Of a DNA stretch of 64,000 nucleotides, positions 1 through 64,000 are shown one piece after another. The stretch's first letter is position 1; every line of letters begins with the position of its first letter. The notes beneath the pieces were generated by a model. It ran no database searches and was not told the DNA's origin. It was given only the letters and a program-made list of their open reading frames with translations. The DNA lies in assembly GCF_002886045.1 (NCBI RefSeq), contig NZ_CP025791.1:5409001-5473000 (forward strand), given 5' to 3'. The DNA is from Flavivirga eckloniae. Lineage in GTDB: Bacteria; Bacteroidota; Bacteroidia; Flavobacteriales; Flavobacteriaceae. A program made the translations under genes and the position numbers.

Positions 1-61
1 GCTTTTGTAGTGAGATGATAGCTTTGTATAATGGGCTATACTTGAGGTAAAGAATCAGGTA

Positions 62-397
62 TTAAAAATCTGCGCTATCAGGGTTGATTAGTGTTCCGCT
101 AAGTCGGGAGACTTTGCAGAGCGGGGTAAGGTCAGAATACATACAATTACCACCAGCTATACATTCTATTTTAGTAGATAATAGAATATAATTATTTGTT
201 TTGCATATTATCCTATCAGCATAGATTTTACCTTGTCTATTATTTAGAGTAAAATCAAAATATTTTTTTGATAAATCAACAGGAATTTCATGGCCCTTTG
301 AATCAAAAATATTTAATAATCTATCGAAATCCGTAGATGATTGAGCATGGCTAAAAGTGATTAATAATATAACTATGGTATTGATAAATAATCTCAT
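62..397 (-). CDS. hypothetical exported protein with REP-encoded C-terminus
   Basis: A 111-residue protein of unknown function. Residues 1-19 form a typical flavobacterial signal peptide ending in HAQS, so the product is probably exported. The rest is a small hydrophilic domain with four cysteines near the C-terminal half, and I recognise no family. The last 20 or so codons lie inside a REP hairpin repeat that also occurs elsewhere in the first 5 kb, so the present C-terminus was probably created when that repeat was inserted and the original 3' end may be lost. The gene is followed only by 61 bases of window edge. Confidence 0.55.
   Translation of the reverse strand: MRLFINTIVILLITFSHAQSSTDFDRLLNIFDSKGHEIPVDLSKKYFDFTLNNRQGKIYADRIICKTNNYILLSTKIECIAGGNCMYSDLTPLCKVSRLSGTLINPDSADF
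82..126 (+). repeat. REP-type hairpin repeat, copy 1
   Basis: The core hairpin at 96-124 is CCGCT-AAGTC, loop GGGA, GACTT, a five-base bulge, then AGCGG. The same extended sequence, including the flanking GGTTGATTA, recurs at 4644-4686, with partial copies at 908-931 and 3961-3990. It overlaps the 3' end of the exported-protein gene and is read through in frame. Confidence 0.8.
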
Positions 398-406
398 TTT
401 AGGTAA

Positions 407-497
407 TGTTCGTTAAGGGACATGTTTTGCACAAGTTAAAGATTAGACTTTAACTAAATTAGTTTCTAACCTTATGTTTGTTTTTTTTATTTTAAAG
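407..497 (-). mobile_element. remnant of IS481-family left end
   Basis: This 90 bp stretch is nearly identical to 1483-1560, the transposase-3' end of the IS481-family element in this window. It contains the terminal repeat (CGTTAAGGGACATG...) and the last dozen or so transposase codons and nothing else. It is a solo end left by a deletion or by an older insertion, lying just upstream of the exported-protein gene. Confidence 0.8.
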
Positions 498-598
498 CCA
501 AATTTAAAAATTTGGCGGTCATCTCAAATACACACAATCTTTTCATTTTAGCACTTATTAGCTATGTTTTATACATTTTATTGGCATTTCGTTATTTA

Positions 599-883
599 TT
601 ATTCTTTTTTGTTAAATACCCTGTAAAGAAATTTTCCAAAAATCAAGAAAATAAGAAATACTGTTAATGCACCTCCAAAAATTCCATTGTTAAGAATCTC
701 GTTTATTCCATATTTGTAGATGAACAATCCCAATGAAATTGCAATATTCAAAATTCCGTAAGCAATGTTTTGAGTATTACCATAACCAAAGGAAGTTAGC
801 ATTCGTCCTTTCCAAAAACCAAGAGCTAAGTGAAGCATAGCGTTCATTAATGTCATTCCTATTAAAAAATCAATAATTGTCAT
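599..883 (-). CDS. small integral membrane protein
   Basis: A 94-residue protein with about three hydrophobic segments (roughly residues 3-22, 38-56 and 65-86) and a lysine-rich C-terminal end (FNKKE), consistent with a small inner-membrane protein. No catalytic motif is visible and I do not recognise the family. It sits alone between an IS remnant and a REP copy, in the same minus-strand orientation as the other cassette-like genes of this region. Confidence 0.6.
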   Translation of the reverse strand: MTIIDFLIGMTLMNAMLHLALGFWKGRMLTSFGYGNTQNIAYGILNIAISLGLFIYKYGINEILNNGIFGGALTVFLIFLIFGKFLYRVFNKKE

Positions 884-905
884 ATTATTTTCACTTTAAA
901 TTATA

Positions 906-931
906 CTAAGTCGAGGGACTTTGCGGAGCGG
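906..931 (+). repeat. REP-type hairpin repeat, copy 2 (degenerate)
   Basis: AAGTC-GAGG-GACTT followed by TGCGG and AGCGG matches the right two thirds of the REP hairpin at 96-124. The left CCGCT arm is replaced by ATACT, so the outer stem cannot form. Confidence 0.65.
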
Positions 932-988
932 GAGTGACCAGTTTTGCTGGGCATGACCGTCATATGCTTTGTTAGCGGCTGGCTTTAA

Positions 989-1447
989 TTAATTTTCCTT
1001 TTTCAATATTTTTTGAAAGCAAATTGCTTCATTATTTCCAATATATTTCCCATAATTCGGAATTACTTTATATCTATTTTTTAAATAAAAATCAACAGCT
1101 CTCTTATTTACTTTTCTGGTTTCTAGAATTAGAAATTCATAACCTAATTTGATTGCTCTTATTTCTAATTCAGTCAAGATTTGTTTACCAACTCCAGGTA
1201 ATTTTGAATACATTCTTTTTATTTCACCCACTTTATTATCGATTTGTCGAATTGAACCACATCCTACAGGATTATTGTATTTATTTCTTGCAATTAAGAA
1301 AAACGAATTGCAATTATTTAAGTCATCGATACTAAAAGAAGATTTTCCACTATCTCCTGTAATCGATTTTAAAATTTCTGAGAGTTCCTCCATTAGCATT
1401 AAAGTATCTTTAGTTGTGGGATTCTCTTCTGTAATTGATAACTGCAT
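989..1447 (-). CDS. GNAT-family N-acetyltransferase
   Basis: About 152 residues with the GNAT fold pattern: a central beta strand giving VGCGSIRQID, then GEIKRMYSKLPGVGKQILTE, a motif-A acetyl-CoA loop of the R/Q-x-x-G-x-G/A kind, then LGYEFLILET and the C-terminal AVDFYLKNRYKVIP. The frame opens further upstream to 1510, but those 21 codons lie in the end of the neighbouring IS, so I place the start at the ATG at 1447, which is preceded by AGGAAAGG. The substrate is unknown. The IS sits directly upstream and may have separated the gene from its old promoter. Confidence 0.8.
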   Translation of the reverse strand: MQLSITEENPTTKDTLMLMEELSEILKSITGDSGKSSFSIDDLNNCNSFFLIARNKYNNPVGCGSIRQIDNKVGEIKRMYSKLPGVGKQILTELEIRAIKLGYEFLILETRKVNKRAVDFYLKNRYKVIPNYGKYIGNNEAICFQKILKKEN

Positions 1448-1482
1448 TTTGCCTTTCCTATTTTTGATTTTTTCTTTCCTGC

Positions 1483-2790
1483 TGTTCGTTAAGAGACATG
1501 GTTTACACAAGTTAAAGATTAGACTTTACACTAAATTAGTTTCTAACCTTATGTTAGTTTTTTTATTTCTTAATTCATTTTCATTAAAGAAACCTAAAAA
1601 TACGTTTCTGTAAAACACTTTCCAAATACCGTTACCAAGATTTTGGATTCCTACATATTTACCTTTTAGAGCACTTGTTAAATATACCCAATAATAGGAC
1701 CTCCATCTGATAGCTCCGTTTTGAGTTACTTTAAGAACTTTATGGTCTAAATCATAATCAAAGAGAGGTGTTTTTTCGGGAAAAGGTCTGGTCTCAAAAT
1801 TATGGACAGAAGCGGGTGTTTTCATGCCTAAAGCCTCATGGGGTCTTATGTGATTATATTCCTTTACAAAATGGTTTAATCTGCGTTGTTGGGCTTTTAG
1901 ATCATAAGCAGAAGGTCTGGCACATGCCGCCTTTAAGTCACGGTGCATGCGTTCGTGCCTTCCGTTTTGCTCAGGGTGGGCAGGGTCAGAAAACACAGGG
2001 GTAATCCCAAGTTCAATAAACCAATAAGAGAGTTGGGTATAGCGTTGGATGGCTCTTACAGAACCAAAGGGGCTACCGTTATCTGTATGGATTTGTTTAG
2101 GCATACCATACTTTCTAAAGACCTTTGTAAACTCAGTTTTAGCAGACTTTAAGTTTTCCTTATAATGCCCTTTAGCCGTAAACAAAAAACGACTTTTGGA
2201 ATCTGCAATGGTTAGCGGGTGACAATAGATCTTATTGCCCATTAAAAACTTTCCTTTATAATCTGCACTCCATACTTCATTACATGATTTGGGGTCGAAA
2301 ATAGGGAACACAGGTTTGACCCTTCTCATTCGTTTTTGAGGACAGACCAGACCATTTTTCTTGAGTATGTTGTGGACAGTAACCACAGAAGGAACTATTT
2401 CTTTATTGAAATCGTTAAACAAAAGTATTCTGATTTTTTTAGCTCCCCAACGTGGATATTTAGCCTTTAATTTAATAATAGCTTTAACAATATTCTCACC
2501 CGTAGCGTTAGGATGTTCCCTGGGTGCTCTTGACTGCTCTTTTAGACCGTCATAACCTTGATTTTCGAATCTGGAAATCAGCTTGTAGGCTGTTGGTCTT
2601 GAGATTTCAAAGTTTTTGCATAATTCTGTGATGGTATATTTCCCAGTTCTCCATTCACAGATAAATTCAATTTTTTGTTCCATAGTTGTAGTTGCTTTCC
2701 AAGGCATGATAATTTGATTTTTATCTCAAATTACAACCTAAAAAAGTGTAAACTATGTCCCTTTAACTCTGTAAACTATGTGCCTTTACC
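1483..2790 (-). mobile_element. IS481-family insertion sequence
   Basis: The element is about 1.3 kb and carries one intact transposase gene. The left end (1487-1510) contains GTTAAGAGACATGGTTTACAC; the right end (2745-2789), reversed, contains two tandem copies of a matching AAAG-ACATAGTTTACA unit. I could not define a target duplication with confidence. It lies between the GNAT gene and the attC-like palindrome. Confidence 0.85.
1526..2707 (-). CDS. IS481-family DDE transposase
   Basis: A full-length 393-residue transposase. Residues 10-60 form a helix-turn-helix (ITELCKNFEISRPTAYKLISRF), residues 60-120 a second DNA-binding region, and residues 140-300 the integrase core. The likely catalytic triad is D149 (SADYKGKF), D209 (HTDNGSPF) and E252 (HPEQNGRHERMHRDLK). 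The C-terminal part resembles the beta-strand tail of this family. The frame is uninterrupted and the element has both ends, so it may be active. Confidence 0.93.
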   Translation of the reverse strand: MPWKATTTMEQKIEFICEWRTGKYTITELCKNFEISRPTAYKLISRFENQGYDGLKEQSRAPREHPNATGENIVKAIIKLKAKYPRWGAKKIRILLFNDFNKEIVPSVVTVHNILKKNGLVCPQKRMRRVKPVFPIFDPKSCNEVWSADYKGKFLMGNKIYCHPLTIADSKSRFLFTAKGHYKENLKSAKTEFTKVFRKYGMPKQIHTDNGSPFGSVRAIQRYTQLSYWFIELGITPVFSDPAHPEQNGRHERMHRDLKAACARPSAYDLKAQQRRLNHFVKEYNHIRPHEALGMKTPASVHNFETRPFPEKTPLFDYDLDHKVLKVTQNGAIRWRSYYWVYLTSALKGKYVGIQNLGNGIWKVFYRNVFLGFFNENELRNKKTNIRLETNLV

Positions 2791-2796
2791 ATACCT

Positions 2797-2936
2797 GCTT
2801 GCCGCTAACGGTTGGACTATGAGTAGTTGCGTAGGTTAGCACTTAACTTTGCAAGCACACACCAAGTTGGAAATTCCCGCAGAATTTCCAAAGTAGACGA
2901 GAACAAGCAATTACTTATAGTCATTGTTAGGTGCTG
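2797..2936. repeat. attC-like imperfect palindrome (putative cassette recombination site)
   Basis: Arms at 2803-2829 and 2908-2932 pair imperfectly: CGCTAAC plus GGACTATGAGTAGTTGC against GCAATTACTTATAGTC plus GTTAGGT. An inner perfect stem (2867-2876 with 2882-2891) lies in the middle. Read on the minus strand, the site begins ACCTAAC and ends GTTAGCG just after the NTF2-like gene, which is the layout of an integron attC site (RYYYAAC ... GTTRRRY), although GTTAGCG is not a strict match. Related half sites lie at 971-983 (after the GNAT gene) and 3847-3859. Confidence 0.5.
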
Positions 2937-2939
2937 GCT

Positions 2940-3314
2940 TTATTTTGTTTCCATTTTCGACAAAAATTCATAAAATTTGGCTGTATCAAAAAATACTTCA
3001 ATTGATTTTATTTTCTGGTTATCTAAATTTATTATTTCTGAAAATGTGATATTTAAGCTATCTCCTGTTGGCAATGCCATATCATAATTTACTAATGCCG
3101 AAGCCTGCTCATCATTCGTAATAATCCATTTGACCGAAGCTTTCTTTACCAATTGTCTAAATTGAGTATCTAATTCAATAAACTTATCTTTATCATCTAC
3201 TTCATCCATTGGACTAGTAAAATTGATGTCATCTGCCAATAAAGATTTCCAATCTTTATCAGTTCCAAATGTTTCAAAAAATTCAAATACTTTCTTTTCA
3301 GTTAAGTTCTTCAT
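2940..3314 (-). CDS. SnoaL/NTF2-like domain protein
   Basis: A 124-residue single-domain protein that fits the NTF2-like cone fold: an N-terminal helix pair (VFEFFETFGTDKDWKSLLADDINFTSPMD), a middle helix (DKFIELDTQFRQLVKK), and four alternating strands ending in IKSIEVFFDTAKFYEFL. Members are small-molecule binding proteins or isomerases, and no specific activity can be assigned. It lies 16 bp behind the DinB-like gene, so the two are probably co-transcribed, and it is followed by the attC-like palindrome. Confidence 0.75.
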   Translation of the reverse strand: MKNLTEKKVFEFFETFGTDKDWKSLLADDINFTSPMDEVDDKDKFIELDTQFRQLVKKASVKWIITNDEQASALVNYDMALPTGDSLNITFSEIINLDNQKIKSIEVFFDTAKFYEFLSKMETK

Positions 3315-3330
3315 CGCTATTATTCTCGAT

Positions 3331-3825
3331 TTAATTCTTTAGTATTCTTTTAATCATAGCAATTTGACCATTATGCCACATTTGATGTTTAATAGCAAAA
3401 CTAAGCGATTCATATTTGGTTTTTGCCACTGGACTTGGTGATAATGTTTTCTGTTCCAATTCTTCAGGGCTTAACTCTTTGATATTTTTTATAGTTTCTT
3501 CTTTTAAAAGGTTCATTAAGGTCAAGATCTCTTTTTTTGATGGACGTTCTTCTATATATAAAAGTGGGTTTGAATCTTTTTTGAAAAATTTATCCAAATA
3601 GTCAATATCAAAATCGTTTAAGAATTTATTCGAAGCAGGCTTTACCCAGCCTATTGAATGCCAGTAGTTATTATGAACTATATGACCTATAATCCAACTA
3701 ATGTTTGTACGGATTTCAGGAAGAGTTTCATTCCATTGGTTTTCATTTAAGGTTTCTACCAAACCTTGTGTCCAGTTATTAATGAACTGGAACTCTTTTA
3801 TTAATATTTGATTTGTAGTCATCAT
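3331..3825 (-). CDS. DinB-family putative metal-dependent hydrolase
   Basis: About 164 residues from the ATG at 3825. The DinB four-helix bundle is suggested by WIIGHIVHNNYWHSIGW, with its metal-type histidines, and by the late LSFAIKHQMWHNGQIAMIKRIL helix. DinB/YfiT proteins bind divalent metal, and many act as thiol-dependent transferases. The frame is open to 3915, but the upstream codons overlap a promoter and palindrome, so the MMTTNQ start is preferred. It heads a two-gene unit with the NTF2-like gene. Confidence 0.8.
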   Translation of the reverse strand: MMTTNQILIKEFQFINNWTQGLVETLNENQWNETLPEIRTNISWIIGHIVHNNYWHSIGWVKPASNKFLNDFDIDYLDKFFKKDSNPLLYIEERPSKKEILTLMNLLKEETIKNIKELSPEELEQKTLSPSPVAKTKYESLSFAIKHQMWHNGQIAMIKRILKN

Positions 3826-3864
3826 TCTTTTCGATTTGTCTGTTTTGCTTGCACCTAACAATAG

Positions 3865-3928
3865 TATAAAGAACATATGTTCTTTATACACCCAAATATA
3901 GGATATATATAACATATGTTATATATAT
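3865..3928 (-). promoter_or_regulatory. promoter flanked by twin perfect palindromes
   Basis: Two perfect palindromes, 24 bp at 3865-3888 and 26 bp at 3903-3928, share the core AACATATGTT and have centres 39 bp apart. Between them on the minus strand lies TATATTTG (3893-3900), a perfect TAnnTTTG -7 element pointing at the DinB-like gene. The layout suggests an operator pair for a dimeric regulator that covers the -33 region and the start site. Confidence 0.6.
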
Positions 3929-3960
3929 CTTTTATATTCTTAAAATATCTAGGGACTCTC

Positions 3961-3990
3961 CTCGCTCCGCAAAGTCTCCCGACTTTGAGG
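3961..3990 (-). repeat. REP-type hairpin repeat, copy 3 (inverted)
   Basis: CGCTCCGCAAAGTCTCCCGACTT is the reverse complement of the REP core found at 96-124. It lies 40 bp beyond the RAYT stop codon, in inverted orientation to the copy upstream of the RAYT gene. Confidence 0.75.
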
Positions 3991-4030
3991 CTATTATAAT
4001 TCCAAAAATATTCACATAAAGTTTTCATTT

Positions 4031-4633
4031 TCAATACTGATTATATTTTGTGATTGAAGACTTTTTTAAAACATCTATTACTGGATTATCTACAGCATCA
4101 ACTTCAATTAAACCTTCGTTATTCACATAATTACTCGCGCTAGAATACCTGTAATAAGATGCTTTTTCTACAATTCCTGCACGCACTGGATTTAAATGGA
4201 TATAGTCTAATTTAGACCACATAAATTTGTGTGAATATATTTCTTCTGCATGATTTCCATATTGCCAAAATTGATAGTTGGTATTTCTATTATGCGTTTC
4301 TGTGGCTTTTTTAAATCTTTCTAGCATCCATTCTCTTCTACTTTCGGGTTCGTTTTCGATCTTGTCTAAGATGCTCTTAGCCGTGAATTTTTTAAAATCT
4401 CTTATTAAATCTGATAGTTTACCATCTTTAGATTGAATGATTAGATGTATATGATTGCTCATAATAACATAACCATACAAAAGCATGCCTTTATTTTTTA
4501 TGCAGAAGGCTAAACAATCAATAACAAGATCTTTATAAGACTTTCGTGTAAAGGCATCTATCCAATCTACTACTGTTGCAGTAATAAAATGTATTTTTTC
4601 TTGATCTCGTATAATGTAACCTTCTTTTAAATT
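4031..4633 (-). CDS. REP-associated tyrosine transposase (RAYT), start codon apparently lost
   Basis: The protein belongs to the Y1/IS200-like TnpA_REP family. It has the HUH motif in VIMSNHIHLII and the conserved YIHLNPVRAGIVEKASYYRYSSASNY block that carries the nucleophilic tyrosine region. From the first internal ATG (4486) it is 151 residues and lacks the N-terminal strand. The frame, however, stays open to 4633 and encodes the expected N-terminus (KEGYIIRDQEKIHFITATVV...). No ATG, GTG or TTG occurs in that extension, so the original start was probably mutated. REP hairpins flank the gene in inverted orientation. RAYTs are thought to mobilise or process REPs. Confidence 0.82.
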   Translation of the reverse strand, partial: NLKEGYIIRDQEKIHFITATVVDWIDAFTRKSYKDLVIDCLAFCIKNKGMLLYGYVIMSNHIHLIIQSKDGKLSDLIRDFKKFTAKSILDKIENEPESRREWMLERFKKATETHNRNTNYQFWQYGNHAEEIYSHKFMWSKLDYIHLNPVRAGIVEKASYYRYSSASNYVNNEGLIEVDAVDNPVIDVLKKSSITKYNQY

Positions 4634-4643
4634 TTATGCTCTT

Positions 4644-4686
4644 GGTTGATTAATGTTCCGCTAAGTCGGGAGACTTTGTGGAGCGG
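4644..4686 (+). repeat. REP-type hairpin repeat, copy 4
   Basis: The hairpin at 4658-4686 reads CCGCT-AAGTC-GGGA-GACTT-TGTGG-AGCGG. The flank GGTTGATTAATGTT matches copy 1. It lies about 10 bp upstream of the open RAYT frame and about 20 bp past the stop of the coiled-coil gene. Confidence 0.82.
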
Positions 4687-4708
4687 GACGGTTGTGCAAC
4701 GTTATTTT

Positions 4709-5512
4709 TTACCATTGAGTCATTTTTATGTCGTTAGTACTAATTTCATTCAAACTATCTTTAAGAATTTTTTCTTTACCCTTAGGCACTTGATAATCTG
4801 ATTTAACTGTTTTACTTGTTTTAGTTTCAATGACATCATATAGTGTATAAATTCTTTTATTTTCTAAATGAAATAACACCCTTTGCCAGTAAGTACCGTT
4901 TCTATGAGTGATTTTTATATAATAACGATTTATATTGAGGTAATCAATTTGAAAACCGGCTAAGGTTACTGAGAATGATGGATTAATTTCTGGGTAGATT
5001 TTTGAAAATATTCGAGATTCGTCATAATCCGTTGTTTGTATTGATTTTACTCTATTAATAGATTTAACTTTACTCTCAAGTTTGTCGAAATCGAAAATTT
5101 CAACACTTACATTATACAAAGGGAAATTAAACTCATTATTGATTCTAAAATGCACAATTGCATCATTCTTTGAAACATCAGATATAATTTCGGAAACTAT
5201 ATCCAAATAACAAAATCCTTTTCCAAAAAGAGTATTTTGAATGAAATCAGATTTTTCATAAATCCTATTGTTTAAATCCTCAATTTTTTTGTTTTGTTCT
5301 GAAAGTTTTTTGTCTCGGCTTTCTAATTTTAAACTAAGCGTATCATTAGCATTTTTTAATTCTGAAATTTGCACCTTTAAATTTTCGATTATTTCATTCT
5401 TATTGTCTTGTGCATTATATAATTGTTTTATAGAAAATAAAACACCTCCTATAGAGCCCATTAGGATTAGTACAAGAAATAGTATTGTCCAATTATCCAT
5501 TCGTTTTTTCAT
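4709..5512 (-). CDS. membrane-anchored coiled-coil protein
   Basis: A 267-residue protein of unknown family. Residues 7-29 form one transmembrane helix (WTILFLVLILMGSIGGVLF). Residues 32-92 form a leucine/lysine-rich coiled coil with heptads. Residues 100-240 look like a beta-rich globular domain. The topology suggests an inner-membrane anchor with a periplasmic coiled coil and head. The gene lies between two copies of the RAYT 3' end (3985-4054 and 5542-5612), which suggests it was caught between REP/RAYT insertions. Confidence 0.6.
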   Translation of the reverse strand: MKKRMDNWTILFLVLILMGSIGGVLFSIKQLYNAQDNKNEIIENLKVQISELKNANDTLSLKLESRDKKLSEQNKKIEDLNNRIYEKSDFIQNTLFGKGFCYLDIVSEIISDVSKNDAIVHFRINNEFNFPLYNVSVEIFDFDKLESKVKSINRVKSIQTTDYDESRIFSKIYPEINPSFSVTLAGFQIDYLNINRYYIKITHRNGTYWQRVLFHLENKRIYTLYDVIETKTSKTVKSDYQVPKGKEKILKDSLNEISTNDIKMTQW

Positions 5513-5541
5513 TAGATATATCTATAGTTTCAGTTATGGGC

Positions 5542-5612
5542 TTGAGGTCACTATAATCCCAAAAATATCCATATAAAACTTTCATTTTCAATACTGATTA
5601 TGTTTTATAATT
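5542..5612 (-). repeat. solo copy of the RAYT 3' end
   Basis: This 70 bp matches 3985-4054 closely. On the minus strand it includes the last codons of the RAYT (AATCAGTATTGA) and the downstream AAATGAAA tract. It is a footprint of a second REP/RAYT unit whose body is gone. Confidence 0.75.
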
Positions 5613-5640
5613 ACATAAAAAACAAACATTCGAGTAGTAA

Positions 5641-5825
5641 AAATACTACAAATATTTTAAACAATATTAAAACAAAATCAATCACAAATTTAATACCCTC
5701 ATCATATCACAATATAGTCAACACTCCAATAGCTAATAACACCCCATTACACAACCCTCAACCAAACACCAACACCTAAAAACCACAAACCACATCCTAA
5801 ACTTTTTATTACAAATCCCCTACAA
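5641..5825. other. gene-free, strongly G-depleted leader before cobQ
   Basis: In roughly 185 bases the plus strand has only two G residues, and the 3' half is rich in C and A (repeated CCAAACACC-like words). I find no open frame of note. It lies directly upstream of the cobalamin cluster. Confidence 0.6.
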
Positions 5826-5842
5826 AGTCATATCTAATTCAA

Positions 5843-5850
5843 TATTTTTG
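5843..5850 (+). promoter_or_regulatory. probable -7 element for cobQ
   Basis: TATTTTTG matches the Bacteroidetes TAnnTTTG element 22 bp before the cobQ ATG. No clear TTG lies 19 bp upstream. No cobalamin riboswitch is visible before this first block. Confidence 0.4.
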
Positions 5851-5872
5851 TCAGCAAAACATTAAAATTAAA

Positions 5873-7336
5873 ATGCAGAATCTACACCCTATAATGCTAG
5901 TTGGAACTGGTTCAGATGTTGGTAAAAGTTGGATAACAACAGGGATTTGTAGATGGCTTAAACAGAAAGGATATCAACCTGCCCCTTTTAAGGCGCAAAA
6001 TATGTCTTTAAATAGTTTTTCGACACCAGACAATCTTGAAATAGGAAGAGCGCAAGCAGTACAAGCAGAAGCGTGTGAAATTCCTCCAACGGTAGAGATG
6101 AACCCTATATTATTAAAACCTTCATCAGTAAACAAATCACAAGTTGTATTACATGGTAAACCTATAGGCAACCAAACGGCACAAGAGTACTTTTTGGGAG
6201 AGGACAAAAAGCATCTTTTCGAAGAAGCTAAAAAGGCGTTTCATCAATTGGCAACAAAGTACAATCCCGTTGTAATGGAAGGCGCGGGGAGTATTAGCGA
6301 ACTCAACCTAAAACATAGAGATATAGTAAACATGCGAATGGCAGCAGCAGCAAATGCTTGCGTTTATTTGGTCGCAGATATTGATAAAGGCGGTGTGTTT
6401 GGCAGTGTATATGGTACGATTGAGTTGCTTGAAGATTGGGAACGAAAACTGGTAAAAGGGATCATTATTAATAAATTTAGAGGGGATCCTACACTATTTA
6501 TAGAAGGCAAAAAAAAATTAGAAGACATTACAGGTTTGCCGATTTTAGGCATTATGCCTTACGCTAAAGATATTATTATAGAAGAAGAAGATTCAGTTGC
6601 GCTTGGCTCAAGAGCGGTAACTTCCAGAGAGAATAAATTAAATATTGCTGTAGTAAAACTTCATTATATGTCTAACTACACCGATTTTCAATCCTTAGAA
6701 CAAGAACCTTTAATCAATCTTTATTTTACGAGAGATTCAGAAGAATTAAAAAAAGCAGACATCATTATTCTACCGGGTACAAAAAATACGATTGAAGATT
6801 TAATAGCCTTAAAGTCCGATGGATTGGCAACAATAATTAAGGAACAATACAAACACATTCCTATTATTGGAATTTGCGGAGGCTATCAAATGCTAGGAAA
6901 ATCAATTGCCGATCCTTTTTCTGTTGAAAGCAATACTACTTTAGAAAAAGGCCTGAATATTTTTGATATAGAAACAACACTTTCAAAAACAAAAGAAACC
7001 GTACAACGTCAGTTTAAATTTAAAGATTTAAAGGAGACTTGCGAAGGTTATGAAATTCACATGGGAGAAACAAATGTTCCAAAAAACAAACATTTAAACG
7101 ATGTAAATGGTAAAGAAGAAGGCTATTTTGACGGAAATAAAAGTTGGGGTACCTATCTTCACGGAATTTTTGATAATCAAGAAGTCGTTACAGAATTACT
7201 TCAAGTAAAATATCCTGATGCCAAAGCTAGAAACTACAAATCATTTAAAGCGGAACAATTTGATAAATTGGCACATTGGATTGATGAAAATTTAGACATG
7301 GCAACCATCTTAAAAAATAGCATAGAAAAATGTTAA
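5873..7336 (+). CDS. cobQ: cobyric acid synthase
   Basis: A 487-residue, full-length CobQ/CbiP, which amidates adenosylcobyrinate a,c-diamide at the b, d, e and g positions using glutamine and ATP. The N-terminal P-loop-like nucleotide site is GTGSDVGKSW (residues 11-20). The C-terminal glutaminase domain has its nucleophile at C335 in GICGGYQMLG and a histidine at about 430 in GTYLHGIFDN. Its last codons overlap the start of the next gene by 7 bp, so translation is coupled. It opens the cobalamin cluster. Confidence 0.97.
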   Translation: MQNLHPIMLVGTGSDVGKSWITTGICRWLKQKGYQPAPFKAQNMSLNSFSTPDNLEIGRAQAVQAEACEIPPTVEMNPILLKPSSVNKSQVVLHGKPIGNQTAQEYFLGEDKKHLFEEAKKAFHQLATKYNPVVMEGAGSISELNLKHRDIVNMRMAAAANACVYLVADIDKGGVFGSVYGTIELLEDWERKLVKGIIINKFRGDPTLFIEGKKKLEDITGLPILGIMPYAKDIIIEEEDSVALGSRAVTSRENKLNIAVVKLHYMSNYTDFQSLEQEPLINLYFTRDSEELKKADIIILPGTKNTIEDLIALKSDGLATIIKEQYKHIPIIGICGGYQMLGKSIADPFSVESNTTLEKGLNIFDIETTLSKTKETVQRQFKFKDLKETCEGYEIHMGETNVPKNKHLNDVNGKEEGYFDGNKSWGTYLHGIFDNQEVVTELLQVKYPDAKARNYKSFKAEQFDKLAHWIDENLDMATILKNSIEKC

Positions 7337-8337
7337 ACGGACACGGTGACGACCTTCATTTGGTAGAAGGGGAAATAAAACACAACTTTAGTTCTAATGT
7401 GTATTATAAAGGATGTCCTTCAGGATTAACAGAAGCCATTTTAAGTAATATCCATCACATTCAAAATTATCCTTCTCCAGTTGCTAATGAGCTTAATGAT
7501 TTGGCAGCAAAAACGTTTCAGCTAAACTCCGATCAATTTTTATTTACCAATGGAGCGACCGAAGCCTTTTACCTAATAGCTCAATTATTTTCTAATAAGA
7601 AAGCGGCTATTGTGTCTCCTACTTTTTCAGAATATGAAGATGCATGTAAAATTTTTAAACTCAATTACGAGTTAATTTCACGAACAGATTTAGGAAACAC
7701 AGACACTGACCTCGTGTTTATTTGCAATCCTAATAACCCCGACGGAACTGTTTTTTCAAAAAAAGAATTGGAGTTTTTATTTAAGGAAAAGCCAAATACG
7801 ACATTTGTTATTGATGAAGCGTATATCGAGTTTACAAATAGTATTGATTCTATCATGCCGCTCACAGAGAATTACAGTAATGTAATTGTGGTACGCTCTT
7901 TAACCAAAACATTTACAATTCCTGGGTTGCGTTTAGGCTATATCGTTTCAAGTGCTTCAAACATCGTGAAACTTTTAAGTTTAAAAATGCCTTGGAGCGT
8001 GAATTCATTGGCTATAAAAGCAGGTGAATTTATTTTTAACAATTATAAAACACTTCAGTTTAATGCTTCAGAATTACTAACCGAAGCTACCGTTTTTAAA
8101 AAACAACTCTCACAATTAGAAGGATTAAACGTTTGTGAAAGCAATACACCCTATTTTTTAGTTCAATTGCAAAATAAATCAGCCAAGGAATTAAAGGAGT
8201 TCCTGATAAAAACACACCAAATACTAATTAGAGATGCTACCAATTTTTCTCGATTAAAAGGCGAGTATATTCGGGTCTCTACACAAAGTAAAGAAGCTAA
8301 TATTAAACTTGTTCAAGCCTTAAAGGAATGGCTTTAA
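7330..8337 (+). CDS. cobD: threonine-phosphate decarboxylase (CobD type)
   Basis: A 335-residue fold-type I PLP enzyme related to histidinol-phosphate aminotransferase. Key features are the NPNNPDG loop, FVIDEAYIEF, and the PLP lysine K193 in VVRSLTKTF followed by IPGLRLGY. Its position between cobQ and cbiB supports the CobD (Salmonella naming) role: making aminopropanol phosphate from threonine phosphate. Taken alone, an aminotransferase role such as HisC would be possible. It overlaps cobQ by 7 bp and cbiB by 10 bp. Confidence 0.88.
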   Translation: MLNGHGDDLHLVEGEIKHNFSSNVYYKGCPSGLTEAILSNIHHIQNYPSPVANELNDLAAKTFQLNSDQFLFTNGATEAFYLIAQLFSNKKAAIVSPTFSEYEDACKIFKLNYELISRTDLGNTDTDLVFICNPNNPDGTVFSKKELEFLFKEKPNTTFVIDEAYIEFTNSIDSIMPLTENYSNVIVVRSLTKTFTIPGLRLGYIVSSASNIVKLLSLKMPWSVNSLAIKAGEFIFNNYKTLQFNASELLTEATVFKKQLSQLEGLNVCESNTPYFLVQLQNKSAKELKEFLIKTHQILIRDATNFSRLKGEYIRVSTQSKEANIKLVQALKEWL

Positions 8338-9260
8338 ATACTATTTACATATTAATTGTTGCCTTTTGCTTAGATCTGCTTTTTGGTGACCCTAAATGGA
8401 TGCCACATCTCATTGTTTTCTACGGAAAAGCAATTGCTTTTGGTGAAAAAATAGGTAATAAGGGCAGGGGCAAATTACTAAAAGGCATGTTTTTATCTAT
8501 TGTATTAATAAGCGCCGCTTTTGTAATGCCGTTGTTAATGATACAATGGCTAAACTCAAAAGGTTTTACTATCCTTAGTATCTTATTTTCAATAGTCATG
8601 TTATTTTATTGCTTGGCAAACAAAACATTAATACAAGAAGGAAAGGCTGTTTTTAAAACACTAAAAGATGAAGGTTTAGATGCTGGACGCAAACGTTTAT
8701 CTTGGATTGTTGGACGAGAAACTAACAACTTAAACGAACAACAAATAAGGATAGCCACTTTTGAAACGATGTCAGAAAATTTAAGTGATGGCGTCATTGC
8801 ACCACTGTTTTATTTTGCAATATTTGGAATACCGGGTGTAATGGCTTATAAAATGATCAACACATTAGATTCTATGATCGGATACAAAAATGATCGTTAT
8901 ATCCTGTTCGGAAGATTTGCCGCAAAACTAGACGATGTTGTTAATTACCTTCCAGCCAGAATTACTGCCTTTTTAATAGTAATTGTTCGGTTTAAATTAG
9001 GAGGCATTCACTTTATTTTAAAAGAAGGGAAAAAACACAGTAGCCCAAATGCAGGCTACCCAGAAGCAGCATTGGCCTATGTTTTAAATTGTCAATTTGG
9101 AGGCCCCAATTATTATCATGGGAAATTGGTTGACAAACCATTTATAGGAAGCAACAATCGTGAAATTAAACACGAAGAAATTAAAACCGTTAGTCAAATT
9201 AACTACGCAGTAAGTACTTTGTTTTGTATATTAATTATTGTTGTTTTTCTTGTGCTTTAA
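8328..9260 (+). CDS. cbiB: adenosylcobinamide-phosphate synthase
   Basis: A 310-residue integral membrane CbiB/CobD-family protein that joins aminopropanol (phosphate) to adenosylcobyrate. The family start LLFGDPKWMPHLIVFYGK is present, as are the conserved ETMSENLSDGVIAPLFYFAIFGIPG and YKMINTLDSMIGYKNDRY blocks, with four to five hydrophobic segments. It follows the decarboxylase that supplies its co-substrate. The usual HP in the N-terminal motif is replaced by PH (WMPHLI), a minor variant. Confidence 0.95.
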   Translation: MALNTIYILIVAFCLDLLFGDPKWMPHLIVFYGKAIAFGEKIGNKGRGKLLKGMFLSIVLISAAFVMPLLMIQWLNSKGFTILSILFSIVMLFYCLANKTLIQEGKAVFKTLKDEGLDAGRKRLSWIVGRETNNLNEQQIRIATFETMSENLSDGVIAPLFYFAIFGIPGVMAYKMINTLDSMIGYKNDRYILFGRFAAKLDDVVNYLPARITAFLIVIVRFKLGGIHFILKEGKKHSSPNAGYPEAALAYVLNCQFGGPNYYHGKLVDKPFIGSNNREIKHEEIKTVSQINYAVSTLFCILIIVVFLVL

Positions 9261-9788
9261 ATGGATAACCTTCAAAAAAAATACATTATTACTGGAGCCC
9301 CAGGTACTGGAAAAACGACTTTGATAAATCTCTTAAAGGACAGTGTACCTTGCATGGACGAAGTGTCTAGAAAAGTAATTATTGACGAACAAAAACATGG
9401 GAGACATGGGATGCCTTGGCTAGATATCAATCGATTTACCAATCTTGTTTATAAAATAACAAACGAAGAGTTGTCAAATAATAAAGCACTTGTTTGTGAT
9501 CGTTCTTTACTAGATTTGGAAGCCTACTTAACCGTTGCAGAAAAGGAAATTCCAAACTATTTAAAAACATGTCCTTATCATGAAGTCTATCATAAAAAAG
9601 TGTTTTTTGCACCAACTTGGTTTGAGATTTATTGTAAAGACGGACAGAGATTGCAAGAGTTTGATTATTGCCTCAAGTTAGAAAAAGCCCTTTTAGAATA
9701 TTATAAAAAAAGAGGGTTTGATATTATTATGCTCTCAAAAACATCTCCTTTAAAAAGAGTAGAATTCATTTTGAATTTAATCCTTTAG
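9261..9788 (+). CDS. AAA-type small ATPase/kinase (AAA_28-like)
   Basis: A 175-residue P-loop protein with Walker A GAPGTGKTTL (residues 12-21) and an acidic strand NNKALVCDRSLLDLEAYL resembling the DRS/DxD of nucleotide kinases. It starts directly after the cbiB stop (TAAATG). It lacks the CobU/CobP signature, so I do not call it the cobinamide kinase, although its place in the operon leaves a corrinoid-related or guardian role open. Confidence 0.75.
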   Translation: MDNLQKKYIITGAPGTGKTTLINLLKDSVPCMDEVSRKVIIDEQKHGRHGMPWLDINRFTNLVYKITNEELSNNKALVCDRSLLDLEAYLTVAEKEIPNYLKTCPYHEVYHKKVFFAPTWFEIYCKDGQRLQEFDYCLKLEKALLEYYKKRGFDIIMLSKTSPLKRVEFILNLIL

Positions 9789-9815
9789 TTCAAAAAAAAA
9801 TGATACATTCGTAGC

Positions 9816-9990
9816 GCTTTTGGTTTCTTATATTTTTTATTAAAAATATAGAATTAAAAGGGAATTTGGTGTAAATCCAAAACTGTTCCCGCAGCTGTAA
9901 GCTCTAAAAAAGCTTTTAACATGAAGTCACTGTTCTAAAGAATGGGAAGACGTTAAAAGTAGAGTAAGTCAGAAGACCTGCCTAATGCAC
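9816..9990 (+). promoter_or_regulatory. cobalamin (AdoCbl) riboswitch
   Basis: The conserved core is plain: GGGAA then GGTGTAAATCC, ACTGTTCCCGCAGCTGTAAG (9860-9902), and the closing AGTCAGAAGACCTGCC (9967-9982). It lies upstream of the [2Fe-2S] protein gene, so cobalamin should repress the second and largest block of the cluster. Confidence 0.95.
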
Positions 9991-10033
9991 AACATAATTT
10001 AAACTTTCGGGAATAAAAGTTAAAGTGTTCGAT

Positions 10034-10049
10034 AGCCCATTTCTGGGCT
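10034..10049 (+). terminator. hairpin in riboswitch expression platform
   Basis: AGCCCA-TTTC-TGGGCT is a perfect six-base stem 37 bp before the ATG of the next gene. It is followed by a pyrimidine-rich but not pure U tract, so attenuation is possible, and control of translation cannot be excluded. Confidence 0.45.
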
Positions 10050-10086
10050 CCTTACTCTTCATTTTTATTTCTTTATAAAAAGTAAG

Positions 10087-10884
10087 ATGGGGAAAAATAT
10101 AGCCAATACGACACATACCTTTTTCTTTTGCGATGGAGGTTCTTGTAAAAAAGCAGGAAGTGAAGAAGTTGTAAGAACAGCAAGAGCTTATTTACGTAAC
10201 AATGAGCTTTGGAACAACACACATACCATTAAAACCAGATGTAATGGAAGGTGTGAAGACGCTCCCACATGTATAGTGCATCCTGGAGAATTTTGGTATA
10301 AAGAACTGACTCCAGAAAAAATAAATCATATTGTAAAAGGACATATAAATAATGAATGCCCCATTGAAACCGAATTATTGTATCAAAATGGTTGGGAAAA
10401 GCAAGCTTCAAATAATGAAAGAGCCCCAATAAAACCAAAACCTTTTGAATTAAAAGATGATAAAGAATTAGGTGAATGCTACATGACAAAAGGGTTTAGC
10501 TCAGACCAATACCTATACCCACTATTCTTATACCTGCTCGAAAACCCACAAGGCATAACACTTCATATCCCGAATCAAAACCCAATTCCGTTTAAAGAAA
10601 TATGCGCTGTAGACTACTCAAAAGAGCACATACTTGAGTTGATAACTAAAACAGACAGCATCCCATTAACTATAGCCGCAGTTCCAAAAGAAAATAAAGA
10701 ATTACAGCAATCAAAAATTTCTGTTACAGAATATTTTTATCAAAAAGAAACCCAACAAACAGGGATACGTTTCAAGAATAAATTTGGACAAACTTTAGGG
10801 AAAATTTCCATCAATTCTAATGAAAGCAGTGTTTGGAATTATTGTACAAAAATTCAGTTACTAAACACAAGCCCAATCGTGTGA
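10087..10884 (+). CDS. [2Fe-2S] ferredoxin-domain protein of the cobalamin operon
   Basis: 265 residues. The N-terminal 95 residues are a thioredoxin-like [2Fe-2S] ferredoxin domain with C15, C20, C52 and C56 (FFFCDGGSC ... TRCNGRCEDAP) and an extra C62. The remaining 170 residues are not recognised. It is the first gene after the riboswitch, so it probably supplies or stores electrons for corrin-ring steps, comparable to CbiW-type proteins in other clusters (inference). Its stop overlaps the next start as TGATG. Confidence 0.8.
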   Translation: MGKNIANTTHTFFFCDGGSCKKAGSEEVVRTARAYLRNNELWNNTHTIKTRCNGRCEDAPTCIVHPGEFWYKELTPEKINHIVKGHINNECPIETELLYQNGWEKQASNNERAPIKPKPFELKDDKELGECYMTKGFSSDQYLYPLFLYLLENPQGITLHIPNQNPIPFKEICAVDYSKEHILELITKTDSIPLTIAAVPKENKELQQSKISVTEYFYQKETQQTGIRFKNKFGQTLGKISINSNESSVWNYCTKIQLLNTSPIV

Positions 10885-12428
10885 TGAAAGAACAAATTTC
10901 TATACTAGGATTAGGGTGGTTAGGTTTACCGCTTGCTTTAGAGCTACAAAAAAAAGGACATGCAATCAGTGGTTCTGTATCAGGATTAGACAAACTAAAA
11001 ACCTTTGCAAAATATACGTTTTCCGCAACAAGAATACATGTTGCATCAGATACCATTATTGGCGATTGGGATGCCTTTATATATGAAGCATCTACCATAA
11101 TCATTAATTTTCCTCCAAAGCGAATTGAAAATATAGAAACCATTTATCCGCTTCAAATCGAACAAATTATTCAACGCACGCCCAAACATGTAAAAGTCAT
11201 TTTTGTTAGTTCCACGTCTGTATATCAAAACACAAATCGTTTAACAGATGAAACAGAATGCTGTCAACCAGAAAAAGCTTCAGGTATAGGCGTATTAAAA
11301 GCAGAGCAATTATTACGAGAGCACTTTGGGAGTAACTTAACCATTTTGCGTTTAGCAGGATTGATAGGCCCTCAACGTCATCCAGGACGGTTTTTAGCAA
11401 ACAAAAAACATCTAAAAAATCCAAATATTCCTGTGAATCTAATTCATCAAAAAGATGCGATTGGGTTGATCGAGTCCATTATAGACCAACATTATTTTGG
11501 AGACATTATCAATGGTTGTGCCGACGAGCATCCTAAGCGGAAAGCATTTTACGAAAAAGCCGCTTTAAAACTGGAGCTACCAGCACCTGTTTTTGAAGAC
11601 ACAGAACATGAAAGCTATAAACTAATTGATAATACAAAATCAAAAAAAGCACTTCATTTTAAGTATGAATATTCTAACCCCGAGTGGATTTTTTCAAAAA
11701 GTAAATTACCAGAAATAACGATTGCAGGAGCGGGGCCGGGCAATAAAAATTTATTGACCCTAAAAGCGTTTCATGCACTCCAAAATGCAGAAGTAATACT
11801 GCACGATAATTTAGTTTCAGATGAAATTTTAGAGATCAACACCCAAGCAGAAAAGATTTATGTAGGCAAGAAATTTGGCGATGCAGAAAGTCAAGAAAAG
11901 AGGCAGAACAACATCAATACGTTAATGAAGAAGCATTGTCTGCAAGGCAAAAGCGTTGTTCGATTAAAATCTGGCGACCCTTATATTTATGGCAGGGCGG
12001 CCGAAGAAGTTCGTTATTTAAAACAGCACAAACTACCTTTTACGGTAATTCCGGGAATTTCAGCAGCATTAGCAGCAGCCAATACCGTTAATATTCCCAT
12101 TACAGAAAGAGGACAATCCAATGCCATTTTAATTTGTACGGCGCATACGGCCGATTATTCTACGGCACAATTAAACGGCATTGCCGAAATGTTAAATGCC
12201 GGTAACACATTAGCGCTTTATATGGGCTTAAAAAGCTTGGATAAAATTGTTCCTAAACTAATGGAAGTATGCAAAAACCCCAATATTCCGGTAAATGCAA
12301 TTTCTAATGTTTCAAGAGATAACGAGGTGTTACTTTCATCAACCTTGGGAAGCATTGAAGACGCTATAAAAAAGCAAGAATTACAAATGCCAGTAGTGTT
12401 TTTAATAGGCGTAAAACCAATTAATTAA
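10884..12428 (+). CDS. cobA: SDR epimerase-like domain fused to uroporphyrinogen-III C-methyltransferase
   Basis: About 514 residues from the ATG at 10884, which overlaps the previous stop; an earlier in-frame ATG at 10833 lies inside that gene. Residues 1-270 are a Rossmann SDR of the YeeZ/NAD-epimerase kind (ILGLGWLGLPLA, VIFVSSTSVYQ, LRLAGLIGPQRHPG). Residues 275-514 are a full SUMT: AGAGPGNKNLLTLKA, VVRLKSGDPYIYGR, VIPGISAALAAA. SUMT makes precorrin-2 from uroporphyrinogen III. SUMT is often fused to precorrin-2 dehydrogenase (CysG), but this SDR partner is different and its role is unknown. Confidence 0.9.
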   Translation: MKEQISILGLGWLGLPLALELQKKGHAISGSVSGLDKLKTFAKYTFSATRIHVASDTIIGDWDAFIYEASTIIINFPPKRIENIETIYPLQIEQIIQRTPKHVKVIFVSSTSVYQNTNRLTDETECCQPEKASGIGVLKAEQLLREHFGSNLTILRLAGLIGPQRHPGRFLANKKHLKNPNIPVNLIHQKDAIGLIESIIDQHYFGDIINGCADEHPKRKAFYEKAALKLELPAPVFEDTEHESYKLIDNTKSKKALHFKYEYSNPEWIFSKSKLPEITIAGAGPGNKNLLTLKAFHALQNAEVILHDNLVSDEILEINTQAEKIYVGKKFGDAESQEKRQNNINTLMKKHCLQGKSVVRLKSGDPYIYGRAAEEVRYLKQHKLPFTVIPGISAALAAANTVNIPITERGQSNAILICTAHTADYSTAQLNGIAEMLNAGNTLALYMGLKSLDKIVPKLMEVCKNPNIPVNAISNVSRDNEVLLSSTLGSIEDAIKKQELQMPVVFLIGVKPIN

Positions 12429-12432
12429 AACA

Positions 12433-13365
12433 ATGAAAAAAGGAATTTTACTTTGCGGACACGGTAGTAGAACCAAAACAGGAACCGCAGCGTTTAAAGA
12501 ATTGGTAGGCATTCTGCAAGCACGTTACTCAGACTACGAAGTAGATTATGGGTTTTTAGAATTTAATCACCCCGTTTACGAAGCATCCATAGAACGGATG
12601 TACCAAAAAGGCATTCGTGAGATTTACGCTTTGCCCATCATTCTTTTTGCAGGATCTCATGCCAAAAATGATATTCCATATGAAATGAATACCATACAGG
12701 GATATTATGACGATTTAACCATTAAAATGGGGAAGCATCTTGGTGTCAACTCCTTTTTATTGGAATTGGCCCAAAAAAGAATATTAGAAGAAGAAGAAAA
12801 ACACGAACCTATCGATAGAAGAGAGGTCTGTTTAATGGTCGTTGGGAGAGGTACAACCGATCCTGATGCCAATTCAGATGTACATAAACTGGCTTGCATG
12901 TTGGGCGAAGGCATGGGCTTTGGTTTTACAACGGTTTCATACAGTGGTACAGCTTACCCCAATGTTACTCAAGGACTAGAGCTAACAAGTAAAATGGCAT
13001 TTAAACGCACCATAGCGATTCCTTTTTTCTTTTTTACAGGCATTCTTTTAGAACGCATCTATAAACAAGTACGTGATTTTAATGAAAGCTCACCGCTCCA
13101 ATATATTTACACAAAAGCTTTTGGAGTCGATGAACTCATTCTAAAAGCTTTTGACGAACGTTTGGATGAAACCATTAACGGTACCGCAAATATGAATTGC
13201 CAATTATGTAAATACCGTAAGCAAATTGTTGGGGTAGAATCCGAACAAGGTAAAGAACAAATAGGGCACCACTTAAATGTAAAAGGGGTGTTGTTTGAAG
13301 AAGATGAAAAAGTTGGACAAAAAAACAGTGTCCTCTCAAAAATAAAAAAAGGATTAGGCATATGA
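12433..13365 (+). CDS. cbiX: sirohydrochlorin cobaltochelatase, long form
   Basis: 310 residues. This is the CbiX(L) architecture: two related chelatase domains with metal-ligand histidines H10 (CGHGSR) and H76 (FAGSHAKND), then a C-terminal MNCQLC (residues 254-259). That is the MxCxxC motif known from Bacillus megaterium CbiX to bind a redox Fe-S cluster. It inserts cobalt into sirohydrochlorin, the entry to the early-cobalt route. It starts 4 bp after cobA and overlaps cobI. Confidence 0.94.
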   Translation: MKKGILLCGHGSRTKTGTAAFKELVGILQARYSDYEVDYGFLEFNHPVYEASIERMYQKGIREIYALPIILFAGSHAKNDIPYEMNTIQGYYDDLTIKMGKHLGVNSFLLELAQKRILEEEEKHEPIDRREVCLMVVGRGTTDPDANSDVHKLACMLGEGMGFGFTTVSYSGTAYPNVTQGLELTSKMAFKRTIAIPFFFFTGILLERIYKQVRDFNESSPLQYIYTKAFGVDELILKAFDERLDETINGTANMNCQLCKYRKQIVGVESEQGKEQIGHHLNVKGVLFEEDEKVGQKNSVLSKIKKGLGI

Positions 13366-14078
13366 CAAAAGGCAAAATATATGGCGTGTCATTAGGTCCG
13401 GGCGACCCTGATCTCATCACTTTAAAAGGATTAAAAACCCTGCATAAAGTAGATAAAATATATTACCCCGGATCCTTATTTAAAAATGATAGAAAAGCTA
13501 GTTATTCTCGCGCTATTCTAAACCATTATGAATTAGATCTGGAAAAACTAGAAGGGTTTTATTTAAAAATGGACTTGGAAAGAGAACAAGCTAAAACCAT
13601 TTATGAAACCACATTTCAACAAATTTTAGCAGATTATAACAAAGGCTTATCTATCGCTATTGTTAGCGAAGGCGATATTAGTACCTACAGTTCATTTTCC
13701 TATCTATTAGAAAAAATTAAAGTCCACCAATTAACTATTAATTTAATTCCGGGCATTACGTCGTATTTGCATTTGGCTGCAGAGAGTGCCATGCCTTTAT
13801 GCTTGCAAAACGAAAAAGTAGTTGTTATTCCCCGTATGCAGAGCAAAGAAGAATTGCAAGAAGCCATTAATCATTTTGATACGGTTGTTTTGATGAAAAT
13901 AAAATCTGTTATGGATATTATCGAATCTGCAACAAACGAAGACAAGCATCAGATAACCTACGCAGAACGTTTAGGAACACAAGAGCAGTTTGTTACAAAC
14001 CATTGGGACACTATTAAACAAAGGGAGACGCCTTATTTTTCTCTTATTATCATAAAAAATAAATCTATTATTAAATGA
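13362..14078 (+). CDS. cobI: precorrin-2 / cobalt-factor-II C20-methyltransferase
   Basis: A 238-residue SAM methyltransferase of the cobalamin/SUMT fold. The N-terminal loop is GVSLGPGDPDLITLKGL, the middle motif is IVSEGDISTYSSFSYL and then NLIPGITSYLHLAAE, all typical of CobI/CbiL. With CbiX upstream the likely substrate is cobalt-factor II. It overlaps cbiX by 4 bp. An 86 bp gap with no visible signal precedes the next gene. Confidence 0.93.
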   Translation: MTKGKIYGVSLGPGDPDLITLKGLKTLHKVDKIYYPGSLFKNDRKASYSRAILNHYELDLEKLEGFYLKMDLEREQAKTIYETTFQQILADYNKGLSIAIVSEGDISTYSSFSYLLEKIKVHQLTINLIPGITSYLHLAAESAMPLCLQNEKVVVIPRMQSKEELQEAINHFDTVVLMKIKSVMDIIESATNEDKHQITYAERLGTQEQFVTNHWDTIKQRETPYFSLIIIKNKSIIK

Positions 14079-14164
14079 AACTTCCATAACGAAATTTCGA
14101 TACCCAAAGAAATCATTATAAGGAAGCTACATGTAACCAATAAAAAAAAAATAATTAGAGACAC

Positions 14165-15547
14165 ATGAAAATTACCGTTACGGGCTTAGGTCCAGGAGAT
14201 AATGCTTACATATTGCCTGTTGTGCAAAGTGCATTACAACAAGCAGAAGTGGTTATTGGTTACGATTATTATTTTCAGTTTGCAAAACCGTATTTAAAGA
14301 CGGATGCAGAATTAATTTCGATGCCGTTAGGACAAGAAGAAGGCCGTGCCGAAGTCGCCATTAAAAAAGCAAAAACAGGTAAGAATGTCGTGGTAATAGG
14401 TTCTGGAGATGCCAGTATTTATGCCATGGCAAGCATTGTTTACGAAATGGTTTCTAAAGGAGGCGATGAGTTAGACGATCTTGAATTAGAAACGCTACCA
14501 GGTGTTTCGGCATTTTTAGCAGCAGGAAGTAAATTGGGCGCTCCGTTGGGTCACGATTTTTGCTGTATTTCTTTATCCGATTTAATGACGCCCTGGAACA
14601 TGATTGAAAAAAGAATTAGAGCGGCGGCCATGGGCGATTTTGTGACTAGTTTATACAATCCAAAAAGTAAAAAAAGACATTGGCAATTAGGACGCTTACA
14701 AAAAATATTTTTGGAAGAACGTGCGTCTTCTACACCAGTGGCCATTGTTAGGCATGTAACACGCCCAGAAGAAGACATTAAAATCACAACCTTGGGAGCA
14801 TTGAATCCAGACGATGTCGATATGTTTTGTTTAGTGATGATAGGTAATTCCCAGACCTATCAGTTTAAAAATTATTTAGTTACCCCAAGAGGCTATCTTA
14901 ACAGAAAACCACACACAGGTAAAGAAATCCAACAAGAAAGCTTTAGGATTGTTACAGAACATATTAAAGACCTTTCCTTTTCTGTTGCCGATAAATGGGC
15001 CATTACCAGAATCATTCATACCACAGGAATTTTAGAAGATTTTAATCATTATGCCGCAACACCAAATGCTATCGAAAACTGGCACAACCATCTTAAAAAT
15101 GGTGGAGAAATAGTAACAGATGTTACCATGGTGAAAGCAGGGATAACAAAAGCATTCATAAAAAAATACAACACCAAAGTACATTGTTTGTTAAACGATG
15201 AAGATGCTCAGTTATTAGCAAAAACAGAAAACATAACCCGATCGCAAGCCGGTATTAGAAAAGCCATTGAGCAATACCCGAATGCGCTTTATGTTGTTGG
15301 AAACGCCCCGACGGCATTGTTTGAAATTATTGAACAGCTAAGAGAAAATAACAGGTTTAAACCAGCAGGTATTATTGGGGTACCGGTTGGATTTGTTAAC
15401 GTTTTAGAAGCCAAAGAACAATTGTCTCAAACCAAAAACACCCATTGGGCACTTATAGAAGGAAACAGAGGTGGTAGCAATGTTGCCGCGGCGATTACCA
15501 ATGCCGCATTTACTTTAGAAGAAGCTTCAAATTATTTTAAATCTTAA
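14165..15547 (+). CDS. cobJ: fused precorrin-3B C17-methyltransferase / precorrin-8X methylmutase
   Basis: 460 residues in two domains. Residues 1-245 are CobJ/CbiH (VTGLGPGDNAYILP, VIGSGDASIYAMAS, TLPGVSAFLAAGSKLGAPLGHDF), the ring-contraction methyltransferase. Residues 255-460 are precorrin-8X methylmutase (CobH/CbiC): KWAITRIIHTTG with the catalytic-type H285, VTDVTMVKAGI, and the end GNRGGSNVAAAITNAAF. Joining two non-consecutive steps in one chain suggests intermediate channelling or simply operon compaction. Confidence 0.94.
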   Translation: MKITVTGLGPGDNAYILPVVQSALQQAEVVIGYDYYFQFAKPYLKTDAELISMPLGQEEGRAEVAIKKAKTGKNVVVIGSGDASIYAMASIVYEMVSKGGDELDDLELETLPGVSAFLAAGSKLGAPLGHDFCCISLSDLMTPWNMIEKRIRAAAMGDFVTSLYNPKSKKRHWQLGRLQKIFLEERASSTPVAIVRHVTRPEEDIKITTLGALNPDDVDMFCLVMIGNSQTYQFKNYLVTPRGYLNRKPHTGKEIQQESFRIVTEHIKDLSFSVADKWAITRIIHTTGILEDFNHYAATPNAIENWHNHLKNGGEIVTDVTMVKAGITKAFIKKYNTKVHCLLNDEDAQLLAKTENITRSQAGIRKAIEQYPNALYVVGNAPTALFEIIEQLRENNRFKPAGIIGVPVGFVNVLEAKEQLSQTKNTHWALIEGNRGGSNVAAAITNAAFTLEEASNYFKS

Positions 15548-15550
15548 AAA

Positions 15551-16192
15551 ATGAACAAATTCACTTCTGAAAATATTGAAACACTTGAGCAAATAATATT
15601 GGCTCGAAGAGATGTGAGAGGGAATCGTTTTATTGATAAACCAGTAACCCAAAAAGATTTAGATAAAATCTTATTTGCAGGCGTTAATGCCCCTTCAGTT
15701 GGTTTTTCTCAACCTTGGGAATTTGTGATTATTAAAGACTTAAAAATCAGAAATAAAATAAAGGATAGTTTTTTTGAAGAGAACGAAAAAGGCAAACAGC
15801 TTTTTGAAGAAAAAAAAGCAGATGCATATACACAGTTAAAATTAGAAGGTATTATAGAATCGGCACTCAATATCGCTGTTTTTTACAAACCAAGTAAACA
15901 TCCTGTTTTAGGACAAACCTCAATGAAAGAAGCAGGCGAATATTCGGTAGTCTGTGCCATTCAAAATATGTGGCTCATGGCACGCGCTTTAAATATAGGA
16001 TTGGGTTGGGTAAGTATTTTAAACGCTCAAAAAATTAAAAGCATTTTAAATGCACCAGAAGATAGGCAACTAATAGGCTATTTATGTTTAGGACATGTCG
16101 ATAAATTTTATGAAAACCCAGAGCTAGAGCAGTTACAATGGGAAAAGCGCAAGCATATTAATGATGTAGTTATAAAAGAATCGTATCAATAA
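15551..16192 (+). CDS. bluB: 5,6-dimethylbenzimidazole synthase
   Basis: A 213-residue flavin-dependent nitroreductase-fold protein. RRDVRGNRFIDKPV binds FMN phosphate, and NAPSVGFSQPWEFVIIKD and GLGWVSIL are typical of BluB, which cleaves reduced FMN with molecular oxygen to make the lower ligand DMB. Its place inside the corrin-ring genes supports BluB over a general nitroreductase. It implies the organism is aerobic and makes true B12. Confidence 0.92.
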   Translation: MNKFTSENIETLEQIILARRDVRGNRFIDKPVTQKDLDKILFAGVNAPSVGFSQPWEFVIIKDLKIRNKIKDSFFEENEKGKQLFEEKKADAYTQLKLEGIIESALNIAVFYKPSKHPVLGQTSMKEAGEYSVVCAIQNMWLMARALNIGLGWVSILNAQKIKSILNAPEDRQLIGYLCLGHVDKFYENPELEQLQWEKRKHINDVVIKESYQ

Positions 16193-17398
16193 ATGAATGC
16201 ATCTAAAGCACATATCGATTTTTATCTGGTTGGAATTGGCAATCATGCTGTTCCAAAATGGGATGATGCTATTTTAGCATTAATCCAACAATCCACTGTT
16301 TTTTCAGGAGGAAAACGTCATTACGAATTAGTGAAACCGTTTTTGCCTGCAAACCATTCTTGGATAGAAATCTCTGGGAAGATGGAAGCCCTCATTCAAA
16401 AATATAAAACAATTCATTTACCCATAGTAATATTCGTCTCTGGTGATCCTTTCTTCTATGGTTTTGGGAATACCTTACAGCGTTTATTACCGCATGCAAA
16501 ACTAAAAGCATGTCCCTATTTCAATAGCATTCAATTACTGTGTCATAAAACAAAAACCAACTACAATGCATTAAAAACAGTATCAGTGCATGGTAGAGAT
16601 TGGTCGGCTTTAGATAGCGCATTAATTAATAGAAATGAGTTAATAGGCGTGTTAACAGATGCGAAAAAAACACCAGCAACAATAGCCAAACGCATGTTGC
16701 AATATGGTTTTGATAATTATTCAATAACGATTGGCGAAGCTTTGGACGGAAATAATGAACACATAGAAAAACTCGATCTATTAGCCTGTACCAAAAAAGA
16801 GCACGATCGCCTAAACTGTGTTTTATTAAACCAAATAACGCCAAAAGACAAACCATTTGGTATTCCAGACCATGCTTTTGTACCATTACCTAATCGGGCA
16901 AATATGATTACCAAAATGCCCATTAGATTAAGCACCGTTAGTGCTTTGCAACTACAAAATAAAGGGGTGTTTTGGGATGTGGGATCTTGTACAGGATCTG
17001 TAGCTATTGAAGCCAAACAACATTTTCCGCATGTCAAAATTATTGCTTTCGAAAAACGAACAGCATGCGAAACCATAATTCAACAAAACACAGAACGTTT
17101 TTCTACGCCGGGGATTGAGATTGTTATCGACGATTTTTTCAATCTAAATTTAAAAGATTACCCAACTCCAGATGCCGTTTTTATTGGCGGACATGGAGGC
17201 AGACTAAAAGAATTAATTCATACAGTCCACCAGTTAAACCCATCTGCTCGTTGCGTTACCAATGCCGTAAAAGAAAGCAGTACCAACACATTTGTAGAAG
17301 AGTTTACAAAATTAAATTATACGATTAGCACAACTGTTATTCAAGTAAACGCCCATAATAAAATTAGCATTCACACAGCAGAAAAAAGAAGTAAATGA
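16193..17398 (+). CDS. cobL: precorrin-6Y C5,15-methyltransferase, decarboxylating (CbiE-CbiT fusion)
   Basis: 401 residues. The N-terminal half (1-205) is CbiE, a SUMT-fold methyltransferase with VFVSGDPFFYGFGNTL. The C-terminal half (210-401) is CbiT, a class I SAM methyltransferase with GVFWDVGSCTGSVAIEA and PDAVFIGGHGG. Together they methylate C5 and C15 and decarboxylate the ring. It begins directly after the bluB stop and overlaps the next gene by 4 bp. Confidence 0.94.
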   Translation: MNASKAHIDFYLVGIGNHAVPKWDDAILALIQQSTVFSGGKRHYELVKPFLPANHSWIEISGKMEALIQKYKTIHLPIVIFVSGDPFFYGFGNTLQRLLPHAKLKACPYFNSIQLLCHKTKTNYNALKTVSVHGRDWSALDSALINRNELIGVLTDAKKTPATIAKRMLQYGFDNYSITIGEALDGNNEHIEKLDLLACTKKEHDRLNCVLLNQITPKDKPFGIPDHAFVPLPNRANMITKMPIRLSTVSALQLQNKGVFWDVGSCTGSVAIEAKQHFPHVKIIAFEKRTACETIIQQNTERFSTPGIEIVIDDFFNLNLKDYPTPDAVFIGGHGGRLKELIHTVHQLNPSARCVTNAVKESSTNTFVEEFTKLNYTISTTVIQVNAHNKISIHTAEKRSK

Positions 17399-19236
17399 AA
17401 AAAATAGCCATTATAGCAGTTACTGAAAAAGGGGTAGAAAAAGCACTCGTTATTCAGAAAGAATTTCCAAAATCATTGGTTATTACCACCTTGCAGTCAA
17501 ACAACGATCATGTATCGACCATCACATCTATTTCAGACTATCTATCCGAAAATTTTTCGAAGTTAGACGGTATTTGTTTTGTAACCGCTTTAGGTATTTG
17601 TGTGCGTTTAATTGCACCACACCTTAAAGATAAAAACACCGATCCTGCTGTAATTTCTTTTGATGATCTTGGCTTAAATGTACAATCGGTACTAAGCGGT
17701 CATAAAGGAGGTGCCAATGATTTTTGTTTAAAAATAGCCACCATTTTAGGCGGAAAGGCTATTATATCGACCTCAAGCGATGTTCAGGAAATTTGGGCTT
17801 TAGATACCATTGGAAATCAATTTGATTGGCAAATAGAAAACTCCGTATCCATGAACACCATCATGGCATTGTTTGTAAACAATAAACCAACTGCCTTGCT
17901 CTTAGATATTAAAGACAAAGGCACAGAACATTTGGAAAAAACGGTTCCAGGTTTTGTGACTGTTTTTTATGATGAAAGCGCTATTGATTTTTCTCAATTT
18001 GAATTATTCATTACAGTAAGTTACAAGATTTACGATGCCACAATTCCAAGCTTGTTTTTTATTCCAAAAGTACTTTCGGTTGGATCTGGATGTTCCAAAA
18101 AACTAGACCCTATTCTTTTTCAAGAAACCTTAGAATTAGAACTAAAAACAAGAGGTTTAAGGTTTTCTGCCATTAAAAATTTCGGTTCAATTGATATTAA
18201 GGCAGAGCAACAAGCTTACTTAGATTTTAGTGCAAAAAACAAGATGCCATTTCGCACATTTACTTCAGAAAAAATAAACACTATTTCAGTGCCTAACCCA
18301 AGTGCTGTGGTACAATCTAAAATAGGTGTAGATGGCGTGTCAGAATCTTGTGCCATACTACTTTCTGGAAATAAAAACGTATTGGTCGAAAAGCAAAAAA
18401 TACATTTAGAGAATAATGAAAAATTCACCTTTTCTGTTGCTTTAAATACCAATGCAGAACGTAAAACATCCATCGCCATTATTGGAGCAGGGCCTGGTGA
18501 CGAAGAACTCATCACCGTAAAAGGGAAATACTATTTGGAGCAAGCCGACTGCGTGTTGTATGCAGGTAGTTTAATCCCAGAAGAAATGACCGATTGGTGT
18601 AAAGCTGGAGCTGTAGTTCGTAACTCGGCAACGATGACACTCGAAGAGCAAGTCGCTTTAATGCAAGAACATTATAAAAAAGGGAATGCCATTGTGCGTT
18701 TACAATGTGGCGACCCGTCTTTGTATGGCGCTATTCAAGAACAAATGACCATTTTTGACGAATTGGAAATGGATTATTTTATCGTACCCGGTATTTCTTC
18801 ATTTAGTGCGGCGGCCGCTGTTTTGAAATCAGAATTTACTATTCCAGAAGTCGTGCAATCTATTGTTTTAACTAGAGGAGAAGGTAAAACGCCCATGCCT
18901 CCAAAAGAAAGTATTGCCGCCTTTGCCGCTACCAATGCGACCATGTGTATTTTTTTAAGCGTAGGCATAGCAACTAAAGTACAAGCGCAACTATTGGAGC
19001 ATTTTGATCCGGAAACGCCTGTGGCAGTTATGTATCGGATTACTTGGAAAGATGAAGAAATTTTTGAAGGAAAATTAGAAAATCTGGCACAAATTGTAAA
19101 AGACAGTAAAAAAACAAGAACCGTATTAATTGTGGTAGGACATGCTATTGGAGCACGTAAAAACAGATCACAATTATACAGCCCCGAATGGAAACATATT
19201 TTTAGAACCAACAAGAAATTTGTAATAACAGAGTAA
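17395..19236 (+). CDS. cobM: fused cobalt-precorrin-5A hydrolase / precorrin-4 C11-methyltransferase (CbiG-CobM)
   Basis: 613 residues. Residues 1-345 are CbiG, with the N-terminal GICFVTALGICVRLIAPHL, the middle VLSGHKGGANDFCLKIA, and the C-terminal LSVGSGCSKKLDPILF region, which opens the delta-lactone and releases acetaldehyde. Residues about 357-613 are CobM/CbiF: IIGAGPGDEELITVKG, VRLQCGDPSLYGAIQEQM, IVPGISSFSAAAAVLKSEFTIPE. CbiG is the marker of the anaerobic-type ring contraction, and no CobG was found. Confidence 0.94.
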   Translation: MKKIAIIAVTEKGVEKALVIQKEFPKSLVITTLQSNNDHVSTITSISDYLSENFSKLDGICFVTALGICVRLIAPHLKDKNTDPAVISFDDLGLNVQSVLSGHKGGANDFCLKIATILGGKAIISTSSDVQEIWALDTIGNQFDWQIENSVSMNTIMALFVNNKPTALLLDIKDKGTEHLEKTVPGFVTVFYDESAIDFSQFELFITVSYKIYDATIPSLFFIPKVLSVGSGCSKKLDPILFQETLELELKTRGLRFSAIKNFGSIDIKAEQQAYLDFSAKNKMPFRTFTSEKINTISVPNPSAVVQSKIGVDGVSESCAILLSGNKNVLVEKQKIHLENNEKFTFSVALNTNAERKTSIAIIGAGPGDEELITVKGKYYLEQADCVLYAGSLIPEEMTDWCKAGAVVRNSATMTLEEQVALMQEHYKKGNAIVRLQCGDPSLYGAIQEQMTIFDELEMDYFIVPGISSFSAAAAVLKSEFTIPEVVQSIVLTRGEGKTPMPPKESIAAFAATNATMCIFLSVGIATKVQAQLLEHFDPETPVAVMYRITWKDEEIFEGKLENLAQIVKDSKKTRTVLIVVGHAIGARKNRSQLYSPEWKHIFRTNKKFVITE

Positions 19237-19254
19237 TACCATTTTAAAGTAAAA

Positions 19255-20010
19255 ATGATACTAGTATTTGGCGGAACAACAGAAGGAAAAAAGGTAGCAA
19301 AGGTGTTACAAGGAAGCGCTATGCCTTTTGTGTATTCTACCAAAACGAACATTGCTTTTGAAGAAACAGAGATTGCTAGTTATCGATATGGTGCGTTAAA
19401 TGAAAAACAATTAGAAGCTTATCTTATAGAAAAGCGTATAGAGATTATTATCAATGCATCGCATCCCTTTGCAGAAATACTCCATCAAACCATTGCAAAG
19501 GTTGCCGAAAAATTACAGATTCCTGTTATACGGTTTGGACGGCAATTGCTTTCTAAAATAAACCATCCATTAGTTTCTTATGTAAATACATATGATGATG
19601 CTTTAAAATTACTAAAGAGCAATCAAACCCTGTTGGCCTTAACAGGTGTGCAATCCATCAAAAGATTAAAACCTTGGTGGCGAAATAATACAAGCTATTT
19701 TAGAATCCTTAATAGACCAGAATCCATTGCTATTGCTCAAGAAAGTAATTTTCCTGAAGAACAATTAATTCTAGGCTTGCCCTCTGCAAATTTAGAAGAA
19801 GAAATCGCTTTACTTAAAACGTGTAAAATAGATGTTGTACTAACAAAAGAGACCGGAAACAGTGGTTTTCTATCTACAAAAATCGAAGCGACCTTAAAAA
19901 CAAATACACAGATCATCATCATTAATCAACCCAAAATACCAAGCTATTTTAAGATGGTTTATGATGTTAATGCATTGGAATCAGTCATTTCTAAAAAGAG
20001 TCTGCTATGA
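19255..20010 (+). CDS. cbiJ: precorrin-6A / cobalt-precorrin-6A reductase
   Basis: A 251-residue CobK/CbiJ-family reductase that reduces precorrin-6A with NAD(P)H. The N-terminal ILVFGGTTEGKKVAKVL is the nucleotide-binding start, INASHPFAEILHQTI is the family's HPF motif, and VLTKETGNSGFLSTKIEA is the C-terminal signature. It overlaps cbiD by 4 bp. Confidence 0.93.
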   Translation: MILVFGGTTEGKKVAKVLQGSAMPFVYSTKTNIAFEETEIASYRYGALNEKQLEAYLIEKRIEIIINASHPFAEILHQTIAKVAEKLQIPVIRFGRQLLSKINHPLVSYVNTYDDALKLLKSNQTLLALTGVQSIKRLKPWWRNNTSYFRILNRPESIAIAQESNFPEEQLILGLPSANLEEEIALLKTCKIDVVLTKETGNSGFLSTKIEATLKTNTQIIIINQPKIPSYFKMVYDVNALESVISKKSLL

Positions 20011-21089
20011 GTTTAAGGAAAATTCCAAAAGGACCGTTAAGAGAAGGGTTTACAACAGGAACCTGTGCTACAGCAACAGCAAAAGCAGGGTTAATGGCTA
20101 TTATTCATCAAAAAGCGACTTTAAAAGTAAAGGTACACCTGCCAATTGATAAAGTAGTTGAGTTGCCAATACACACTTGTGAGTTCACAGAAGATACTGC
20201 GAAATGTTCGGTAATTAAAGATGCAGGGGACGACCCCGATGTAACTAATGGTGCAGAAATAGGTTGTATTGTAACATTAACACAACAAAAAGATATTCAG
20301 TTTTTTGCAGGCGAAGGTGTTGGAACGTTGACGCTTAAAGGTTTGGAACTTGCTATTGGAGAACCGGCCATAAATCCCGTTCCAAGAAAAATGATGCGTA
20401 GTGCCACTCAAAAACTATTGCACGATTACGATTTAGAATGTGGCGTATCGATAACCGTTTTTGTTACAGATGGAAAAAAAATAGCAAAGCGTACACTCAA
20501 TGAGCGTGTAGGTATCATGAATGGCATTTCTATTTTAGGAACAAGTGGCATTGTAAAACCATACTCATCCTCATCTTATATTGCCAGTATAGAGCAAGGC
20601 ATAGACGTTGCCGTTGCCAATAAAATTGACGAATTGGTTATTAATTCTGGAGCAAGAAGCGAAAAATATTTGCGTACAAAGTTTAGCCATCTGCCAGAAC
20701 ATGCATTTATCCATTATGGTAATTGGATTGGAGAAACCCTAACAAAAATCAACAAGTCACCTATAAAAAAAGTAAGCATTGGTATTATGTTGGGGAAAGC
20801 AGTAAAACTAGCGGGAGGCGTTACCGATACGCATAGTTGCGTTTCTAGCTGGAATAAAGATTTTGTAGTTCGGTTAGCCGAAGAAATTGGATTTAAGGAA
20901 ACTGAAAAAATTAGAGCCTTAAATATGGCTGGACGATTAATTGAGTTGTTTGATTTTGAGCAAAAGGCCCCTTTTTTCCAGCTATTATTAAAACATTGCT
21001 ACCAACATACTCAAGTAAAAATTAAACAGGTAGCATTAGAAATTTACCTTATTCATAAAGACGGAACACTTATAAAATATAAAAAATGA
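20007..21089 (+). CDS. cbiD: cobalt-precorrin-5B C1-methyltransferase
   Basis: A 360-residue CbiD. The hallmark GFTTGTCATATAKAGL lies near residue 14, and DAGDDPDVTNGAEIG and the GEGVGTLTLKGLELAIGEPAINPVPRKMM block are intact. It methylates C1 in the anaerobic-type route, where aerobic clusters use CobF. It overlaps cbiJ and the permease gene by 4 bp each. Confidence 0.95.
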   Translation: MSLRKIPKGPLREGFTTGTCATATAKAGLMAIIHQKATLKVKVHLPIDKVVELPIHTCEFTEDTAKCSVIKDAGDDPDVTNGAEIGCIVTLTQQKDIQFFAGEGVGTLTLKGLELAIGEPAINPVPRKMMRSATQKLLHDYDLECGVSITVFVTDGKKIAKRTLNERVGIMNGISILGTSGIVKPYSSSSYIASIEQGIDVAVANKIDELVINSGARSEKYLRTKFSHLPEHAFIHYGNWIGETLTKINKSPIKKVSIGIMLGKAVKLAGGVTDTHSCVSSWNKDFVVRLAEEIGFKETEKIRALNMAGRLIELFDFEQKAPFFQLLLKHCYQHTQVKIKQVALEIYLIHKDGTLIKYKK

Positions 21090-21802
21090 CAATAACTTCT
21101 TTAATTAGGCCCCTAATGGCGGGTATTTTACATTCTTTTGAACCCGATCACGTCACGGCAGTTTCTGTATTGGCAACAGAAAATGCCATCAATAAAAAAA
21201 GGGTCAACATTAAAACCGTTTTTAAAGCTTCTCAATGGGCATTCGGACATTCGGTGACATTGTTACTTTTTGGAGGTGTAGCACTATTTTTTAGAAGTAT
21301 GGCTAGTTTGATTATTGAGGATATTTCTTTTTGGGCAGAAATTGCTGTTGGTCCTATTATGATTTGGTTAGGGGTTACGGCAATTAAGAGAAATTATGCC
21401 ATTAATGAGATGGTACAAGATCATAAAAAAATTGAACCACACGAGCATGACATCTCTAACCCCATACATCTTCACGGAACCAAAGGAGAAGAAATAGCAG
21501 TAAACCCAATGAATAAATCGTTTTGGATTGGAATGATGCATGGTTTGGCAGGGACAGGTGGCGCATTAACGTCTGCTCTAATATTAAGCACCAATACAAT
21601 AAACGAAGCCCTATTGGTATTAGCTATAGAATCTTTGGGGATTATTATAGCAATGGGCGTTTATAGTTATGTTTTAATAGCAGTAATGAGTCGGTTTTTA
21701 GAACGGAATTTATCAATTTTTAAATGGATGAACGGTCTTGCGGGGCTTGGATCCATTCTTATAGGAATTTTTTGGATATATAATAGTTTTTCGGGATTAT
21801 GA
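21086..21802 (+). CDS. NiCoT/UreH-like permease, probable cobalt transporter
   Basis: A 238-residue protein with about six membrane helices. The first helix carries HSFEPDHV, a pattern like the HAxDADH metal site of nickel/cobalt permeases, and FGHSVTLLLFGG matches helix III of that group. A cytoplasmic loop at 112-132 is histidine-rich (PHEHDISNPIHLHG). The cobalamin context suggests cobalt uptake, but nickel or another ion is possible. It overlaps both neighbours by 4 bp. Confidence 0.78.
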   Translation: MTITSLIRPLMAGILHSFEPDHVTAVSVLATENAINKKRVNIKTVFKASQWAFGHSVTLLLFGGVALFFRSMASLIIEDISFWAEIAVGPIMIWLGVTAIKRNYAINEMVQDHKKIEPHEHDISNPIHLHGTKGEEIAVNPMNKSFWIGMMHGLAGTGGALTSALILSTNTINEALLVLAIESLGIIIAMGVYSYVLIAVMSRFLERNLSIFKWMNGLAGLGSILIGIFWIYNSFSGL

Positions 21803-23442
21803 AACAAGATAAAAACCAAATAAAGTTCCCTTTTTCTGCCATTGTAGGGCAAGACCATTTTAAGCTAGCGCTTATTTTAAATTTGGTCGACCCGTCAATT
21901 GGCGGGGTATTAGCCATTGGAGATAAAGGCACAGGAAAAACCACTTTGATTAGATCCTTAACAAATTTAATGGGAGACGAAACAGCATACCCTTTTGTTA
22001 ATTTACCTATTGGTGTCTCTGAAGATCGACTTGTTGGAAGCATTGATTTGGAACAATTGATTAATGCTAAAAAAGAAGTGGTCAACTTAGGGTTAATGGC
22101 ACAAGCACATCAAGGTGTTTTGTATGTAGACGAAGTGAATCTGTTGCAAGATTACCTTACCGATATTTTGTTGGATGCTACCGCTTCTGGTAATTATTAT
22201 TTAGAAAGAGAGGGCATATCACGTTATTTTAAAAGTCAGTTTTGTTTAGTGGGGTCTATGAACCCCGAAGAGGGAAGTTTAAGACCACAACTAAAAGATC
22301 GTTTTGGATTAAGTGTCACTATTACAACTCCCAAAGATGTTAAAATACGTCAAAAAATCATGAAACAACGGTTGGCTTTTGATGATGATCCTTCACAATT
22401 TATAGTCAATTATAAAAGCAAAGACGAAAGTATAGCCACACAAATTAAAACCGCTAAAAGCAAGTTGTTATCTATAAAAATAGCGGATGGTGTTATTGAA
22501 TACTGTAGCGAATTAGCCATTCAGCATCAAGTAGAAGGTTTACGAGCCGATATTTTATTGATAAAAACGGCGAGAGCCTATGCTTCTTATAAAAACATAG
22601 CAGAAGTTACCACAAAGGAAGTTGACAGCATTGCAGATTTTGTGCTAAATCACAGAAGTTTGAATACACCAGATCAACAAAATCGACCACAAGAGCAAAA
22701 CGACCAGCCTCAAGAATCAGACTCGGATACAAATACTTCAAGAGAAGAAAAAGCCACTATTTTAATACCTGAAAATAAATTTCAGAAGCCAAAGGAAATA
22801 CATGTCAATACCATTCAAAATGGCACGTATTCAACGCAAAGTGTAGATGGTAATTTTACAGCATTAGACACAAAAAAAACAGTAAGCCAATATTTAGCAA
22901 CCGATAAATTTGAGCTAAAAACCAAACGTAAAAGCACTGTTTTAAAACAGCATCATATTTTTTTAATAGACTCTAGCGGGTCTATGCTTAAAAACCAAAT
23001 TATAGCTTACGCCAAAGGGGCTGTAAATAAAATAACAGAGCAAACAAAAACACAAAGTACTCAATTTTCTATGGTTTCCTTATTTAATGGAGACGCTCAA
23101 ATTATTTTAAGAAACAGCACTGTTTTAAGTACTGTTGAAGCAACATTAGCAGAAATAAAAACAGGAGGAAAGACCAATTTAATTGCTGGTTTTAAGCAAA
23201 TAAAAGGGTTGTGCTCGGATATGGAACATCAGCATGTTCTTCATGTTATTACAGATGGAAAATTAAATGAAGATAGCCACTTGGAAGATGTAACACTCGC
23301 TTTTCGAACGTATTGCAAAGGCATACATAAAACTCAAATTGTTGATGCAGAAAAAGGCATCGTAAAAACAGGGGTTGCTCAAGAGCTTGCCAAACGAATT
23401 AATGCAGAGTACGAAGTTTTAATTACAGGGAATGACTTATAA
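21799..23442 (+). CDS. fused Mg-chelatase-like ChlI/ChlD subunit, likely partner of CobN
   Basis: 547 residues. Residues 1-290 are an AAA+ module of the ChlI type, with Walker A GDKGTGKTTLIRSL, Walker B GVLYVDEVNLL and SMNPEEGSLRPQLKDRFGL. Residues 290-385 are a Q/D/E-rich linker, and residues about 385-547 are a VWA domain with MIDAS DSSGS (IFLIDSSGSM). This fused I-D form can replace CobS/CobT as the ATPase that drives CobN cobalt insertion (inference from the cobN gene in the cluster). Confidence 0.88.
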   Translation: MKQDKNQIKFPFSAIVGQDHFKLALILNLVDPSIGGVLAIGDKGTGKTTLIRSLTNLMGDETAYPFVNLPIGVSEDRLVGSIDLEQLINAKKEVVNLGLMAQAHQGVLYVDEVNLLQDYLTDILLDATASGNYYLEREGISRYFKSQFCLVGSMNPEEGSLRPQLKDRFGLSVTITTPKDVKIRQKIMKQRLAFDDDPSQFIVNYKSKDESIATQIKTAKSKLLSIKIADGVIEYCSELAIQHQVEGLRADILLIKTARAYASYKNIAEVTTKEVDSIADFVLNHRSLNTPDQQNRPQEQNDQPQESDSDTNTSREEKATILIPENKFQKPKEIHVNTIQNGTYSTQSVDGNFTALDTKKTVSQYLATDKFELKTKRKSTVLKQHHIFLIDSSGSMLKNQIIAYAKGAVNKITEQTKTQSTQFSMVSLFNGDAQIILRNSTVLSTVEATLAEIKTGGKTNLIAGFKQIKGLCSDMEHQHVLHVITDGKLNEDSHLEDVTLAFRTYCKGIHKTQIVDAEKGIVKTGVAQELAKRINAEYEVLITGNDL

Positions 23443-23515
23443 AATGAAACAGAATAATTTGTTGACTTGCTATAAACATAAGTTCAATATAAATTTTAAT
23501 ATGAGAATAGTGTTT

Positions 23516-23668
23516 TGTCATGTCGACACCTGCCTGCCGGCAGGCAGGGAGCGAAGCATGAGCGACGAGACATCTCATAAAGATGAGATTATGAGATTCC
23601 TCTTCGATAGCTACGCTATATACGTTCAAGTAAAATATATTTTACTCTCCGTAGCGTTCGGAATGACA
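23516..23668. repeat. MITE-like palindromic repeat between cobalamin blocks
   Basis: The element is bounded by TGTCAT and ATGACA. It contains the 20 bp perfect palindrome CCTGCCTGCCGGCAGGCAGG at 23529-23548 and a further inverted repeat, ATCTCAT/ATGAGAT, at about 23571-23607. Both-strand open frames here are by-products of the repeat. The gap 23443-23736 holds nothing else I can see. Confidence 0.7.
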
Positions 23669-23736
23669 TAGTTTCATTACTTAAACAACAACTAAAGTAA
23701 ATTTTATGGTTTCAGAAATTCCAACCTATTAAAAAA

Positions 23737-25053
23737 ATGACAAAACAATTCATCATATCGGCACCAAATAGTAATGCTGGGAAAACCACGATCACTTTAG
23801 GGTTACTGCGCTTGTTTAAGCAAAAAAACATAACACCCCAACCTTTTAAAGTTGGCCCCGATTATATAGACCCTAAGTTTCACCAATTGGCTTGTGACAA
23901 AACGGGTGTAAATCTCGATTTGTATATGATGACCCAAGAAGACATCAATACAAGTTTACATGTTTATGGTAGAAACGCACAAGTGAATTGTATAGAAGGC
24001 GTCATGGGCTTGTTTGATGGCGCAAAAAAAGATAAGGGGAGTACAGCAGAATTAGCAAAAAAACTCCGCACACCTGTGTTATTGGTCGTTGATGCAAAAG
24101 CAGTTGCTTACTCAGTTGCACCGCTTATTCAAGGTTTTGTGAACTTTGATAAAGACCTTAACATCATGGGCGTTATTTTTAATCGTGTAGGGTCTGCAAA
24201 TCATTATACTTTTTTAAAAGAAGCCTGTGAGGATATTGGTGTCAAGTCGTTTGGGTATCTTCAGAACATAAAAGACATTGTTATACCTTCAAGGCATTTA
24301 GGATTAAATATAAAAGACATTAAAAAGTTTGATATCGTAATTGACCAAATTGCAAATAAACTAGAAGAAACAGTAAACTGGGAAGCCATTTTAGAAGCTT
24401 CAAAAGACATAGAACCCATATCAGATTCAACAAAAGAAACGAAGTCAAAAAGTAAAATCAAATTTGCAGTGGCTAAAGATGAAGCTTTTAATTTTATCTA
24501 TCCTCAAAACATTGTCGCTATGGAGCAATTAGGCGATGTCCAGTTTTTTAGTCCGATACATGATAAAGACATTCCCGATAGCGATTTTATTTATTTCCCA
24601 GGAGGTTATCCAGAACTTTATTTAAAAGAATTGTCTAGCAATAAAGAGATGCTTTTGGCAATTAAAAAATATGCTCAAAATAATGGTAAAATATATGCAG
24701 AATGTGGCGGGATGATGTATTTGGGGAAATCGATTCTATCCGAAAATAATGAAACCTATAACATGGTGGACTATTTCAATTTTGAATCTACCATTGCCAA
24801 TCCAAAACTGCATTTAGGATATCGTACGTCTGAAATAAACAATCATTCTTTTAAAGGACATGAGTTTCATTATTCAAGTATAATAAACGATAACGAAACC
24901 AGTATGGAGTCAAACATCATGAATGCTAGAGGCGGTAAAACAACCACGAAAATTTATAAAAAACAACATGTAATGGGGTCTTACGTACATCATTATTTGG
25001 GCACTACAGAACGACTTTCACAATTAATAAACGAAATAAACCACAACTTATGA
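23737..25053 (+). CDS. cobB: cobyrinate a,c-diamide synthase
   Basis: A 438-residue CobB/CbiA that amidates the a and c side chains using glutamine and ATP. The N-terminal ATP site is SAPNSNAGKTTITLGLLRLF, followed by GPDYIDPKFH and EGVMGLFDG. The C-terminal glutaminase nucleophile is in YAECGGMMYLG, with the closing histidines in GSYVHHYLG. It overlaps the adenosyltransferase gene by 4 bp and starts the third block of the cluster. Confidence 0.95.
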   Translation: MTKQFIISAPNSNAGKTTITLGLLRLFKQKNITPQPFKVGPDYIDPKFHQLACDKTGVNLDLYMMTQEDINTSLHVYGRNAQVNCIEGVMGLFDGAKKDKGSTAELAKKLRTPVLLVVDAKAVAYSVAPLIQGFVNFDKDLNIMGVIFNRVGSANHYTFLKEACEDIGVKSFGYLQNIKDIVIPSRHLGLNIKDIKKFDIVIDQIANKLEETVNWEAILEASKDIEPISDSTKETKSKSKIKFAVAKDEAFNFIYPQNIVAMEQLGDVQFFSPIHDKDIPDSDFIYFPGGYPELYLKELSSNKEMLLAIKKYAQNNGKIYAECGGMMYLGKSILSENNETYNMVDYFNFESTIANPKLHLGYRTSEINNHSFKGHEFHYSSIINDNETSMESNIMNARGGKTTTKIYKKQHVMGSYVHHYLGTTERLSQLINEINHNL

Positions 25054-25637
25054 AAATTTATACCCGCAAAGGAGATAAAGGAACAACAGGTGTTTTTGGA
25101 GGCAAAAGAGAATTTAAAAACTCCGCACGAATTGAATGTATAGGAACACTTGATGAAGTTAATTCTACCATAGGATTGCTAAGAAGCAAATTAGGAAACG
25201 ATCATGAATGGCAAGCCAATTTACATCGTATCCAAAAAGATATGATGAACATGATGTCACACTTGGCACGTCCATCAGATTCTAAGAAAGAAAACCCAAA
25301 TCCGAAACCAGAAGACGGTGCTGAATTTTGTGAAAATTGGTTAGACGAATTAGAGGATAGCATTAGTTCGCCTTCAGACTATTTTTTATTGCCAGGAGGA
25401 AACGAAATATCTGCACTTTGCCATGTTTGCAGAACGCAAATAAGAAGGGGAGAAAGGCAGTTGGTTACTTTAATGCAAGAAGATCCAGAATGTGTTCACG
25501 ATTACATTTCTAGTTATATAAATAGGCTCTCAGATTTGTTTTTTACAATGGCTAGGGCAGAAATGAATAAACACGGTGTTGCCGAAGAAAAGTGGAATTT
25601 ATTTTTATATAAAAGAAAGAAAAAAACAAACTCATAA
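25050..25637 (+). CDS. cobO: ATP:cob(I)alamin adenosyltransferase, PduO type
   Basis: A 195-residue PduO-family enzyme that transfers adenosyl from ATP to cob(I)alamin or corrinoid. The N-terminal YTRKGDKGTTGVFGGKR is the nucleotide-binding loop, followed by RIECIGTLDEVNSTIGLLRS. RTQIRRGERQLV and INRLSDLFFTMAR are the conserved C-terminal helices. The symbol cobO is used by function; the fold is PduO, not BtuR. Confidence 0.94.
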   Translation: MKIYTRKGDKGTTGVFGGKREFKNSARIECIGTLDEVNSTIGLLRSKLGNDHEWQANLHRIQKDMMNMMSHLARPSDSKKENPNPKPEDGAEFCENWLDELEDSISSPSDYFLLPGGNEISALCHVCRTQIRRGERQLVTLMQEDPECVHDYISSYINRLSDLFFTMARAEMNKHGVAEEKWNLFLYKRKKKTNS

Positions 25638-25648
25638 AAACGATTACA

Positions 25649-26674
25649 ATGAATAAAATACCAATTACCATAGTTACAGGTTTTTTAGGCGTCGGAAAAA
25701 CGACCTTGGTTCACAATATGTTAAAAAATGCCAATGGCAAGCGTATCGCCGTTTTGGTGAATGAATTTGGAGAAGTAGATGTAGATGGTCAATTGATAGG
25801 GTCTACAGGATGTGAGGATGATGACTGTGACCTAATCCAATTACCAAACGGTTGTATTTGCTGTACCGTACAAGAAGAGTTTTTACCTTCTATGTTGCAG
25901 TTGTTGGAGCGTAAAGATCAAATAGATCATATTGTAATAGAAACATCAGGCTTGTCAATGCCTAAACCATTGGTAAAAGCAGTAAACTGGCCCGATTTAA
26001 AACCTCATATTACTATAGATTCTGTTATTACAGTTGTAGATGCTGTGGGCATCGCTACTGGAGAAATTTGTGATAGAGAGCGTGTGCAAGCACAACGTTT
26101 AGCAGATGATTCGTTAGACCATGAAACCCCAATAGAAGAACTGTTTTTAGATCAATTAACCTGTGCCGATTTGGTTTTAGTAAGCAAAAGAGATTTAGTT
26201 GATGATGAGAAATTTGAAGAAATCAATCAGATTATAACCAGTAAAGCAAGACCCAATACTAAAATTATTCCTGTTGTAAACGGCGAGTTAGACAATGCCT
26301 TATTGTTGGGCGTGGAAGCTTCAGCAGAAAATGATGTAGACAACCGTCATTCCATTCATGAAGAACATCATAAACACGGACATCACCACCATCACAATGA
26401 TGATATTCAAAATGCATTACTAGAATATCCAGAAACAGAAGATATTAAGGCTTTAGTCGAAGATTTAAAAGGCTTGGTACAAAACCATGAAATTTATCGC
26501 ATAAAAGGATTTGTTAACATCCCAAACAAACCCATGCGTATGGTTTTACAAGGCGTAGGGTCTCGTTTCGATTATTATTTTGAAAGACCATGGGAAGAAA
26601 ATGAAACCCGTAAAACAAAACTGGTTGTTATTGGTAAAGGGATCGAGGAATTAAAAGCAGAAAATTCAATTTAG
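25649..26674 (+). CDS. cobW: CobW-family GTPase metallochaperone
   Basis: A 341-residue COG0523 GTPase with Walker A GFLGVGKTTL, the metal motif GCICC (NGCICCTVQEE), GTP-recognition SKRD and a histidine-rich stretch (EEHHKHGHHHHHNDD, about residues 231-245) before the C-terminal CobW_C domain. It probably delivers cobalt to CobN or allocates metal within the pathway. Its TAG stop overlaps the GTG start of cobN. Confidence 0.93.
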   Translation: MNKIPITIVTGFLGVGKTTLVHNMLKNANGKRIAVLVNEFGEVDVDGQLIGSTGCEDDDCDLIQLPNGCICCTVQEEFLPSMLQLLERKDQIDHIVIETSGLSMPKPLVKAVNWPDLKPHITIDSVITVVDAVGIATGEICDRERVQAQRLADDSLDHETPIEELFLDQLTCADLVLVSKRDLVDDEKFEEINQIITSKARPNTKIIPVVNGELDNALLLGVEASAENDVDNRHSIHEEHHKHGHHHHHNDDIQNALLEYPETEDIKALVEDLKGLVQNHEIYRIKGFVNIPNKPMRMVLQGVGSRFDYYFERPWEENETRKTKLVVIGKGIEELKAENSI

Positions 26675-29600
26675 TGCATTTAATTTCTACAATACCAGGT
26701 GGATGGAATCCCAATGATGAAGGTGTTTTTTACATCGATCAATCTCCTGGAGACATTATTTTTTTGTCTTCAGCAGATTCCGATTTATTTATGATGAACA
26801 ATGCCTATAAATCACTGTATCATGCTGTTGATGGTCTCCCTTCTTTTCGTTTTGCCAATCTTTCCTATTTTAAGCAAGAGCTGACTATAGATACTTATGT
26901 GGATGAAGTCATTTCTTCTGCGAAGATTGTCATACTTAAACTTTTAGGAGGAAAAGCATATTATAATTACCTCTGCGAAGCCATAACGGAATGTTGCGAA
27001 ACAAATAATATTCAACTTATATTCTTACCTGGAGATAATAAACCAGATTTAGAGTTAATGAGTGCGTCTACTATGTCGCTAAAAGAAGTAGATACTATAT
27101 GGAAGTACGTACAATCTGGAGGCGTTAAAAACTGTCAGTCAGCATTACAATTATTAATAAATAGAATCGGTGATTTTAATTTAAGCCCTTCAAAGATTAC
27201 TACAATTCCAGATTTATTTTTATACCATCCCAACACAGGTATTTGGAATACAACAACACGAATTGAAAAGAAAGCACAAGCCATTATTTTTAGTTATAGG
27301 AGTTATTATTTATCTAATAATTTAGATCCTGTTCATGCTATTATTAATGCCTTGGAAGAAGAAGGTATGTCATCAGCGGTGCTAATGGCATCGGGCTATC
27401 GCGAAAAAGATATACAGCAACAAATTTTCGATTTGTTAAAAGGCTATCAAATCGAAAAGCCCCAAATTATTATTAATACTACGGGGTTTAGCGTTCAAGG
27501 TTTTCATGATACCGCACAAAGCCTGTTTGAAGTATTTAATGTCCCCGTTATTCAGGCGATAATGGGGAGTTGCAACCATGAAAGTTGGCTGGATGGTGAT
27601 TTTGGTTTGCCTCCCACAGATATTGCTATGAATATTGCTTTACCAGAGGTTGATGGTAAAATTATTTCAAAAGTGATCTCTTTTAAAGAGTCTATAGAAA
27701 AGGATACTATAACAGATTCAGAAGTTGTTTCTTATGTACCGCATACAGAAGGCTGTTTGTTTGTGGCCCAAATGGCAAAAAGGTGGATCCATTTACAGCA
27801 AAAAGAAAATGCTAATAAAAAAATCGCCTTAGTATTGCCTAACTATCCGAATAAAAATAGTCGGTTAGCAAATGGGGTAGGGCTAGACACACCTCAAAGT
27901 ACTTTGCAAATTTTAAAGGAATTAGCAGATGAAAATTACACCCTAGCTTCAGATTATCCCAAAACTACAAATGAGTTAATAGATAAGTTAACCAACTCTG
28001 TTACGAACAGTTTAGAAACGATAAATTCATTAAATGAACGCCATGCCATTAAGTTGGATGAAACTATTTTTTATCGTTACTACAACCAACTTTCTGACAC
28101 ACTTCGTGCTAAAATAGAAACACAATGGGGCGCTCCAAACAAATCGCCCAATTATAAAAAAGGTTATTTTTTAATTCCTGGGTTTATTTCTGAAAACGTA
28201 TTGGTAAGTATTCAACCGAGTAGAGGCTATAATTTGGATTTACAAGCCAGTTATCATTCACCAGATTTACCACCACCACCTGCTTATTTAGCATACTACA
28301 TTTGGTTACAACATGACTTTAAAGCAGATGCTTTGGTACATATTGGTAAACATGGAAACTTAGAATGGCTCCCAGGAAAAAGTGTCGCACTAAGTAAAGA
28401 AACCTGTTTTCCTTCAGCAATTTTAGGAGCCATCCCACATTTTTATCCTTTTATTATTAATGATCCTGGGGAAGGAACACAAGCCAAAAGAAGAAATCAG
28501 GCCATTATACTCGATCATTTAATTCCCCCAATGACAAGGGCTGAAAACTATGGTGATTTATTGAAGTTAGAACTTTTAATAGATGAGTTTTACGAATCTG
28601 CTTTAGTCGATAAGAAAAGAGCAACATTGATTAAAACCAAAATTGAAAACTTGGTAAATGAAACCCATCTTAAAACCGATTTAAATCAAGATGGAAAAGA
28701 TATTGATGCGCTCTTAGAAGTGATTGATGGTTATTTGTGTGAATTAAAAGAAGCGCAAATACGAGGGGGGTTACATATTTTGGGTTGTCTTCCCGAAAAT
28801 GAAAAATTGATCGATTTAATAGTGGCTTTACACCGCTTACCTCAAAATGATTTAAAAGGGATCACACAATGTTTAGCAGAAGATTTTCAGCTTGATTTTG
28901 ATCCGTTACATGTTAGTTATTCAGATGGATTTAATAAAGAAATCTTAGGTATTGAATGCAGAACGTTTGGACAAGCTGTTGAACTTTTAGAAAATAAATC
29001 TAAGGGACTTATTCAACAATTATTAAAAGGAGAAGTATCAAAAAACATAGGGAAACACACCCAACAATTACTGCTATACATACAGCAACATACCATTCCT
29101 GTTTTAAACAAAACACGACATGAATTAACGCATTTAATTCATGGATTAAACGGCCAATACATCCCTGCCGGTGGTTCTGGCGCGCCTACACGAGGACGAT
29201 TAGATATTTTACCAACTGGAAGAAATTTTTATTCGGTAGATGTTCGCACGGTACCTTCCGAAACAGCGTATCAATTGGGTGAAAAAAGTGCCCAGAACAT
29301 TATAGATCGTTATTTGCAAGAAAATGGGGAATACCCAACGTCTATTGGTTTGTCCGTTTGGGGGACCTCTACAATGCGTACCAGTGGTGACGACATAGCC
29401 CAAGCCTTGGCTTTAATTGGGGTAAAACCCATTTGGCAAGGAAGCAATAGACGGGTTAAAGATTTTGAAATTATTTCAACCTTAAAACTTAAAAGACCTA
29501 GAGTAGATGTTATGCTTCGTATTTCTGGTTTTTTTAGAGATGCTTTTCCTGATTTAATTTCACTATTTAATACCGCTATCGAAAAAGTTGCAGAACTTGA

Positions 29601-30420
29601 CGAAACCGATGAGCAGAATCCTATAAAAAAGCGTGTATTAGAAGAAAAAGAACAATGGCTTACAAAAGGCTTAGATGAAAATCAAGCTAATGAACGCGCC
29701 CTGTATCGTGTATTTGGATCGAAACCAGGAGCTTATGGCGCTGGCTTACAAGGTTTAATTGATGAAAAGAATTGGACAACATCTGACGATTTAGCGCAAG
29801 CATACATTAATTGGAGTGGTTATGCGTATTACGGAAAAAATAATAGTGGTAAATCTGCTCATGAAACTTTTGAAAAACGTTTGTCTTCCATTGAAGTCGT
29901 CATGCAAAATCAAGACAATAGAGAACACGATATTTTAGATTCTGATGATTATTACCAATTTCAAGGAGGTATGGCAGTTGCGGTAAATAAAATAAAAGGC
30001 ACGCAACCAGACATGTATTTTGGAGACCATTCACGACCAGATAATCCTAAAGTAAAATCATTAAAAGAAGAATTGTTAAAAGTGTTTCGTTCTAGAGTCG
30101 TCAACCCGAAATGGATGCAAGGGATGCGAGAGCATGGTTATAAAGGAGCTTTTGAAATGGCGGCGACTATGGACTATTTATTTGCTTATGATGCTACTAC
30201 TAATTTAATTGATGATTTTATGTACGAGCAAATTACCGAAAAGTACTTGTTTGATGATGAAAATAAAGCCTTTATAGAAGCACATAACCCTTGGGCGTTA
30301 AAGGATATGTCTGAACGTATGCTGGAAGCGATTCAAAGAGGTATGTGGAAAGCACCTTCAGAAGAAACCGTAGCAGAATTAAAAGGCATCTATAAAAAAT
30401 CTGAGGCTATAATAGAATAA
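26674..30420 (+). CDS. cobN: aerobic-type cobaltochelatase large subunit
   Basis: A 1,248-residue CobN/BchH-family protein, full length. Landmarks are HADALVHIGKHGNLEWLPGKSVALS-like (about 555-580), GEGTQAKRRNQAIILDHLIPPMTRAE, and GGSGAPTRGRLDILPTGRNFYSVD near 830. It uses a GTG start overlapping the cobW stop. It inserts cobalt into hydrogenobyrinic acid a,c-diamide in the late-cobalt route. CbiX is also present, so one chelatase may be redundant or used for a different precursor. No terminator with a clear U tract follows. Confidence 0.96.
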   Translation: MHLISTIPGGWNPNDEGVFYIDQSPGDIIFLSSADSDLFMMNNAYKSLYHAVDGLPSFRFANLSYFKQELTIDTYVDEVISSAKIVILKLLGGKAYYNYLCEAITECCETNNIQLIFLPGDNKPDLELMSASTMSLKEVDTIWKYVQSGGVKNCQSALQLLINRIGDFNLSPSKITTIPDLFLYHPNTGIWNTTTRIEKKAQAIIFSYRSYYLSNNLDPVHAIINALEEEGMSSAVLMASGYREKDIQQQIFDLLKGYQIEKPQIIINTTGFSVQGFHDTAQSLFEVFNVPVIQAIMGSCNHESWLDGDFGLPPTDIAMNIALPEVDGKIISKVISFKESIEKDTITDSEVVSYVPHTEGCLFVAQMAKRWIHLQQKENANKKIALVLPNYPNKNSRLANGVGLDTPQSTLQILKELADENYTLASDYPKTTNELIDKLTNSVTNSLETINSLNERHAIKLDETIFYRYYNQLSDTLRAKIETQWGAPNKSPNYKKGYFLIPGFISENVLVSIQPSRGYNLDLQASYHSPDLPPPPAYLAYYIWLQHDFKADALVHIGKHGNLEWLPGKSVALSKETCFPSAILGAIPHFYPFIINDPGEGTQAKRRNQAIILDHLIPPMTRAENYGDLLKLELLIDEFYESALVDKKRATLIKTKIENLVNETHLKTDLNQDGKDIDALLEVIDGYLCELKEAQIRGGLHILGCLPENEKLIDLIVALHRLPQNDLKGITQCLAEDFQLDFDPLHVSYSDGFNKEILGIECRTFGQAVELLENKSKGLIQQLLKGEVSKNIGKHTQQLLLYIQQHTIPVLNKTRHELTHLIHGLNGQYIPAGGSGAPTRGRLDILPTGRNFYSVDVRTVPSETAYQLGEKSAQNIIDRYLQENGEYPTSIGLSVWGTSTMRTSGDDIAQALALIGVKPIWQGSNRRVKDFEIISTLKLKRPRVDVMLRISGFFRDAFPDLISLFNTAIEKVAELDETDEQNPIKKRVLEEKEQWLTKGLDENQANERALYRVFGSKPGAYGAGLQGLIDEKNWTTSDDLAQAYINWSGYAYYGKNNSGKSAHETFEKRLSSIEVVMQNQDNREHDILDSDDYYQFQGGMAVAVNKIKGTQPDMYFGDHSRPDNPKVKSLKEELLKVFRSRVVNPKWMQGMREHGYKGAFEMAATMDYLFAYDATTNLIDDFMYEQITEKYLFDDENKAFIEAHNPWALKDMSERMLEAIQRGMWKAPSEETVAELKGIYKKSEAIIE

Positions 30421-30901
30421 AAACAAAATTAAAGCGGTAAAATTTATAAAAGGAATTCGAATAATTACTCATTTGAGATTTTTCAAAGACCATTCTTAAA
30501 TAGTAATTTAAAGACGAATCATTATAGTTTTTATATCATATTTTTGGTTCAATGTTTTTGAGTTATAAGTAATCAACTTATAATTTTTATCATAATATCG
30601 AAAAAGGTACAAGAAATTTAATAATGTAAGGTACATTTTTGTTTTGTTAGATTAGTATCTTTTTCAAAAGGTTTGATTGGGGCCGTTTTAAAAATGATTA
30701 CAAATTAGAGTTTATCTAGAGAATTACTTCTTAGATTGAAAAGACTTAATAAGGTTAGTACTCATTTTTAAGGCGGCCTCTTTTTTAAGAGGTATCATAT
30801 AAAAATGAGTTTTAAGAATGGATTAGGTTAAATTTCTGGCGATAACTTTATTATGACCCCTCTTTGAATTTTAATTGTAATACTTTTTCATACTACACTA
30901 A
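30421..30901. repeat. gene-free gap with a long-range inverted repeat
   Basis: A 19 bp arm at 30679-30697 (GGGGCCG...AAAAATGA) pairs with 30762-30780 over 16 or so positions, the rest being G-U compatible. An adjacent hairpin, CCTCTT-TTTT-AAGAGG, lies at 30777-30792. It separates cobN from the convergent AraC gene. It could be a structured RNA end or a MITE. I see no other feature in this gap. Confidence 0.5.
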
Positions 30902-31825
30902 TTACTTATAAAGTCTCGATGGGGAGTATCCATACGTTTTTTTAAAAATTTTACCAAAAACTGTTAAATCGTTGAAACCAAGTAAAATGGCTATTTCTGT
31001 TAAACTATGTTTTCCCTCTAAAATATAGGTACTAGCCTTAGACATTTTTTGATTATTGATATATTGATGAGGTGTCACGCCATATATCGCTTTAAAAGCG
31101 TTAAATAAATGATAACCAGATAGTGATGAGATTTTTGAAAGCTCTTCTATTTCAATTTTTTTATTAATGTTATCATGAATGTATTCATAAGCTGTCAATA
31201 TTCTTTTTAATGTTTCAACCTTGGTCGAAATTTTCTGTTTTGGGATTTTAATAGCAGCGTTATACCAATCTACTTGATCCAGATATATTGATTGCATAAC
31301 TTGCATTGAAATTTCATTAGGACACATAGTTTGAAAATCACTAGAGTTTGATGTTTTAAATATAGATTGTATCAACTTACCAGATTTGTAGTGATGTGTG
31401 TTAAATATGCCTTCTACCAAAAGAGAGCCATCATTAGATTTCCCAAATGGATTATCAAGTAGTGAATTTGCATTTTTAGCAGAGGCATAAAAAGTAAATT
31501 CGTTTTGTAAATCATGCGATATTACAAAGGCCATGACATCAATACTTTTGTTATTTTTATTGTCAAAATATTCTATGTAACCATCACTCGGGTTAGATAA
31601 GATGAACTTTTCGTTATTTATTTTTCTTTTTACGCCATTGATAACCAGATCCCCAAAACCGCTGTTTAGATAGAGTATGGCTAAACTTTTTTTAGAGGAT
31701 TTGCTATAATCAAATTTTGTATTATACCTTACTAGGTAGTTTTTGTCGGTTCGAAAGTCTGGTAGAGAATTATAATTTTTTCGAGAAAAATGCTCGTAAA
31801 AGTTGTTTTTGTAAAAAGAGGACAT
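30902..31825 (-). CDS. AraC-family transcriptional regulator
   Basis: 307 residues. The C-terminal 100 residues contain the double helix-turn-helix of AraC/XylS: IEELSKISSLSGYHLFNAFKAIYGVTPHQYINNQKMSKASTYI, then SLTEIAILLGFNDLTVFGKIFKKTYGYSP. The N-terminal 190 residues are probably a cupin-like sensing domain, with no clear ligand motif. The nearest possible targets are its own gene and the secreted esterase upstream. It is convergent with cobN and not evidently part of that cluster. Confidence 0.9.
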   Translation of the reverse strand: MSSFYKNNFYEHFSRKNYNSLPDFRTDKNYLVRYNTKFDYSKSSKKSLAILYLNSGFGDLVINGVKRKINNEKFILSNPSDGYIEYFDNKNNKSIDVMAFVISHDLQNEFTFYASAKNANSLLDNPFGKSNDGSLLVEGIFNTHHYKSGKLIQSIFKTSNSSDFQTMCPNEISMQVMQSIYLDQVDWYNAAIKIPKQKISTKVETLKRILTAYEYIHDNINKKIEIEELSKISSLSGYHLFNAFKAIYGVTPHQYINNQKMSKASTYILEGKHSLTEIAILLGFNDLTVFGKIFKKTYGYSPSRLYK

Positions 31826-32075
31826 GTTTGATTTTGAGGTGTTAGAGATTTATGTCAAGCCTTAATACATAAGTTTAAATATTCTAAATTCGTATTTAGA
31901 CTACGTTAGTTAGATTATCGTGTTTTCATTTTATTATAGGTTTACATCAATTAGACTAAAAATAGTGTAAAGGCTGCGTAAATTGTTAAAATAATTTAAT
32001 AATAGCCTGATAAACAAATGTCTTGCCTTTATTTAAACAGGAGACTTATTTTAGATTAAGAATTGTTCAAACGAT
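31826..32075. other. gene-free AT-rich upstream region of the AraC gene
   Basis: It presumably holds the AraC promoter on the minus strand. I see no strong operator or RNA motif. Confidence 0.4.
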
Positions 32076-32235
32076 ATAGCTAAGTTGATATAAAATGGCA
32101 TAAAATATTTAGAGATAAAAAATTGAAGTTCAAGGAAAAAAACACAGGCATAGCCTAGCTACGTCGAGTATTTTTAACGAAGAAATTCGGTTTTTTAATC
32201 AAAAGATTCATGCTATTTTATATTGATTTAGCTAT
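32076..32235. repeat. MITE-like element with 26 bp inverted ends
   Basis: The left end (32076-32101), ATAGCTAAGTTGATATAAAA..., and the right end (32210-32235) are inverted repeats agreeing at about 22 of 26 positions. The middle contains the small palindrome TAGCCTAGCTA. At 160 bp with no coding frame it looks like a non-autonomous mobile element or a structured repeat. Confidence 0.6.
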
Positions 32236-32320
32236 AATTGCTTTTCAAAAAGATTCTGTCTACATAAAGACCCCTAATTTTTTCATATTTTTAAAAAGTA
32301 CATTTTATGCAGAAATAATA

Positions 32321-32352
32321 AAAGCTCCTGAAAATTAGTATACAGGAGCTTT
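32321..32352 (-). terminator. rho-independent terminator of the esterase gene
   Basis: AAAGCTCCTG and CAGGAGCTTT form a perfect ten-base stem around a 12-base loop. On the minus strand it is followed by a T-rich tract (TATTATTTC), 55 bp after the esterase stop. Confidence 0.85.
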
Positions 32353-32406
32353 ATAGACAAATATGTCAACTTGTGAAAGGAATTGGTTACTTACTCTTAT
32401 ACAGAA

Positions 32407-33528
32407 TTATTTAATAACTAGTTTTAAATAAGCATATTCACCAGTTGAAGATTTTACCTTAAAAACTAAAGGTTTTTTTAAAGGGATACTGCTTTTATGT
32501 ATGATGCTATTTTTTTGTTTTAAAATTTCATTACCATACAAATCGTATATAACAACTTGATCAATATCTCTATTGGCTGTTATATTTACATCCTCTGAAG
32601 ACGTTTTAATTAAAGGTGTAAATTTGGTATACTTTTCATGTTTAAAATCAGATGTACTTGAAGTGTCTGGTCTTTTTGTTTGGGCAAAAAGCCAATCCCA
32701 TACGTTTTGATTGCTATATGTTTTATCCCAGGCATTATGATCCCCGTATTTGTAAAGCGTAAAGCTCATTTTATGGTCGGGAGAGTTGATTCCGCTTCCA
32801 GCAGACCATTCCTGCGTAATCGTATTATATTGCATAGTAAAATTTGTATTAGCAACAGTTTTATTAGGGCCATAAGGGTATACTTCCATAACATTTTTAT
32901 TGTTATTGGCAATATGGTTTACATTAGTAATGGTCGACCTTGGATGTACCTTTGTATCCTTAAAGTTATGATGAGCCCAAATAGGCATGTTTTGTAGGTG
33001 ATCTGAAGGATTCCCAATAATATTTGCACCGCATATAGGAAGTATTGCAGCAATTTTATCCGTATGGGCTTCAGCAGCCTTCCAAGTAACCCCGCCTCCG
33101 GCACTTAAACCTGTTAAATAAACCCTATCCAAATCGATAGGGTATTTTTGTACAACATAGTTATACATTCTTATAAATGAGGGATAGCCCCATTTATCCT
33201 GCGGTGAAATTACAATACAAGGAAAGTGTTTTCCATTATTGATTATTTTGGGAACACCGGTATCGAGCATTTTTTTTAAATCTGTCGTTCCGTTTCCCTT
33301 TTCTCCTAATCCTGGAAAAAAGAACATAACAGGGTATTTTTTATTAGATAAAGGGTTGAAGTCTTGAGGTAAGTATTCATAAAAACCATGGGGAGGGTAG
33401 TCTGTAGCTGTGTCTAACCGAACCTCTGTTTGCATACCAGCTTTACCATAAGGGGCTTGTGAAAAAGAACCGATACATATTAAGAGCGTTAGAATATTCA
33501 ATATGCGTCTTTTTAAAATTTTAGTCAT
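32407..33528 (-). CDS. secreted alpha/beta-hydrolase esterase with possible C-terminal sorting domain
   Basis: 373 residues. Residues 1-24 are a signal peptide (LLICIGSFSQ). Residues 35-285 are an alpha/beta hydrolase like the secreted PHB-depolymerase/feruloyl-esterase group, with oxyanion region FFFPGLGEKGNG, nucleophile in YLTGLSAGGG, and a late GDHNAWDKTY that probably carries the catalytic histidine. Residues 310-373 (DQVVIYDLYGNEIL...) resemble a type IX secretion type-A tail, which would place the enzyme outside the cell. The substrate is likely a plant or algal polysaccharide ester (inference). Confidence 0.82.
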   Translation of the reverse strand: MTKILKRRILNILTLLICIGSFSQAPYGKAGMQTEVRLDTATDYPPHGFYEYLPQDFNPLSNKKYPVMFFFPGLGEKGNGTTDLKKMLDTGVPKIINNGKHFPCIVISPQDKWGYPSFIRMYNYVVQKYPIDLDRVYLTGLSAGGGVTWKAAEAHTDKIAAILPICGANIIGNPSDHLQNMPIWAHHNFKDTKVHPRSTITNVNHIANNNKNVMEVYPYGPNKTVANTNFTMQYNTITQEWSAGSGINSPDHKMSFTLYKYGDHNAWDKTYSNQNVWDWLFAQTKRPDTSSTSDFKHEKYTKFTPLIKTSSEDVNITANRDIDQVVIYDLYGNEILKQKNSIIHKSSIPLKKPLVFKVKSSTGEYAYLKLVIK

Positions 33529-33849
33529 AACATTTGTTTTAAAATGGTTAAGTTTTTATATAAATTTTGAGTCTAAGATATTTTTAAAAAATTGAACTTA
33601 TTCGTCGAAAACTTACTATTTTGAAAGAATTTATGGTTTACAACTTTCTAGGGTATGAGTTGTTTTATGGAACAAATTTGAATTTGCTAGCACTATTTAA
33701 AGAAAAACTAAATAAGTTGCATTCCCAATCACTTATTGTAAGAAGATTAAAAGATGATAAGTGGAATTCAAAAAAATGTATGATTAAGTAATTGAATGTC
33801 TGGATCTTTCAATGTTCAACAAGCAAAATAGGTATACTATTTTTTAAAA
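33529..33849. other. gene-free AT-rich gap
   Basis: This is the upstream region of the esterase gene on the minus strand. I see no clear TAnnTTTG element, repeat or RNA motif. Confidence 0.4.
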
Positions 33850-34359
33850 TTATGTAACCGAAGTATTATTAAGTTTAGCGAATTCTTTTGCGTAAGTTTT
33901 GTTTTTAAAGCTAAATTCAATATTTAGACCTTTGTCATAAACTTCTAAGTAGGCATGAGACATAACGACTTCGTACACTACAATAGGTAAGATAAAAAGA
34001 GAACAAATACATATAAATGATAACTTATTGAGATTAAGATCCAGTAATTGATCTAAAGTTACGGTGGTTATAATACCTACAATGCCAGAGCCCCAATATA
34101 TTATATTTCTATAATTCATTTGATTTTCCTGTTTCTCTTTACACGTATTGCTGCAAACTGGAACGACAACACCAACAAGAGAATCTTCCAGTATTTGAGT
34201 AATTATTGTTTTTCCTTCAAACTCTGAAGAACCACGCGACTTAACAATAGTAAATACATCAAATTGATTGTTTTTTTTACCACAAACAGGGCAGAACTTA
34301 GGAAAGTTAAGTCCTATATTCGATAAAACCGTTACATGATAAGCTAATATATTCTTCAT
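33850..34359 (-). CDS. zinc-ribbon membrane protein, unknown function
   Basis: About 169 residues from the ATG at 34359; a GTG at 34380 is the alternative. A zinc-ribbon-like pair, FCPVCGKKN near residue 20 and VCSNTCKE near residue 70, precedes two hydrophobic helices (about 84-105 and 113-136) and a basic C-terminal tail. It is probably an inner-membrane protein with a cytoplasmic metal-binding head. No family is recognised, and no operon partner is adjacent. Confidence 0.6.
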   Translation of the reverse strand: MKNILAYHVTVLSNIGLNFPKFCPVCGKKNNQFDVFTIVKSRGSSEFEGKTIITQILEDSLVGVVVPVCSNTCKEKQENQMNYRNIIYWGSGIVGIITTVTLDQLLDLNLNKLSFICICSLFILPIVVYEVVMSHAYLEVYDKGLNIEFSFKNKTYAKEFAKLNNTSVT

Positions 34360-34668
34360 TTTTAGATTAAAGTTTAACACAAAACTTTAAAACGAGTAAC
34401 AACTAATTTCTAAAAGTACAAAAAGGACTAGTATTATAAGTTTTTTCATGATTCTTTAGAGACATCTCTCCAAGTGTTGATAATAATGCGAATTTATTTT
34501 TTTATTAAGAATAATATTCGTCGATTAATTACTATTTTGACGAGTTCGGTTTGACTTAAATTATTTAACTTCATTTTAAAATGTTGATTGTTAAACTTAT
34601 AGGGTGTTTTGTGTTTAAAAAACCCTCCTTAATTCTCCCTCGAGGGAGGAATCTCACTTGGTAAAATT

Positions 34669-34827
34669 GTCCCCTTGAGGGCAATGTCATTTAGTTAAGG
34701 AAATTTATGTCTGTTCGAGCGCAGTCGAGAACTTTTTAGCATCAATAAATAAAGAGGTTTCGACTGCGCTCAACCTGACATTGAGAACTTAAAAACTCTT
34801 AACTAAATGACATTGCCCATGAGGGGA
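34669..34827. repeat. nested inverted-repeat element
   Basis: Outer arms 34669-34700 (CCCCTTGAGGGCAATGTCAT...) and 34798-34827 are near-perfect inverted copies of about 30 bp. Inner arms share GAGCGCAGTCGA (34717-34728) with its complement at 34760-34771. A separate CTCCCTCGAGGGAG palindrome lies at 34636-34649. The whole gap 34381-35041 is non-coding. Confidence 0.75.
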
Positions 34828-35041
34828 CTTTAGGGGTGTTTTCAACGTAGCTAATTGAAATCAACAACTTGTTAAGTCGACTCACGTTATTTTAAGCTTT
34901 TTATGCATCTGTTAGATAAGGATTTAGAAATATGATGAATGAAAGATATATTACTTTCTACTTCTGTCAACATTATTTAAAATGCGTGGCTTTTTAAATA
35001 ATGATAATCAATGAATTATGTGCATCTGTAATATAATTAAT

Positions 35042-35059
35042 AAATTGGTTAACCAATTT
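35042..35059 (+). promoter_or_regulatory. UxuR/GntR-like operator of the sugar kinase gene
   Basis: AAATTGGTTAACCAATTT is a perfect 18 bp palindrome that differs from the E. coli UxuR/ExuR consensus only at the centre. It overlaps a near-consensus -7 element (TAAATTGG, 35041-35048), so binding would repress. It fits control by hexuronate or its breakdown products. Confidence 0.65.
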
Positions 35060-35120
35060 TTTGGTTTTTATGATGGTTTTATCACAGTCCTTAGTATCTT
35101 GCAGAAAAAATAGGATTATA

Positions 35121-36125
35121 ATGGGACAAGTCATTACTTTCGGAGAGGTTTTAATGCGAATTTCACCTTGGGGAAATAAAAAATTTATTCAGTCTAATGT
35201 TGTAGAATTCTTTTTTGGAGGTACCGAACTTAACGTTGGTATTTCCATTGCAAATTTTGGAGGCAAGGTTAAGCATATAAGTGCAGTTTCTGATGATTTT
35301 ATTGGAGAAGCTGCTATTTCCTATATTAGTAAGTTTGGAGTAGACACCTCTTCCATTGTACGCTCTAAACGTCCATTGGGCGTTTATTTTTTAGAGGTTG
35401 GTGCAGTAATGCGTCCTAGTACCATTTCTTATAACAGGTCGCATTCGTCATTTTCAGAAATTAAACCAGTTATGGTTAATTGGGACAAGGCGTTGGTAGA
35501 TGGTAATTGGTTACACTGGACGGGTATTACACCCGCCATATCGCAGGGGGCTTTCGATATTTTAAAAGAAGGTTTAACGCTTGCCAGACAACAAGGAATG
35601 ACAGTTTCGGCAGATCCAACTTACAGACGAGGGCTTTGGAAATATGGTAAGGATCCTAAAGAGGCTTTAATAGAGCTATTACATCTTTCAACAGTTTTTA
35701 TTGGAGGTATTAATGAAATTAATGAAGTACTGGGTACTGATTATTCGTATTCCAATGATGATTTTATTACCGCTTCAAAAGAATTAATGAAAGCTTTTCC
35801 ATCTATAGAAAAGGTTTTTGATAAAATAAGAACCTCCTTGAACTCGTCATGGCATAAAATAAGAGCCAGAATGTGGAACGGAGAGGAGTTTAAAGAAACC
35901 GAAGATTTAGATATCACGCATATTGTAGATCGTATTGGTACAGGTGATGCGTTTGCAGCCGGACTAATTTATGGCTTACAACGTTTTGATGATTGTAAAG
36001 CGATGGAGTTTGCCAGTGCCGCATGTGCTTTAAAACATACTTACGAAGGTGATGTTAATTTAGCTACTGTTGATGAGGTAACAGCTATTTTAGAAGGGAA
36101 TACCTCTGGGAGATTGAATAGGTAA
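35121..36125 (+). CDS. kdgK: 2-keto-3-deoxygluconate kinase-like PfkB sugar kinase
   Basis: About 334 residues from the ATG at 35121; the frame extends to 35061 but the extra residues look like leader. It is a ribokinase/PfkB fold with GGTELNVGISIANFGGKVKHISAVSDD near the N-terminus and DRIGTGDAFAAGLIYG at the C-terminus, with catalytic D276. The closest family is KdgK, which phosphorylates KDG from pectin, alginate or uronates. The gene stands alone, so the matching aldolase must be elsewhere. The UxuR-like operator supports the uronate link. Confidence 0.82.
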   Translation: MGQVITFGEVLMRISPWGNKKFIQSNVVEFFFGGTELNVGISIANFGGKVKHISAVSDDFIGEAAISYISKFGVDTSSIVRSKRPLGVYFLEVGAVMRPSTISYNRSHSSFSEIKPVMVNWDKALVDGNWLHWTGITPAISQGAFDILKEGLTLARQQGMTVSADPTYRRGLWKYGKDPKEALIELLHLSTVFIGGINEINEVLGTDYSYSNDDFITASKELMKAFPSIEKVFDKIRTSLNSSWHKIRARMWNGEEFKETEDLDITHIVDRIGTGDAFAAGLIYGLQRFDDCKAMEFASAACALKHTYEGDVNLATVDEVTAILEGNTSGRLNR

Positions 36126-36257
36126 TTTTTCTGTAAAAAAGAAAATACTTCTATATGCTAAAAACGCACAAAGAAATTGATAACTATTCTAAGTGTCAGG
36201 AAATAGCCTATTAGAAAATAGCTTGCTTTTTTATTTATTAGATCATAATTATACCAT

Positions 36258-36989
36258 CTAAGTCTTTGGTTTGGTTTTTCTGAATTTTTTTCGATATTCC
36301 TTATCCATTTTCTCAGTTGAGTATTGGATAATTAATCTACCACATTGGTCTTTCCAAGTTATAAGAAACGCTTCAATTCGATCGGGATGCGTCTTCCATA
36401 ATTCGCGCAATAATGTACCAATTCCTTTTTGAACATATTCAGAATCATCAAGCATAAGCGGTTCAATGACTTCAATGGCATCATCTGGTTTTAAATCCTT
36501 TGTAATTTTGTTCAATTCGAATAAAGCTACAGGAACAGCTCTACGTTGCCACTCAGATTCAAAATCGTTCCATGATTTCAAATCATGAAAGCTTATAATT
36601 TTATCATGTAGTAAGCTTGACAAAATAAACCAACAAAGTACATCGGTAGTTGCCCAATTATTTATTCCATAATCAAACCATTTTCCAATTCGATTAAATG
36701 TATCTTTTGAAAAATCCTTTCTTTTTGTCTTTAAGAACATAATTGCAAGTTGTTTTTCATCGAATCTTCCATTTTTAATCAGTTCATCACCTAATGCAAG
36801 ATAACTGTCAATAGACATTTCATCTTTCCATTCCTCAATCCAATTTTCAATCTGGTTTTCAGCTACATTTTTATCTATGCCATAACCATCATAACCCGCT
36901 TTGAAGTATCTTGAATACTTTTTAATGATTTCGGGGTCGGAATTGGATTCATAAAATGTCCTGATTTCATTTACTTTAGATTTTATCAT
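36258..36989 (-). CDS. AlkD-like DNA alkylation repair protein
   Basis: 243 residues of alpha-helical HEAT-like repeats. WATTDVLCWFILSSLL, WNDFESEWQRRAVPVALFEL and the late VQKGIGTLLRELWKTHPDRIEAFLITWKDQ are typical of the DNA alkylation repair (AlkC/AlkD) superfamily, which excises N3- and N7-alkylpurines. Its start overlaps the stop of the GNAT-YoaP gene by 4 bp, so the two form an operon. Confidence 0.85.
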   Translation of the reverse strand: MIKSKVNEIRTFYESNSDPEIIKKYSRYFKAGYDGYGIDKNVAENQIENWIEEWKDEMSIDSYLALGDELIKNGRFDEKQLAIMFLKTKRKDFSKDTFNRIGKWFDYGINNWATTDVLCWFILSSLLHDKIISFHDLKSWNDFESEWQRRAVPVALFELNKITKDLKPDDAIEVIEPLMLDDSEYVQKGIGTLLRELWKTHPDRIEAFLITWKDQCGRLIIQYSTEKMDKEYRKKFRKTKPKT

Positions 36990-37744
36990 GATATTTGTGC
37001 TTTTAAAATATTTCTAAAACGTGTAGCACTTAAATAGTGATCTTCCAGTAGTTCGCCATCGTGCAATAAACTAAAGACTCCAAAACCAGAAGGTGCTTGC
37101 TGGGCTTCTTGCGCAGTTTCTATTTTGGTTATATTAAGATCGATTTCAAAATCCATAGCTGTGTTTAGCATTGCCTCAACAGATTTTTCATGCCAGGGAC
37201 ATTGATCGGCATATAATAAGTGCCAACCTTTATACTTTTTTTGTTGGGCAGTCCAATCGAATAGTTTAGGGGGTGCTGCTTCTGGGTTCCATGTTTTCGA
37301 ACACAATTCGAAGCGTCCGCGTTTATCAACTTCATCAAAATCAAGTCGTTTAAAAATGCGTTTATCGGCCATCCACGAACCTTTACTCGTCATGACGCAC
37401 AAGCCATCCATATTTTTTTCTTTGGCATCTTTTTCTGCCTCGTTTATTAGCTTGGATCCTAGCCCGAGGTTTCTATCTTTTTTGGAGTAAATATACATGC
37501 AGTGGATAAACATAAAAGTAGGCGCATTAACAGGCCGCCAGGCATCAACAGCAGGAATGTATTCTATATACCCAAGCATTTTATCGGTTTCGTCTTTCAG
37601 GATTTTTAGTTGCAATCCTTCTTCATATCGTTTTTCAAACCATTTTTGCTTGGCTTTGAATTCTGGTTTTTTAATGTCTTTAATGCAGAAGAGTGTTTCA
37701 TTAAGAACATTATCTGGTGTAACATTGGTGATTTTTGTATTCAT
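36986..37744 (-). CDS. GNAT acetyltransferase with C-terminal YoaP-like domain
   Basis: 252 residues. Residues 1-150 are a GNAT domain with the acetyl-CoA loop RNLGLGSKLINEAEKDA. Residues 165-252 resemble the YoaP domain found fused to GNAT in Bacillus and others, with a CPWHEKS thiol motif. Substrate unknown. It is co-transcribed with the alkD-like gene and starts 7 bp after the flavin-binding gene. Confidence 0.82.
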   Translation of the reverse strand: MNTKITNVTPDNVLNETLFCIKDIKKPEFKAKQKWFEKRYEEGLQLKILKDETDKMLGYIEYIPAVDAWRPVNAPTFMFIHCMYIYSKKDRNLGLGSKLINEAEKDAKEKNMDGLCVMTSKGSWMADKRIFKRLDFDEVDKRGRFELCSKTWNPEAAPPKLFDWTAQQKKYKGWHLLYADQCPWHEKSVEAMLNTAMDFEIDLNITKIETAQEAQQAPSGFGVFSLLHDGELLEDHYLSATRFRNILKAQIS

Positions 37745-37751
37745 TTTTTTG

Positions 37752-38207
37752 CTAAAAATTTCTTTCTTTTCCTGTTAAATCTTCAATTTCTATTTGAAAC
37801 ACAATAGGGAGCCCTTCCTTGTATATCTTGCTGGAAAACTCGCTTATATAATGAAGGTTTTTGTTTTCTATGTTTTTAACAATTTCTTTTACCCCTTCAG
37901 AAAATCTGTGAAGATTTATTTGAGCAGCATTGCCTTGAAACTCTCTATAAATGCCATGAACTAAAACAGATTTCCAATGGTTTACAGAGTTTATTTCTGC
38001 TACTTGTAAGGATACCGAATTGTTGTTGCGCATAGCCTTTATTTTCTGCCCGTTTCCAGAATACCCTATAATGTAATCCCTAATTTTATCGTAATAATAA
38101 GTAATTGGGATTGTATAGGGTCTGTTGTTAAAAATGTATGATAAGTACCCTATGTAGTTATGACTTAATAAAGCTCTGCATTCGTATTTTTCCAATCGTT
38201 TTATCAT
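37752..38207 (-). CDS. pyridoxamine 5'-phosphate oxidase-related flavin-binding protein
   Basis: A 151-residue protein of the split-barrel FMN-binding fold: CRALLSHNYIGYLSYIFNNRPYTIPITYYYD at the start, then GNGQKIKAMRNNNSVSLQV and HWKSVLVHGIYREF. Such proteins bind FMN, F420 or haem and are often found in stress regulons. A TGAT-N4-ATCA box lies 156 bp upstream, so it may belong to the regulon of the neighbouring stress cluster. Confidence 0.82.
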   Translation of the reverse strand: MIKRLEKYECRALLSHNYIGYLSYIFNNRPYTIPITYYYDKIRDYIIGYSGNGQKIKAMRNNNSVSLQVAEINSVNHWKSVLVHGIYREFQGNAAQINLHRFSEGVKEIVKNIENKNLHYISEFSSKIYKEGLPIVFQIEIEDLTGKERNF

Positions 38208-38362
38208 CGTTATATTGGGTTTAGAATATGTAATGAATGAGAGAACTGTTCGATAACTTGATCGATTACAATTAAGATATAAACAGCAATTTTACGTTTT
38301 AATGCCATAGATATAGTTTCTGAAAGTCAGACCAAATTATGCCATTAAAGTTGTTAAATCAA

Positions 38363-38374
38363 TGATATCAATCA
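38363..38374 (-). promoter_or_regulatory. candidate FNR-like box upstream of the flavin-binding gene
   Basis: TGAT-ATCA-ATCA matches the box found at the stress promoters. The expected -7 element on the minus strand at about 38333-38339 is imperfect (TAATTTGG), so the confidence is lower than for the other boxes. Confidence 0.35.
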
Positions 38375-38591
38375 GTTTCTGTTTTTTCTAGCTTATATTT
38401 TTACCATCCCCCATTTGTATAATCCTGCGCCCACATCTTTTTAATCAAGCCATGAATTATATAGATTTACACGAATAAAACCTCCATCATAATAGATAGC
38501 TTTCTCTACCATTCATAATCACAAATCAGACTTTCAGTCTGTTTTTACAATCCAGACCCGATTTAATTCTTTTATATTTCTGCGCTTTAAT

Positions 38592-38976
38592 TTATTAGTG
38601 AAACTCTATTTTGAAAAGTTGCGAAGCAAAGCATTCAAAATAGTAAGCAGAACTAATCCCGCTTCCTATGCTGAACTTGTTTCAGTATCTGGCGGGATCT
38701 TAGGTCTAATACCTCGAAGCTTGCTTCTGAATTTATAAAGAATATTTTCAATTGAATGCCTCGTACGCTTGCTTCGAGAGTTGTTTACGTATAAATAAAC
38801 ATATGTTACTTATTTGTAAACAATTTGTATTTAGGACCATTTGTGATAATTCGTAAGATTAGTGCCCATCTTTGTAAAATTATTATTTAACATGCTGCCA
38901 TAGTTGTGGGTACGCCGCAACTATAATAAAGGAGGGATTATTTATTAGTGAAATTCTATTTTGAAAAGTTGCGAAG
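38592..38976 (+). repeat. 35 bp direct repeats in an 800 bp gene-free gap
   Basis: 38592-38626 and 38942-38976 share TTATTAGTGAAAYTCTATTT and the following GAAAAGTTGCGAAG. The first copy also forms a ten-base hairpin, CTATTTTGAA with TTCAAAATAG. The segment between includes the common flavobacterial word ATGCTGAACTTGTTTCAG. I see no gene in 38208-39006. Confidence 0.65.
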
Positions 38977-39006
38977 ATCAATAAATACCTTATAATATTA
39001 AAGGCA

Positions 39007-39327
39007 TTAAAAATGCTGTTTTATTATGTTTATAATATCACCTTTATTCGGTACACCAGATTGTCGCCATACCTGTTTGTTATCTTTAAAGAGTATCATG
39101 GTTGGCACACCACATACCTGATATTTTGCGGCTAACGGTTGATTTTTATCAACATCAATTTTTACGATTTTTACCGCATCGCCCAGTTCTTCTTTTACTT
39201 GTTTTAGTATAGGAGCGAGCATTTTACATGGTCCACACCAATCTGCATAAAAATCTACTAAAACAATGGTGTTCGAATTTATAATGGTATTAAAACTGCT
39301 TTTCATTAGTGTCTTTTTTAAACTCAA
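39007..39327 (-). CDS. trxA: thioredoxin
   Basis: A 106-residue classical thioredoxin with the active site WCGPC (VDFYADWCGPCKMLAPIL) and the cis-proline loop VCGVPTMILF. It reduces disulfides in the cytoplasm. The start is either the ATG at 39327 or the one at 39306; both overlap the end of the upstream TerB-like gene, so they are translationally coupled and share the FNR-boxed promoter at 39737-39779. Confidence 0.94.
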   Translation of the reverse strand: MSLKKTLMKSSFNTIINSNTIVLVDFYADWCGPCKMLAPILKQVKEELGDAVKIVKIDVDKNQPLAAKYQVCGVPTMILFKDNKQVWRQSGVPNKGDIINIIKQHF

Positions 39328-39715
39328 TATCTAGTTTAGCTAACATAATCAATTCAGATTTATTTTTGCCGGAAAACGCAGAAGCGATTAACCCAGCAGT
39401 TTTCAATATAGCTATTTTAAGCGATTTGGAGAATAGAGGTTCATTGGTTCTTTTAAAAGCCATAAAATCATTATAACAACTTTCAACAGTGCGGTTTTCA
39501 TTCTCCATGGTGTTAAAGGTTGAAGCGATATAATGTTCTGCATCTGCTTTTGGAACACGGTGTTTTAAGCTTAAAATAGCATGTACATGATGGACGTTCT
39601 CTTTTAAAGCATCAAATTCTGCAGCTTCAATATTTTTATCTGCAAAAGCAACAGCATAAAACAGTTTGCCAAGGTTTTGGTAAAAAAGCATTGCTATGGA
39701 GTTATCGGCATTCAT
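39290..39715 (-). CDS. TerB-like helical protein
   Basis: About 141 residues from the ATG at 39715. The N-terminal helix LGKLFYAVAFADKNIEAAEFDALKENV resembles the TerB/DjlA-type helical bundle that starts with paired acidic residues. No enzymatic motif is seen. It shares a promoter with thioredoxin and is divergent from the kinase-regulator pair, so a stress role is likely (inference). The assignment to TerB is weak. Confidence 0.6.
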   Translation of the reverse strand: MNADNSIAMLFYQNLGKLFYAVAFADKNIEAAEFDALKENVHHVHAILSLKHRVPKADAEHYIASTFNTMENENRTVESCYNDFMAFKRTNEPLFSKSLKIAILKTAGLIASAFSGKNKSELIMLAKLDIEFKKDTNEKQF

Positions 39716-39736
39716 ATTAAGAGCACAATAGATAAG

Positions 39737-39811
39737 CAAAGCTAAGGACTTAATAGTTATTTATTAATGATATAAATCAGTATAAATCCAAATTCATTTT
39801 TCGTAAATTTG
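39737..39811. promoter_or_regulatory. divergent promoter with shared FNR-like box
   Basis: The box TGAT-ATAA-ATCA lies at 39768-39779 (centre 39773.5). To the left a perfect minus-strand -7 element, TAGCTTTG (39744-39737), is 29.5 bp from the centre and serves the TerB-like/thioredoxin pair. To the right TAAATTTG (39804-39811) is 30.5 bp away and serves the histidine kinase. This implies autoregulation of the two-component system. Confidence 0.65.
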
Positions 39812-39841
39812 AAATAATACCTTACAATTTAATCTGTCGCT

Positions 39842-41080
39842 ATGTTTCAGCATGATGTTTTTAATTTGTTATTTGAAGCTATCATTGAAGGCGTGATTGT
39901 GGTTGATGAAGATCAAAAAATTGTGGCCTCAAATGCTGCGGCAAAAAAAATGTTTGGTTATGAGGCAGATGAGATTATAAATAAACCGCTAAGCATTATT
40001 ATTCCTAAGGAATACCACGCATACCATAAGGAACAAACCCAAAAGTTTATTACGAAGCGAGATACCCGCGAAATGGGTAAAGGAAGGGATTTATACGCCG
40101 TAAAAAAGAACAAAGAAGTATTTCCTGTTGAAATTGGGTTAAACACGTTCGAGGTATACGACAAGGCTTATATATTAGCTTTAGTTACCGATATTTCTAT
40201 TCGCAAGCAATACGAAAAAAAAATACAAAGTTTAAACGCTGCGCTAGAGAAGAAGGTAGAAACCCGAACAAAGGAATTAAAAACGGTGGTAGCAGAACTT
40301 AAAACTGTGAATATTGAGCTTGATAACGAGAATAAAAAACGGATTCAAGCCGAGAAAGATGCCAAGATTGCTCTTAAAAAAGAACGCGAACTTAATGAGT
40401 TGAAAACAAAATTCTTGTCGTTAGTGTCGCACGAATTTAAAACGCCATTAAGTGGTATATTAACCTCTACCATGCTGTTGAGCAAGTATAGGCTTTCCGA
40501 AGAACAGGAAAAAAGAGATAAGCATATTAAAATTATTGGCGATAAGGTGCATTATCTCAATAATATCTTAAATGATTTTTTATCTATTGAGCGGTTAGAG
40601 AAAGGCAGGGTAAAATACAGCCCCAGAACGTTTAAAATAAGCAAGGTGGTAAATGAGGTAGTTTACTATGCCAATATGCTGTTAAAGGATGGGCAAACGA
40701 TTAACTACCCAGAAAACATTGATGATTTTTCGTTGGTTCAGGATGAAAAAATCGTAGAATTGATCTTATCGAATTTAGTGTATAATGCCATAAAGTACTC
40801 TTCGGAAAATGCTATAATCGATATGGATATAAAACAGGACGATAAGGTAACGACATTTAAAATAAAGGACAACGGAATTGGTATTCCGGAAGCAGACCAA
40901 AAAAATATTTTTAACCGTTATTTTAGGGCAGAGAATGTGCTGTTAACACAAGGTACTGGTATCGGATTAAATATTGTAAAGCAGCATCTGGAAAATTTAG
41001 GAGGCTCTATTTCTTTTAAAAGTAAAGAAAATGTAGGAACAACATTTTATGTAAAACTACCCAACCGTTTAGAACTATGA
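39842..41080 (+). CDS. PAS-domain sensor histidine kinase
   Basis: 412 residues and no transmembrane helix, so probably soluble. Residues 1-120 are a PAS domain of the FixL/NtrY kind (ILALVTDISIRKQYE), residues 120-190 a coiled coil, H197 in SLVSHEFKTPLSGIL is the phosphorylated histidine, and the C-terminus has the N box (ILSNLVYNAIKYS), G1 (DNGIGIPEADQ) and G2 (GTGIGLNIV). The signal is unknown; the PAS suggests oxygen, redox or a small ligand. It overlaps the regulator gene by 4 bp. Confidence 0.95.
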   Translation: MFQHDVFNLLFEAIIEGVIVVDEDQKIVASNAAAKKMFGYEADEIINKPLSIIIPKEYHAYHKEQTQKFITKRDTREMGKGRDLYAVKKNKEVFPVEIGLNTFEVYDKAYILALVTDISIRKQYEKKIQSLNAALEKKVETRTKELKTVVAELKTVNIELDNENKKRIQAEKDAKIALKKERELNELKTKFLSLVSHEFKTPLSGILTSTMLLSKYRLSEEQEKRDKHIKIIGDKVHYLNNILNDFLSIERLEKGRVKYSPRTFKISKVVNEVVYYANMLLKDGQTINYPENIDDFSLVQDEKIVELILSNLVYNAIKYSSENAIIDMDIKQDDKVTTFKIKDNGIGIPEADQKNIFNRYFRAENVLLTQGTGIGLNIVKQHLENLGGSISFKSKENVGTTFYVKLPNRLEL

Positions 41081-42126
41081 AAAAAGTATTGTTAATAGAA
41101 GATGATACTGTTTTAAAGGAAAATACCCTGGAGTTATTAGAGCTTTCCAACTACGAGGTTATTACGGCGCCAAATGGAGAAGTAGGGGTAGATTTAGCTG
41201 TTAACGATATACCAGATGTTATTGTTTGCGATATTATGATGCCGGAAATGGATGGTTATCGTGTGTTCGAAATACTGTCTGAAAATGAGAAAACAAAGTA
41301 CATTCCGTTTATCTTTTTGTCTGCAAAAGCAGAACATACAGATATAAGAAAAGGTATGAATATGGGGGCAGACGATTATATTACAAAACCTTTTAGTGAA
41401 GAAGATCTTATATGTACTATAGAAAGCCGTTTGGCTAAAGCTTCAATCTTAAAGGATTGGAGAGATAAACCAGTTCTCCAAACGACTGAAGAAAACCAAA
41501 TTAAAACACTTAACGACCTAAAGAATTTTTTTGACGATAACGGAAAACAGTACAACTACAATAGCGAAGATATTGTTTACAATGAAGGTGATCACTCCAA
41601 TTTTATTTACCTTATAACAAAGGGGCTCATAAAAACCTATAAATTAAATGAGCAAGGTAAAGAACTTACAACAGCTTTGTATAAAGAAGATGATTTGTTT
41701 GGGTATACCTCGTTTGCTCAAAATATACCTTACCGGGAAACGGCAAAAGCTATTAAAGATTCACAGTTGGCAGCAATATCGAAGAGCGAATTCAGGGATT
41801 TACTAGATCACAATCATGAGGTTGCGATAGCACTCATACAGTTACTTACCGATAATTTAGCTGGAGTAAAAAATCAATTACTACAAATGGCTTACAGTTC
41901 TGTGAACAAAAAAACCGCAAAAACATTGGTTGAGTTTGCAAAAAAAATGAACAGAAAGCCAGAAGATCCTATAAAAATTTCCCGAAGTGATTTGGCAAGT
42001 GTTGCGGGCATTGCTACGGAGACATTAATTAGAACCATGACAAATTTTAAAAAGCAGGGTTTGATCGATATTGAAGGCAGACATATTAAAATACTAGATT
42101 TAGAAAAGCTACAACAGGTGTTTTAA
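41077..42126 (+). CDS. response regulator fused to CRP/FNR-type effector module
   Basis: 349 residues. Residues 1-120 are a receiver with D9, D10, phosphoacceptor D52 and K104. Residues 150-265 are a cyclic-nucleotide-binding-like beta barrel, and residues 275-349 a Crp-type winged HTH. The recognition helix, ATETLIRTM, keeps the E and R that contact the TGA step in CRP and FNR. No FNR-like cysteine cluster is seen, so phosphorylation probably replaces the usual ligand. It is the likely binder of the TGAT-N4-ATCA boxes nearby. Confidence 0.93.
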   Translation: MKKVLLIEDDTVLKENTLELLELSNYEVITAPNGEVGVDLAVNDIPDVIVCDIMMPEMDGYRVFEILSENEKTKYIPFIFLSAKAEHTDIRKGMNMGADDYITKPFSEEDLICTIESRLAKASILKDWRDKPVLQTTEENQIKTLNDLKNFFDDNGKQYNYNSEDIVYNEGDHSNFIYLITKGLIKTYKLNEQGKELTTALYKEDDLFGYTSFAQNIPYRETAKAIKDSQLAAISKSEFRDLLDHNHEVAIALIQLLTDNLAGVKNQLLQMAYSSVNKKTAKTLVEFAKKMNRKPEDPIKISRSDLASVAGIATETLIRTMTNFKKQGLIDIEGRHIKILDLEKLQQVF

Positions 42127-42138
42127 TACCTGATATCC

Positions 42139-42181
42139 TGATGAATATCATTTCATAAGATAAAGCTTCCCTTTAGTTTTG
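42139..42181 (+). promoter_or_regulatory. FNR-like box and -7 element of the first usp gene
   Basis: TGAT-GAAT-ATCA at 42139-42150 is followed by the -7 element TAGTTTTG at 42174-42181, 29.5 bp from the box centre. Given the usual start position, the box is centred near -41, a class-II activator site. Confidence 0.65.
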
Positions 42182-42206
42182 TTTATATTTTAAAAGGGAG
42201 GTCTCA

Positions 42207-43049
42207 ATGAAAAATATACTATTACCAACAGACTTTTCGGAGAATTCATGGAATGCGATAAGGTATGCCCTTAATTTTTTTGAAAACACCACCTGCGATT
42301 TTTATTTATTACATGTTACCAGATCAAATAATTTAGAAACCGGGGAGATGCCCTATGGGTTAACTCCAGAGCTTACAGATACTCATTATTTAAAACCGGC
42401 AAAAAAACAATTAAGGCAATTGTTAAAGCAGATAGCAAAACAATTTAGCCCTCGTAAAAATCATAGGTTTTATACACTAACAGATTACAATTTTTTTATA
42501 GATTCTATACGAAAGCATATCGAAAATAAAAAAATCGATATGATCGTAATGGGTACCAAAGGCGCATCAGGTTTAAAGGAATACATTGTAGGGAGTAATA
42601 CGGGTGATGTTATTAAAAAGGTACCATGCACTACATTAGTGGTACCCGAAAACACGTTGTATGCTGCAATTAAAGAAGTGGCTTTCCCAACAGATTTTTC
42701 GCTATCGTACAACATAAATACGCTGCAACCCATTTCGGAAATTGTTGAAGAAACTGGGGCTTTTTTACGTATCGTGCATATAAACAGAAATGGTGATGAC
42801 TTAAATGACGATCAGCAGGAATACAAAGGGATTATAGAAGATTTTTTTAATGATTATTCACACAGTTTTCATTTTTTAAACAATAAGAAAGTAGAAGATG
42901 CCATACAGTGTTTCGTAGAAAGCAGGGATATAAACATGATTGTCATGGTGGCAAAAAACCTAAACTATTTTCAGCAAATATTGTTTCATACCAGAGTAGA
43001 AAAAATAAGTTATCATACAGACATACCTTTTTTAGTACTTCACGAATAA
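42207..43049 (+). CDS. universal stress protein, tandem UspA domains (1 of 4)
   Basis: A 280-residue protein of two UspA domains. The first has ILLPTDFSENSWNAIRYAL and the ATP-type motif GTKGASGLKEYIVGSNT (G-x2-G-x9-G-S). The second is degenerate in this motif. UspA proteins act in stress survival and may bind ATP or signal. It is the first gene after the regulator and carries its own boxed promoter and a GGGAGG ribosome site. Confidence 0.93.
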   Translation: MKNILLPTDFSENSWNAIRYALNFFENTTCDFYLLHVTRSNNLETGEMPYGLTPELTDTHYLKPAKKQLRQLLKQIAKQFSPRKNHRFYTLTDYNFFIDSIRKHIENKKIDMIVMGTKGASGLKEYIVGSNTGDVIKKVPCTTLVVPENTLYAAIKEVAFPTDFSLSYNINTLQPISEIVEETGAFLRIVHINRNGDDLNDDQQEYKGIIEDFFNDYSHSFHFLNNKKVEDAIQCFVESRDINMIVMVAKNLNYFQQILFHTRVEKISYHTDIPFLVLHE

Positions 43050-43062
43050 ATATAAATATATT

Positions 43063-43446
43063 ATGGACAGTTCACTTTTTTTAGCAAAATTTTGGGGTTG
43101 GTATCTCATCATTTTTTTTCTCATATTAAGCTTTAATCCTAAGCGGATAAAACAAATATTTAACGATTTAAAAGATGAGAAATTTTTAATAATTACAGCC
43201 TTTGTAGCCATTATTGTAGGGCTGTTAAATATTTTGTTTCATAACATTTGGGAACCTAACTATAAACTTATTATAACCCTAATAGGTTGGTTGTCGTTAT
43301 TAGAAGGATTGTTGTTGTTTGTGTATCCTAAAAAAACGGTAATGTGGTTAGCCTTTATTAATATTAAACTGGTACAACTTATTTATATGCTTTTGTTTTT
43401 TGCAGGCATTTATTTACTTAGTATGGGCTACAATATTTTACCATAG
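43063..43446 (+). CDS. four-helix integral membrane protein
   Basis: 127 residues with four hydrophobic segments (about 10-22, 42-60, 68-90 and 97-123), so an inner-membrane protein. No motif is recognised. It lies 13 bp after the first usp gene and is probably co-transcribed with it. Confidence 0.75.
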   Translation: MDSSLFLAKFWGWYLIIFFLILSFNPKRIKQIFNDLKDEKFLIITAFVAIIVGLLNILFHNIWEPNYKLIITLIGWLSLLEGLLLFVYPKKTVMWLAFINIKLVQLIYMLLFFAGIYLLSMGYNILP

Positions 43447-43704
43447 TAAACCATCAAAAGAATACATTTTAAATACCATGTTTTTTAAGAATGTGATAAA
43501 AGTCATATTTAAGTATGGGCTTGCGCATTACATTTGCCTCATGATATAAAGTTCATAATAGATATTTAAGATTTGGTCTATATAAACGCAGTAATATAGA
43601 CAATCAAAGGGATTAGTGTTATTGTTCAAGAATATACTTTTAATTGTTCTTTAGCAGTAAAAGGTTTTAAAAATCAACTAAATAATAACACTAAACTTTT
43701 TTGT

Positions 43705-43732
43705 GAAGCAGGGAGTTTCTGCTCCCTGCTTC
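43705..43732. other. strong hairpin in the gap after the membrane protein gene
   Basis: GAAGCAGGGAG-TTTCTG-CTCCCTGCTTC is a perfect 11-base stem. No U tract follows on either strand, so it is not a clear terminator. The gap 43447-43803 holds nothing else recognised. Confidence 0.6.
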
Positions 43733-43803
43733 TGCAAGGAAGGTCGATTTTCCAGACCATTTTCATTTTCTCAAATTTTTTCCAACAATACAATAAGCTT
43801 ATC

Positions 43804-43846
43804 TGATTAATATCATTGTATCTTTTTTGTAGGGGTGTTATTTTTA
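43804..43846 (+). promoter_or_regulatory. FNR-like box and -7 element of the second usp group
   Basis: TGAT-TAAT-ATCA at 43804-43815, then TATTTTTA at 43839-43846, one base off TAnnTTTG, again exactly 29.5 bp from the box centre. Confidence 0.6.
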
Positions 43847-43872
43847 AGAGGTTCGTTATAAATAATAGAGTT

Positions 43873-44724
43873 ATGAGAAAAATATTGATTCCAACAGATT
43901 TTTCGGCTAATGCTACAAATGCTATTAATTATGCTTTAGAACTTTTTAAGTATGAGGTGTGTATCTTTTATTTCATGCATGCGTTTCAAGACGATATTTA
44001 TACAGACGAAGCTTTATTGACTAGAGAAGCATTAAGTGAAACGACCAAGATTGTTGGCGATCAATCTCAAAAAGAATTAGAAACTACCTTAAAAGACGTT
44101 AAGGAAAGGTGTCCTAACCCCAGATTTAGCTATCGTATTATCGCTTCAAATAATGTTTTGGTAGACGAAGCCGATAAGATCGTAGACGAAGAAAATATAG
44201 ACATTATAGTTATGGGTACACGTGGCAAGACCAACGATAGGAAACTAAGCTTTGGAAGCCATACGTTGCAAGTATTAAAATACGTAGCATGTCCCGTTTT
44301 GGCTATTCCAGAAGGCTATAAATATACCCAACCTAAGCATGTGCTATTTCCAACAAACTATTTAATTCCGTTTAAGAGAAGAGAGCTTAAGTTATTATGC
44401 GAAATGCTATTTCCTTTTAGGGCTAAAATAGACATGCTTTACGTTTCAATAAATGATGGGTTATCATTAAGACAAGAAGATAACAAAGCTTTTGTAGCAG
44501 AATCGCTTCGTAAAAATAACGTCAACTTTTATACCGTAAAAAAGAAACAAATAACAAGAACCATTAACGCATATATAAACGAAAAAGCTATAGACATGCT
44601 GGTTATGGTTAATACGAGACATTCCCATCTGGAAAATATACTATTTCAATCCAGATTCGATAAAATAGGGTTGAATATTAATATTCCATTTCTGGCATTA
44701 CAGAATATAAAGAGAGACACTTAG
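43873..44724 (+). CDS. universal stress protein, tandem UspA domains (2 of 4)
   Basis: About 283 residues from the ATG at 43873; the longer frame to 43816 overlaps the promoter. The first domain has KILIPTDFSANATNAINYAL and GTRGKTNDRKLSFGSHT; the second is more degenerate. It opens the three-gene usp run downstream of the boxed promoter. Confidence 0.92.
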   Translation: MRKILIPTDFSANATNAINYALELFKYEVCIFYFMHAFQDDIYTDEALLTREALSETTKIVGDQSQKELETTLKDVKERCPNPRFSYRIIASNNVLVDEADKIVDEENIDIIVMGTRGKTNDRKLSFGSHTLQVLKYVACPVLAIPEGYKYTQPKHVLFPTNYLIPFKRRELKLLCEMLFPFRAKIDMLYVSINDGLSLRQEDNKAFVAESLRKNNVNFYTVKKKQITRTINAYINEKAIDMLVMVNTRHSHLENILFQSRFDKIGLNINIPFLALQNIKRDT

Positions 44725-44748
44725 TAAAACAATTTTAAACTTATAATT

Positions 44749-45585
44749 ATGAAAAGGATATTATTACCCACAGATTTTTCAGATAATTCCTGGAATGCGA
44801 TTAAGTACGCTTTGGAATTGTTTAAAAACGACACCTGTACGTTTTATATGCTTAATACGTACACACCTGTTGTTTACCATGTAGAATATGTTTTAGTGAA
44901 TCCGTCCCAGTTTGGTTTAGCAGATTCTATTAAGAAAGTTTCAAAACGAGAACTGGAAGCTTTTTATGAGAAAATTAAGAAGACGTTTAATAATCCCAAC
45001 CATAGCTTTGAGTGCCTATCTAAATTCAACTCGTTAATACCAGAAATAAAAGAACAGGTTAAGGAAAAATCAATAGACCTTATTGTTATGGGAACAAAAG
45101 GAGCTACAGGGGCTGTAGAAGTACTCTTTGGTTCCAATACGGTACATGTATTAAACCAGGTGAAATGTCCGGTTTTGGCAATTCCAGATCATTTTAGTTA
45201 CGAAAAACCACACGAAGTATTATTTCCAACAGATTACGAAGTTGCGTTCGAAAACAAACATTTGGGATTACCTCTCGAAATTGCTAAAAAACATACATCT
45301 AGAATTAATGTGTTACACGTATCGTACGGTTACGATTTATCTGAAACACAAGAAAAGAATAAGCAGCTTATAGAACATGAGCTAAATGAAACAACAAGTC
45401 TCTTTCACGATGTTAGCAATCAAAATGTAGAAGATGCAATTAATAAGTTTCAAACGAAAAATAAAGTTAACATGCTCATTATGATTAATAATAAGCACTC
45501 CTTTTTCGAAAATTTATTCTTTAAAAAATTAATTAATCATATAGGATTTCATTTAAAGATTCCATTTTTAGTGATTCCTTCTTAA
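44749..45585 (+). CDS. universal stress protein, tandem UspA domains (3 of 4)
   Basis: 278 residues. The first domain has RILLPTDFSDNSWNAIKYAL and GTKGATGAVEVLFGSNT, the full ATP-binding type; the second starts at HEVLFPTDYEVAF and lacks the glycine motif. It follows the preceding usp gene by 24 bp without a separate box. Confidence 0.93.
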   Translation: MKRILLPTDFSDNSWNAIKYALELFKNDTCTFYMLNTYTPVVYHVEYVLVNPSQFGLADSIKKVSKRELEAFYEKIKKTFNNPNHSFECLSKFNSLIPEIKEQVKEKSIDLIVMGTKGATGAVEVLFGSNTVHVLNQVKCPVLAIPDHFSYEKPHEVLFPTDYEVAFENKHLGLPLEIAKKHTSRINVLHVSYGYDLSETQEKNKQLIEHELNETTSLFHDVSNQNVEDAINKFQTKNKVNMLIMINNKHSFFENLFFKKLINHIGFHLKIPFLVIPS

Positions 45586-45598
45586 ACAACAAAAAGCA

Positions 45599-46438
45599 AT
45601 GGAAACAAAAAATATGAATATTTTATTGCCCACCGATTTTTCAGATAATTCATGGAGTGCAATTGTTTACGCATTAAAACTTTATGCAAACGAGCCTTGT
45701 ACATTTTACATTTTAAATTCTGCACATTTAAAAGTATCAGCAATGTCCGATATGTCCAATAAAATTGTGAAGGTCATGAAGGATAACGCTATAAAAGAAC
45801 TGTTGGAATTAAAGAATTTAGCAGAAAATGCCAATGCCAACGCCAACCATGAGTTTGAAACCATACTAAGTCTGGAAGATTTAAAAACGGGCATACAAAA
45901 AGCAGTAGAGAAGTATGCTATAGATCTAGTTGTTATGGGAACCAAAGGGGCAACAGGAGCTAAAGAGGTTTTCTTTGGTAGTAATACCGTGAGAATTATA
46001 AAAAAAATGAGGAAATGCCCCGTTTTAATAATTCCAGAAGATTACGATTTTGTTAAACCAGAACAGATTGCTTTTCCAACCGATTTTAACCGATTTTATG
46101 GCCAAGTTGAATTACAACCGTTAAAAGATCTGGCGGCGCTCTATAATTCTGAGATTCGTATCGTGCACATTAATGCAGAAACTAAATTAAATGAAGTACA
46201 GGAGTATAACATTTCGTCCTTGCAGAGCTATTTGGAAGATTTTGAACATAGTTTTCATTGGATGCCAGATTACTCAAAAAAGGCAGTAGAAATCAATGAT
46301 TTTATAGAAGAACTAAAAATAGATGTTCTTGCTATGGTTAATTACAAGCACAGTTTTATAGAAAGTATCGTTAACGAACCAGTTATTAAAACAATAGGCT
46401 TTAGTCCTAAAGTACCTTTTTTGGTAATTCCAGATTAA
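45599..46438 (+). CDS. universal stress protein, tandem UspA domains (4 of 4)
   Basis: 279 residues; an ATG five codons in (MNILLPTDFS) is an alternative start. The first domain keeps GTKGATGAKEVFFGSNT; the second begins QIAFPTDFNRF. It closes the usp run, 13 bp after its neighbour. The four copies share one architecture, so they arose by tandem duplication. Confidence 0.93.
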   Translation: METKNMNILLPTDFSDNSWSAIVYALKLYANEPCTFYILNSAHLKVSAMSDMSNKIVKVMKDNAIKELLELKNLAENANANANHEFETILSLEDLKTGIQKAVEKYAIDLVVMGTKGATGAKEVFFGSNTVRIIKKMRKCPVLIIPEDYDFVKPEQIAFPTDFNRFYGQVELQPLKDLAALYNSEIRIVHINAETKLNEVQEYNISSLQSYLEDFEHSFHWMPDYSKKAVEINDFIEELKIDVLAMVNYKHSFIESIVNEPVIKTIGFSPKVPFLVIPD

Positions 46439-46510
46439 AATGACTTTTATCATATGATTTCGAAAGCGTAAAAATTAACTTTAGTAGTAATTTTTAAAAA
46501 CACCTAATAA

Positions 46511-46912
46511 ATGAAAAAATCCGGAGTTTGGTTAGATAAAGAAAAAGCACATATCGTTACTATTAATGGTGAAGAAGAGACGTTTGTTACTATAAAATCT
46601 GATGTGGATACCCATCATGTTACAGGAGGCTCAGGTACTAGATTTAAAGGCGGGCCTCAGGATGTTGTACACGATAGTAAGTATATGGAGCGGGAAAAGT
46701 TTCAGCTAAGAACTTACTTTAAAAACATTATACCCCATATAAAGGAATCTGGAAAAATAGCCATTTTTGGACCTGCAGAAACGTTTCAGAAATTTAAAAA
46801 AGAACTACAGCTAAATTATACAGGTATAGACAAGAAGGTGATAGAAGTAGAGCGAGCAGATAGTATGACGGATAATCAAGTAAAAGCATTGGTAAGAGAT
46901 TTTTTTAAATAA
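46511..46912 (+). CDS. small stress-cluster protein, possibly eRF1/Dom34-N-like
   Basis: 133 residues. The opening SGVWLDKEKAHIVTING and the later ESGKIAIFGPAETFQKFKKEL resemble small bacterial proteins annotated near the N-terminal domain of Dom34/eRF1 or host-attachment proteins. The central segment is H/G-rich (THHVTGGSGTRFKGG). Function unknown; if the kinship holds, it may act on stalled ribosomes. It lies within the usp cluster with no boxed promoter of its own. Confidence 0.6.
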   Translation: MKKSGVWLDKEKAHIVTINGEEETFVTIKSDVDTHHVTGGSGTRFKGGPQDVVHDSKYMEREKFQLRTYFKNIIPHIKESGKIAIFGPAETFQKFKKELQLNYTGIDKKVIEVERADSMTDNQVKALVRDFFK

Positions 46913-46938
46913 CACTAAAAACCGGTTTTATTGATAGC

Positions 46939-47781
46939 ATGCAAAAAAACAGTATCGATATCATTAAATCATCAGGAGAAAAAGTAAAATTCTCATTAGA
47001 AAAACTTCGTAATTCTTTAACGAATACAGGGGCAGAAGATACCGTTGTTCAACAAATAATCGATACTGTAATAAGCGAATTATACTCAGGCATTTCAACC
47101 AAAGAAATATATAACCGGGCTTTTGCCTTACTTAAAAAAAAGAAGAGTTATTTTGCTTCAAGATATAAACTTAAAAAAGCGATATACGAATTAGGGCCTA
47201 CGGGTTTTCCGTTCGAACGTTTTATTGGAGCTGTTTTAAAATACTCAGGCTACGAAATTCAAATAGATAAAACCTTGCAGGGCAAATGCGTAAACCACGA
47301 AATAGACGTTATAGCCACCAAGAATAACAAAACCCATATAATAGAATGTAAGTTTCATGGAGAGCAAGGGCTAAACTGCAACGTAAAGGTACCCTTGTAC
47401 ATTGGTTCGCGTTATAACGATGTAAAAGCGAATTGGCATTCCAGCACCAAAAAAGAAACCACATTATCATCATGTTGGGTTGTAACCAACACAAGATTTA
47501 CTAAAGACGCTTTGGCGTATGGCAATTGTATTGGACTATACTTGTTAAGTTGGGATTATCCGAAAGGAAACAGTTTAAAAGAAAGAATAGATAGGTTAGG
47601 GCTGTACCCAATAACCGTATCTACGCTACTTACCAATAGAGAAAAACAATTTTTATTAAGCAGGGATATAGTGCTCTGTCGCGAGTTAATTGGAGACGTT
47701 TTTTATCTAGACCATCTAGGCATTTCCAATACCAGAAAGGAAAAAATACTTAACGAAATAAAACACCTTTGTAAACATTAA
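46939..47781 (+). CDS. ATP-cone domain fused to Mrr-like nuclease domain
   Basis: 280 residues. Residues 5-85 are an ATP-cone (IDIIKSSGEKVKFSLEKLRNSL), the nucleotide-sensing module of ribonucleotide reductases. Residues 88-200 are a PD-(D/E)xK Mrr-like nuclease with E93, D123 in HEIDVIATKNN and ECK at 136-138 (IIECKFH). The C-terminus is helical and may be helix-hairpin-helix. It could be an adenylate-gated nuclease. It lies between small stress proteins and a beta-CASP nuclease. Confidence 0.82.
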   Translation: MQKNSIDIIKSSGEKVKFSLEKLRNSLTNTGAEDTVVQQIIDTVISELYSGISTKEIYNRAFALLKKKKSYFASRYKLKKAIYELGPTGFPFERFIGAVLKYSGYEIQIDKTLQGKCVNHEIDVIATKNNKTHIIECKFHGEQGLNCNVKVPLYIGSRYNDVKANWHSSTKKETTLSSCWVVTNTRFTKDALAYGNCIGLYLLSWDYPKGNSLKERIDRLGLYPITVSTLLTNREKQFLLSRDIVLCRELIGDVFYLDHLGISNTRKEKILNEIKHLCKH

Positions 47782-47792
47782 AAAACAATAAC

Positions 47793-49166
47793 ATGGTCCA
47801 TTGTGCTAAAGTTCATTTTATGGGCGCAGCTGGTACAGTAACCGGTTCGAAATTTCTTATTGAAGCCTTTGGGAAAAACATACTTATAGATTGTGGTATG
47901 TTTCAAGGTCTTAAAGAATTGCGCAAGCTTAACTGGGATAAACTCCCGGTGAATGTTAAAGACATTGACATCGTATTACTAACCCACGGTCATTTAGATC
48001 ATGTTGGCTATTTGCCAAGGCTAGTAAAACAAGGTTTTCGAGGCGAGATAATAGGTACAGCACCTACGCTGGCTATTGCTGAGATTATACTTAAGGACAG
48101 TGCAAAAATCCATGAAGAAGAAGCAAAAAAAGCAAATGAGGAGCAATACACCAAACACGATCCTGCATTGCCATTTTATACCATTAAAGATGTTGAAAAA
48201 ACGATAACACGGTTTCGGGTAGAAATTCTCGATAGATGGAGAACCTTTTCCGGGCAAATATCCTATCGTTTTCAATATAATGGTCATATTATAGGAGCGA
48301 CCTTTATTGAGCTTGATATAAACGGAAAACGTTTTGTGTTTTCCGGTGATATAGGCAGGAGTAACGATGCGTTGTTAGACGATCCTAAGAAACCAAAATG
48401 GGTCGATTATTTATTTCTGGAAAGCACCTATGGCGATAAGCACCACCCAGATGAGAATCTAGAAGCATTGCTTTCAGTATTAATAAAGGATACCATTAAC
48501 AAAAACGGAAACTTAATTATACCAAGTTTTGCAGTAGAACGCTTGCAAACACTTATGTATATACTTTGGAAACTCTACAAAAAGAACAAAATACCCAATA
48601 TCCCTGTTTTTGTAGATAGCCCAATGGGAAATAATGTATTAGAGGTTTTTAAACGATTTCCCAAATGGCACAAGCTATCTGTTTCCGATTACAATGCGAT
48701 GTGCAATCATGTAAATATTATTCAATCCTATAAAGAAACCTGGGAAACTATTGACGATGCAAGATCTAAAATAATTATAGCAGGCAGTGGTATGGTTACG
48801 GGAGGACGTGTATTAACATATTTACAGCAACTTATAGACGAAGAAACCACAACGGTTTTATTAGTAGGCTATCAAGCAGAAGGAACAAGAGGACGTCAAT
48901 TATTGGATGGCGCAAAGGATATTAAATTTTTCGGAAAATACTATCCCGTTAAAGCCAATATAAAAAATATAGAAAGCTTGTCGGCACATGCAGATCAACC
49001 AGGCCTTATAAATTGGTTGTCGGGTGTAAAGAATATTCCAGAAAGCGTATTTCTAATCCACGGCGAATCATCAGCCTTAAAAAGTTTAAGCATTAAAATT
49101 AAAGATACATACGGTTGGCAGGTAAGCAGCCCTAAATTACATGACACTGAAACACTAATTATATAA
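47793..49166 (+). CDS. beta-CASP metallo-beta-lactamase ribonuclease
   Basis: 457 residues. The metal-binding motif HGHLDH (H65, H67, D69, H70) is in VLLTHGHLDHVGYLP; VFSGDIGRSND and FLESTYGDKHH follow. The beta-CASP part has IPSFAVERLQTLMYIL, IIIAGSGMVTGGRVL and SLSAHADQPGL. This is the CPSF73/YsgA-like group of RNA nucleases. It begins 12 bp after the ATP-cone nuclease gene, so RNA or DNA processing under stress is suggested. Confidence 0.92.
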   Translation: MVHCAKVHFMGAAGTVTGSKFLIEAFGKNILIDCGMFQGLKELRKLNWDKLPVNVKDIDIVLLTHGHLDHVGYLPRLVKQGFRGEIIGTAPTLAIAEIILKDSAKIHEEEAKKANEEQYTKHDPALPFYTIKDVEKTITRFRVEILDRWRTFSGQISYRFQYNGHIIGATFIELDINGKRFVFSGDIGRSNDALLDDPKKPKWVDYLFLESTYGDKHHPDENLEALLSVLIKDTINKNGNLIIPSFAVERLQTLMYILWKLYKKNKIPNIPVFVDSPMGNNVLEVFKRFPKWHKLSVSDYNAMCNHVNIIQSYKETWETIDDARSKIIIAGSGMVTGGRVLTYLQQLIDEETTTVLLVGYQAEGTRGRQLLDGAKDIKFFGKYYPVKANIKNIESLSAHADQPGLINWLSGVKNIPESVFLIHGESSALKSLSIKIKDTYGWQVSSPKLHDTETLII

Positions 49167-49178
49167 ATAAAAAGAATT

Positions 49179-49595
49179 ATGAATACTACAACCGAATTCA
49201 GAAGTTTTTATCGGGATATGAATGCAGAAGAATTACTTAACGATACTAAGAAATGGAAAAAACGCATAAACTTTTTACAACAAGAGTTTGCCTTTTTAAG
49301 CAGTTTGTTAGAGGCTAATATATTTAACCCAGAAATCAATGACTTATTCGAAACGCTGCTATTATATAAAGAAGAAATAGGAAATATTACCAACGAAAGC
49401 AATAAGATTTTAGATAGCTTAATATCCCATGAGAGCCACATTGAAATATATCTTGAAAGCGACGATATAAATTTCGATCATGTTTTTATTGAAATACACT
49501 CGAAAAAAGAATACGACGTTACCGTTTTTTTAGAAGAAACAAACAAATTCAAAATACAACTGTACGACTATATTAAAAGAGTTGTAATAAGATAA
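49179..49595 (+). CDS. small coiled-coil protein (paralogue of 50213-50656)
   Basis: 138 residues, helical and charged, with heptads at about 25-60 and 65-90. WKKRINFLQQEFAFLSSLLEANI resembles the start of the protein at 50213-50656, so the two are paralogues flanking hsp20. Function unknown; both probably form helical bundles. Confidence 0.65.
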   Translation: MNTTTEFRSFYRDMNAEELLNDTKKWKKRINFLQQEFAFLSSLLEANIFNPEINDLFETLLLYKEEIGNITNESNKILDSLISHESHIEIYLESDDINFDHVFIEIHSKKEYDVTVFLEETNKFKIQLYDYIKRVVIR

Positions 49596-49621
49596 TTAAG
49601 CACAAAAAATCTTTGTCAAAC

Positions 49622-49664
49622 TGATGGATATCATTTGGTAAAATGTTTCATATCATTAAGTTAG
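49622..49664 (+). promoter_or_regulatory. FNR-like box and -7 element of hsp20
   Basis: TGAT-GGAT-ATCA at 49622-49633 precedes TAAGTTAG at 49657-49664, one base off TAnnTTTG, at exactly 29.5 bp from the box centre. Confidence 0.62.
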
Positions 49665-49699
49665 AGACTATACAAGTTTAACTTTTAAATATTAGATCC

Positions 49700-50146
49700 A
49701 TGACACTTATTAGATTTAACAATCGGAACAGATTATTCCCTTGGAATAATGGTCTAAAAAATTTTTTAGGCCATGATGATTTTTTTAACGATGATTTCTT
49801 TGGAGAAGATAGTCTAATGCCAGCGATGAATGTGAAGGAGGACGATAATAGCTTCGAAATTGAATTTGCTGCTCCCGGATTTAACAAAACGGACTTTGAG
49901 GTTACAATCGAAGACGACATGTTACATGTATGTGGAGAAAAAAGAAAGGAAGAAGAAGAGAAGGATGAAGGTTATACTCGTAAAGAGTTTAGTTACAATT
50001 CATTTAAAAGATCTTTAAAATTACCAATCTCAGTAAATCAAAACGAAGAAGTAAGAGCCATTTACGAAAATGGTATTCTAACATTGAAATTGTTGAAAAA
50101 CGAAGAAGCAAAACAATTACCAAAAAAAATAATTGAAATTGCTTAA
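49700..50146 (+). CDS. Hsp20/alpha-crystallin small heat shock protein
   Basis: 148 residues. The alpha-crystallin domain runs from about 45 to 135: MNVKEDDNSFEIEFAAPGFNKTDFEVTIEDDMLHVCGEKR, then FKRSLKLP, and the closing YENGILTLKL. The N-terminal W/F-rich region (FPWNNGLKNFLGHDDFF) is typical for client binding. It holds unfolding proteins under stress. It has its own boxed promoter and a strong terminator. Confidence 0.95.
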   Translation: MTLIRFNNRNRLFPWNNGLKNFLGHDDFFNDDFFGEDSLMPAMNVKEDDNSFEIEFAAPGFNKTDFEVTIEDDMLHVCGEKRKEEEEKDEGYTRKEFSYNSFKRSLKLPISVNQNEEVRAIYENGILTLKLLKNEEAKQLPKKIIEIA

Positions 50147-50151
50147 ACCTA

Positions 50152-50188
50152 AAGAGCAGAAAAAAACTTTAAAGTTTTTTCTGCTCTT
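50152..50188 (+). terminator. rho-independent terminator of hsp20
   Basis: AAGAGCAG with CTGCTCTT, extended by A7/T6, forms a long hairpin with a CTTTAAAG centre just after the hsp20 stop. Confidence 0.85.
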
Positions 50189-50212
50189 ACGATGAGTTAA
50201 AACTTAATCGCA

Positions 50213-50656
50213 ATGAAAGCAAAACCAAAAGTAATTAAATACGTAGAGTGGCTTAATGCAGATGTCATGCATGAAGCATCGCGCAGGTGGTTATCGGAAT
50301 TACGTTTTATAAAGGACGAGCAACAGTTTTTCGAGAATCTCATAAAATCGTATACCCTTCAATTAATAGAATCGCCACATTTTGCAAACAGCAAAAAATT
50401 AATAAAAATATTAAGCACTTTAAAAAAGAAAAATAAGGTACTAATCGAAACAGTGAAAACTCACGAAAATGAACTTTTAATATTGGTAGATGGTATAGAT
50501 CAATTAAAAGAAGAAGAAGCATATAAAAACAAACACAGAGTCCTTATAATAGAAATGAATAAATATTTTAAAGATTATAAGGATTTAAAGAAGTATTTAT
50601 TTGAAACTATAGAACGTATCATGAAGAATGAAAAACAAAAGCGATTACTTCAATAA
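50213..50656 (+). CDS. small coiled-coil protein (paralogue of 49179-49595)
   Basis: 147 residues, helical and lysine/glutamate-rich. WLSELRFIKDEQQFFENLIKSY resembles the N-terminal part of the protein at 49179-49595. Function unknown. Its stop codon falls within the start of the heptamer tandem repeat that follows. Confidence 0.65.
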   Translation: MKAKPKVIKYVEWLNADVMHEASRRWLSELRFIKDEQQFFENLIKSYTLQLIESPHFANSKKLIKILSTLKKKNKVLIETVKTHENELLILVDGIDQLKEEEAYKNKHRVLIIEMNKYFKDYKDLKKYLFETIERIMKNEKQKRLLQ

Positions 50657-50719
50657 TCAATAATCAATAATCAATAATCAATAGTCAATAATCAATAGTC
50701 AATAATCAATAGTCAATAA
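50650..50719 (+). repeat. heptamer tandem repeat (TCAATAR)
   Basis: About ten units of TCAATAA or TCAATAG in a row, with the last six alternating TAG and TAA. It lies just upstream of the lipoprotein gene and overlaps the stop of the preceding gene. Confidence 0.9.
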
Positions 50720-50735
50720 TTTAAGCCATAAACCT

Positions 50736-51407
50736 ATGAAACCATTAACGGCGTTGTTTTTATTTTTAGTAATAATAGGATGTTCTTCAATAGAACTTAT
50801 AGAGTACTGGAAAAATCCAGATATAGATACTTTCAAATCCAGTAAAGTTTTAATTGTTGGCATGACACCAAATGTAGAAGCAAGGCATCAATTTGAAAAG
50901 CAATTAAAAGAAGCCTACCAGACAAGAGGTATAGAGGCCGCAATGAGTTTAGATGTTTTCGAACCAGATTTCACTATAGATGAAAAAACAGAAGAAGATA
51001 TAAAACGTATAGAAAACATTTTAATTGCTAATAATTTCGACGCTGTATTATTTACTAAGGTAATAGGAGTAGAAGATAAAATCGTATACAAAGATGATTA
51101 CGATAGTTACGATAAAACACATCTAAGGTTTAAAGAAGACTATCTAAAATATCAAGACATATATTATAATCCGGATTATTATGAAGAATATACGGTTTAT
51201 CATACAGAAACATCATTATATTGCTTATGTCCAACAAAAGACAGAGAATTAATCTGGAAAGGATACATAAACATTACAGACCCGCAATCTATTTCAGAAA
51301 CAGTAAACGATTACGTTCGATTAGTAGTTGTTGTTTTAGAAGAGCAACAACTTATGTCCCCAAAAACTATAAAAGAGGAAGAGTTACATAAGGAAGCTAT
51401 CAATTAA
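50736..51407 (+). CDS. lipoprotein of unknown function
   Basis: 223 residues. A lipoprotein signal with C16 (FLFLVIIGCSS) predicts anchoring in the inner or outer membrane. The mature part starts with a region like SKVLIVGMTPNVEARHQFEKQLKEAYQTRGIEA, a Rossmann-like pattern seen in some DUF4136-like lipoproteins, and ends in a beta-rich, tyrosine-rich segment. It closes the stress cluster. No catalytic motif is seen. Confidence 0.75.
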   Translation: MKPLTALFLFLVIIGCSSIELIEYWKNPDIDTFKSSKVLIVGMTPNVEARHQFEKQLKEAYQTRGIEAAMSLDVFEPDFTIDEKTEEDIKRIENILIANNFDAVLFTKVIGVEDKIVYKDDYDSYDKTHLRFKEDYLKYQDIYYNPDYYEEYTVYHTETSLYCLCPTKDRELIWKGYINITDPQSISETVNDYVRLVVVVLEEQQLMSPKTIKEEELHKEAIN

Positions 51408-51777
51408 TTTATGCCTAAAATGATAAACTGTATTTATTATACAGACAAGGTAATGATCTAGTAATCAGTAGAAGTATGGGGTGTGGAGGTCGTAGCTTAA
51501 AAACTACATATAAATATTACCTTAATTTATTGAAATCATAACGGCAATTTTAAATATATATTTGTAAATTGTCCAATAAGTACAAATCTAAAAGAACCGT
51601 CATTAATCCTATTTATTATACCTATATATATAATAGCATTTTTATTAATAAGAAAAGTTACAAATATATCTGTAAGTAATAATTTTCATTTTATCAGATT
51701 ATAGGAAACTGTAACTCACTCAAAACTATACTTTTTTATAAAATATAGGATAAAATGCAAAAAAATCGGTCAAAATG
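51408..51777. other. gene-free gap before the gliding/T9SS locus
   Basis: AT-rich with a small hairpin near 51430. No gene, TGAT-N4-ATCA box or large repeat was noticed. Confidence 0.4.
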
Positions 51778-51807
51778 TTGTTTTTTAAGATAAATTGTAT
51801 AGTTTTG
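51778..51807 (+). promoter_or_regulatory. textbook Bacteroidetes promoter
   Basis: TTG at 51778-51780, exactly 19 bases, then TAGTTTTG at 51800-51807, matching the TTG-N19-TAnnTTTG sigma-ABfr consensus. The ATG at 51835 follows at 27 bp. Confidence 0.8.
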
Positions 51808-51834
51808 TCATTCATAATCAAGAAAATTTGTAAT

Positions 51835-52281
51835 ATGAAAATGAAAATTATTTTTTTAAGTCTTAGTTTGTTTTTAATAACAGGAGCAACTTTTGCTCAG
51901 AAAAAAGATGTACCAAAAAGTATCATCAGTGAAAAAGTAGGTATTAAAAAATACCATGATAAAGAAGAGTTAGATCGTATGCAAAAAGGTCAATTGTTAG
52001 AACTTTATATCGAGCGAATCAAACTTCTTGTTAAAACTTTACCATACATTGCGTTTGCTACCAAGCCAGGAGTAACCATGTCTACTTTAGGGATTCCTAA
52101 TACAAAAGATAATAGAGAAACCTTAGATGACGAGTTTGAAGCTTCGGATGCTTTTCTGGAAACAACCCTTAATTTCCAAAGGACCATGTTACCATACTCA
52201 GATAAGAGTAATTTAGTAGCAGCCATTATATTTTATGAAGATACAATGAAAGCATTACACGAGTATAGTGAGTTTCGCTAA
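51835..52281 (+). CDS. small exported protein of unknown function
   Basis: About 148 residues from the ATG at 51835; the frame runs back to 51775 but that part overlaps the promoter. Residues 1-22 are a signal peptide ending TFAQ. The mature part is helical, with no cysteines, and I recognise no family. It stands alone between two gaps and may belong to the surface locus downstream. Confidence 0.65.
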   Translation: MKMKIIFLSLSLFLITGATFAQKKDVPKSIISEKVGIKKYHDKEELDRMQKGQLLELYIERIKLLVKTLPYIAFATKPGVTMSTLGIPNTKDNRETLDDEFEASDAFLETTLNFQRTMLPYSDKSNLVAAIIFYEDTMKALHEYSEFR

Positions 52282-52757
52282 TTAAAATATTGATATTTTT
52301 AGGGGCCAAACAAACAACTATCTCATATCATATTACTGAAGTTTATACATTTATTATAGATTAGATTACTATATATATTAGTAGAATATATATATGTAGT
52401 ATTAACTAGTTCTCTCATTTTCAATACTTTTATTTTATTAAGATTAAGGTCTTAAAAATTTTTTTCAAGGACATTGTTCTTGTAATTGTATTTTTAAGGC
52501 CACATATTACAAATTTCCTGTTTATAATATTTAATTATAAGTAAACATTAAGCGTTTTGAAGCTTACATTTTTCCAAGATTTTATTTTTTCAGAATTTCA
52601 AGATTTTATCTCTTAAAATCTGAGTCGTTTTTATTATAATTTTAGTTATCCAAAATTTTAATTACAAAAACGTGTAGTACGTCGAACAAATTTGTAAGTA
52701 ATTATTTCAAAATAATGCATTTCATCGAATTTATTCGCTTTTTGTAGATATTAATTG
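52282..52757. other. gene-free AT-rich gap
   Basis: Contains a near-repeat of CAAGATTTTAT at about 52576 and 52598 but no gene or clear RNA motif. Confidence 0.4.
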
Positions 52758-52765
52758 TAGATTTG
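52758..52765 (+). promoter_or_regulatory. -7 element for the beta-helix protein gene
   Basis: TAGATTTG matches TAnnTTTG, 35 bp before the ATG at 52801. A well-placed TTG is not seen. Confidence 0.5.
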
Positions 52766-52800
52766 AGCATTGAACTAAACAAGTGTTAATATATATTGTT

Positions 52801-54114
52801 ATGAAAAAAATTACTTACATAATTTTGATGTCACTTTTCCTGATCGGGAGTGCATCAGCGCAGCAAGAGAAGGGAATAATTGGTACAGAAAATTGGTTAG
52901 ATAATTGGACAGACTTCAGACCGAAAGTCGCTGATTATGGAGAACCTAACGAAATACTTACAGGTACCATTACTGAAGATATGAGACTTAACAAGAGAGA
53001 TACTTACCTATTATTAGGTAATGTTTTTGTTACAGATAGTGTGACTTTAACCATCGAGCCAGGAACAGTAATCATTGGTGATTTTGAATCTAAAGGATCT
53101 TTAACTATAAGTAAAGGTGCAACTCTAATTGCAGAAGGATTAGAAACAGACCCTATTATATTTACTTCTAACAGAAGTGTTAAAAAAGCCGGTGATTGGG
53201 GTGGACTAATTATATTAGGAGACGCTCCAACAAATAAATTCGGGAATGGATCTGTAGCCTCTCAATATCCAAACTTAGAACAATCCTCTTATAGATATAC
53301 AAATTATGGTGGAGATAACCCTAATGGTAATTCTGGTGTGTTAAAGTATGTAAGAATAGAGTATGCAGGAAAGAAAATGAGAAGAGGTGGTGGAGATGGA
53401 TTTAATGGTTTGTTGTTAGCTGGAGTAGGAAACAAAACAGTATTGGAAAATATTATGATAAGCTATTGTGCAGGAGACTCCTTTAAAGTTATGGGAGGTG
53501 AAGTTAATTTATTGAAGGCTGTTTCATACAGATCAAGTAAAAACGATTTTAACTTTAACTTAGGAACACAGGCTACATTAAATAACTCATTAGCTATTAG
53601 AACACCATATGTGTCAAGTAGTAACGGAGCAAGATGTTTGCAAGTAGTATCTTACGAGAAGAAAGAACAAGTAGATTTTACTAAAAAAGGTACATCCTTA
53701 CTAGCAAAAAACTTAACATTATTAAATAGTAGTAATGATTTAAGCGAACATATCAAGATGGGCTTAATTAAAGAAGCAGTTTTCGTAGGAGAACACGCAT
53801 CTTTAGATATGAACAAAAGTGTTATTTCCGGATTTAACCCTGCAGTTATACTAGATCACAGAATAACGATTAATCAAGAGAATTTGGAGAAAATTAAATT
53901 CGTTGATATGTATTTCAATAACTGTAAAGGAAATATATTTAAAGAAAACAACTCTAACAATGAGGATTTAGAAAACTGGTATGGTAACAGGTCCTTTTTT
54001 AATGTATATGCAAAAAGTCAAAACTCGGAAACATTTATCGATTTAAATAATCCGAAAAACCCAGACTTTAGATTGCGTATCAATAAAATAATAGCAGCTA
54101 ACAGTAAAAATTAA
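52801..54114 (+). CDS. exported beta-helix-like protein
   Basis: About 437 residues from the ATG at 52801 (an in-frame ATG lies at 52783). Residues 1-20 are a signal peptide ending SAQ. The middle (about 60-260) reads as a right-handed beta-helix: VTLTIEPGTVIIGDFESKGSLTISKGATLIAEG, then ILGDAPTN, and a GGG-rich turn. Such proteins are found in Bacteroidetes near surface and T9SS genes. No sorting tail is clear at the C-terminus. It heads the surface locus and may be an adhesin or matrix protein. Confidence 0.75.
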   Translation: MKKITYIILMSLFLIGSASAQQEKGIIGTENWLDNWTDFRPKVADYGEPNEILTGTITEDMRLNKRDTYLLLGNVFVTDSVTLTIEPGTVIIGDFESKGSLTISKGATLIAEGLETDPIIFTSNRSVKKAGDWGGLIILGDAPTNKFGNGSVASQYPNLEQSSYRYTNYGGDNPNGNSGVLKYVRIEYAGKKMRRGGGDGFNGLLLAGVGNKTVLENIMISYCAGDSFKVMGGEVNLLKAVSYRSSKNDFNFNLGTQATLNNSLAIRTPYVSSSNGARCLQVVSYEKKEQVDFTKKGTSLLAKNLTLLNSSNDLSEHIKMGLIKEAVFVGEHASLDMNKSVISGFNPAVILDHRITINQENLEKIKFVDMYFNNCKGNIFKENNSNNEDLENWYGNRSFFNVYAKSQNSETFIDLNNPKNPDFRLRINKIIAANSKN

Positions 54115-54267
54115 AAAGCTTAGAAAAATCACAAAGTCAAAGTCAATCCTTTTTAATTATCAAACCAACCAACAATTATTATAAAGTGATTTTGAATTCT
54201 AATGATGTTATAGTTAGAGCGGTAATTGTTTTTAAAAGTTTTTTTAACTAAAAAGAATAATAATCGT

Positions 54268-55737
54268 ATGCGGAATTTTACTATTACTACTTATATAGTT
54301 GTTGTTTTCCTGTTAGTTACAGGAAAACTATGTGGGCAAATGGTCATACAACATCCATTGTTGGGTGAAGGTTTTTCAAGATGGGAAAAAGCCTGCGCCA
54401 GTGATGCTTTTAATTCATATGAAGTAATATTTCATTTTACACAAGCAGAATTAACAGCTTCTACTCAATTTGTGTTGGAACTTTCTGATAATACAGGAGA
54501 TTTTTCAAGTCCTGAGATTCTTCATACTTCTGCAGTGGGCGCTATCACAGCATCGCCAGGTAAAGTCAGTGTGGCTATGCCAATAACGGTATCGGGCGAG
54601 GGATATAAAATTAGAGTTAGAAGCATTGGACCAGATGCGACTAGCTCGCCATCTGATGCGTTTCCTGCTTATTATAAGATTCATAATGAGACTTTTACTA
54701 TAAATAAATCACAACCAACAGGTGTCTTTTGCGCAGGTGGAAGTTATTTATTAACAATAGATAATCCAGGTGAACCTGGGAACAATTCCCCTTTACAATT
54801 CTCTTCGCTTACATTTAATTGGTATAAAGAAACGGGTCCAGATACAAAGGACTTTATTGCAACAGCTCCAAGTTTGGAAGTAACCACACCAGGAACCTAT
54901 TTTGTAGAGACAAATTATGGGTCCTGTAGTTTGGGAGTTATAACTTCAGATTCAAATAGGGTAACCATTACAGAAGCAGTATCTGTAGGTTCAAGTAGCA
55001 TAACATCTAGTTTAGGTAATCCGTATTGCGCTAGTTTAGGATCTACAACACTTACCACGGTTTCAGCCAATACCTACCAATGGTATATAGATGGCGTTGA
55101 AATATCAGGAGCAACAGAGCAGACATACGTAACCGATCAATCAGGCAAGTATTCTGTAAACATTACTTTAAATGGTTGTTCAACAAGTGCTTCTATCGAC
55201 CTGGATGCCAATCTGTTTACGAGTAGTATCGATGTAGAAGTCTCCCCAGCAGTTAATCTTATACCCGCAAGTGGTGCCTTAGAGGTAAATATTACAGATA
55301 CCGCTTCCAGTCCAACATACGAATGGTATTTAAATGGCAACCTAATTACAGGAGCCAATGGTTCTAGTTTCGATATAACAGAAATAGGAAGTTATAAAGC
55401 TGTAGTTTCTCAAACCGTAGGATGCGAATCTTCCAAAGAATTTCTCTTTGAGGTTACAGAAACTTTCCCTAATGTAGAAAAAATACCAAACCTTATAAGT
55501 CCGAATGGAGATGGAACAAACGATACATGGGTGATACCAAAAACCTATGTAAGTGGTACAAATACAGAGGTTATTTTAGTAAGCTCACAAGGAGAAATTG
55601 TCTTGCAAACCAAGGATTATCAGAATAATTGGCCGCAGGACGATCTAAGTTTTAAAGCAGTAAACCCAGTTTACTATTATATAATAATAACAGAAGACAA
55701 TAAAACACGTAAAGGTTCAATAACAGTGGTAAAATAA
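54268..55737 (+). CDS. T9SS type-B CTD surface protein with Ig/PKD-like domains
   Basis: About 489 residues from the ATG at 54268; the upstream in-frame start at 54226 lacks a better context. Residues 1-24 are a signal peptide. Residues 240-320 and 325-395 look like Ig/PKD-type repeats (ANTYQWYIDGVEISGATEQTY). The last 80 residues (PNLISPNGDGTNDTWVIP ... YYYIIITEDNKTRKGSITVVK) are a gliding-associated type-B CTD. Such CTDs need a SprF-like partner, which lies 1 bp downstream. Confidence 0.9.
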   Translation: MRNFTITTYIVVVFLLVTGKLCGQMVIQHPLLGEGFSRWEKACASDAFNSYEVIFHFTQAELTASTQFVLELSDNTGDFSSPEILHTSAVGAITASPGKVSVAMPITVSGEGYKIRVRSIGPDATSSPSDAFPAYYKIHNETFTINKSQPTGVFCAGGSYLLTIDNPGEPGNNSPLQFSSLTFNWYKETGPDTKDFIATAPSLEVTTPGTYFVETNYGSCSLGVITSDSNRVTITEAVSVGSSSITSSLGNPYCASLGSTTLTTVSANTYQWYIDGVEISGATEQTYVTDQSGKYSVNITLNGCSTSASIDLDANLFTSSIDVEVSPAVNLIPASGALEVNITDTASSPTYEWYLNGNLITGANGSSFDITEIGSYKAVVSQTVGCESSKEFLFEVTETFPNVEKIPNLISPNGDGTNDTWVIPKTYVSGTNTEVILVSSQGEIVLQTKDYQNNWPQDDLSFKAVNPVYYYIIITEDNKTRKGSITVVK

Positions 55738-55738
55738 C

Positions 55739-58738
55739 ATGAGGAAATATCTGCTACATATAGTTTTATTTTTTTGTTTTACGCAAATATTCCACGCTCA
55801 AGAAGAAGGCGGGGTTGTTTCGTTTGTGCTACCTGTTAGAAATTCTTTAAAGTTTAATAGATATGCCATAAACCCAACCTTTAGTTTTGTAAGAGAACAG
55901 AACAAATATATTAGCATTAATAACAAAAGACAATGGGCGCAGTTTGATGATGCGCCGCAAACATTACTATTTGGGTATTCCGGACGATTTAGGGAAAATA
56001 TTGGAGTTGGAGTTGGAGTATTTCAACAAAATTATGGCGTATTAACCACCTTTGGTGGTATTTTAAATTTTGCCTATAACGTTGTTTTAGACAGATATAG
56101 CAATTTAACTTTTGGAGCCAACGTGGGATTCTATAGAAGTGGTTTAAATGAAGGTAAAGTAGTTACTAATACTCAGGAGAGTACATTAGATAACATACCT
56201 TCAAATTCTTTAGTAACGATAAACCCGGGAATAAATTACGGAACTGGTTTTGTAGATTTTGGAATATCTCTTAATAATGTTTTTCTATATAATATAAACG
56301 GATCTGAACTGGTTCAGGAAAACCCAGAGCAAGGTATTCAAGCACATGCCATGTATACTGGATATGTAAACAGTCGCGATTTTTTTGATGAAAGTAAATT
56401 TACAGGATTAATTAGATCGGAATTTAAAAAAGAAAAAACCGTTATTTCTGGAATAGCCATGCTAACTGTTCCTAAAGGTATTTGGGCGCAATTAGGCTAT
56501 AATACTTTATATGGAATATCTGGGGGTGTTGGTTTAAATATAAGTTCTCAATTTTCTATAGAGTACAATTATGAAAAGGCCATGGGAAATTTATCAGATT
56601 TTGGTAACTCCCATGATATTACTTTAGCTTATAAATTTAAAAATAGATATAGATACAGGTATAGTGGTGACGATGAAGAAACCTCATTGATCATGCCAGA
56701 GAAACGAACAAAAAGAAGGCCTACGACTAGGCGAAAAACACCAGTTTCTAATAAACCTGTAGTAAGAAAAACACCTGCTCAAGTAAAAGCAGAAGCTGAA
56801 GCAAGGGCTAAAGCTGCTAAAGAAGCAAAAGCAAAAGCCGCTGCAGAAAGAATAAGAAGAGCAGAGGAAAGGGTAAGAGCCCAAGAAGCTGCTGCCAAAG
56901 CCAAGGCAGAAGAAGAAGCAAGAGCTAAGGCTGCTGCAGAAGCTGCCGCCAAAGCCAAGGCAGAAGAAGAAGCAAGAGCAAAGGCTGCTGCAGAAGCTGC
57001 CGCCAAAGCCAAAGCAGAAGAAGATGCCAGAGCTAAGGCCGCTGAAGAAGCTGCCGCTAAAACTAAAGCGGAAGAAGAAGCAAGAGCTAAGGCCGCTGCA
57101 GAAGCTGCCGCTAAAGCTAAAGCGGAAGAAGAGGCAAGAGCCAAAGCCGCTGCAGAAGCCGCCGCCGCTAAAGCCAAGGCAGAAGAAGAAGCAAGAGCCA
57201 AAGCTGCCGCTAAAGCCAAAGCAGAAGAAGATGCCAGAGCTAAGGCCGCTGCAGAAGCTGCCGCTAAAGCTAAAGCAGAAGAAGATGCCAGAGCTAAGGC
57301 CGCTGCAGAAGCTGCCGCTAAAGCTAAAGCGGAAGAAGAGGCAAGAGCCAAAGCCGCTGCAGAAGCCGCCGCCGCTAAAGCCAAGGCAGAAGAAGAGGCA
57401 AGAGCCAAAGCTGCTGCAGAAGCTGCCGCTAAAGCCAAAGCAGAAGAAGAAGCAAGAGCCAAAGCTGCTGCAGAAGCTGCCGCTAAAGCCAAGGCAGAAG
57501 AAGAGGCAAGAGCCAAAGCCGCTGCAGAAGCTGCCGCCGCCGCTAAAGCCAAGGCAGAAGAAGAAGCAAGAGCCAAAGCTGCTGCAGAAGCTGCCGCTAA
57601 AGCTAAAGCAGAAGAAGAGGCAAGAGCCAAGGCCGCTGCAGAAGCTGCCGCTAAAGCCAAAGCAGAAGAAGAAGCAAGAGCCAAGGCCGCTGCAGAAGCT
57701 GCCGCTAAAGCTAAAGCAGAAGAAGAGGCAAGAGCCAAGGCCGCTGCAGAAGCTGCCGCTGCCGCTAAAGCCAAGGCAGAAGAAGAAGCAAGAGCCAAAG
57801 CCGCTGCAGAAGCTGCCGCTAAAGCCAAGGCAGAAGAAGAGGCAAGAGCCAAAGCCGCTGCAGAAGCTGCCGCTAAAGCTAAAGCAGAAGAAGAGGCAAG
57901 AGCTAAAGCTGCTGCAGAAGCACAAGTTGTAACACCAGTTGACGACGTTACCAAATCAATGAATGATTTATTAACAAGATTAACTGAAACAGTAGCAAGC
58001 AGAGACAAAGACCTTAAGGATTTAAAAGAAGAAAATGATTTAGGTGAAAAAGGAATTTTTAAGGCACCAAGACCATTTAAGAGTATAAGTGCAGAAAATG
58101 CTGCTTTAGAATCCTTAAAATCTGAACTTGATGGTGTAATTAAAACACGAGATGAAAAAATTGCAGCATTAGAAAAACAATATAACAATTCGATTGATCC
58201 AATTAAATTGAAAACAATTGAAAGATTAAAAACGGAGCAATTAAATGCTTTAAAATCTAGAAAAGATTTAATGGCGTCATTGGAAAAAATTAAGATAGCT
58301 ACAGAAATAGAGAGAAAACGAAGAATTAAACGTGCAGCTTACGACAATGCCGATGCTAGATATTCTAAAGATATGGCTGCATTAAACAGAATTAAGGAAA
58401 CAACTCCTGTAAGTAGCGTGCCACTTAAAGAAGAAGATTTTGATTTTGGAGAAGAACAGAGTAGCAACATACAAATTGTGAAGGATATTAAGAATACAGA
58501 AAGTGGTTATTATTTAGTAATAGCCGTACACAGCAATGTTGATAAGAGAAATGAATTTGTAGAGAAAACGGTAGCTGCCGGACAGTCGAATGTTAACTTC
58601 TTCTACGATGAAAGTACTAGTAAATACTTTATTTATTATGAGAAGTTTAGTAGTGTAGAACAAGCTAGAAGAGCTTTAGAAGCTAAAGGAAATAAACCGT
58701 ATAATGGAAAAATGTCTATGGTTAAGATAGAAAATTAA
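55739..58738 (+). CDS. PorP/SprF-like barrel with TolA-like rod and SPOR-like C-terminus
   Basis: 999 residues. Residues 1-20 are a signal peptide ending in AQ. Residues 25-305 look like the PorP/SprF outer-membrane beta barrel (alternating strands, NPTFSFVREQNKY, TLAYKFKNRYRYR). A basic linker (KRTKRRPTTRRK) leads to residues about 345-730, an alanine-rich helical rod with about 19 AEEEARAKAAAEAAAKAK units, like TolA domain II. Residues 730-880 are charged coiled coil, and 905-999 resemble a SPOR-type domain. It directly follows the type-B CTD gene, and so may be its secretion partner tied to peptidoglycan. Confidence 0.87.
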   Translation: MRKYLLHIVLFFCFTQIFHAQEEGGVVSFVLPVRNSLKFNRYAINPTFSFVREQNKYISINNKRQWAQFDDAPQTLLFGYSGRFRENIGVGVGVFQQNYGVLTTFGGILNFAYNVVLDRYSNLTFGANVGFYRSGLNEGKVVTNTQESTLDNIPSNSLVTINPGINYGTGFVDFGISLNNVFLYNINGSELVQENPEQGIQAHAMYTGYVNSRDFFDESKFTGLIRSEFKKEKTVISGIAMLTVPKGIWAQLGYNTLYGISGGVGLNISSQFSIEYNYEKAMGNLSDFGNSHDITLAYKFKNRYRYRYSGDDEETSLIMPEKRTKRRPTTRRKTPVSNKPVVRKTPAQVKAEAEARAKAAKEAKAKAAAERIRRAEERVRAQEAAAKAKAEEEARAKAAAEAAAKAKAEEEARAKAAAEAAAKAKAEEDARAKAAEEAAAKTKAEEEARAKAAAEAAAKAKAEEEARAKAAAEAAAAKAKAEEEARAKAAAKAKAEEDARAKAAAEAAAKAKAEEDARAKAAAEAAAKAKAEEEARAKAAAEAAAAKAKAEEEARAKAAAEAAAKAKAEEEARAKAAAEAAAKAKAEEEARAKAAAEAAAAAKAKAEEEARAKAAAEAAAKAKAEEEARAKAAAEAAAKAKAEEEARAKAAAEAAAKAKAEEEARAKAAAEAAAAAKAKAEEEARAKAAAEAAAKAKAEEEARAKAAAEAAAKAKAEEEARAKAAAEAQVVTPVDDVTKSMNDLLTRLTETVASRDKDLKDLKEENDLGEKGIFKAPRPFKSISAENAALESLKSELDGVIKTRDEKIAALEKQYNNSIDPIKLKTIERLKTEQLNALKSRKDLMASLEKIKIATEIERKRRIKRAAYDNADARYSKDMAALNRIKETTPVSSVPLKEEDFDFGEEQSSNIQIVKDIKNTESGYYLVIAVHSNVDKRNEFVEKTVAAGQSNVNFFYDESTSKYFIYYEKFSSVEQARRALEAKGNKPYNGKMSMVKIEN
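56880..57925 (+). repeat. 54 bp in-frame tandem repeat (TolA-like rod)
   Basis: About 19 units, each encoding AEEEARAKAAAEAAAKAK with indels of one to four codons. Codon use (GCC/GCT/GCA) differs between units, so it is not a pure recent expansion. It creates long spurious frames on the other strand and in the second plus frame. Confidence 0.93.
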
Positions 58739-58821
58739 AAATATGTAACAAAACTAACACCCTAGCTATGCTTTATCTGATTATGCCCGTGAAGATGAAG
58801 GAGCATCAAATATAAACTATT

Positions 58822-61800
58822 ATGAAAAAACCTACTATTTTTAAAACCGAACTTATTGTATTGCTGATCCTGTTCAGCATGCAGTTATTTGCCCAAAATT
58901 ACGTGCCCTTTTCAAGTGCCACGAAATCTCCTAGATTCGATAGAGATATAAAAGGAGACATGATTTTGATAGGGAATAACATTTTGGGGCCTAGCAATAA
59001 CGATTTCAATGATGTCACTGAGTCTAACGATAATGTCGATATGAGGTATATTGACATCGATTCGGATGGATCAACGTTTAGTTCTTCCAGTGCAAATTTA
59101 CAAATTAATAGTCCTGCAAACTGTTATCAAATTGTATATGCCGGGCTTTATTGGAGTGCTGTTAACCCAGGTACAGAGTCTATTTCGAACGTAAGAATGA
59201 GTGGACCCAATGGTGTGTATCATGATATTATTGCAGACGATATTATTTTCGAAGCAGGCGGATCGTCGGTAGATGGTGGTAGGAGTTTTCCTTATGCTTG
59301 TTATGCAGATGTAACTAATATAGTAAGAGCATTGCCGAGTAATATAGGTACATATACAGTAGCCAATGTATCTTCCGCTCAAGGAAGATCAAGGCTTTTT
59401 GGTAATCGTACAGGTCATTCGGCTGGATGGTCTTTATATATAGTTTACGAAGACCCATCGTTAACAGGTAAGTCTATCACCAGTTTTGATGGTTTTAGCG
59501 CCATGAGTGCAGTTAATAATAGTACACTAGATGTTCCCATTTCAGGATTTAGAACAGTTCCAGCCCCTGCTCCGGTTAGAGCAAAATTTGCTTTTGCTGC
59601 TTTAGAAGGGGATAGAACGCTTACTCGGGACCGTTTAAGGATTAATGGGAATAGATTATTTGATGCCTCTCGAGGTCGTAATAACTTTTTTAATAGTACG
59701 GTAAGTAGTACATTTCCCAGACAGCCCAGTAGTGCCAATACTCTAGGGTTCGATACAGGTATTATAGATGTGTTAAATGCCAATAATGATGTTATTGATA
59801 ATGATGACACAAGTGCTGTAGTTCGTTTAGAAACAGATCAGGATACTTATTTTCCGTATTTTTTCGCTTTTTCTGTTGATATAATAGCACCAAATATAAT
59901 ACTTACTAAAACAGTTGAAGATCCATCAGGTAATGATATTGGAGGACAATTAGTTGGTCTTGGAGAAGAACTAAATTATGTTATAGGTTTTCATAATTCA
60001 GGGAATGACGATGCTACAGACTTAACTATTAGAGATGTACTTCCTAGGAATATTGTATTCGATTATCCTGCAGATATGGGCTTATTGCCTCCGGGAGTTA
60101 CAGTACAAAGCTATACTCCGGCAACAAGGGAGATTGTTTTTAGAGTGGACGATTCCGTGATTGAAGAGAATGATCCGGTATTGGAAATTCGATTTAGAGT
60201 TACTGTAGTAAGAGAATGTAGTTTATTAAATAATGCATGTGATAATATTGTAAGCAACCAAGCATTTTCAACATATAGAGGAACAATGAACCCATTGTTC
60301 GTTATATCAGACGATCCAAGTTTTAGCACTAATACAGCCTGTTTATTAACGCCAGGAGCCACTAATTTCTTAGCAGACATTAGTTGTACGTTCGAAGAAG
60401 ACGTAATACTCTGTGGTAGTAGTATCGATTTAGTAGCAGGTGACGATTATGATAGTTATGAGTGGCGAACTAGTCCAACAGGACCAGTTATTTGGAATCA
60501 ACAAACGTATCCAGCCACAGCTCCGGGAACTTATTATGTACATAACACAGCTACAGCGCCATGTCAATCTATCGATCAGGTATTTAACGTGATAACCTTT
60601 GGAGCTGGTGTTACTAACCCAGTAATTCCATTTGCAGATCAAGTAGTTCAATGTCCTAATGGCGGAACACTAATGCCCAACATATTTATGTGTGGTGCTA
60701 GCGATACAACGTTTATCGATACAAATATTACCGATGCCGATTCCATAATCTGGTACCGATTAGATGAATCCAGTTGTACAGCGGTTACCAATATTAATTG
60801 CCCTAACGAAGATCCTGTTTGTAACTGGGGTCAAGTAGGAACGGGTCCCGACTATTTGGTAGATTCTCCAGGACAATACAGGCTTATATTAAATTATACT
60901 GGTGGTTGTCGTAATCTATTCTATTTCAATGTTTACGAGAATGAATTGTTACCAACAGAAACACATAGTGACATTATTTGTACAACCCCAGGCGAAATTG
61001 TTATAGGGGATGTGCCTAGTGGTTACGAGTATAGTTTAGATAATGCAACTTACCAACCTAGTAATGTTTTTGCTATTAATACACCAGGTGTATACACCGT
61101 TTATATTAGACAAATTGGTGTAACGCCTAACCCTTGTATTTTTACAGTACCAAATATTCAAATAAGAGAAAGAAACTTTACTGTTACTACAGCTATTACC
61201 CAGCCATTATGTCATGGCGGACAAGGAAGCGTTTTAGTAGCAGCTAACGATGTTCGTCCACAATATTACTATTCAATTTCCAATAGTAGTGGAACCATAA
61301 TAAATAGTGTAGGCCCTATAGCTGCTGGAGATTATACGTTTTCTAACTTAAATGCAGGAACATATACCATAAATGTATCTACAGACGATGGTTGTGCCTA
61401 TACAGGAAGTATCGATATTGTTGAGCCAGACTTGTTGGAGGCTACTGTTGCAATAACAAGGCCTTTAACTTGTGGAAGTGGTGAGATTACTATATCTGCC
61501 CAAGGTGGTACAACTCCTTATTTCTATTATATTAATGGTGATCCTAATTTTCAACTCGATCCAAGAGTAGAAGTATTAGATCCGGGAGGCGTATATAATA
61601 TTACTGTGGTAGACAACAATAACTGTTCTACAACAACATCAATAACAGTAGATCCAATAGCCCCTCCTGTTTATACCGTTACTGAAACAGATATTTTATG
61701 TTACAGTGATAACGGACAAATAGTATTTAATGTAACTAATGCTAATGGGTATACCATAGCATATAGTATAGATAATGGAGCCACTTTTGTATCTAATCCA

Positions 61801-64000
61801 ACATTTTCTAACCTTAGCGGTGGAACGTATCAGGCTATGATTAGATATTCATTAGGTGGAGTTGATTGTTTAAGCACAGCTCAAGATATTACAATAGATG
61901 CGCCAAACGAGGCTTTAACCGCGTCAAGTGGTGTATCGGAATTAGCAGGTTGTGGTCCTTCTGGAGAAGGAAGATTACGTATTACGAATCCTCAAGGAGG
62001 AACACCTCCTTACGAGTATAGTTTTGATAATCAGGCAACTTGGGTGGGTACAAACGAGGCTTATGTAATGCCGGGAACTTATACCTTATATATTAGAGAT
62101 GCTAGCGGTTGTATTTATGCCATGCCGGAAATTATTTTAGATCCAGAACCAGTACCTCCAACAATAACGGTTAGTAACCCTGATTATAATTGTGATGGAA
62201 CCGCAACAAGTACAGTGGTCGTTAACAATACGGGAGGGCCAACATACCAGTACACCTATTTATTGGATGGTGTTCCAAACCCGAATACAACAGACCCTCG
62301 AGTATTTTTAAATGTACCTAATGGGCCTCACAATATTACTGTGCAATATAACTTATTGACAGTGCCTTCTTTTAGTAATTTATTAAATGAGGATTTTGGT
62401 TATGGAGCGGACACGACATCTCCAGGAATTAACACGACATTTTATTGCTTTGAACGACAAGTAGCGGCAACACAATGTAAGGGTAGTCCATCTATTAACG
62501 ATGGTGATTATTCTGTAACTTCCAGTATATTACATCCTTTTGGTACGTGGATTAATCCGGTAGATCATACACCTCCTACAACACCACCAACTCCGAATGG
62601 AAGATATTTGGCGGTTAATATCGGAGACCAAATACCCACATCTGCAATTTTATATGAAAAAACTATAAGTGATATTATTCCAAATCAGCCTATTAATGTA
62701 GAATTTTTTGCCATTAATATAGTTGGTCCAGGTTCTGGTATAGCCGACCCAGATTTAACTGTGGCACTGATAGATGGAACCGGTACGGAAATATCCTCAT
62801 TTAGTACAGGAAGAATACCAAAGTCTGGAGTATGGGAAAATTACCCAAAAACTCCAATAACTTTAGATCCGGGTGCCAATACAACCTTAAGGTTTATAGT
62901 AAGGTCTAATATACAGGAAACCAATGGAAACGATGTTGCTATAGATGATATTAGAGTGTTTCAAATGCCAGTAAGTTGTATTACAGAAGTAAACTTTCCT
63001 TTTGTAATAGATTCTAATAATGCATTTACATCTCAAATAACAAATGCTACAGATGTTACTTGTTTGGGAGCAAGCGACGGAACCATTACTATTGCAGCAC
63101 AAAATTTCGATCCAGCAATCGGATTCGAATATTCTACAGATAATGGAACAACTTGGAATACCCAATTAACATCACCTCATACAATTACAGGTTTAACGGC
63201 TGGTACTTATGATGTCTTGGTACGTTATGATAGTACCCCACCAATCTGTATGGACACATTTTCACAAGATATAAATGCACCGGCATTATTAGGAGTTAAT
63301 GCTTCTGCAACACCGGTAACATGTCTTGTTGGATCTACCGTAACAGCCACAGCTAATGGTGGTACACCTGCATATTCGTATGAATTATTAGATGCGGCTA
63401 CATTAAATCTTGTTTTTAACTTCCCTGCCAGTGGCGTTTTAAATAATGTTTCTCCAGGAGATTATATTATAAGAGTAACAGACTCTAATAATTGTACGGC
63501 AGACTCAAGTACAACATTAAATATAGCTGCCCCAACAAATCCAACAGCTACAATAGATGCAACATCAGATTTATGTTACGATACTACAAATGCATCAACT
63601 ATTGTTGTAACAGCATCAGGAGGACTAGCACCTTATGAATATAGTTTAAATAGTGGTCCGTTTGGAGCTAATAATACATTTACCAATTTAACTCCAGGCA
63701 GCTATAATGTTATGGTAAGAGATGCTAACGGATGTACTATTCCTGCAGCACTAACGCAAACCATAGCTCCACAATTAACAATAAGTACAGCACTAACAAA
63801 AGGTCTGGATTGTTCGGCTACACCAGATGCCGCAATAACTGGTAACATTAGTGGAGGAACACCACCTTATACTTTAGAGAGATCCTTTAACTCGGGAGCG
63901 TATACACCAATTACATATGGTGTACTACCATTCGTATCTTTAACAGCGAATTCTGGAGATTTCAGATTTAGAGTTACCGATGCGTTAGGATGTACGGCAG
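58822..64000 (+). CDS. sprB: SprB-like giant gliding adhesin (3' truncated by window end)
   Basis: An open frame of 1,726 codons runs to the window edge with no stop. Residues 1-24 are a signal peptide ending FAQN. Residues about 30-340 form a beta-rich head (YAGLYWSAVNPGTESISNV, ALEGDRTLTRDRLRING). Residues about 355-480 match a DUF11-like Ig fold (ILTKTVEDPSG, LTIRDVLPRN). From about residue 785, SprB-type repeats appear, each with a C-x-G start and a TYTINVSTDDGC or YNITVVDNNNC end. A beta-sandwich insert sits at about 1183-1384. SprB is the cell-surface adhesin moved by the gliding motor and secreted by T9SS. The C-terminal sorting domain is beyond the window. Confidence 0.9.
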   Translation, partial: MKKPTIFKTELIVLLILFSMQLFAQNYVPFSSATKSPRFDRDIKGDMILIGNNILGPSNNDFNDVTESNDNVDMRYIDIDSDGSTFSSSSANLQINSPANCYQIVYAGLYWSAVNPGTESISNVRMSGPNGVYHDIIADDIIFEAGGSSVDGGRSFPYACYADVTNIVRALPSNIGTYTVANVSSAQGRSRLFGNRTGHSAGWSLYIVYEDPSLTGKSITSFDGFSAMSAVNNSTLDVPISGFRTVPAPAPVRAKFAFAALEGDRTLTRDRLRINGNRLFDASRGRNNFFNSTVSSTFPRQPSSANTLGFDTGIIDVLNANNDVIDNDDTSAVVRLETDQDTYFPYFFAFSVDIIAPNIILTKTVEDPSGNDIGGQLVGLGEELNYVIGFHNSGNDDATDLTIRDVLPRNIVFDYPADMGLLPPGVTVQSYTPATREIVFRVDDSVIEENDPVLEIRFRVTVVRECSLLNNACDNIVSNQAFSTYRGTMNPLFVISDDPSFSTNTACLLTPGATNFLADISCTFEEDVILCGSSIDLVAGDDYDSYEWRTSPTGPVIWNQQTYPATAPGTYYVHNTATAPCQSIDQVFNVITFGAGVTNPVIPFADQVVQCPNGGTLMPNIFMCGASDTTFIDTNITDADSIIWYRLDESSCTAVTNINCPNEDPVCNWGQVGTGPDYLVDSPGQYRLILNYTGGCRNLFYFNVYENELLPTETHSDIICTTPGEIVIGDVPSGYEYSLDNATYQPSNVFAINTPGVYTVYIRQIGVTPNPCIFTVPNIQIRERNFTVTTAITQPLCHGGQGSVLVAANDVRPQYYYSISNSSGTIINSVGPIAAGDYTFSNLNAGTYTINVSTDDGCAYTGSIDIVEPDLLEATVAITRPLTCGSGEITISAQGGTTPYFYYINGDPNFQLDPRVEVLDPGGVYNITVVDNNNCSTTTSITVDPIAPPVYTVTETDILCYSDNGQIVFNVTNANGYTIAYSIDNGATFVSNPTFSNLSGGTYQAMIRYSLGGVDCLSTAQDITIDAPNEALTASSGVSELAGCGPSGEGRLRITNPQGGTPPYEYSFDNQATWVGTNEAYVMPGTYTLYIRDASGCIYAMPEIILDPEPVPPTITVSNPDYNCDGTATSTVVVNNTGGPTYQYTYLLDGVPNPNTTDPRVFLNVPNGPHNITVQYNLLTVPSFSNLLNEDFGYGADTTSPGINTTFYCFERQVAATQCKGSPSINDGDYSVTSSILHPFGTWINPVDHTPPTTPPTPNGRYLAVNIGDQIPTSAILYEKTISDIIPNQPINVEFFAINIVGPGSGIADPDLTVALIDGTGTEISSFSTGRIPKSGVWENYPKTPITLDPGANTTLRFIVRSNIQETNGNDVAIDDIRVFQMPVSCITEVNFPFVIDSNNAFTSQITNATDVTCLGASDGTITIAAQNFDPAIGFEYSTDNGTTWNTQLTSPHTITGLTAGTYDVLVRYDSTPPICMDTFSQDINAPALLGVNASATPVTCLVGSTVTATANGGTPAYSYELLDAATLNLVFNFPASGVLNNVSPGDYIIRVTDSNNCTADSSTTLNIAAPTNPTATIDATSDLCYDTTNASTIVVTASGGLAPYEYSLNSGPFGANNTFTNLTPGSYNVMVRDANGCTIPAALTQTIAPQLTISTALTKGLDCSATPDAAITGNISGGTPPYTLERSFNSGAYTPITYGVLPFVSLTANSGDFRFRVTDALGCTA

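Follow-up and report, generated by a model that had tools for sequence, protein, structure and literature searches.

A putative two-gene oxygen-response system of Flavobacteriaceae: a FixL-like kinase, a fused receiver-CRP/FNR regulator and their promoter rule

The window (the whole stretch of 64,000 nucleotides of Flavivirga eckloniae that was analysed) carries a sensor histidine kinase gene followed by the gene of a response regulator in which a receiver is joined to a CRP/FNR-type activator (REC-CRP). There is a good probability that the two genes form an oxygen-response system, composed of a FixL-like kinase and a fused FixJ/FixK-like regulator, that acts beside FNR. Computation finds conserved FNR-type boxes at a fixed distance from -7-like promoter elements, and numbers of such sites that are associated across genomes with REC-CRP and also with an FNR-like protein. 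As regards DNA binding, phosphorylation, heme, the oxygen signal, the direction of control and the start of transcription, we infer the following circuit. The PAS domain of the kinase would hold heme, and a drop in oxygen would lead the kinase to phosphorylate the receiver of REC-CRP, a protein that would combine the role of FixJ with that of a FixK-type activator. Once phosphorylated, it would bind TGAYNNNNRTCA boxes (T usually next), centred near -41.5, and activate promoters of class II whose TAnnTTTR -7 element follows the box at exactly 23 bp. The circuit would act on the local universal stress protein (usp), hsp20 and thioredoxin units, in relatives on the cbb3 oxidase, and perhaps on small RNAs. 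In many relatives, and probably in the own genome too, these boxes would also be read by a second protein, FNR-like and carrying cysteines.

A wider reading, to which we give an even chance, is that in Flavobacteriaceae this shortened FixL-FixJ-FixK circuit is interchangeable with an Fe-S FNR at a box and a spacing common to both, so that lineages would have kept either or both and control of cbb3 would pass between them, and that it also drives small RNAs whose role would resemble that of FnrS in enterobacteria. Low-oxygen control in aerobic Bacteroidota seems to be little described; a fused regulator would explain why genomes that lack FNR keep FNR-type boxes, and box-N23-TAnnTTTR provides a sharp promoter rule for predicting regulons across a family. 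The system would further offer an example from nature in which a single DNA site receives input from two kinds of sensor, a heme kinase and probably an Fe-S protein.

Promoters of the window

The initial annotation had placed four TGAT-N4-ATCA sites in this region, and exact matches are indeed found at 39768, 42139, 43804 and 49622. It also gave the distance from box centre to -7 element as 29.5 bp in four cases and 30.5 bp in one, and measured to the first T of the -7-like element these distances are exact: 29.5 bp at 39768 (minus strand), 42139, 43804 and 49622, equivalent to 23 bp between box and element (gap 23), and 30.5 bp for the 39768 box on the plus strand. The -7 element of Bacteroidota has the consensus TAnnTTTG. 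The rule derived here yields seven promoters in the window, all with gap 23, three of which (43494, 46441 and 38363, the last on the minus strand) had been overlooked; the boxes at 43494 and 46441 have G or C at the variable position. The features are the following.

38332-38374, minus: box 38363-38374 with a weaker -7-like element, TAATTTGG, gap 23, about 125 bp before a pyridoxamine-oxidase-like gene (37752-38207)
39737-39779, minus: box 39768-39779 with -7-like TAGCTTTG (39744-39737), gap 23, serving the 39290-39739/thioredoxin gene pair
39804-39811, plus: -7-like TAAATTTG facing the kinase operon, gap 24 from the 39768 box; spacing unconserved in relatives
39842-41080, plus: sensor histidine kinase with FixL/DosP-like PAS (His62, Arg82), HisKA and HATPase_c (Pfam; PDB matches)
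41077-42126, plus: REC-CRP/FNR response regulator with receiver, cNMP-binding fold and Crp HTH (Pfam; conservation)
42139-42181, plus: box and -7-like TAGTTTTG of usp 42207, gap 23 (79/80 loci, best 80 of 582)
42207-43049, plus: universal stress protein gene (Pfam), with the best-conserved promoter
43494-43536, plus: box and -7-like TACATTTG, gap 23; no gene of the ORF list directly 3', fold z -4.58; possible RNA gene or long leader
43804-43846, plus: box and -7-like TATTTTTA, gap 23, of a second usp gene, which probably starts at the ATG at 43873
46441-46483, plus: box TGACTTTTATCA and -7 TAACTTTA, gap 23, ahead of gene 46511
49622-49664, plus: box and -7-like TAAGTTAG, gap 23, ahead of hsp20 at 49700
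49700-50146, plus: small heat-shock protein hsp20 (Pfam)

Exact boxes number seven in the window against 1.42 expected, a count reached in none of 100 shuffles; two of the seven, 39140 and 39904, are intragenic, and the minus-strand match of 39904 (gap 22, inside the kinase gene) is taken as chance. Nothing in Pfam or NCBIfam scores above cut-off to back the name TerB, proposed earlier for 39290-39739. Ahead of relatives of the pyridoxamine-oxidase-like gene, at least 10 sites were assigned in the best 80 of 582 loci described below.

Across the whole 5.67 Mb genome the bare box occurs 157 times and the reversed pattern 141 times, and because the count is so near to its control the bare box was dropped as evidence. 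The spacing gives a different result: TGAT-N4-ATCA-N{10,40}-TANNTTTG has 11 matches, and the gap is 23 or 24 in seven (binomial p 1.2e-6), a sharp preference; when the three window matches are left out the proportion is 4/8 (p 0.001).

Spacing in relatives

A scan of genome contigs gave 582 confirmed loci, of which the best 80 (1.59 Mb) were analysed; judged by their titles, most belong to Flavobacteriaceae and some are MAGs whose names stop at order, class or phylum, and together they represent fewer than 80 species (L103 and L128 are one strain, L087 and L107 one MAG). Among these best 80 of 582 loci, TGAYN4RTCA is followed by TAnnTT at gap 23 in 416 sites, against 10, 17 and 12 at gaps 22, 24 and 25. 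For TGAT palindromes in the same 80 loci, 59 of the 83 TAnnTTTG matches over gaps 0-60 stand at gap 23, and no other gap in that range has more than three; 11 of 12 control palindromes have no TAnnTTTG at 23 or 24, while TGAC..GTCA has 26. The gap-23 sites of the best 80 loci have T after the box in 96%, and their -7 element ends in G or A about equally. The genes named downstream of these sites are nearest-ORF guesses, and at least 49 sites are without one.

Position is conserved as well. Within 300 bp downstream of the regulator gene, a gap-23 box is present in 79 of the best 80 of 582 loci, mostly ahead of a relative of usp 42207, and gap 23 is also found, in 52 of 78 loci from that set, at the divergent promoter beyond the kinase. 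The proposal that the boxes are chance occurrences in an AT-rich genome can invoke the genome-wide count of the bare box, but the gap-23 peak and the conservation in 79/80 loci (best 80 of 582) oppose it; as far as the spacing goes it is already refuted, and its probability is negligible.

The fixed, class-II-like spacing proposed in the initial annotation is borne out by the exact distances in the window and by the gap-23 peak in relatives. With the first T of the -7 element assumed to lie at -12, as in the -10 element of E. coli, the box centre would fall at -41.5; the distance from box to -7 element is fixed in the window and in relatives, and the class-II centre near -41.5 is predicted. 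The promoter assigned to the kinase operon at 30.5 bp is not supported, as in 78 loci from the best 80 of 582 the spacing toward the kinase is unconserved: 19 have no box in 300 bp, and the gaps are scattered (2 at 20, 2 at 21, 3 at 23, 5 at 24, 3 at 25, 1 at 26 and 2 at 27). Autoregulation of the operon at that distance was accordingly rejected.

Eight further Flavobacteriaceae loci contained 10 sites at gap 23. In 14 loci of other Bacteroidia families (about 4 kb each) gap 23 was unenriched, and since they gave a single gap-23 site, we restrict the box rule to Flavobacteriaceae.

The regulator

REC-CRP combines the properties of two protein families. The receiver domain described for it is intact, with D9, D10, D52, S82 and K104 in 81/81 aligned sequences, and as expected of a response regulator the kinase gene lies directly upstream in 78 of the best 80 of 582 loci. 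The CRP/FNR part has a cNMP-binding fold and a Crp-type HTH (PF00027, 66.9 bits; PF13545, 56.2 bits; both above cut-offs), and the NCBIfam Fnr model matches it below cut-off. FixJ has a LuxR-type HTH, which this regulator lacks, its output domain being the Crp-type HTH. In CRP/FNR regulators the E and R of the recognition helix contact TGA; the claim that both are kept is confirmed by E315, I318 and R319, invariant in 81/81. It also proved correct that Fe-S cysteines are missing: the alignment of 81 shows no N-terminal FNR-type cysteine cluster, and only two columns have cysteine in more than 30% of rows, 51 (79/81, in the receiver) and 187 (57/81, absent in the window copy). In these REC-CRP sequences the nucleotide-pocket segment appears to differ from the cAMP-pocket residues of CRP. 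At E 1e-40 or better, REC-CRP is found in 58 of 395 genomes of the phylum, the own genome included; 56 of these belong to the own class and the remaining two are partial matches.

Which protein reads the boxes

The own genome has six HTH_Crp_2 matches, five of them above cut-off, and the E..IR helix is kept by three CRP/FNR proteins, a point that counts against the preferred explanation: REC-CRP, an FNR-like protein near cco genes (L033 12858-13586) and a CxxCxxxxC protein beside cytochrome genes (names by reading). Six cysteines are present in 14/14 aligned FNR-like sequences, own copy included (14 of 30 loci were read, the others being dropped by a motif and length filter). A rival explanation is that the boxes are mainly those of the FNR-like protein, and that REC-CRP, despite its place in the cluster, binds elsewhere or modulates that protein.

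The two proteins were compared in 149 genomes of 148 genera, counting TGAYN4RTCA-N23-TANNTTTR sites, with presence cut-offs (E <1e-70 for REC-CRP, 1e-50 for FNR) that were both chosen after viewing the tables. Genomes with both regulators have a mean of 27.0 sites (n=43), those with FNR only 11.2 (n=53), those with REC-CRP only 16.6 (n=31) and those with neither 1.2 (n=22); an additive expectation for both is 26.6, and the backwards pattern gives 0 to 4 per genome. The p values take genomes as independent, and this comparison has nearly one genome per genus. REC-CRP as the likely binder of the boxes, the earlier proposal, is upheld by site numbers that track it (16.6 vs 1.2 without a close FNR). 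In two genomes (G065 and G086) the FNR query finds nothing but REC-CRP at E 0.001 or below, and they have 14 and 18 sites, with a box also before ccoN; in another (G069) all seven sites lie within 12 kb of REC-CRP. Two observations count against the preferred explanation: a genome of the same genus (G017), which lacks a close REC-CRP and whose FNR-like protein is 94% identical to the own-genome copy, has 18 sites, and one genome in which neither regulator was called (G121) has 10. Two others (G018 and G040) were counted as FNR-less because their FNR-like matches reach only 1e-43 and 1e-45.

That the FNR-like protein is the main binder agrees with its position near the cco genes (names from translations), its six cysteines, the sites of genomes that have FNR without REC-CRP (same-genus G017 among them) and the ccoN box in 27 of 28 such genomes sampled. 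It is nevertheless unlikely, given the sites of the 31 genomes without a close FNR, 27 of the 28 with ccoN having a box before it, the two genomes without any other FNR-query match and the additive site numbers. The suspicion raised earlier, that another FNR-type protein is the true binder, stands in part: such a protein exists here, and since the box is also that of genomes with FNR alone, this FNR-like paralogue seems to work through it at an unchanged spacing; where it is absent, REC-CRP appears to be sufficient.

Putative targets beyond the cluster

The regulon had been called self-contained, a description left unsupported because the same box and spacing recur at the cbb3 oxidase, pta-ackA and the nap/moeA region. 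In the own genome, the gap 23/24 matches outside the window lie before the cbb3 oxidase, pta-ackA, moeA beside napA, and a GNAT/YoaP-like gene, names that come from reading translations without a family search.

The oxidase was followed through the 149 genomes, leaving out of the ccoN counts a weak second match (L209) and three partial matches (L211-L213). With REC-CRP and no close FNR, ccoN is present in 28 of 31 genomes, and 27 of the 28 have the box and a gap-23 -7 element, with 248 to 348 bp from the start of the box to ccoN. With FNR and no close REC-CRP, a sample of 30 of the 53 genomes has ccoN in 28 and the box in 27 of these. The ccoN genes without a box, one in each group (G037 with REC-CRP, G075 with FNR), count against the preferred explanation. 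Among the 22 genomes with neither regulator, full-length ccoN occurs in one, G018, where it shares its contig with a diverged FNR-like gene and has a box. The presence of either regulator is associated with that of ccoN (Fisher p 5e-14, genomes taken as independent).

The kinase and its signal

In 78 of the best 80 of 582 loci the kinase adjoins REC-CRP, and the two misses are contig ends. Its PAS domain has DosP and FixL as its top sequence matches in the PDB, and a profile of 22 kinases searched against the PDB gives DosP/FixL at E 4e-21 to 6e-16 (the heme-binding PAS 10jx is in this range), then LOV at 2e-9. The AlphaFold model of the domain (mean pLDDT 79; below 50 at 60-72 and 74-79) has FixL and DosP as its first seven fold matches, followed by a LOV-FixL kinase chimera. 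By alignment, His62 corresponds to DosP residue 77 and Arg82 to DosP residue 97, His77 of DosP being the heme ligand; the placement of His62 rests on the alignment because the heme-loop part of the model has pLDDT below 50. His62 is found in 77 of 79 aligned kinases, with variable neighbouring residues. A FixL-type kinase has a PAS domain with a proximal His and a conserved Arg, followed by HisKA and HATPase, and all of these are present at the sequence level, with the Arg in 63/79; its absence from 16/79 counts against the preferred explanation. Near REC-CRP in other Bacteroidia families, a simple pattern finds FixL-like PAS stretches in 4 of 14 loci.

From sequence, the kinase probably binds heme. 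The initial annotation had argued against oxygen as a direct trigger, and here the result goes the other way: FixL and DosP, both heme oxygen sensors, are the proteins that the PAS domain resembles most, so oxygen probably provides the signal, through the kinase and phosphorylation. It is rather unlikely that REC-CRP binds the boxes while the kinase senses another cue (redox, NO, light or no ligand at all). FixL structures with NO, CO and cyanide are on record, LOV domains match the fold too with weaker scores, and Arg82 is not universal; against these, oxygen sensors lead both the sequence and the fold matches, and the cbb3 oxidase, one of the targets, works at low oxygen.

Candidate RNAs

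In the best 80 of 582 loci, 23 candidate sites seem to lead to no gene, of which at least four (L092, L124, L129, L131) were rejected as usp genes with a start missed by the ATG-only ORF caller. Eight RNAs, picked by eye from the remaining sites with ends set by hand, are 72 to 103 nt as cut and alignable, and have a common hairpin of 14 pairs, 13 of them with a compensatory change in at least one sequence; a T run follows it in several. In the window, the stretch behind the 43494 promoter folds better than 200/200 shuffles (z -4.58). It was rejected as a homologue of the eight RNAs, their common motif not being found in it; behind it a clear terminator was not found, the strong hairpin at 43705-43732 having no T run after it, and Rfam at the gathering threshold had no match in 36000-52000.

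Comparison with known systems

The FNR protein of Escherichia coli recognizes TGAT-N4-ATCA in a class-II position near -41.5. REC-CRP would share this box and position, and differs in having an N-terminal receiver and no N-terminal cysteine cluster.

No paper on the kinase-regulator pair was found among open-access titles and abstract openings, and the REC-CRP domain architecture itself may already be on record. A CRP/FNR homologue of Flavobacteriales has been predicted to be MalR-like and carbon-sensing, and a receiver fusion is not described in the available part of that paper (PMC8510549). In Myxococcus xanthus, the accessible text on NmpRSTU describes a heme-dependent kinase pathway that likewise regulates a cbb3 oxidase and also mentions universal stress proteins; it differs from the present system in its NtrC-like regulator, its protoglobin sensor and its multi-component relay (PMC11841059).

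The FixL-FixJ-FixK and FnrN system of rhizobia, as presented in PMC7888657, is alike in its FixL-type kinase, receiver step, box, cbb3 target and FnrN-type partner. There, FixK reads TTGAT-N4-ATCAA anaeroboxes, cbb3 (fixNOQP) is a target, and the cysteine-bearing FnrN uses the same box (PMC7888657). Phylum and promoter type differ, and the receiver and the CRP/FNR-type activator are fused here, so that no separate FixK would have to be made. The activating anaeroboxes of rhizobia lie at -32 to -34 relative to the start of transcription (PMC7888657), compared with a predicted position near -41.5 here. Rhizobia are described as using hFixL under mild and FnrN under severe oxygen limitation, through one box (PMC7888657), and by analogy this two-stage logic may hold for the kinase, REC-CRP and the FNR-like protein as well.

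Candidate short RNAs behind box promoters

Candidate short RNAs, apparently driven by the box (TGAY-N4-RTCA), were picked by eye in eight loci of relatives, drawn from the best 80 of the 582 loci of the REC-CRP regulator, and 13 of the 14 pairs of their hairpin are backed by compensatory changes.

Candidate short RNAs behind a box, by locus
L085 12419-12503
L096 12417-12505
L097 7233-7318
L101 6652-6736
L112 12409-12505
L125 12421-12510
L130 12420-12522
L147 12523-12594

In the window, the stretch 43536-43800, with an orphan box promoter just ahead and a universal stress protein (usp) unit on either side, is structured, with a fold z of -4.58.

Gene calls in the window

The TTG start given by the ORF caller for the usp gene at 43816-44724 falls within the promoter, and the true start is probably ATG 43873. 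The promoter of gene 39290-39739 is conserved, but the gene itself, named TerB in the initial annotation, matches no Pfam or NCBIfam family above the cut-off.

Regulators

One compared genome, G121, carries 10 box-N23-TANNTTTR sites, yet it has no call for REC-CRP or for the FNR-like protein.

In the window's own genome, locus L034 encodes at 8202-8960 a third FNR-type regulator, with CxxCxxxxC and an E..IR helix, which may use the boxes as well. Judged from their translations, its neighbours look like genes for cytochrome c biogenesis and for nitrite reductase.
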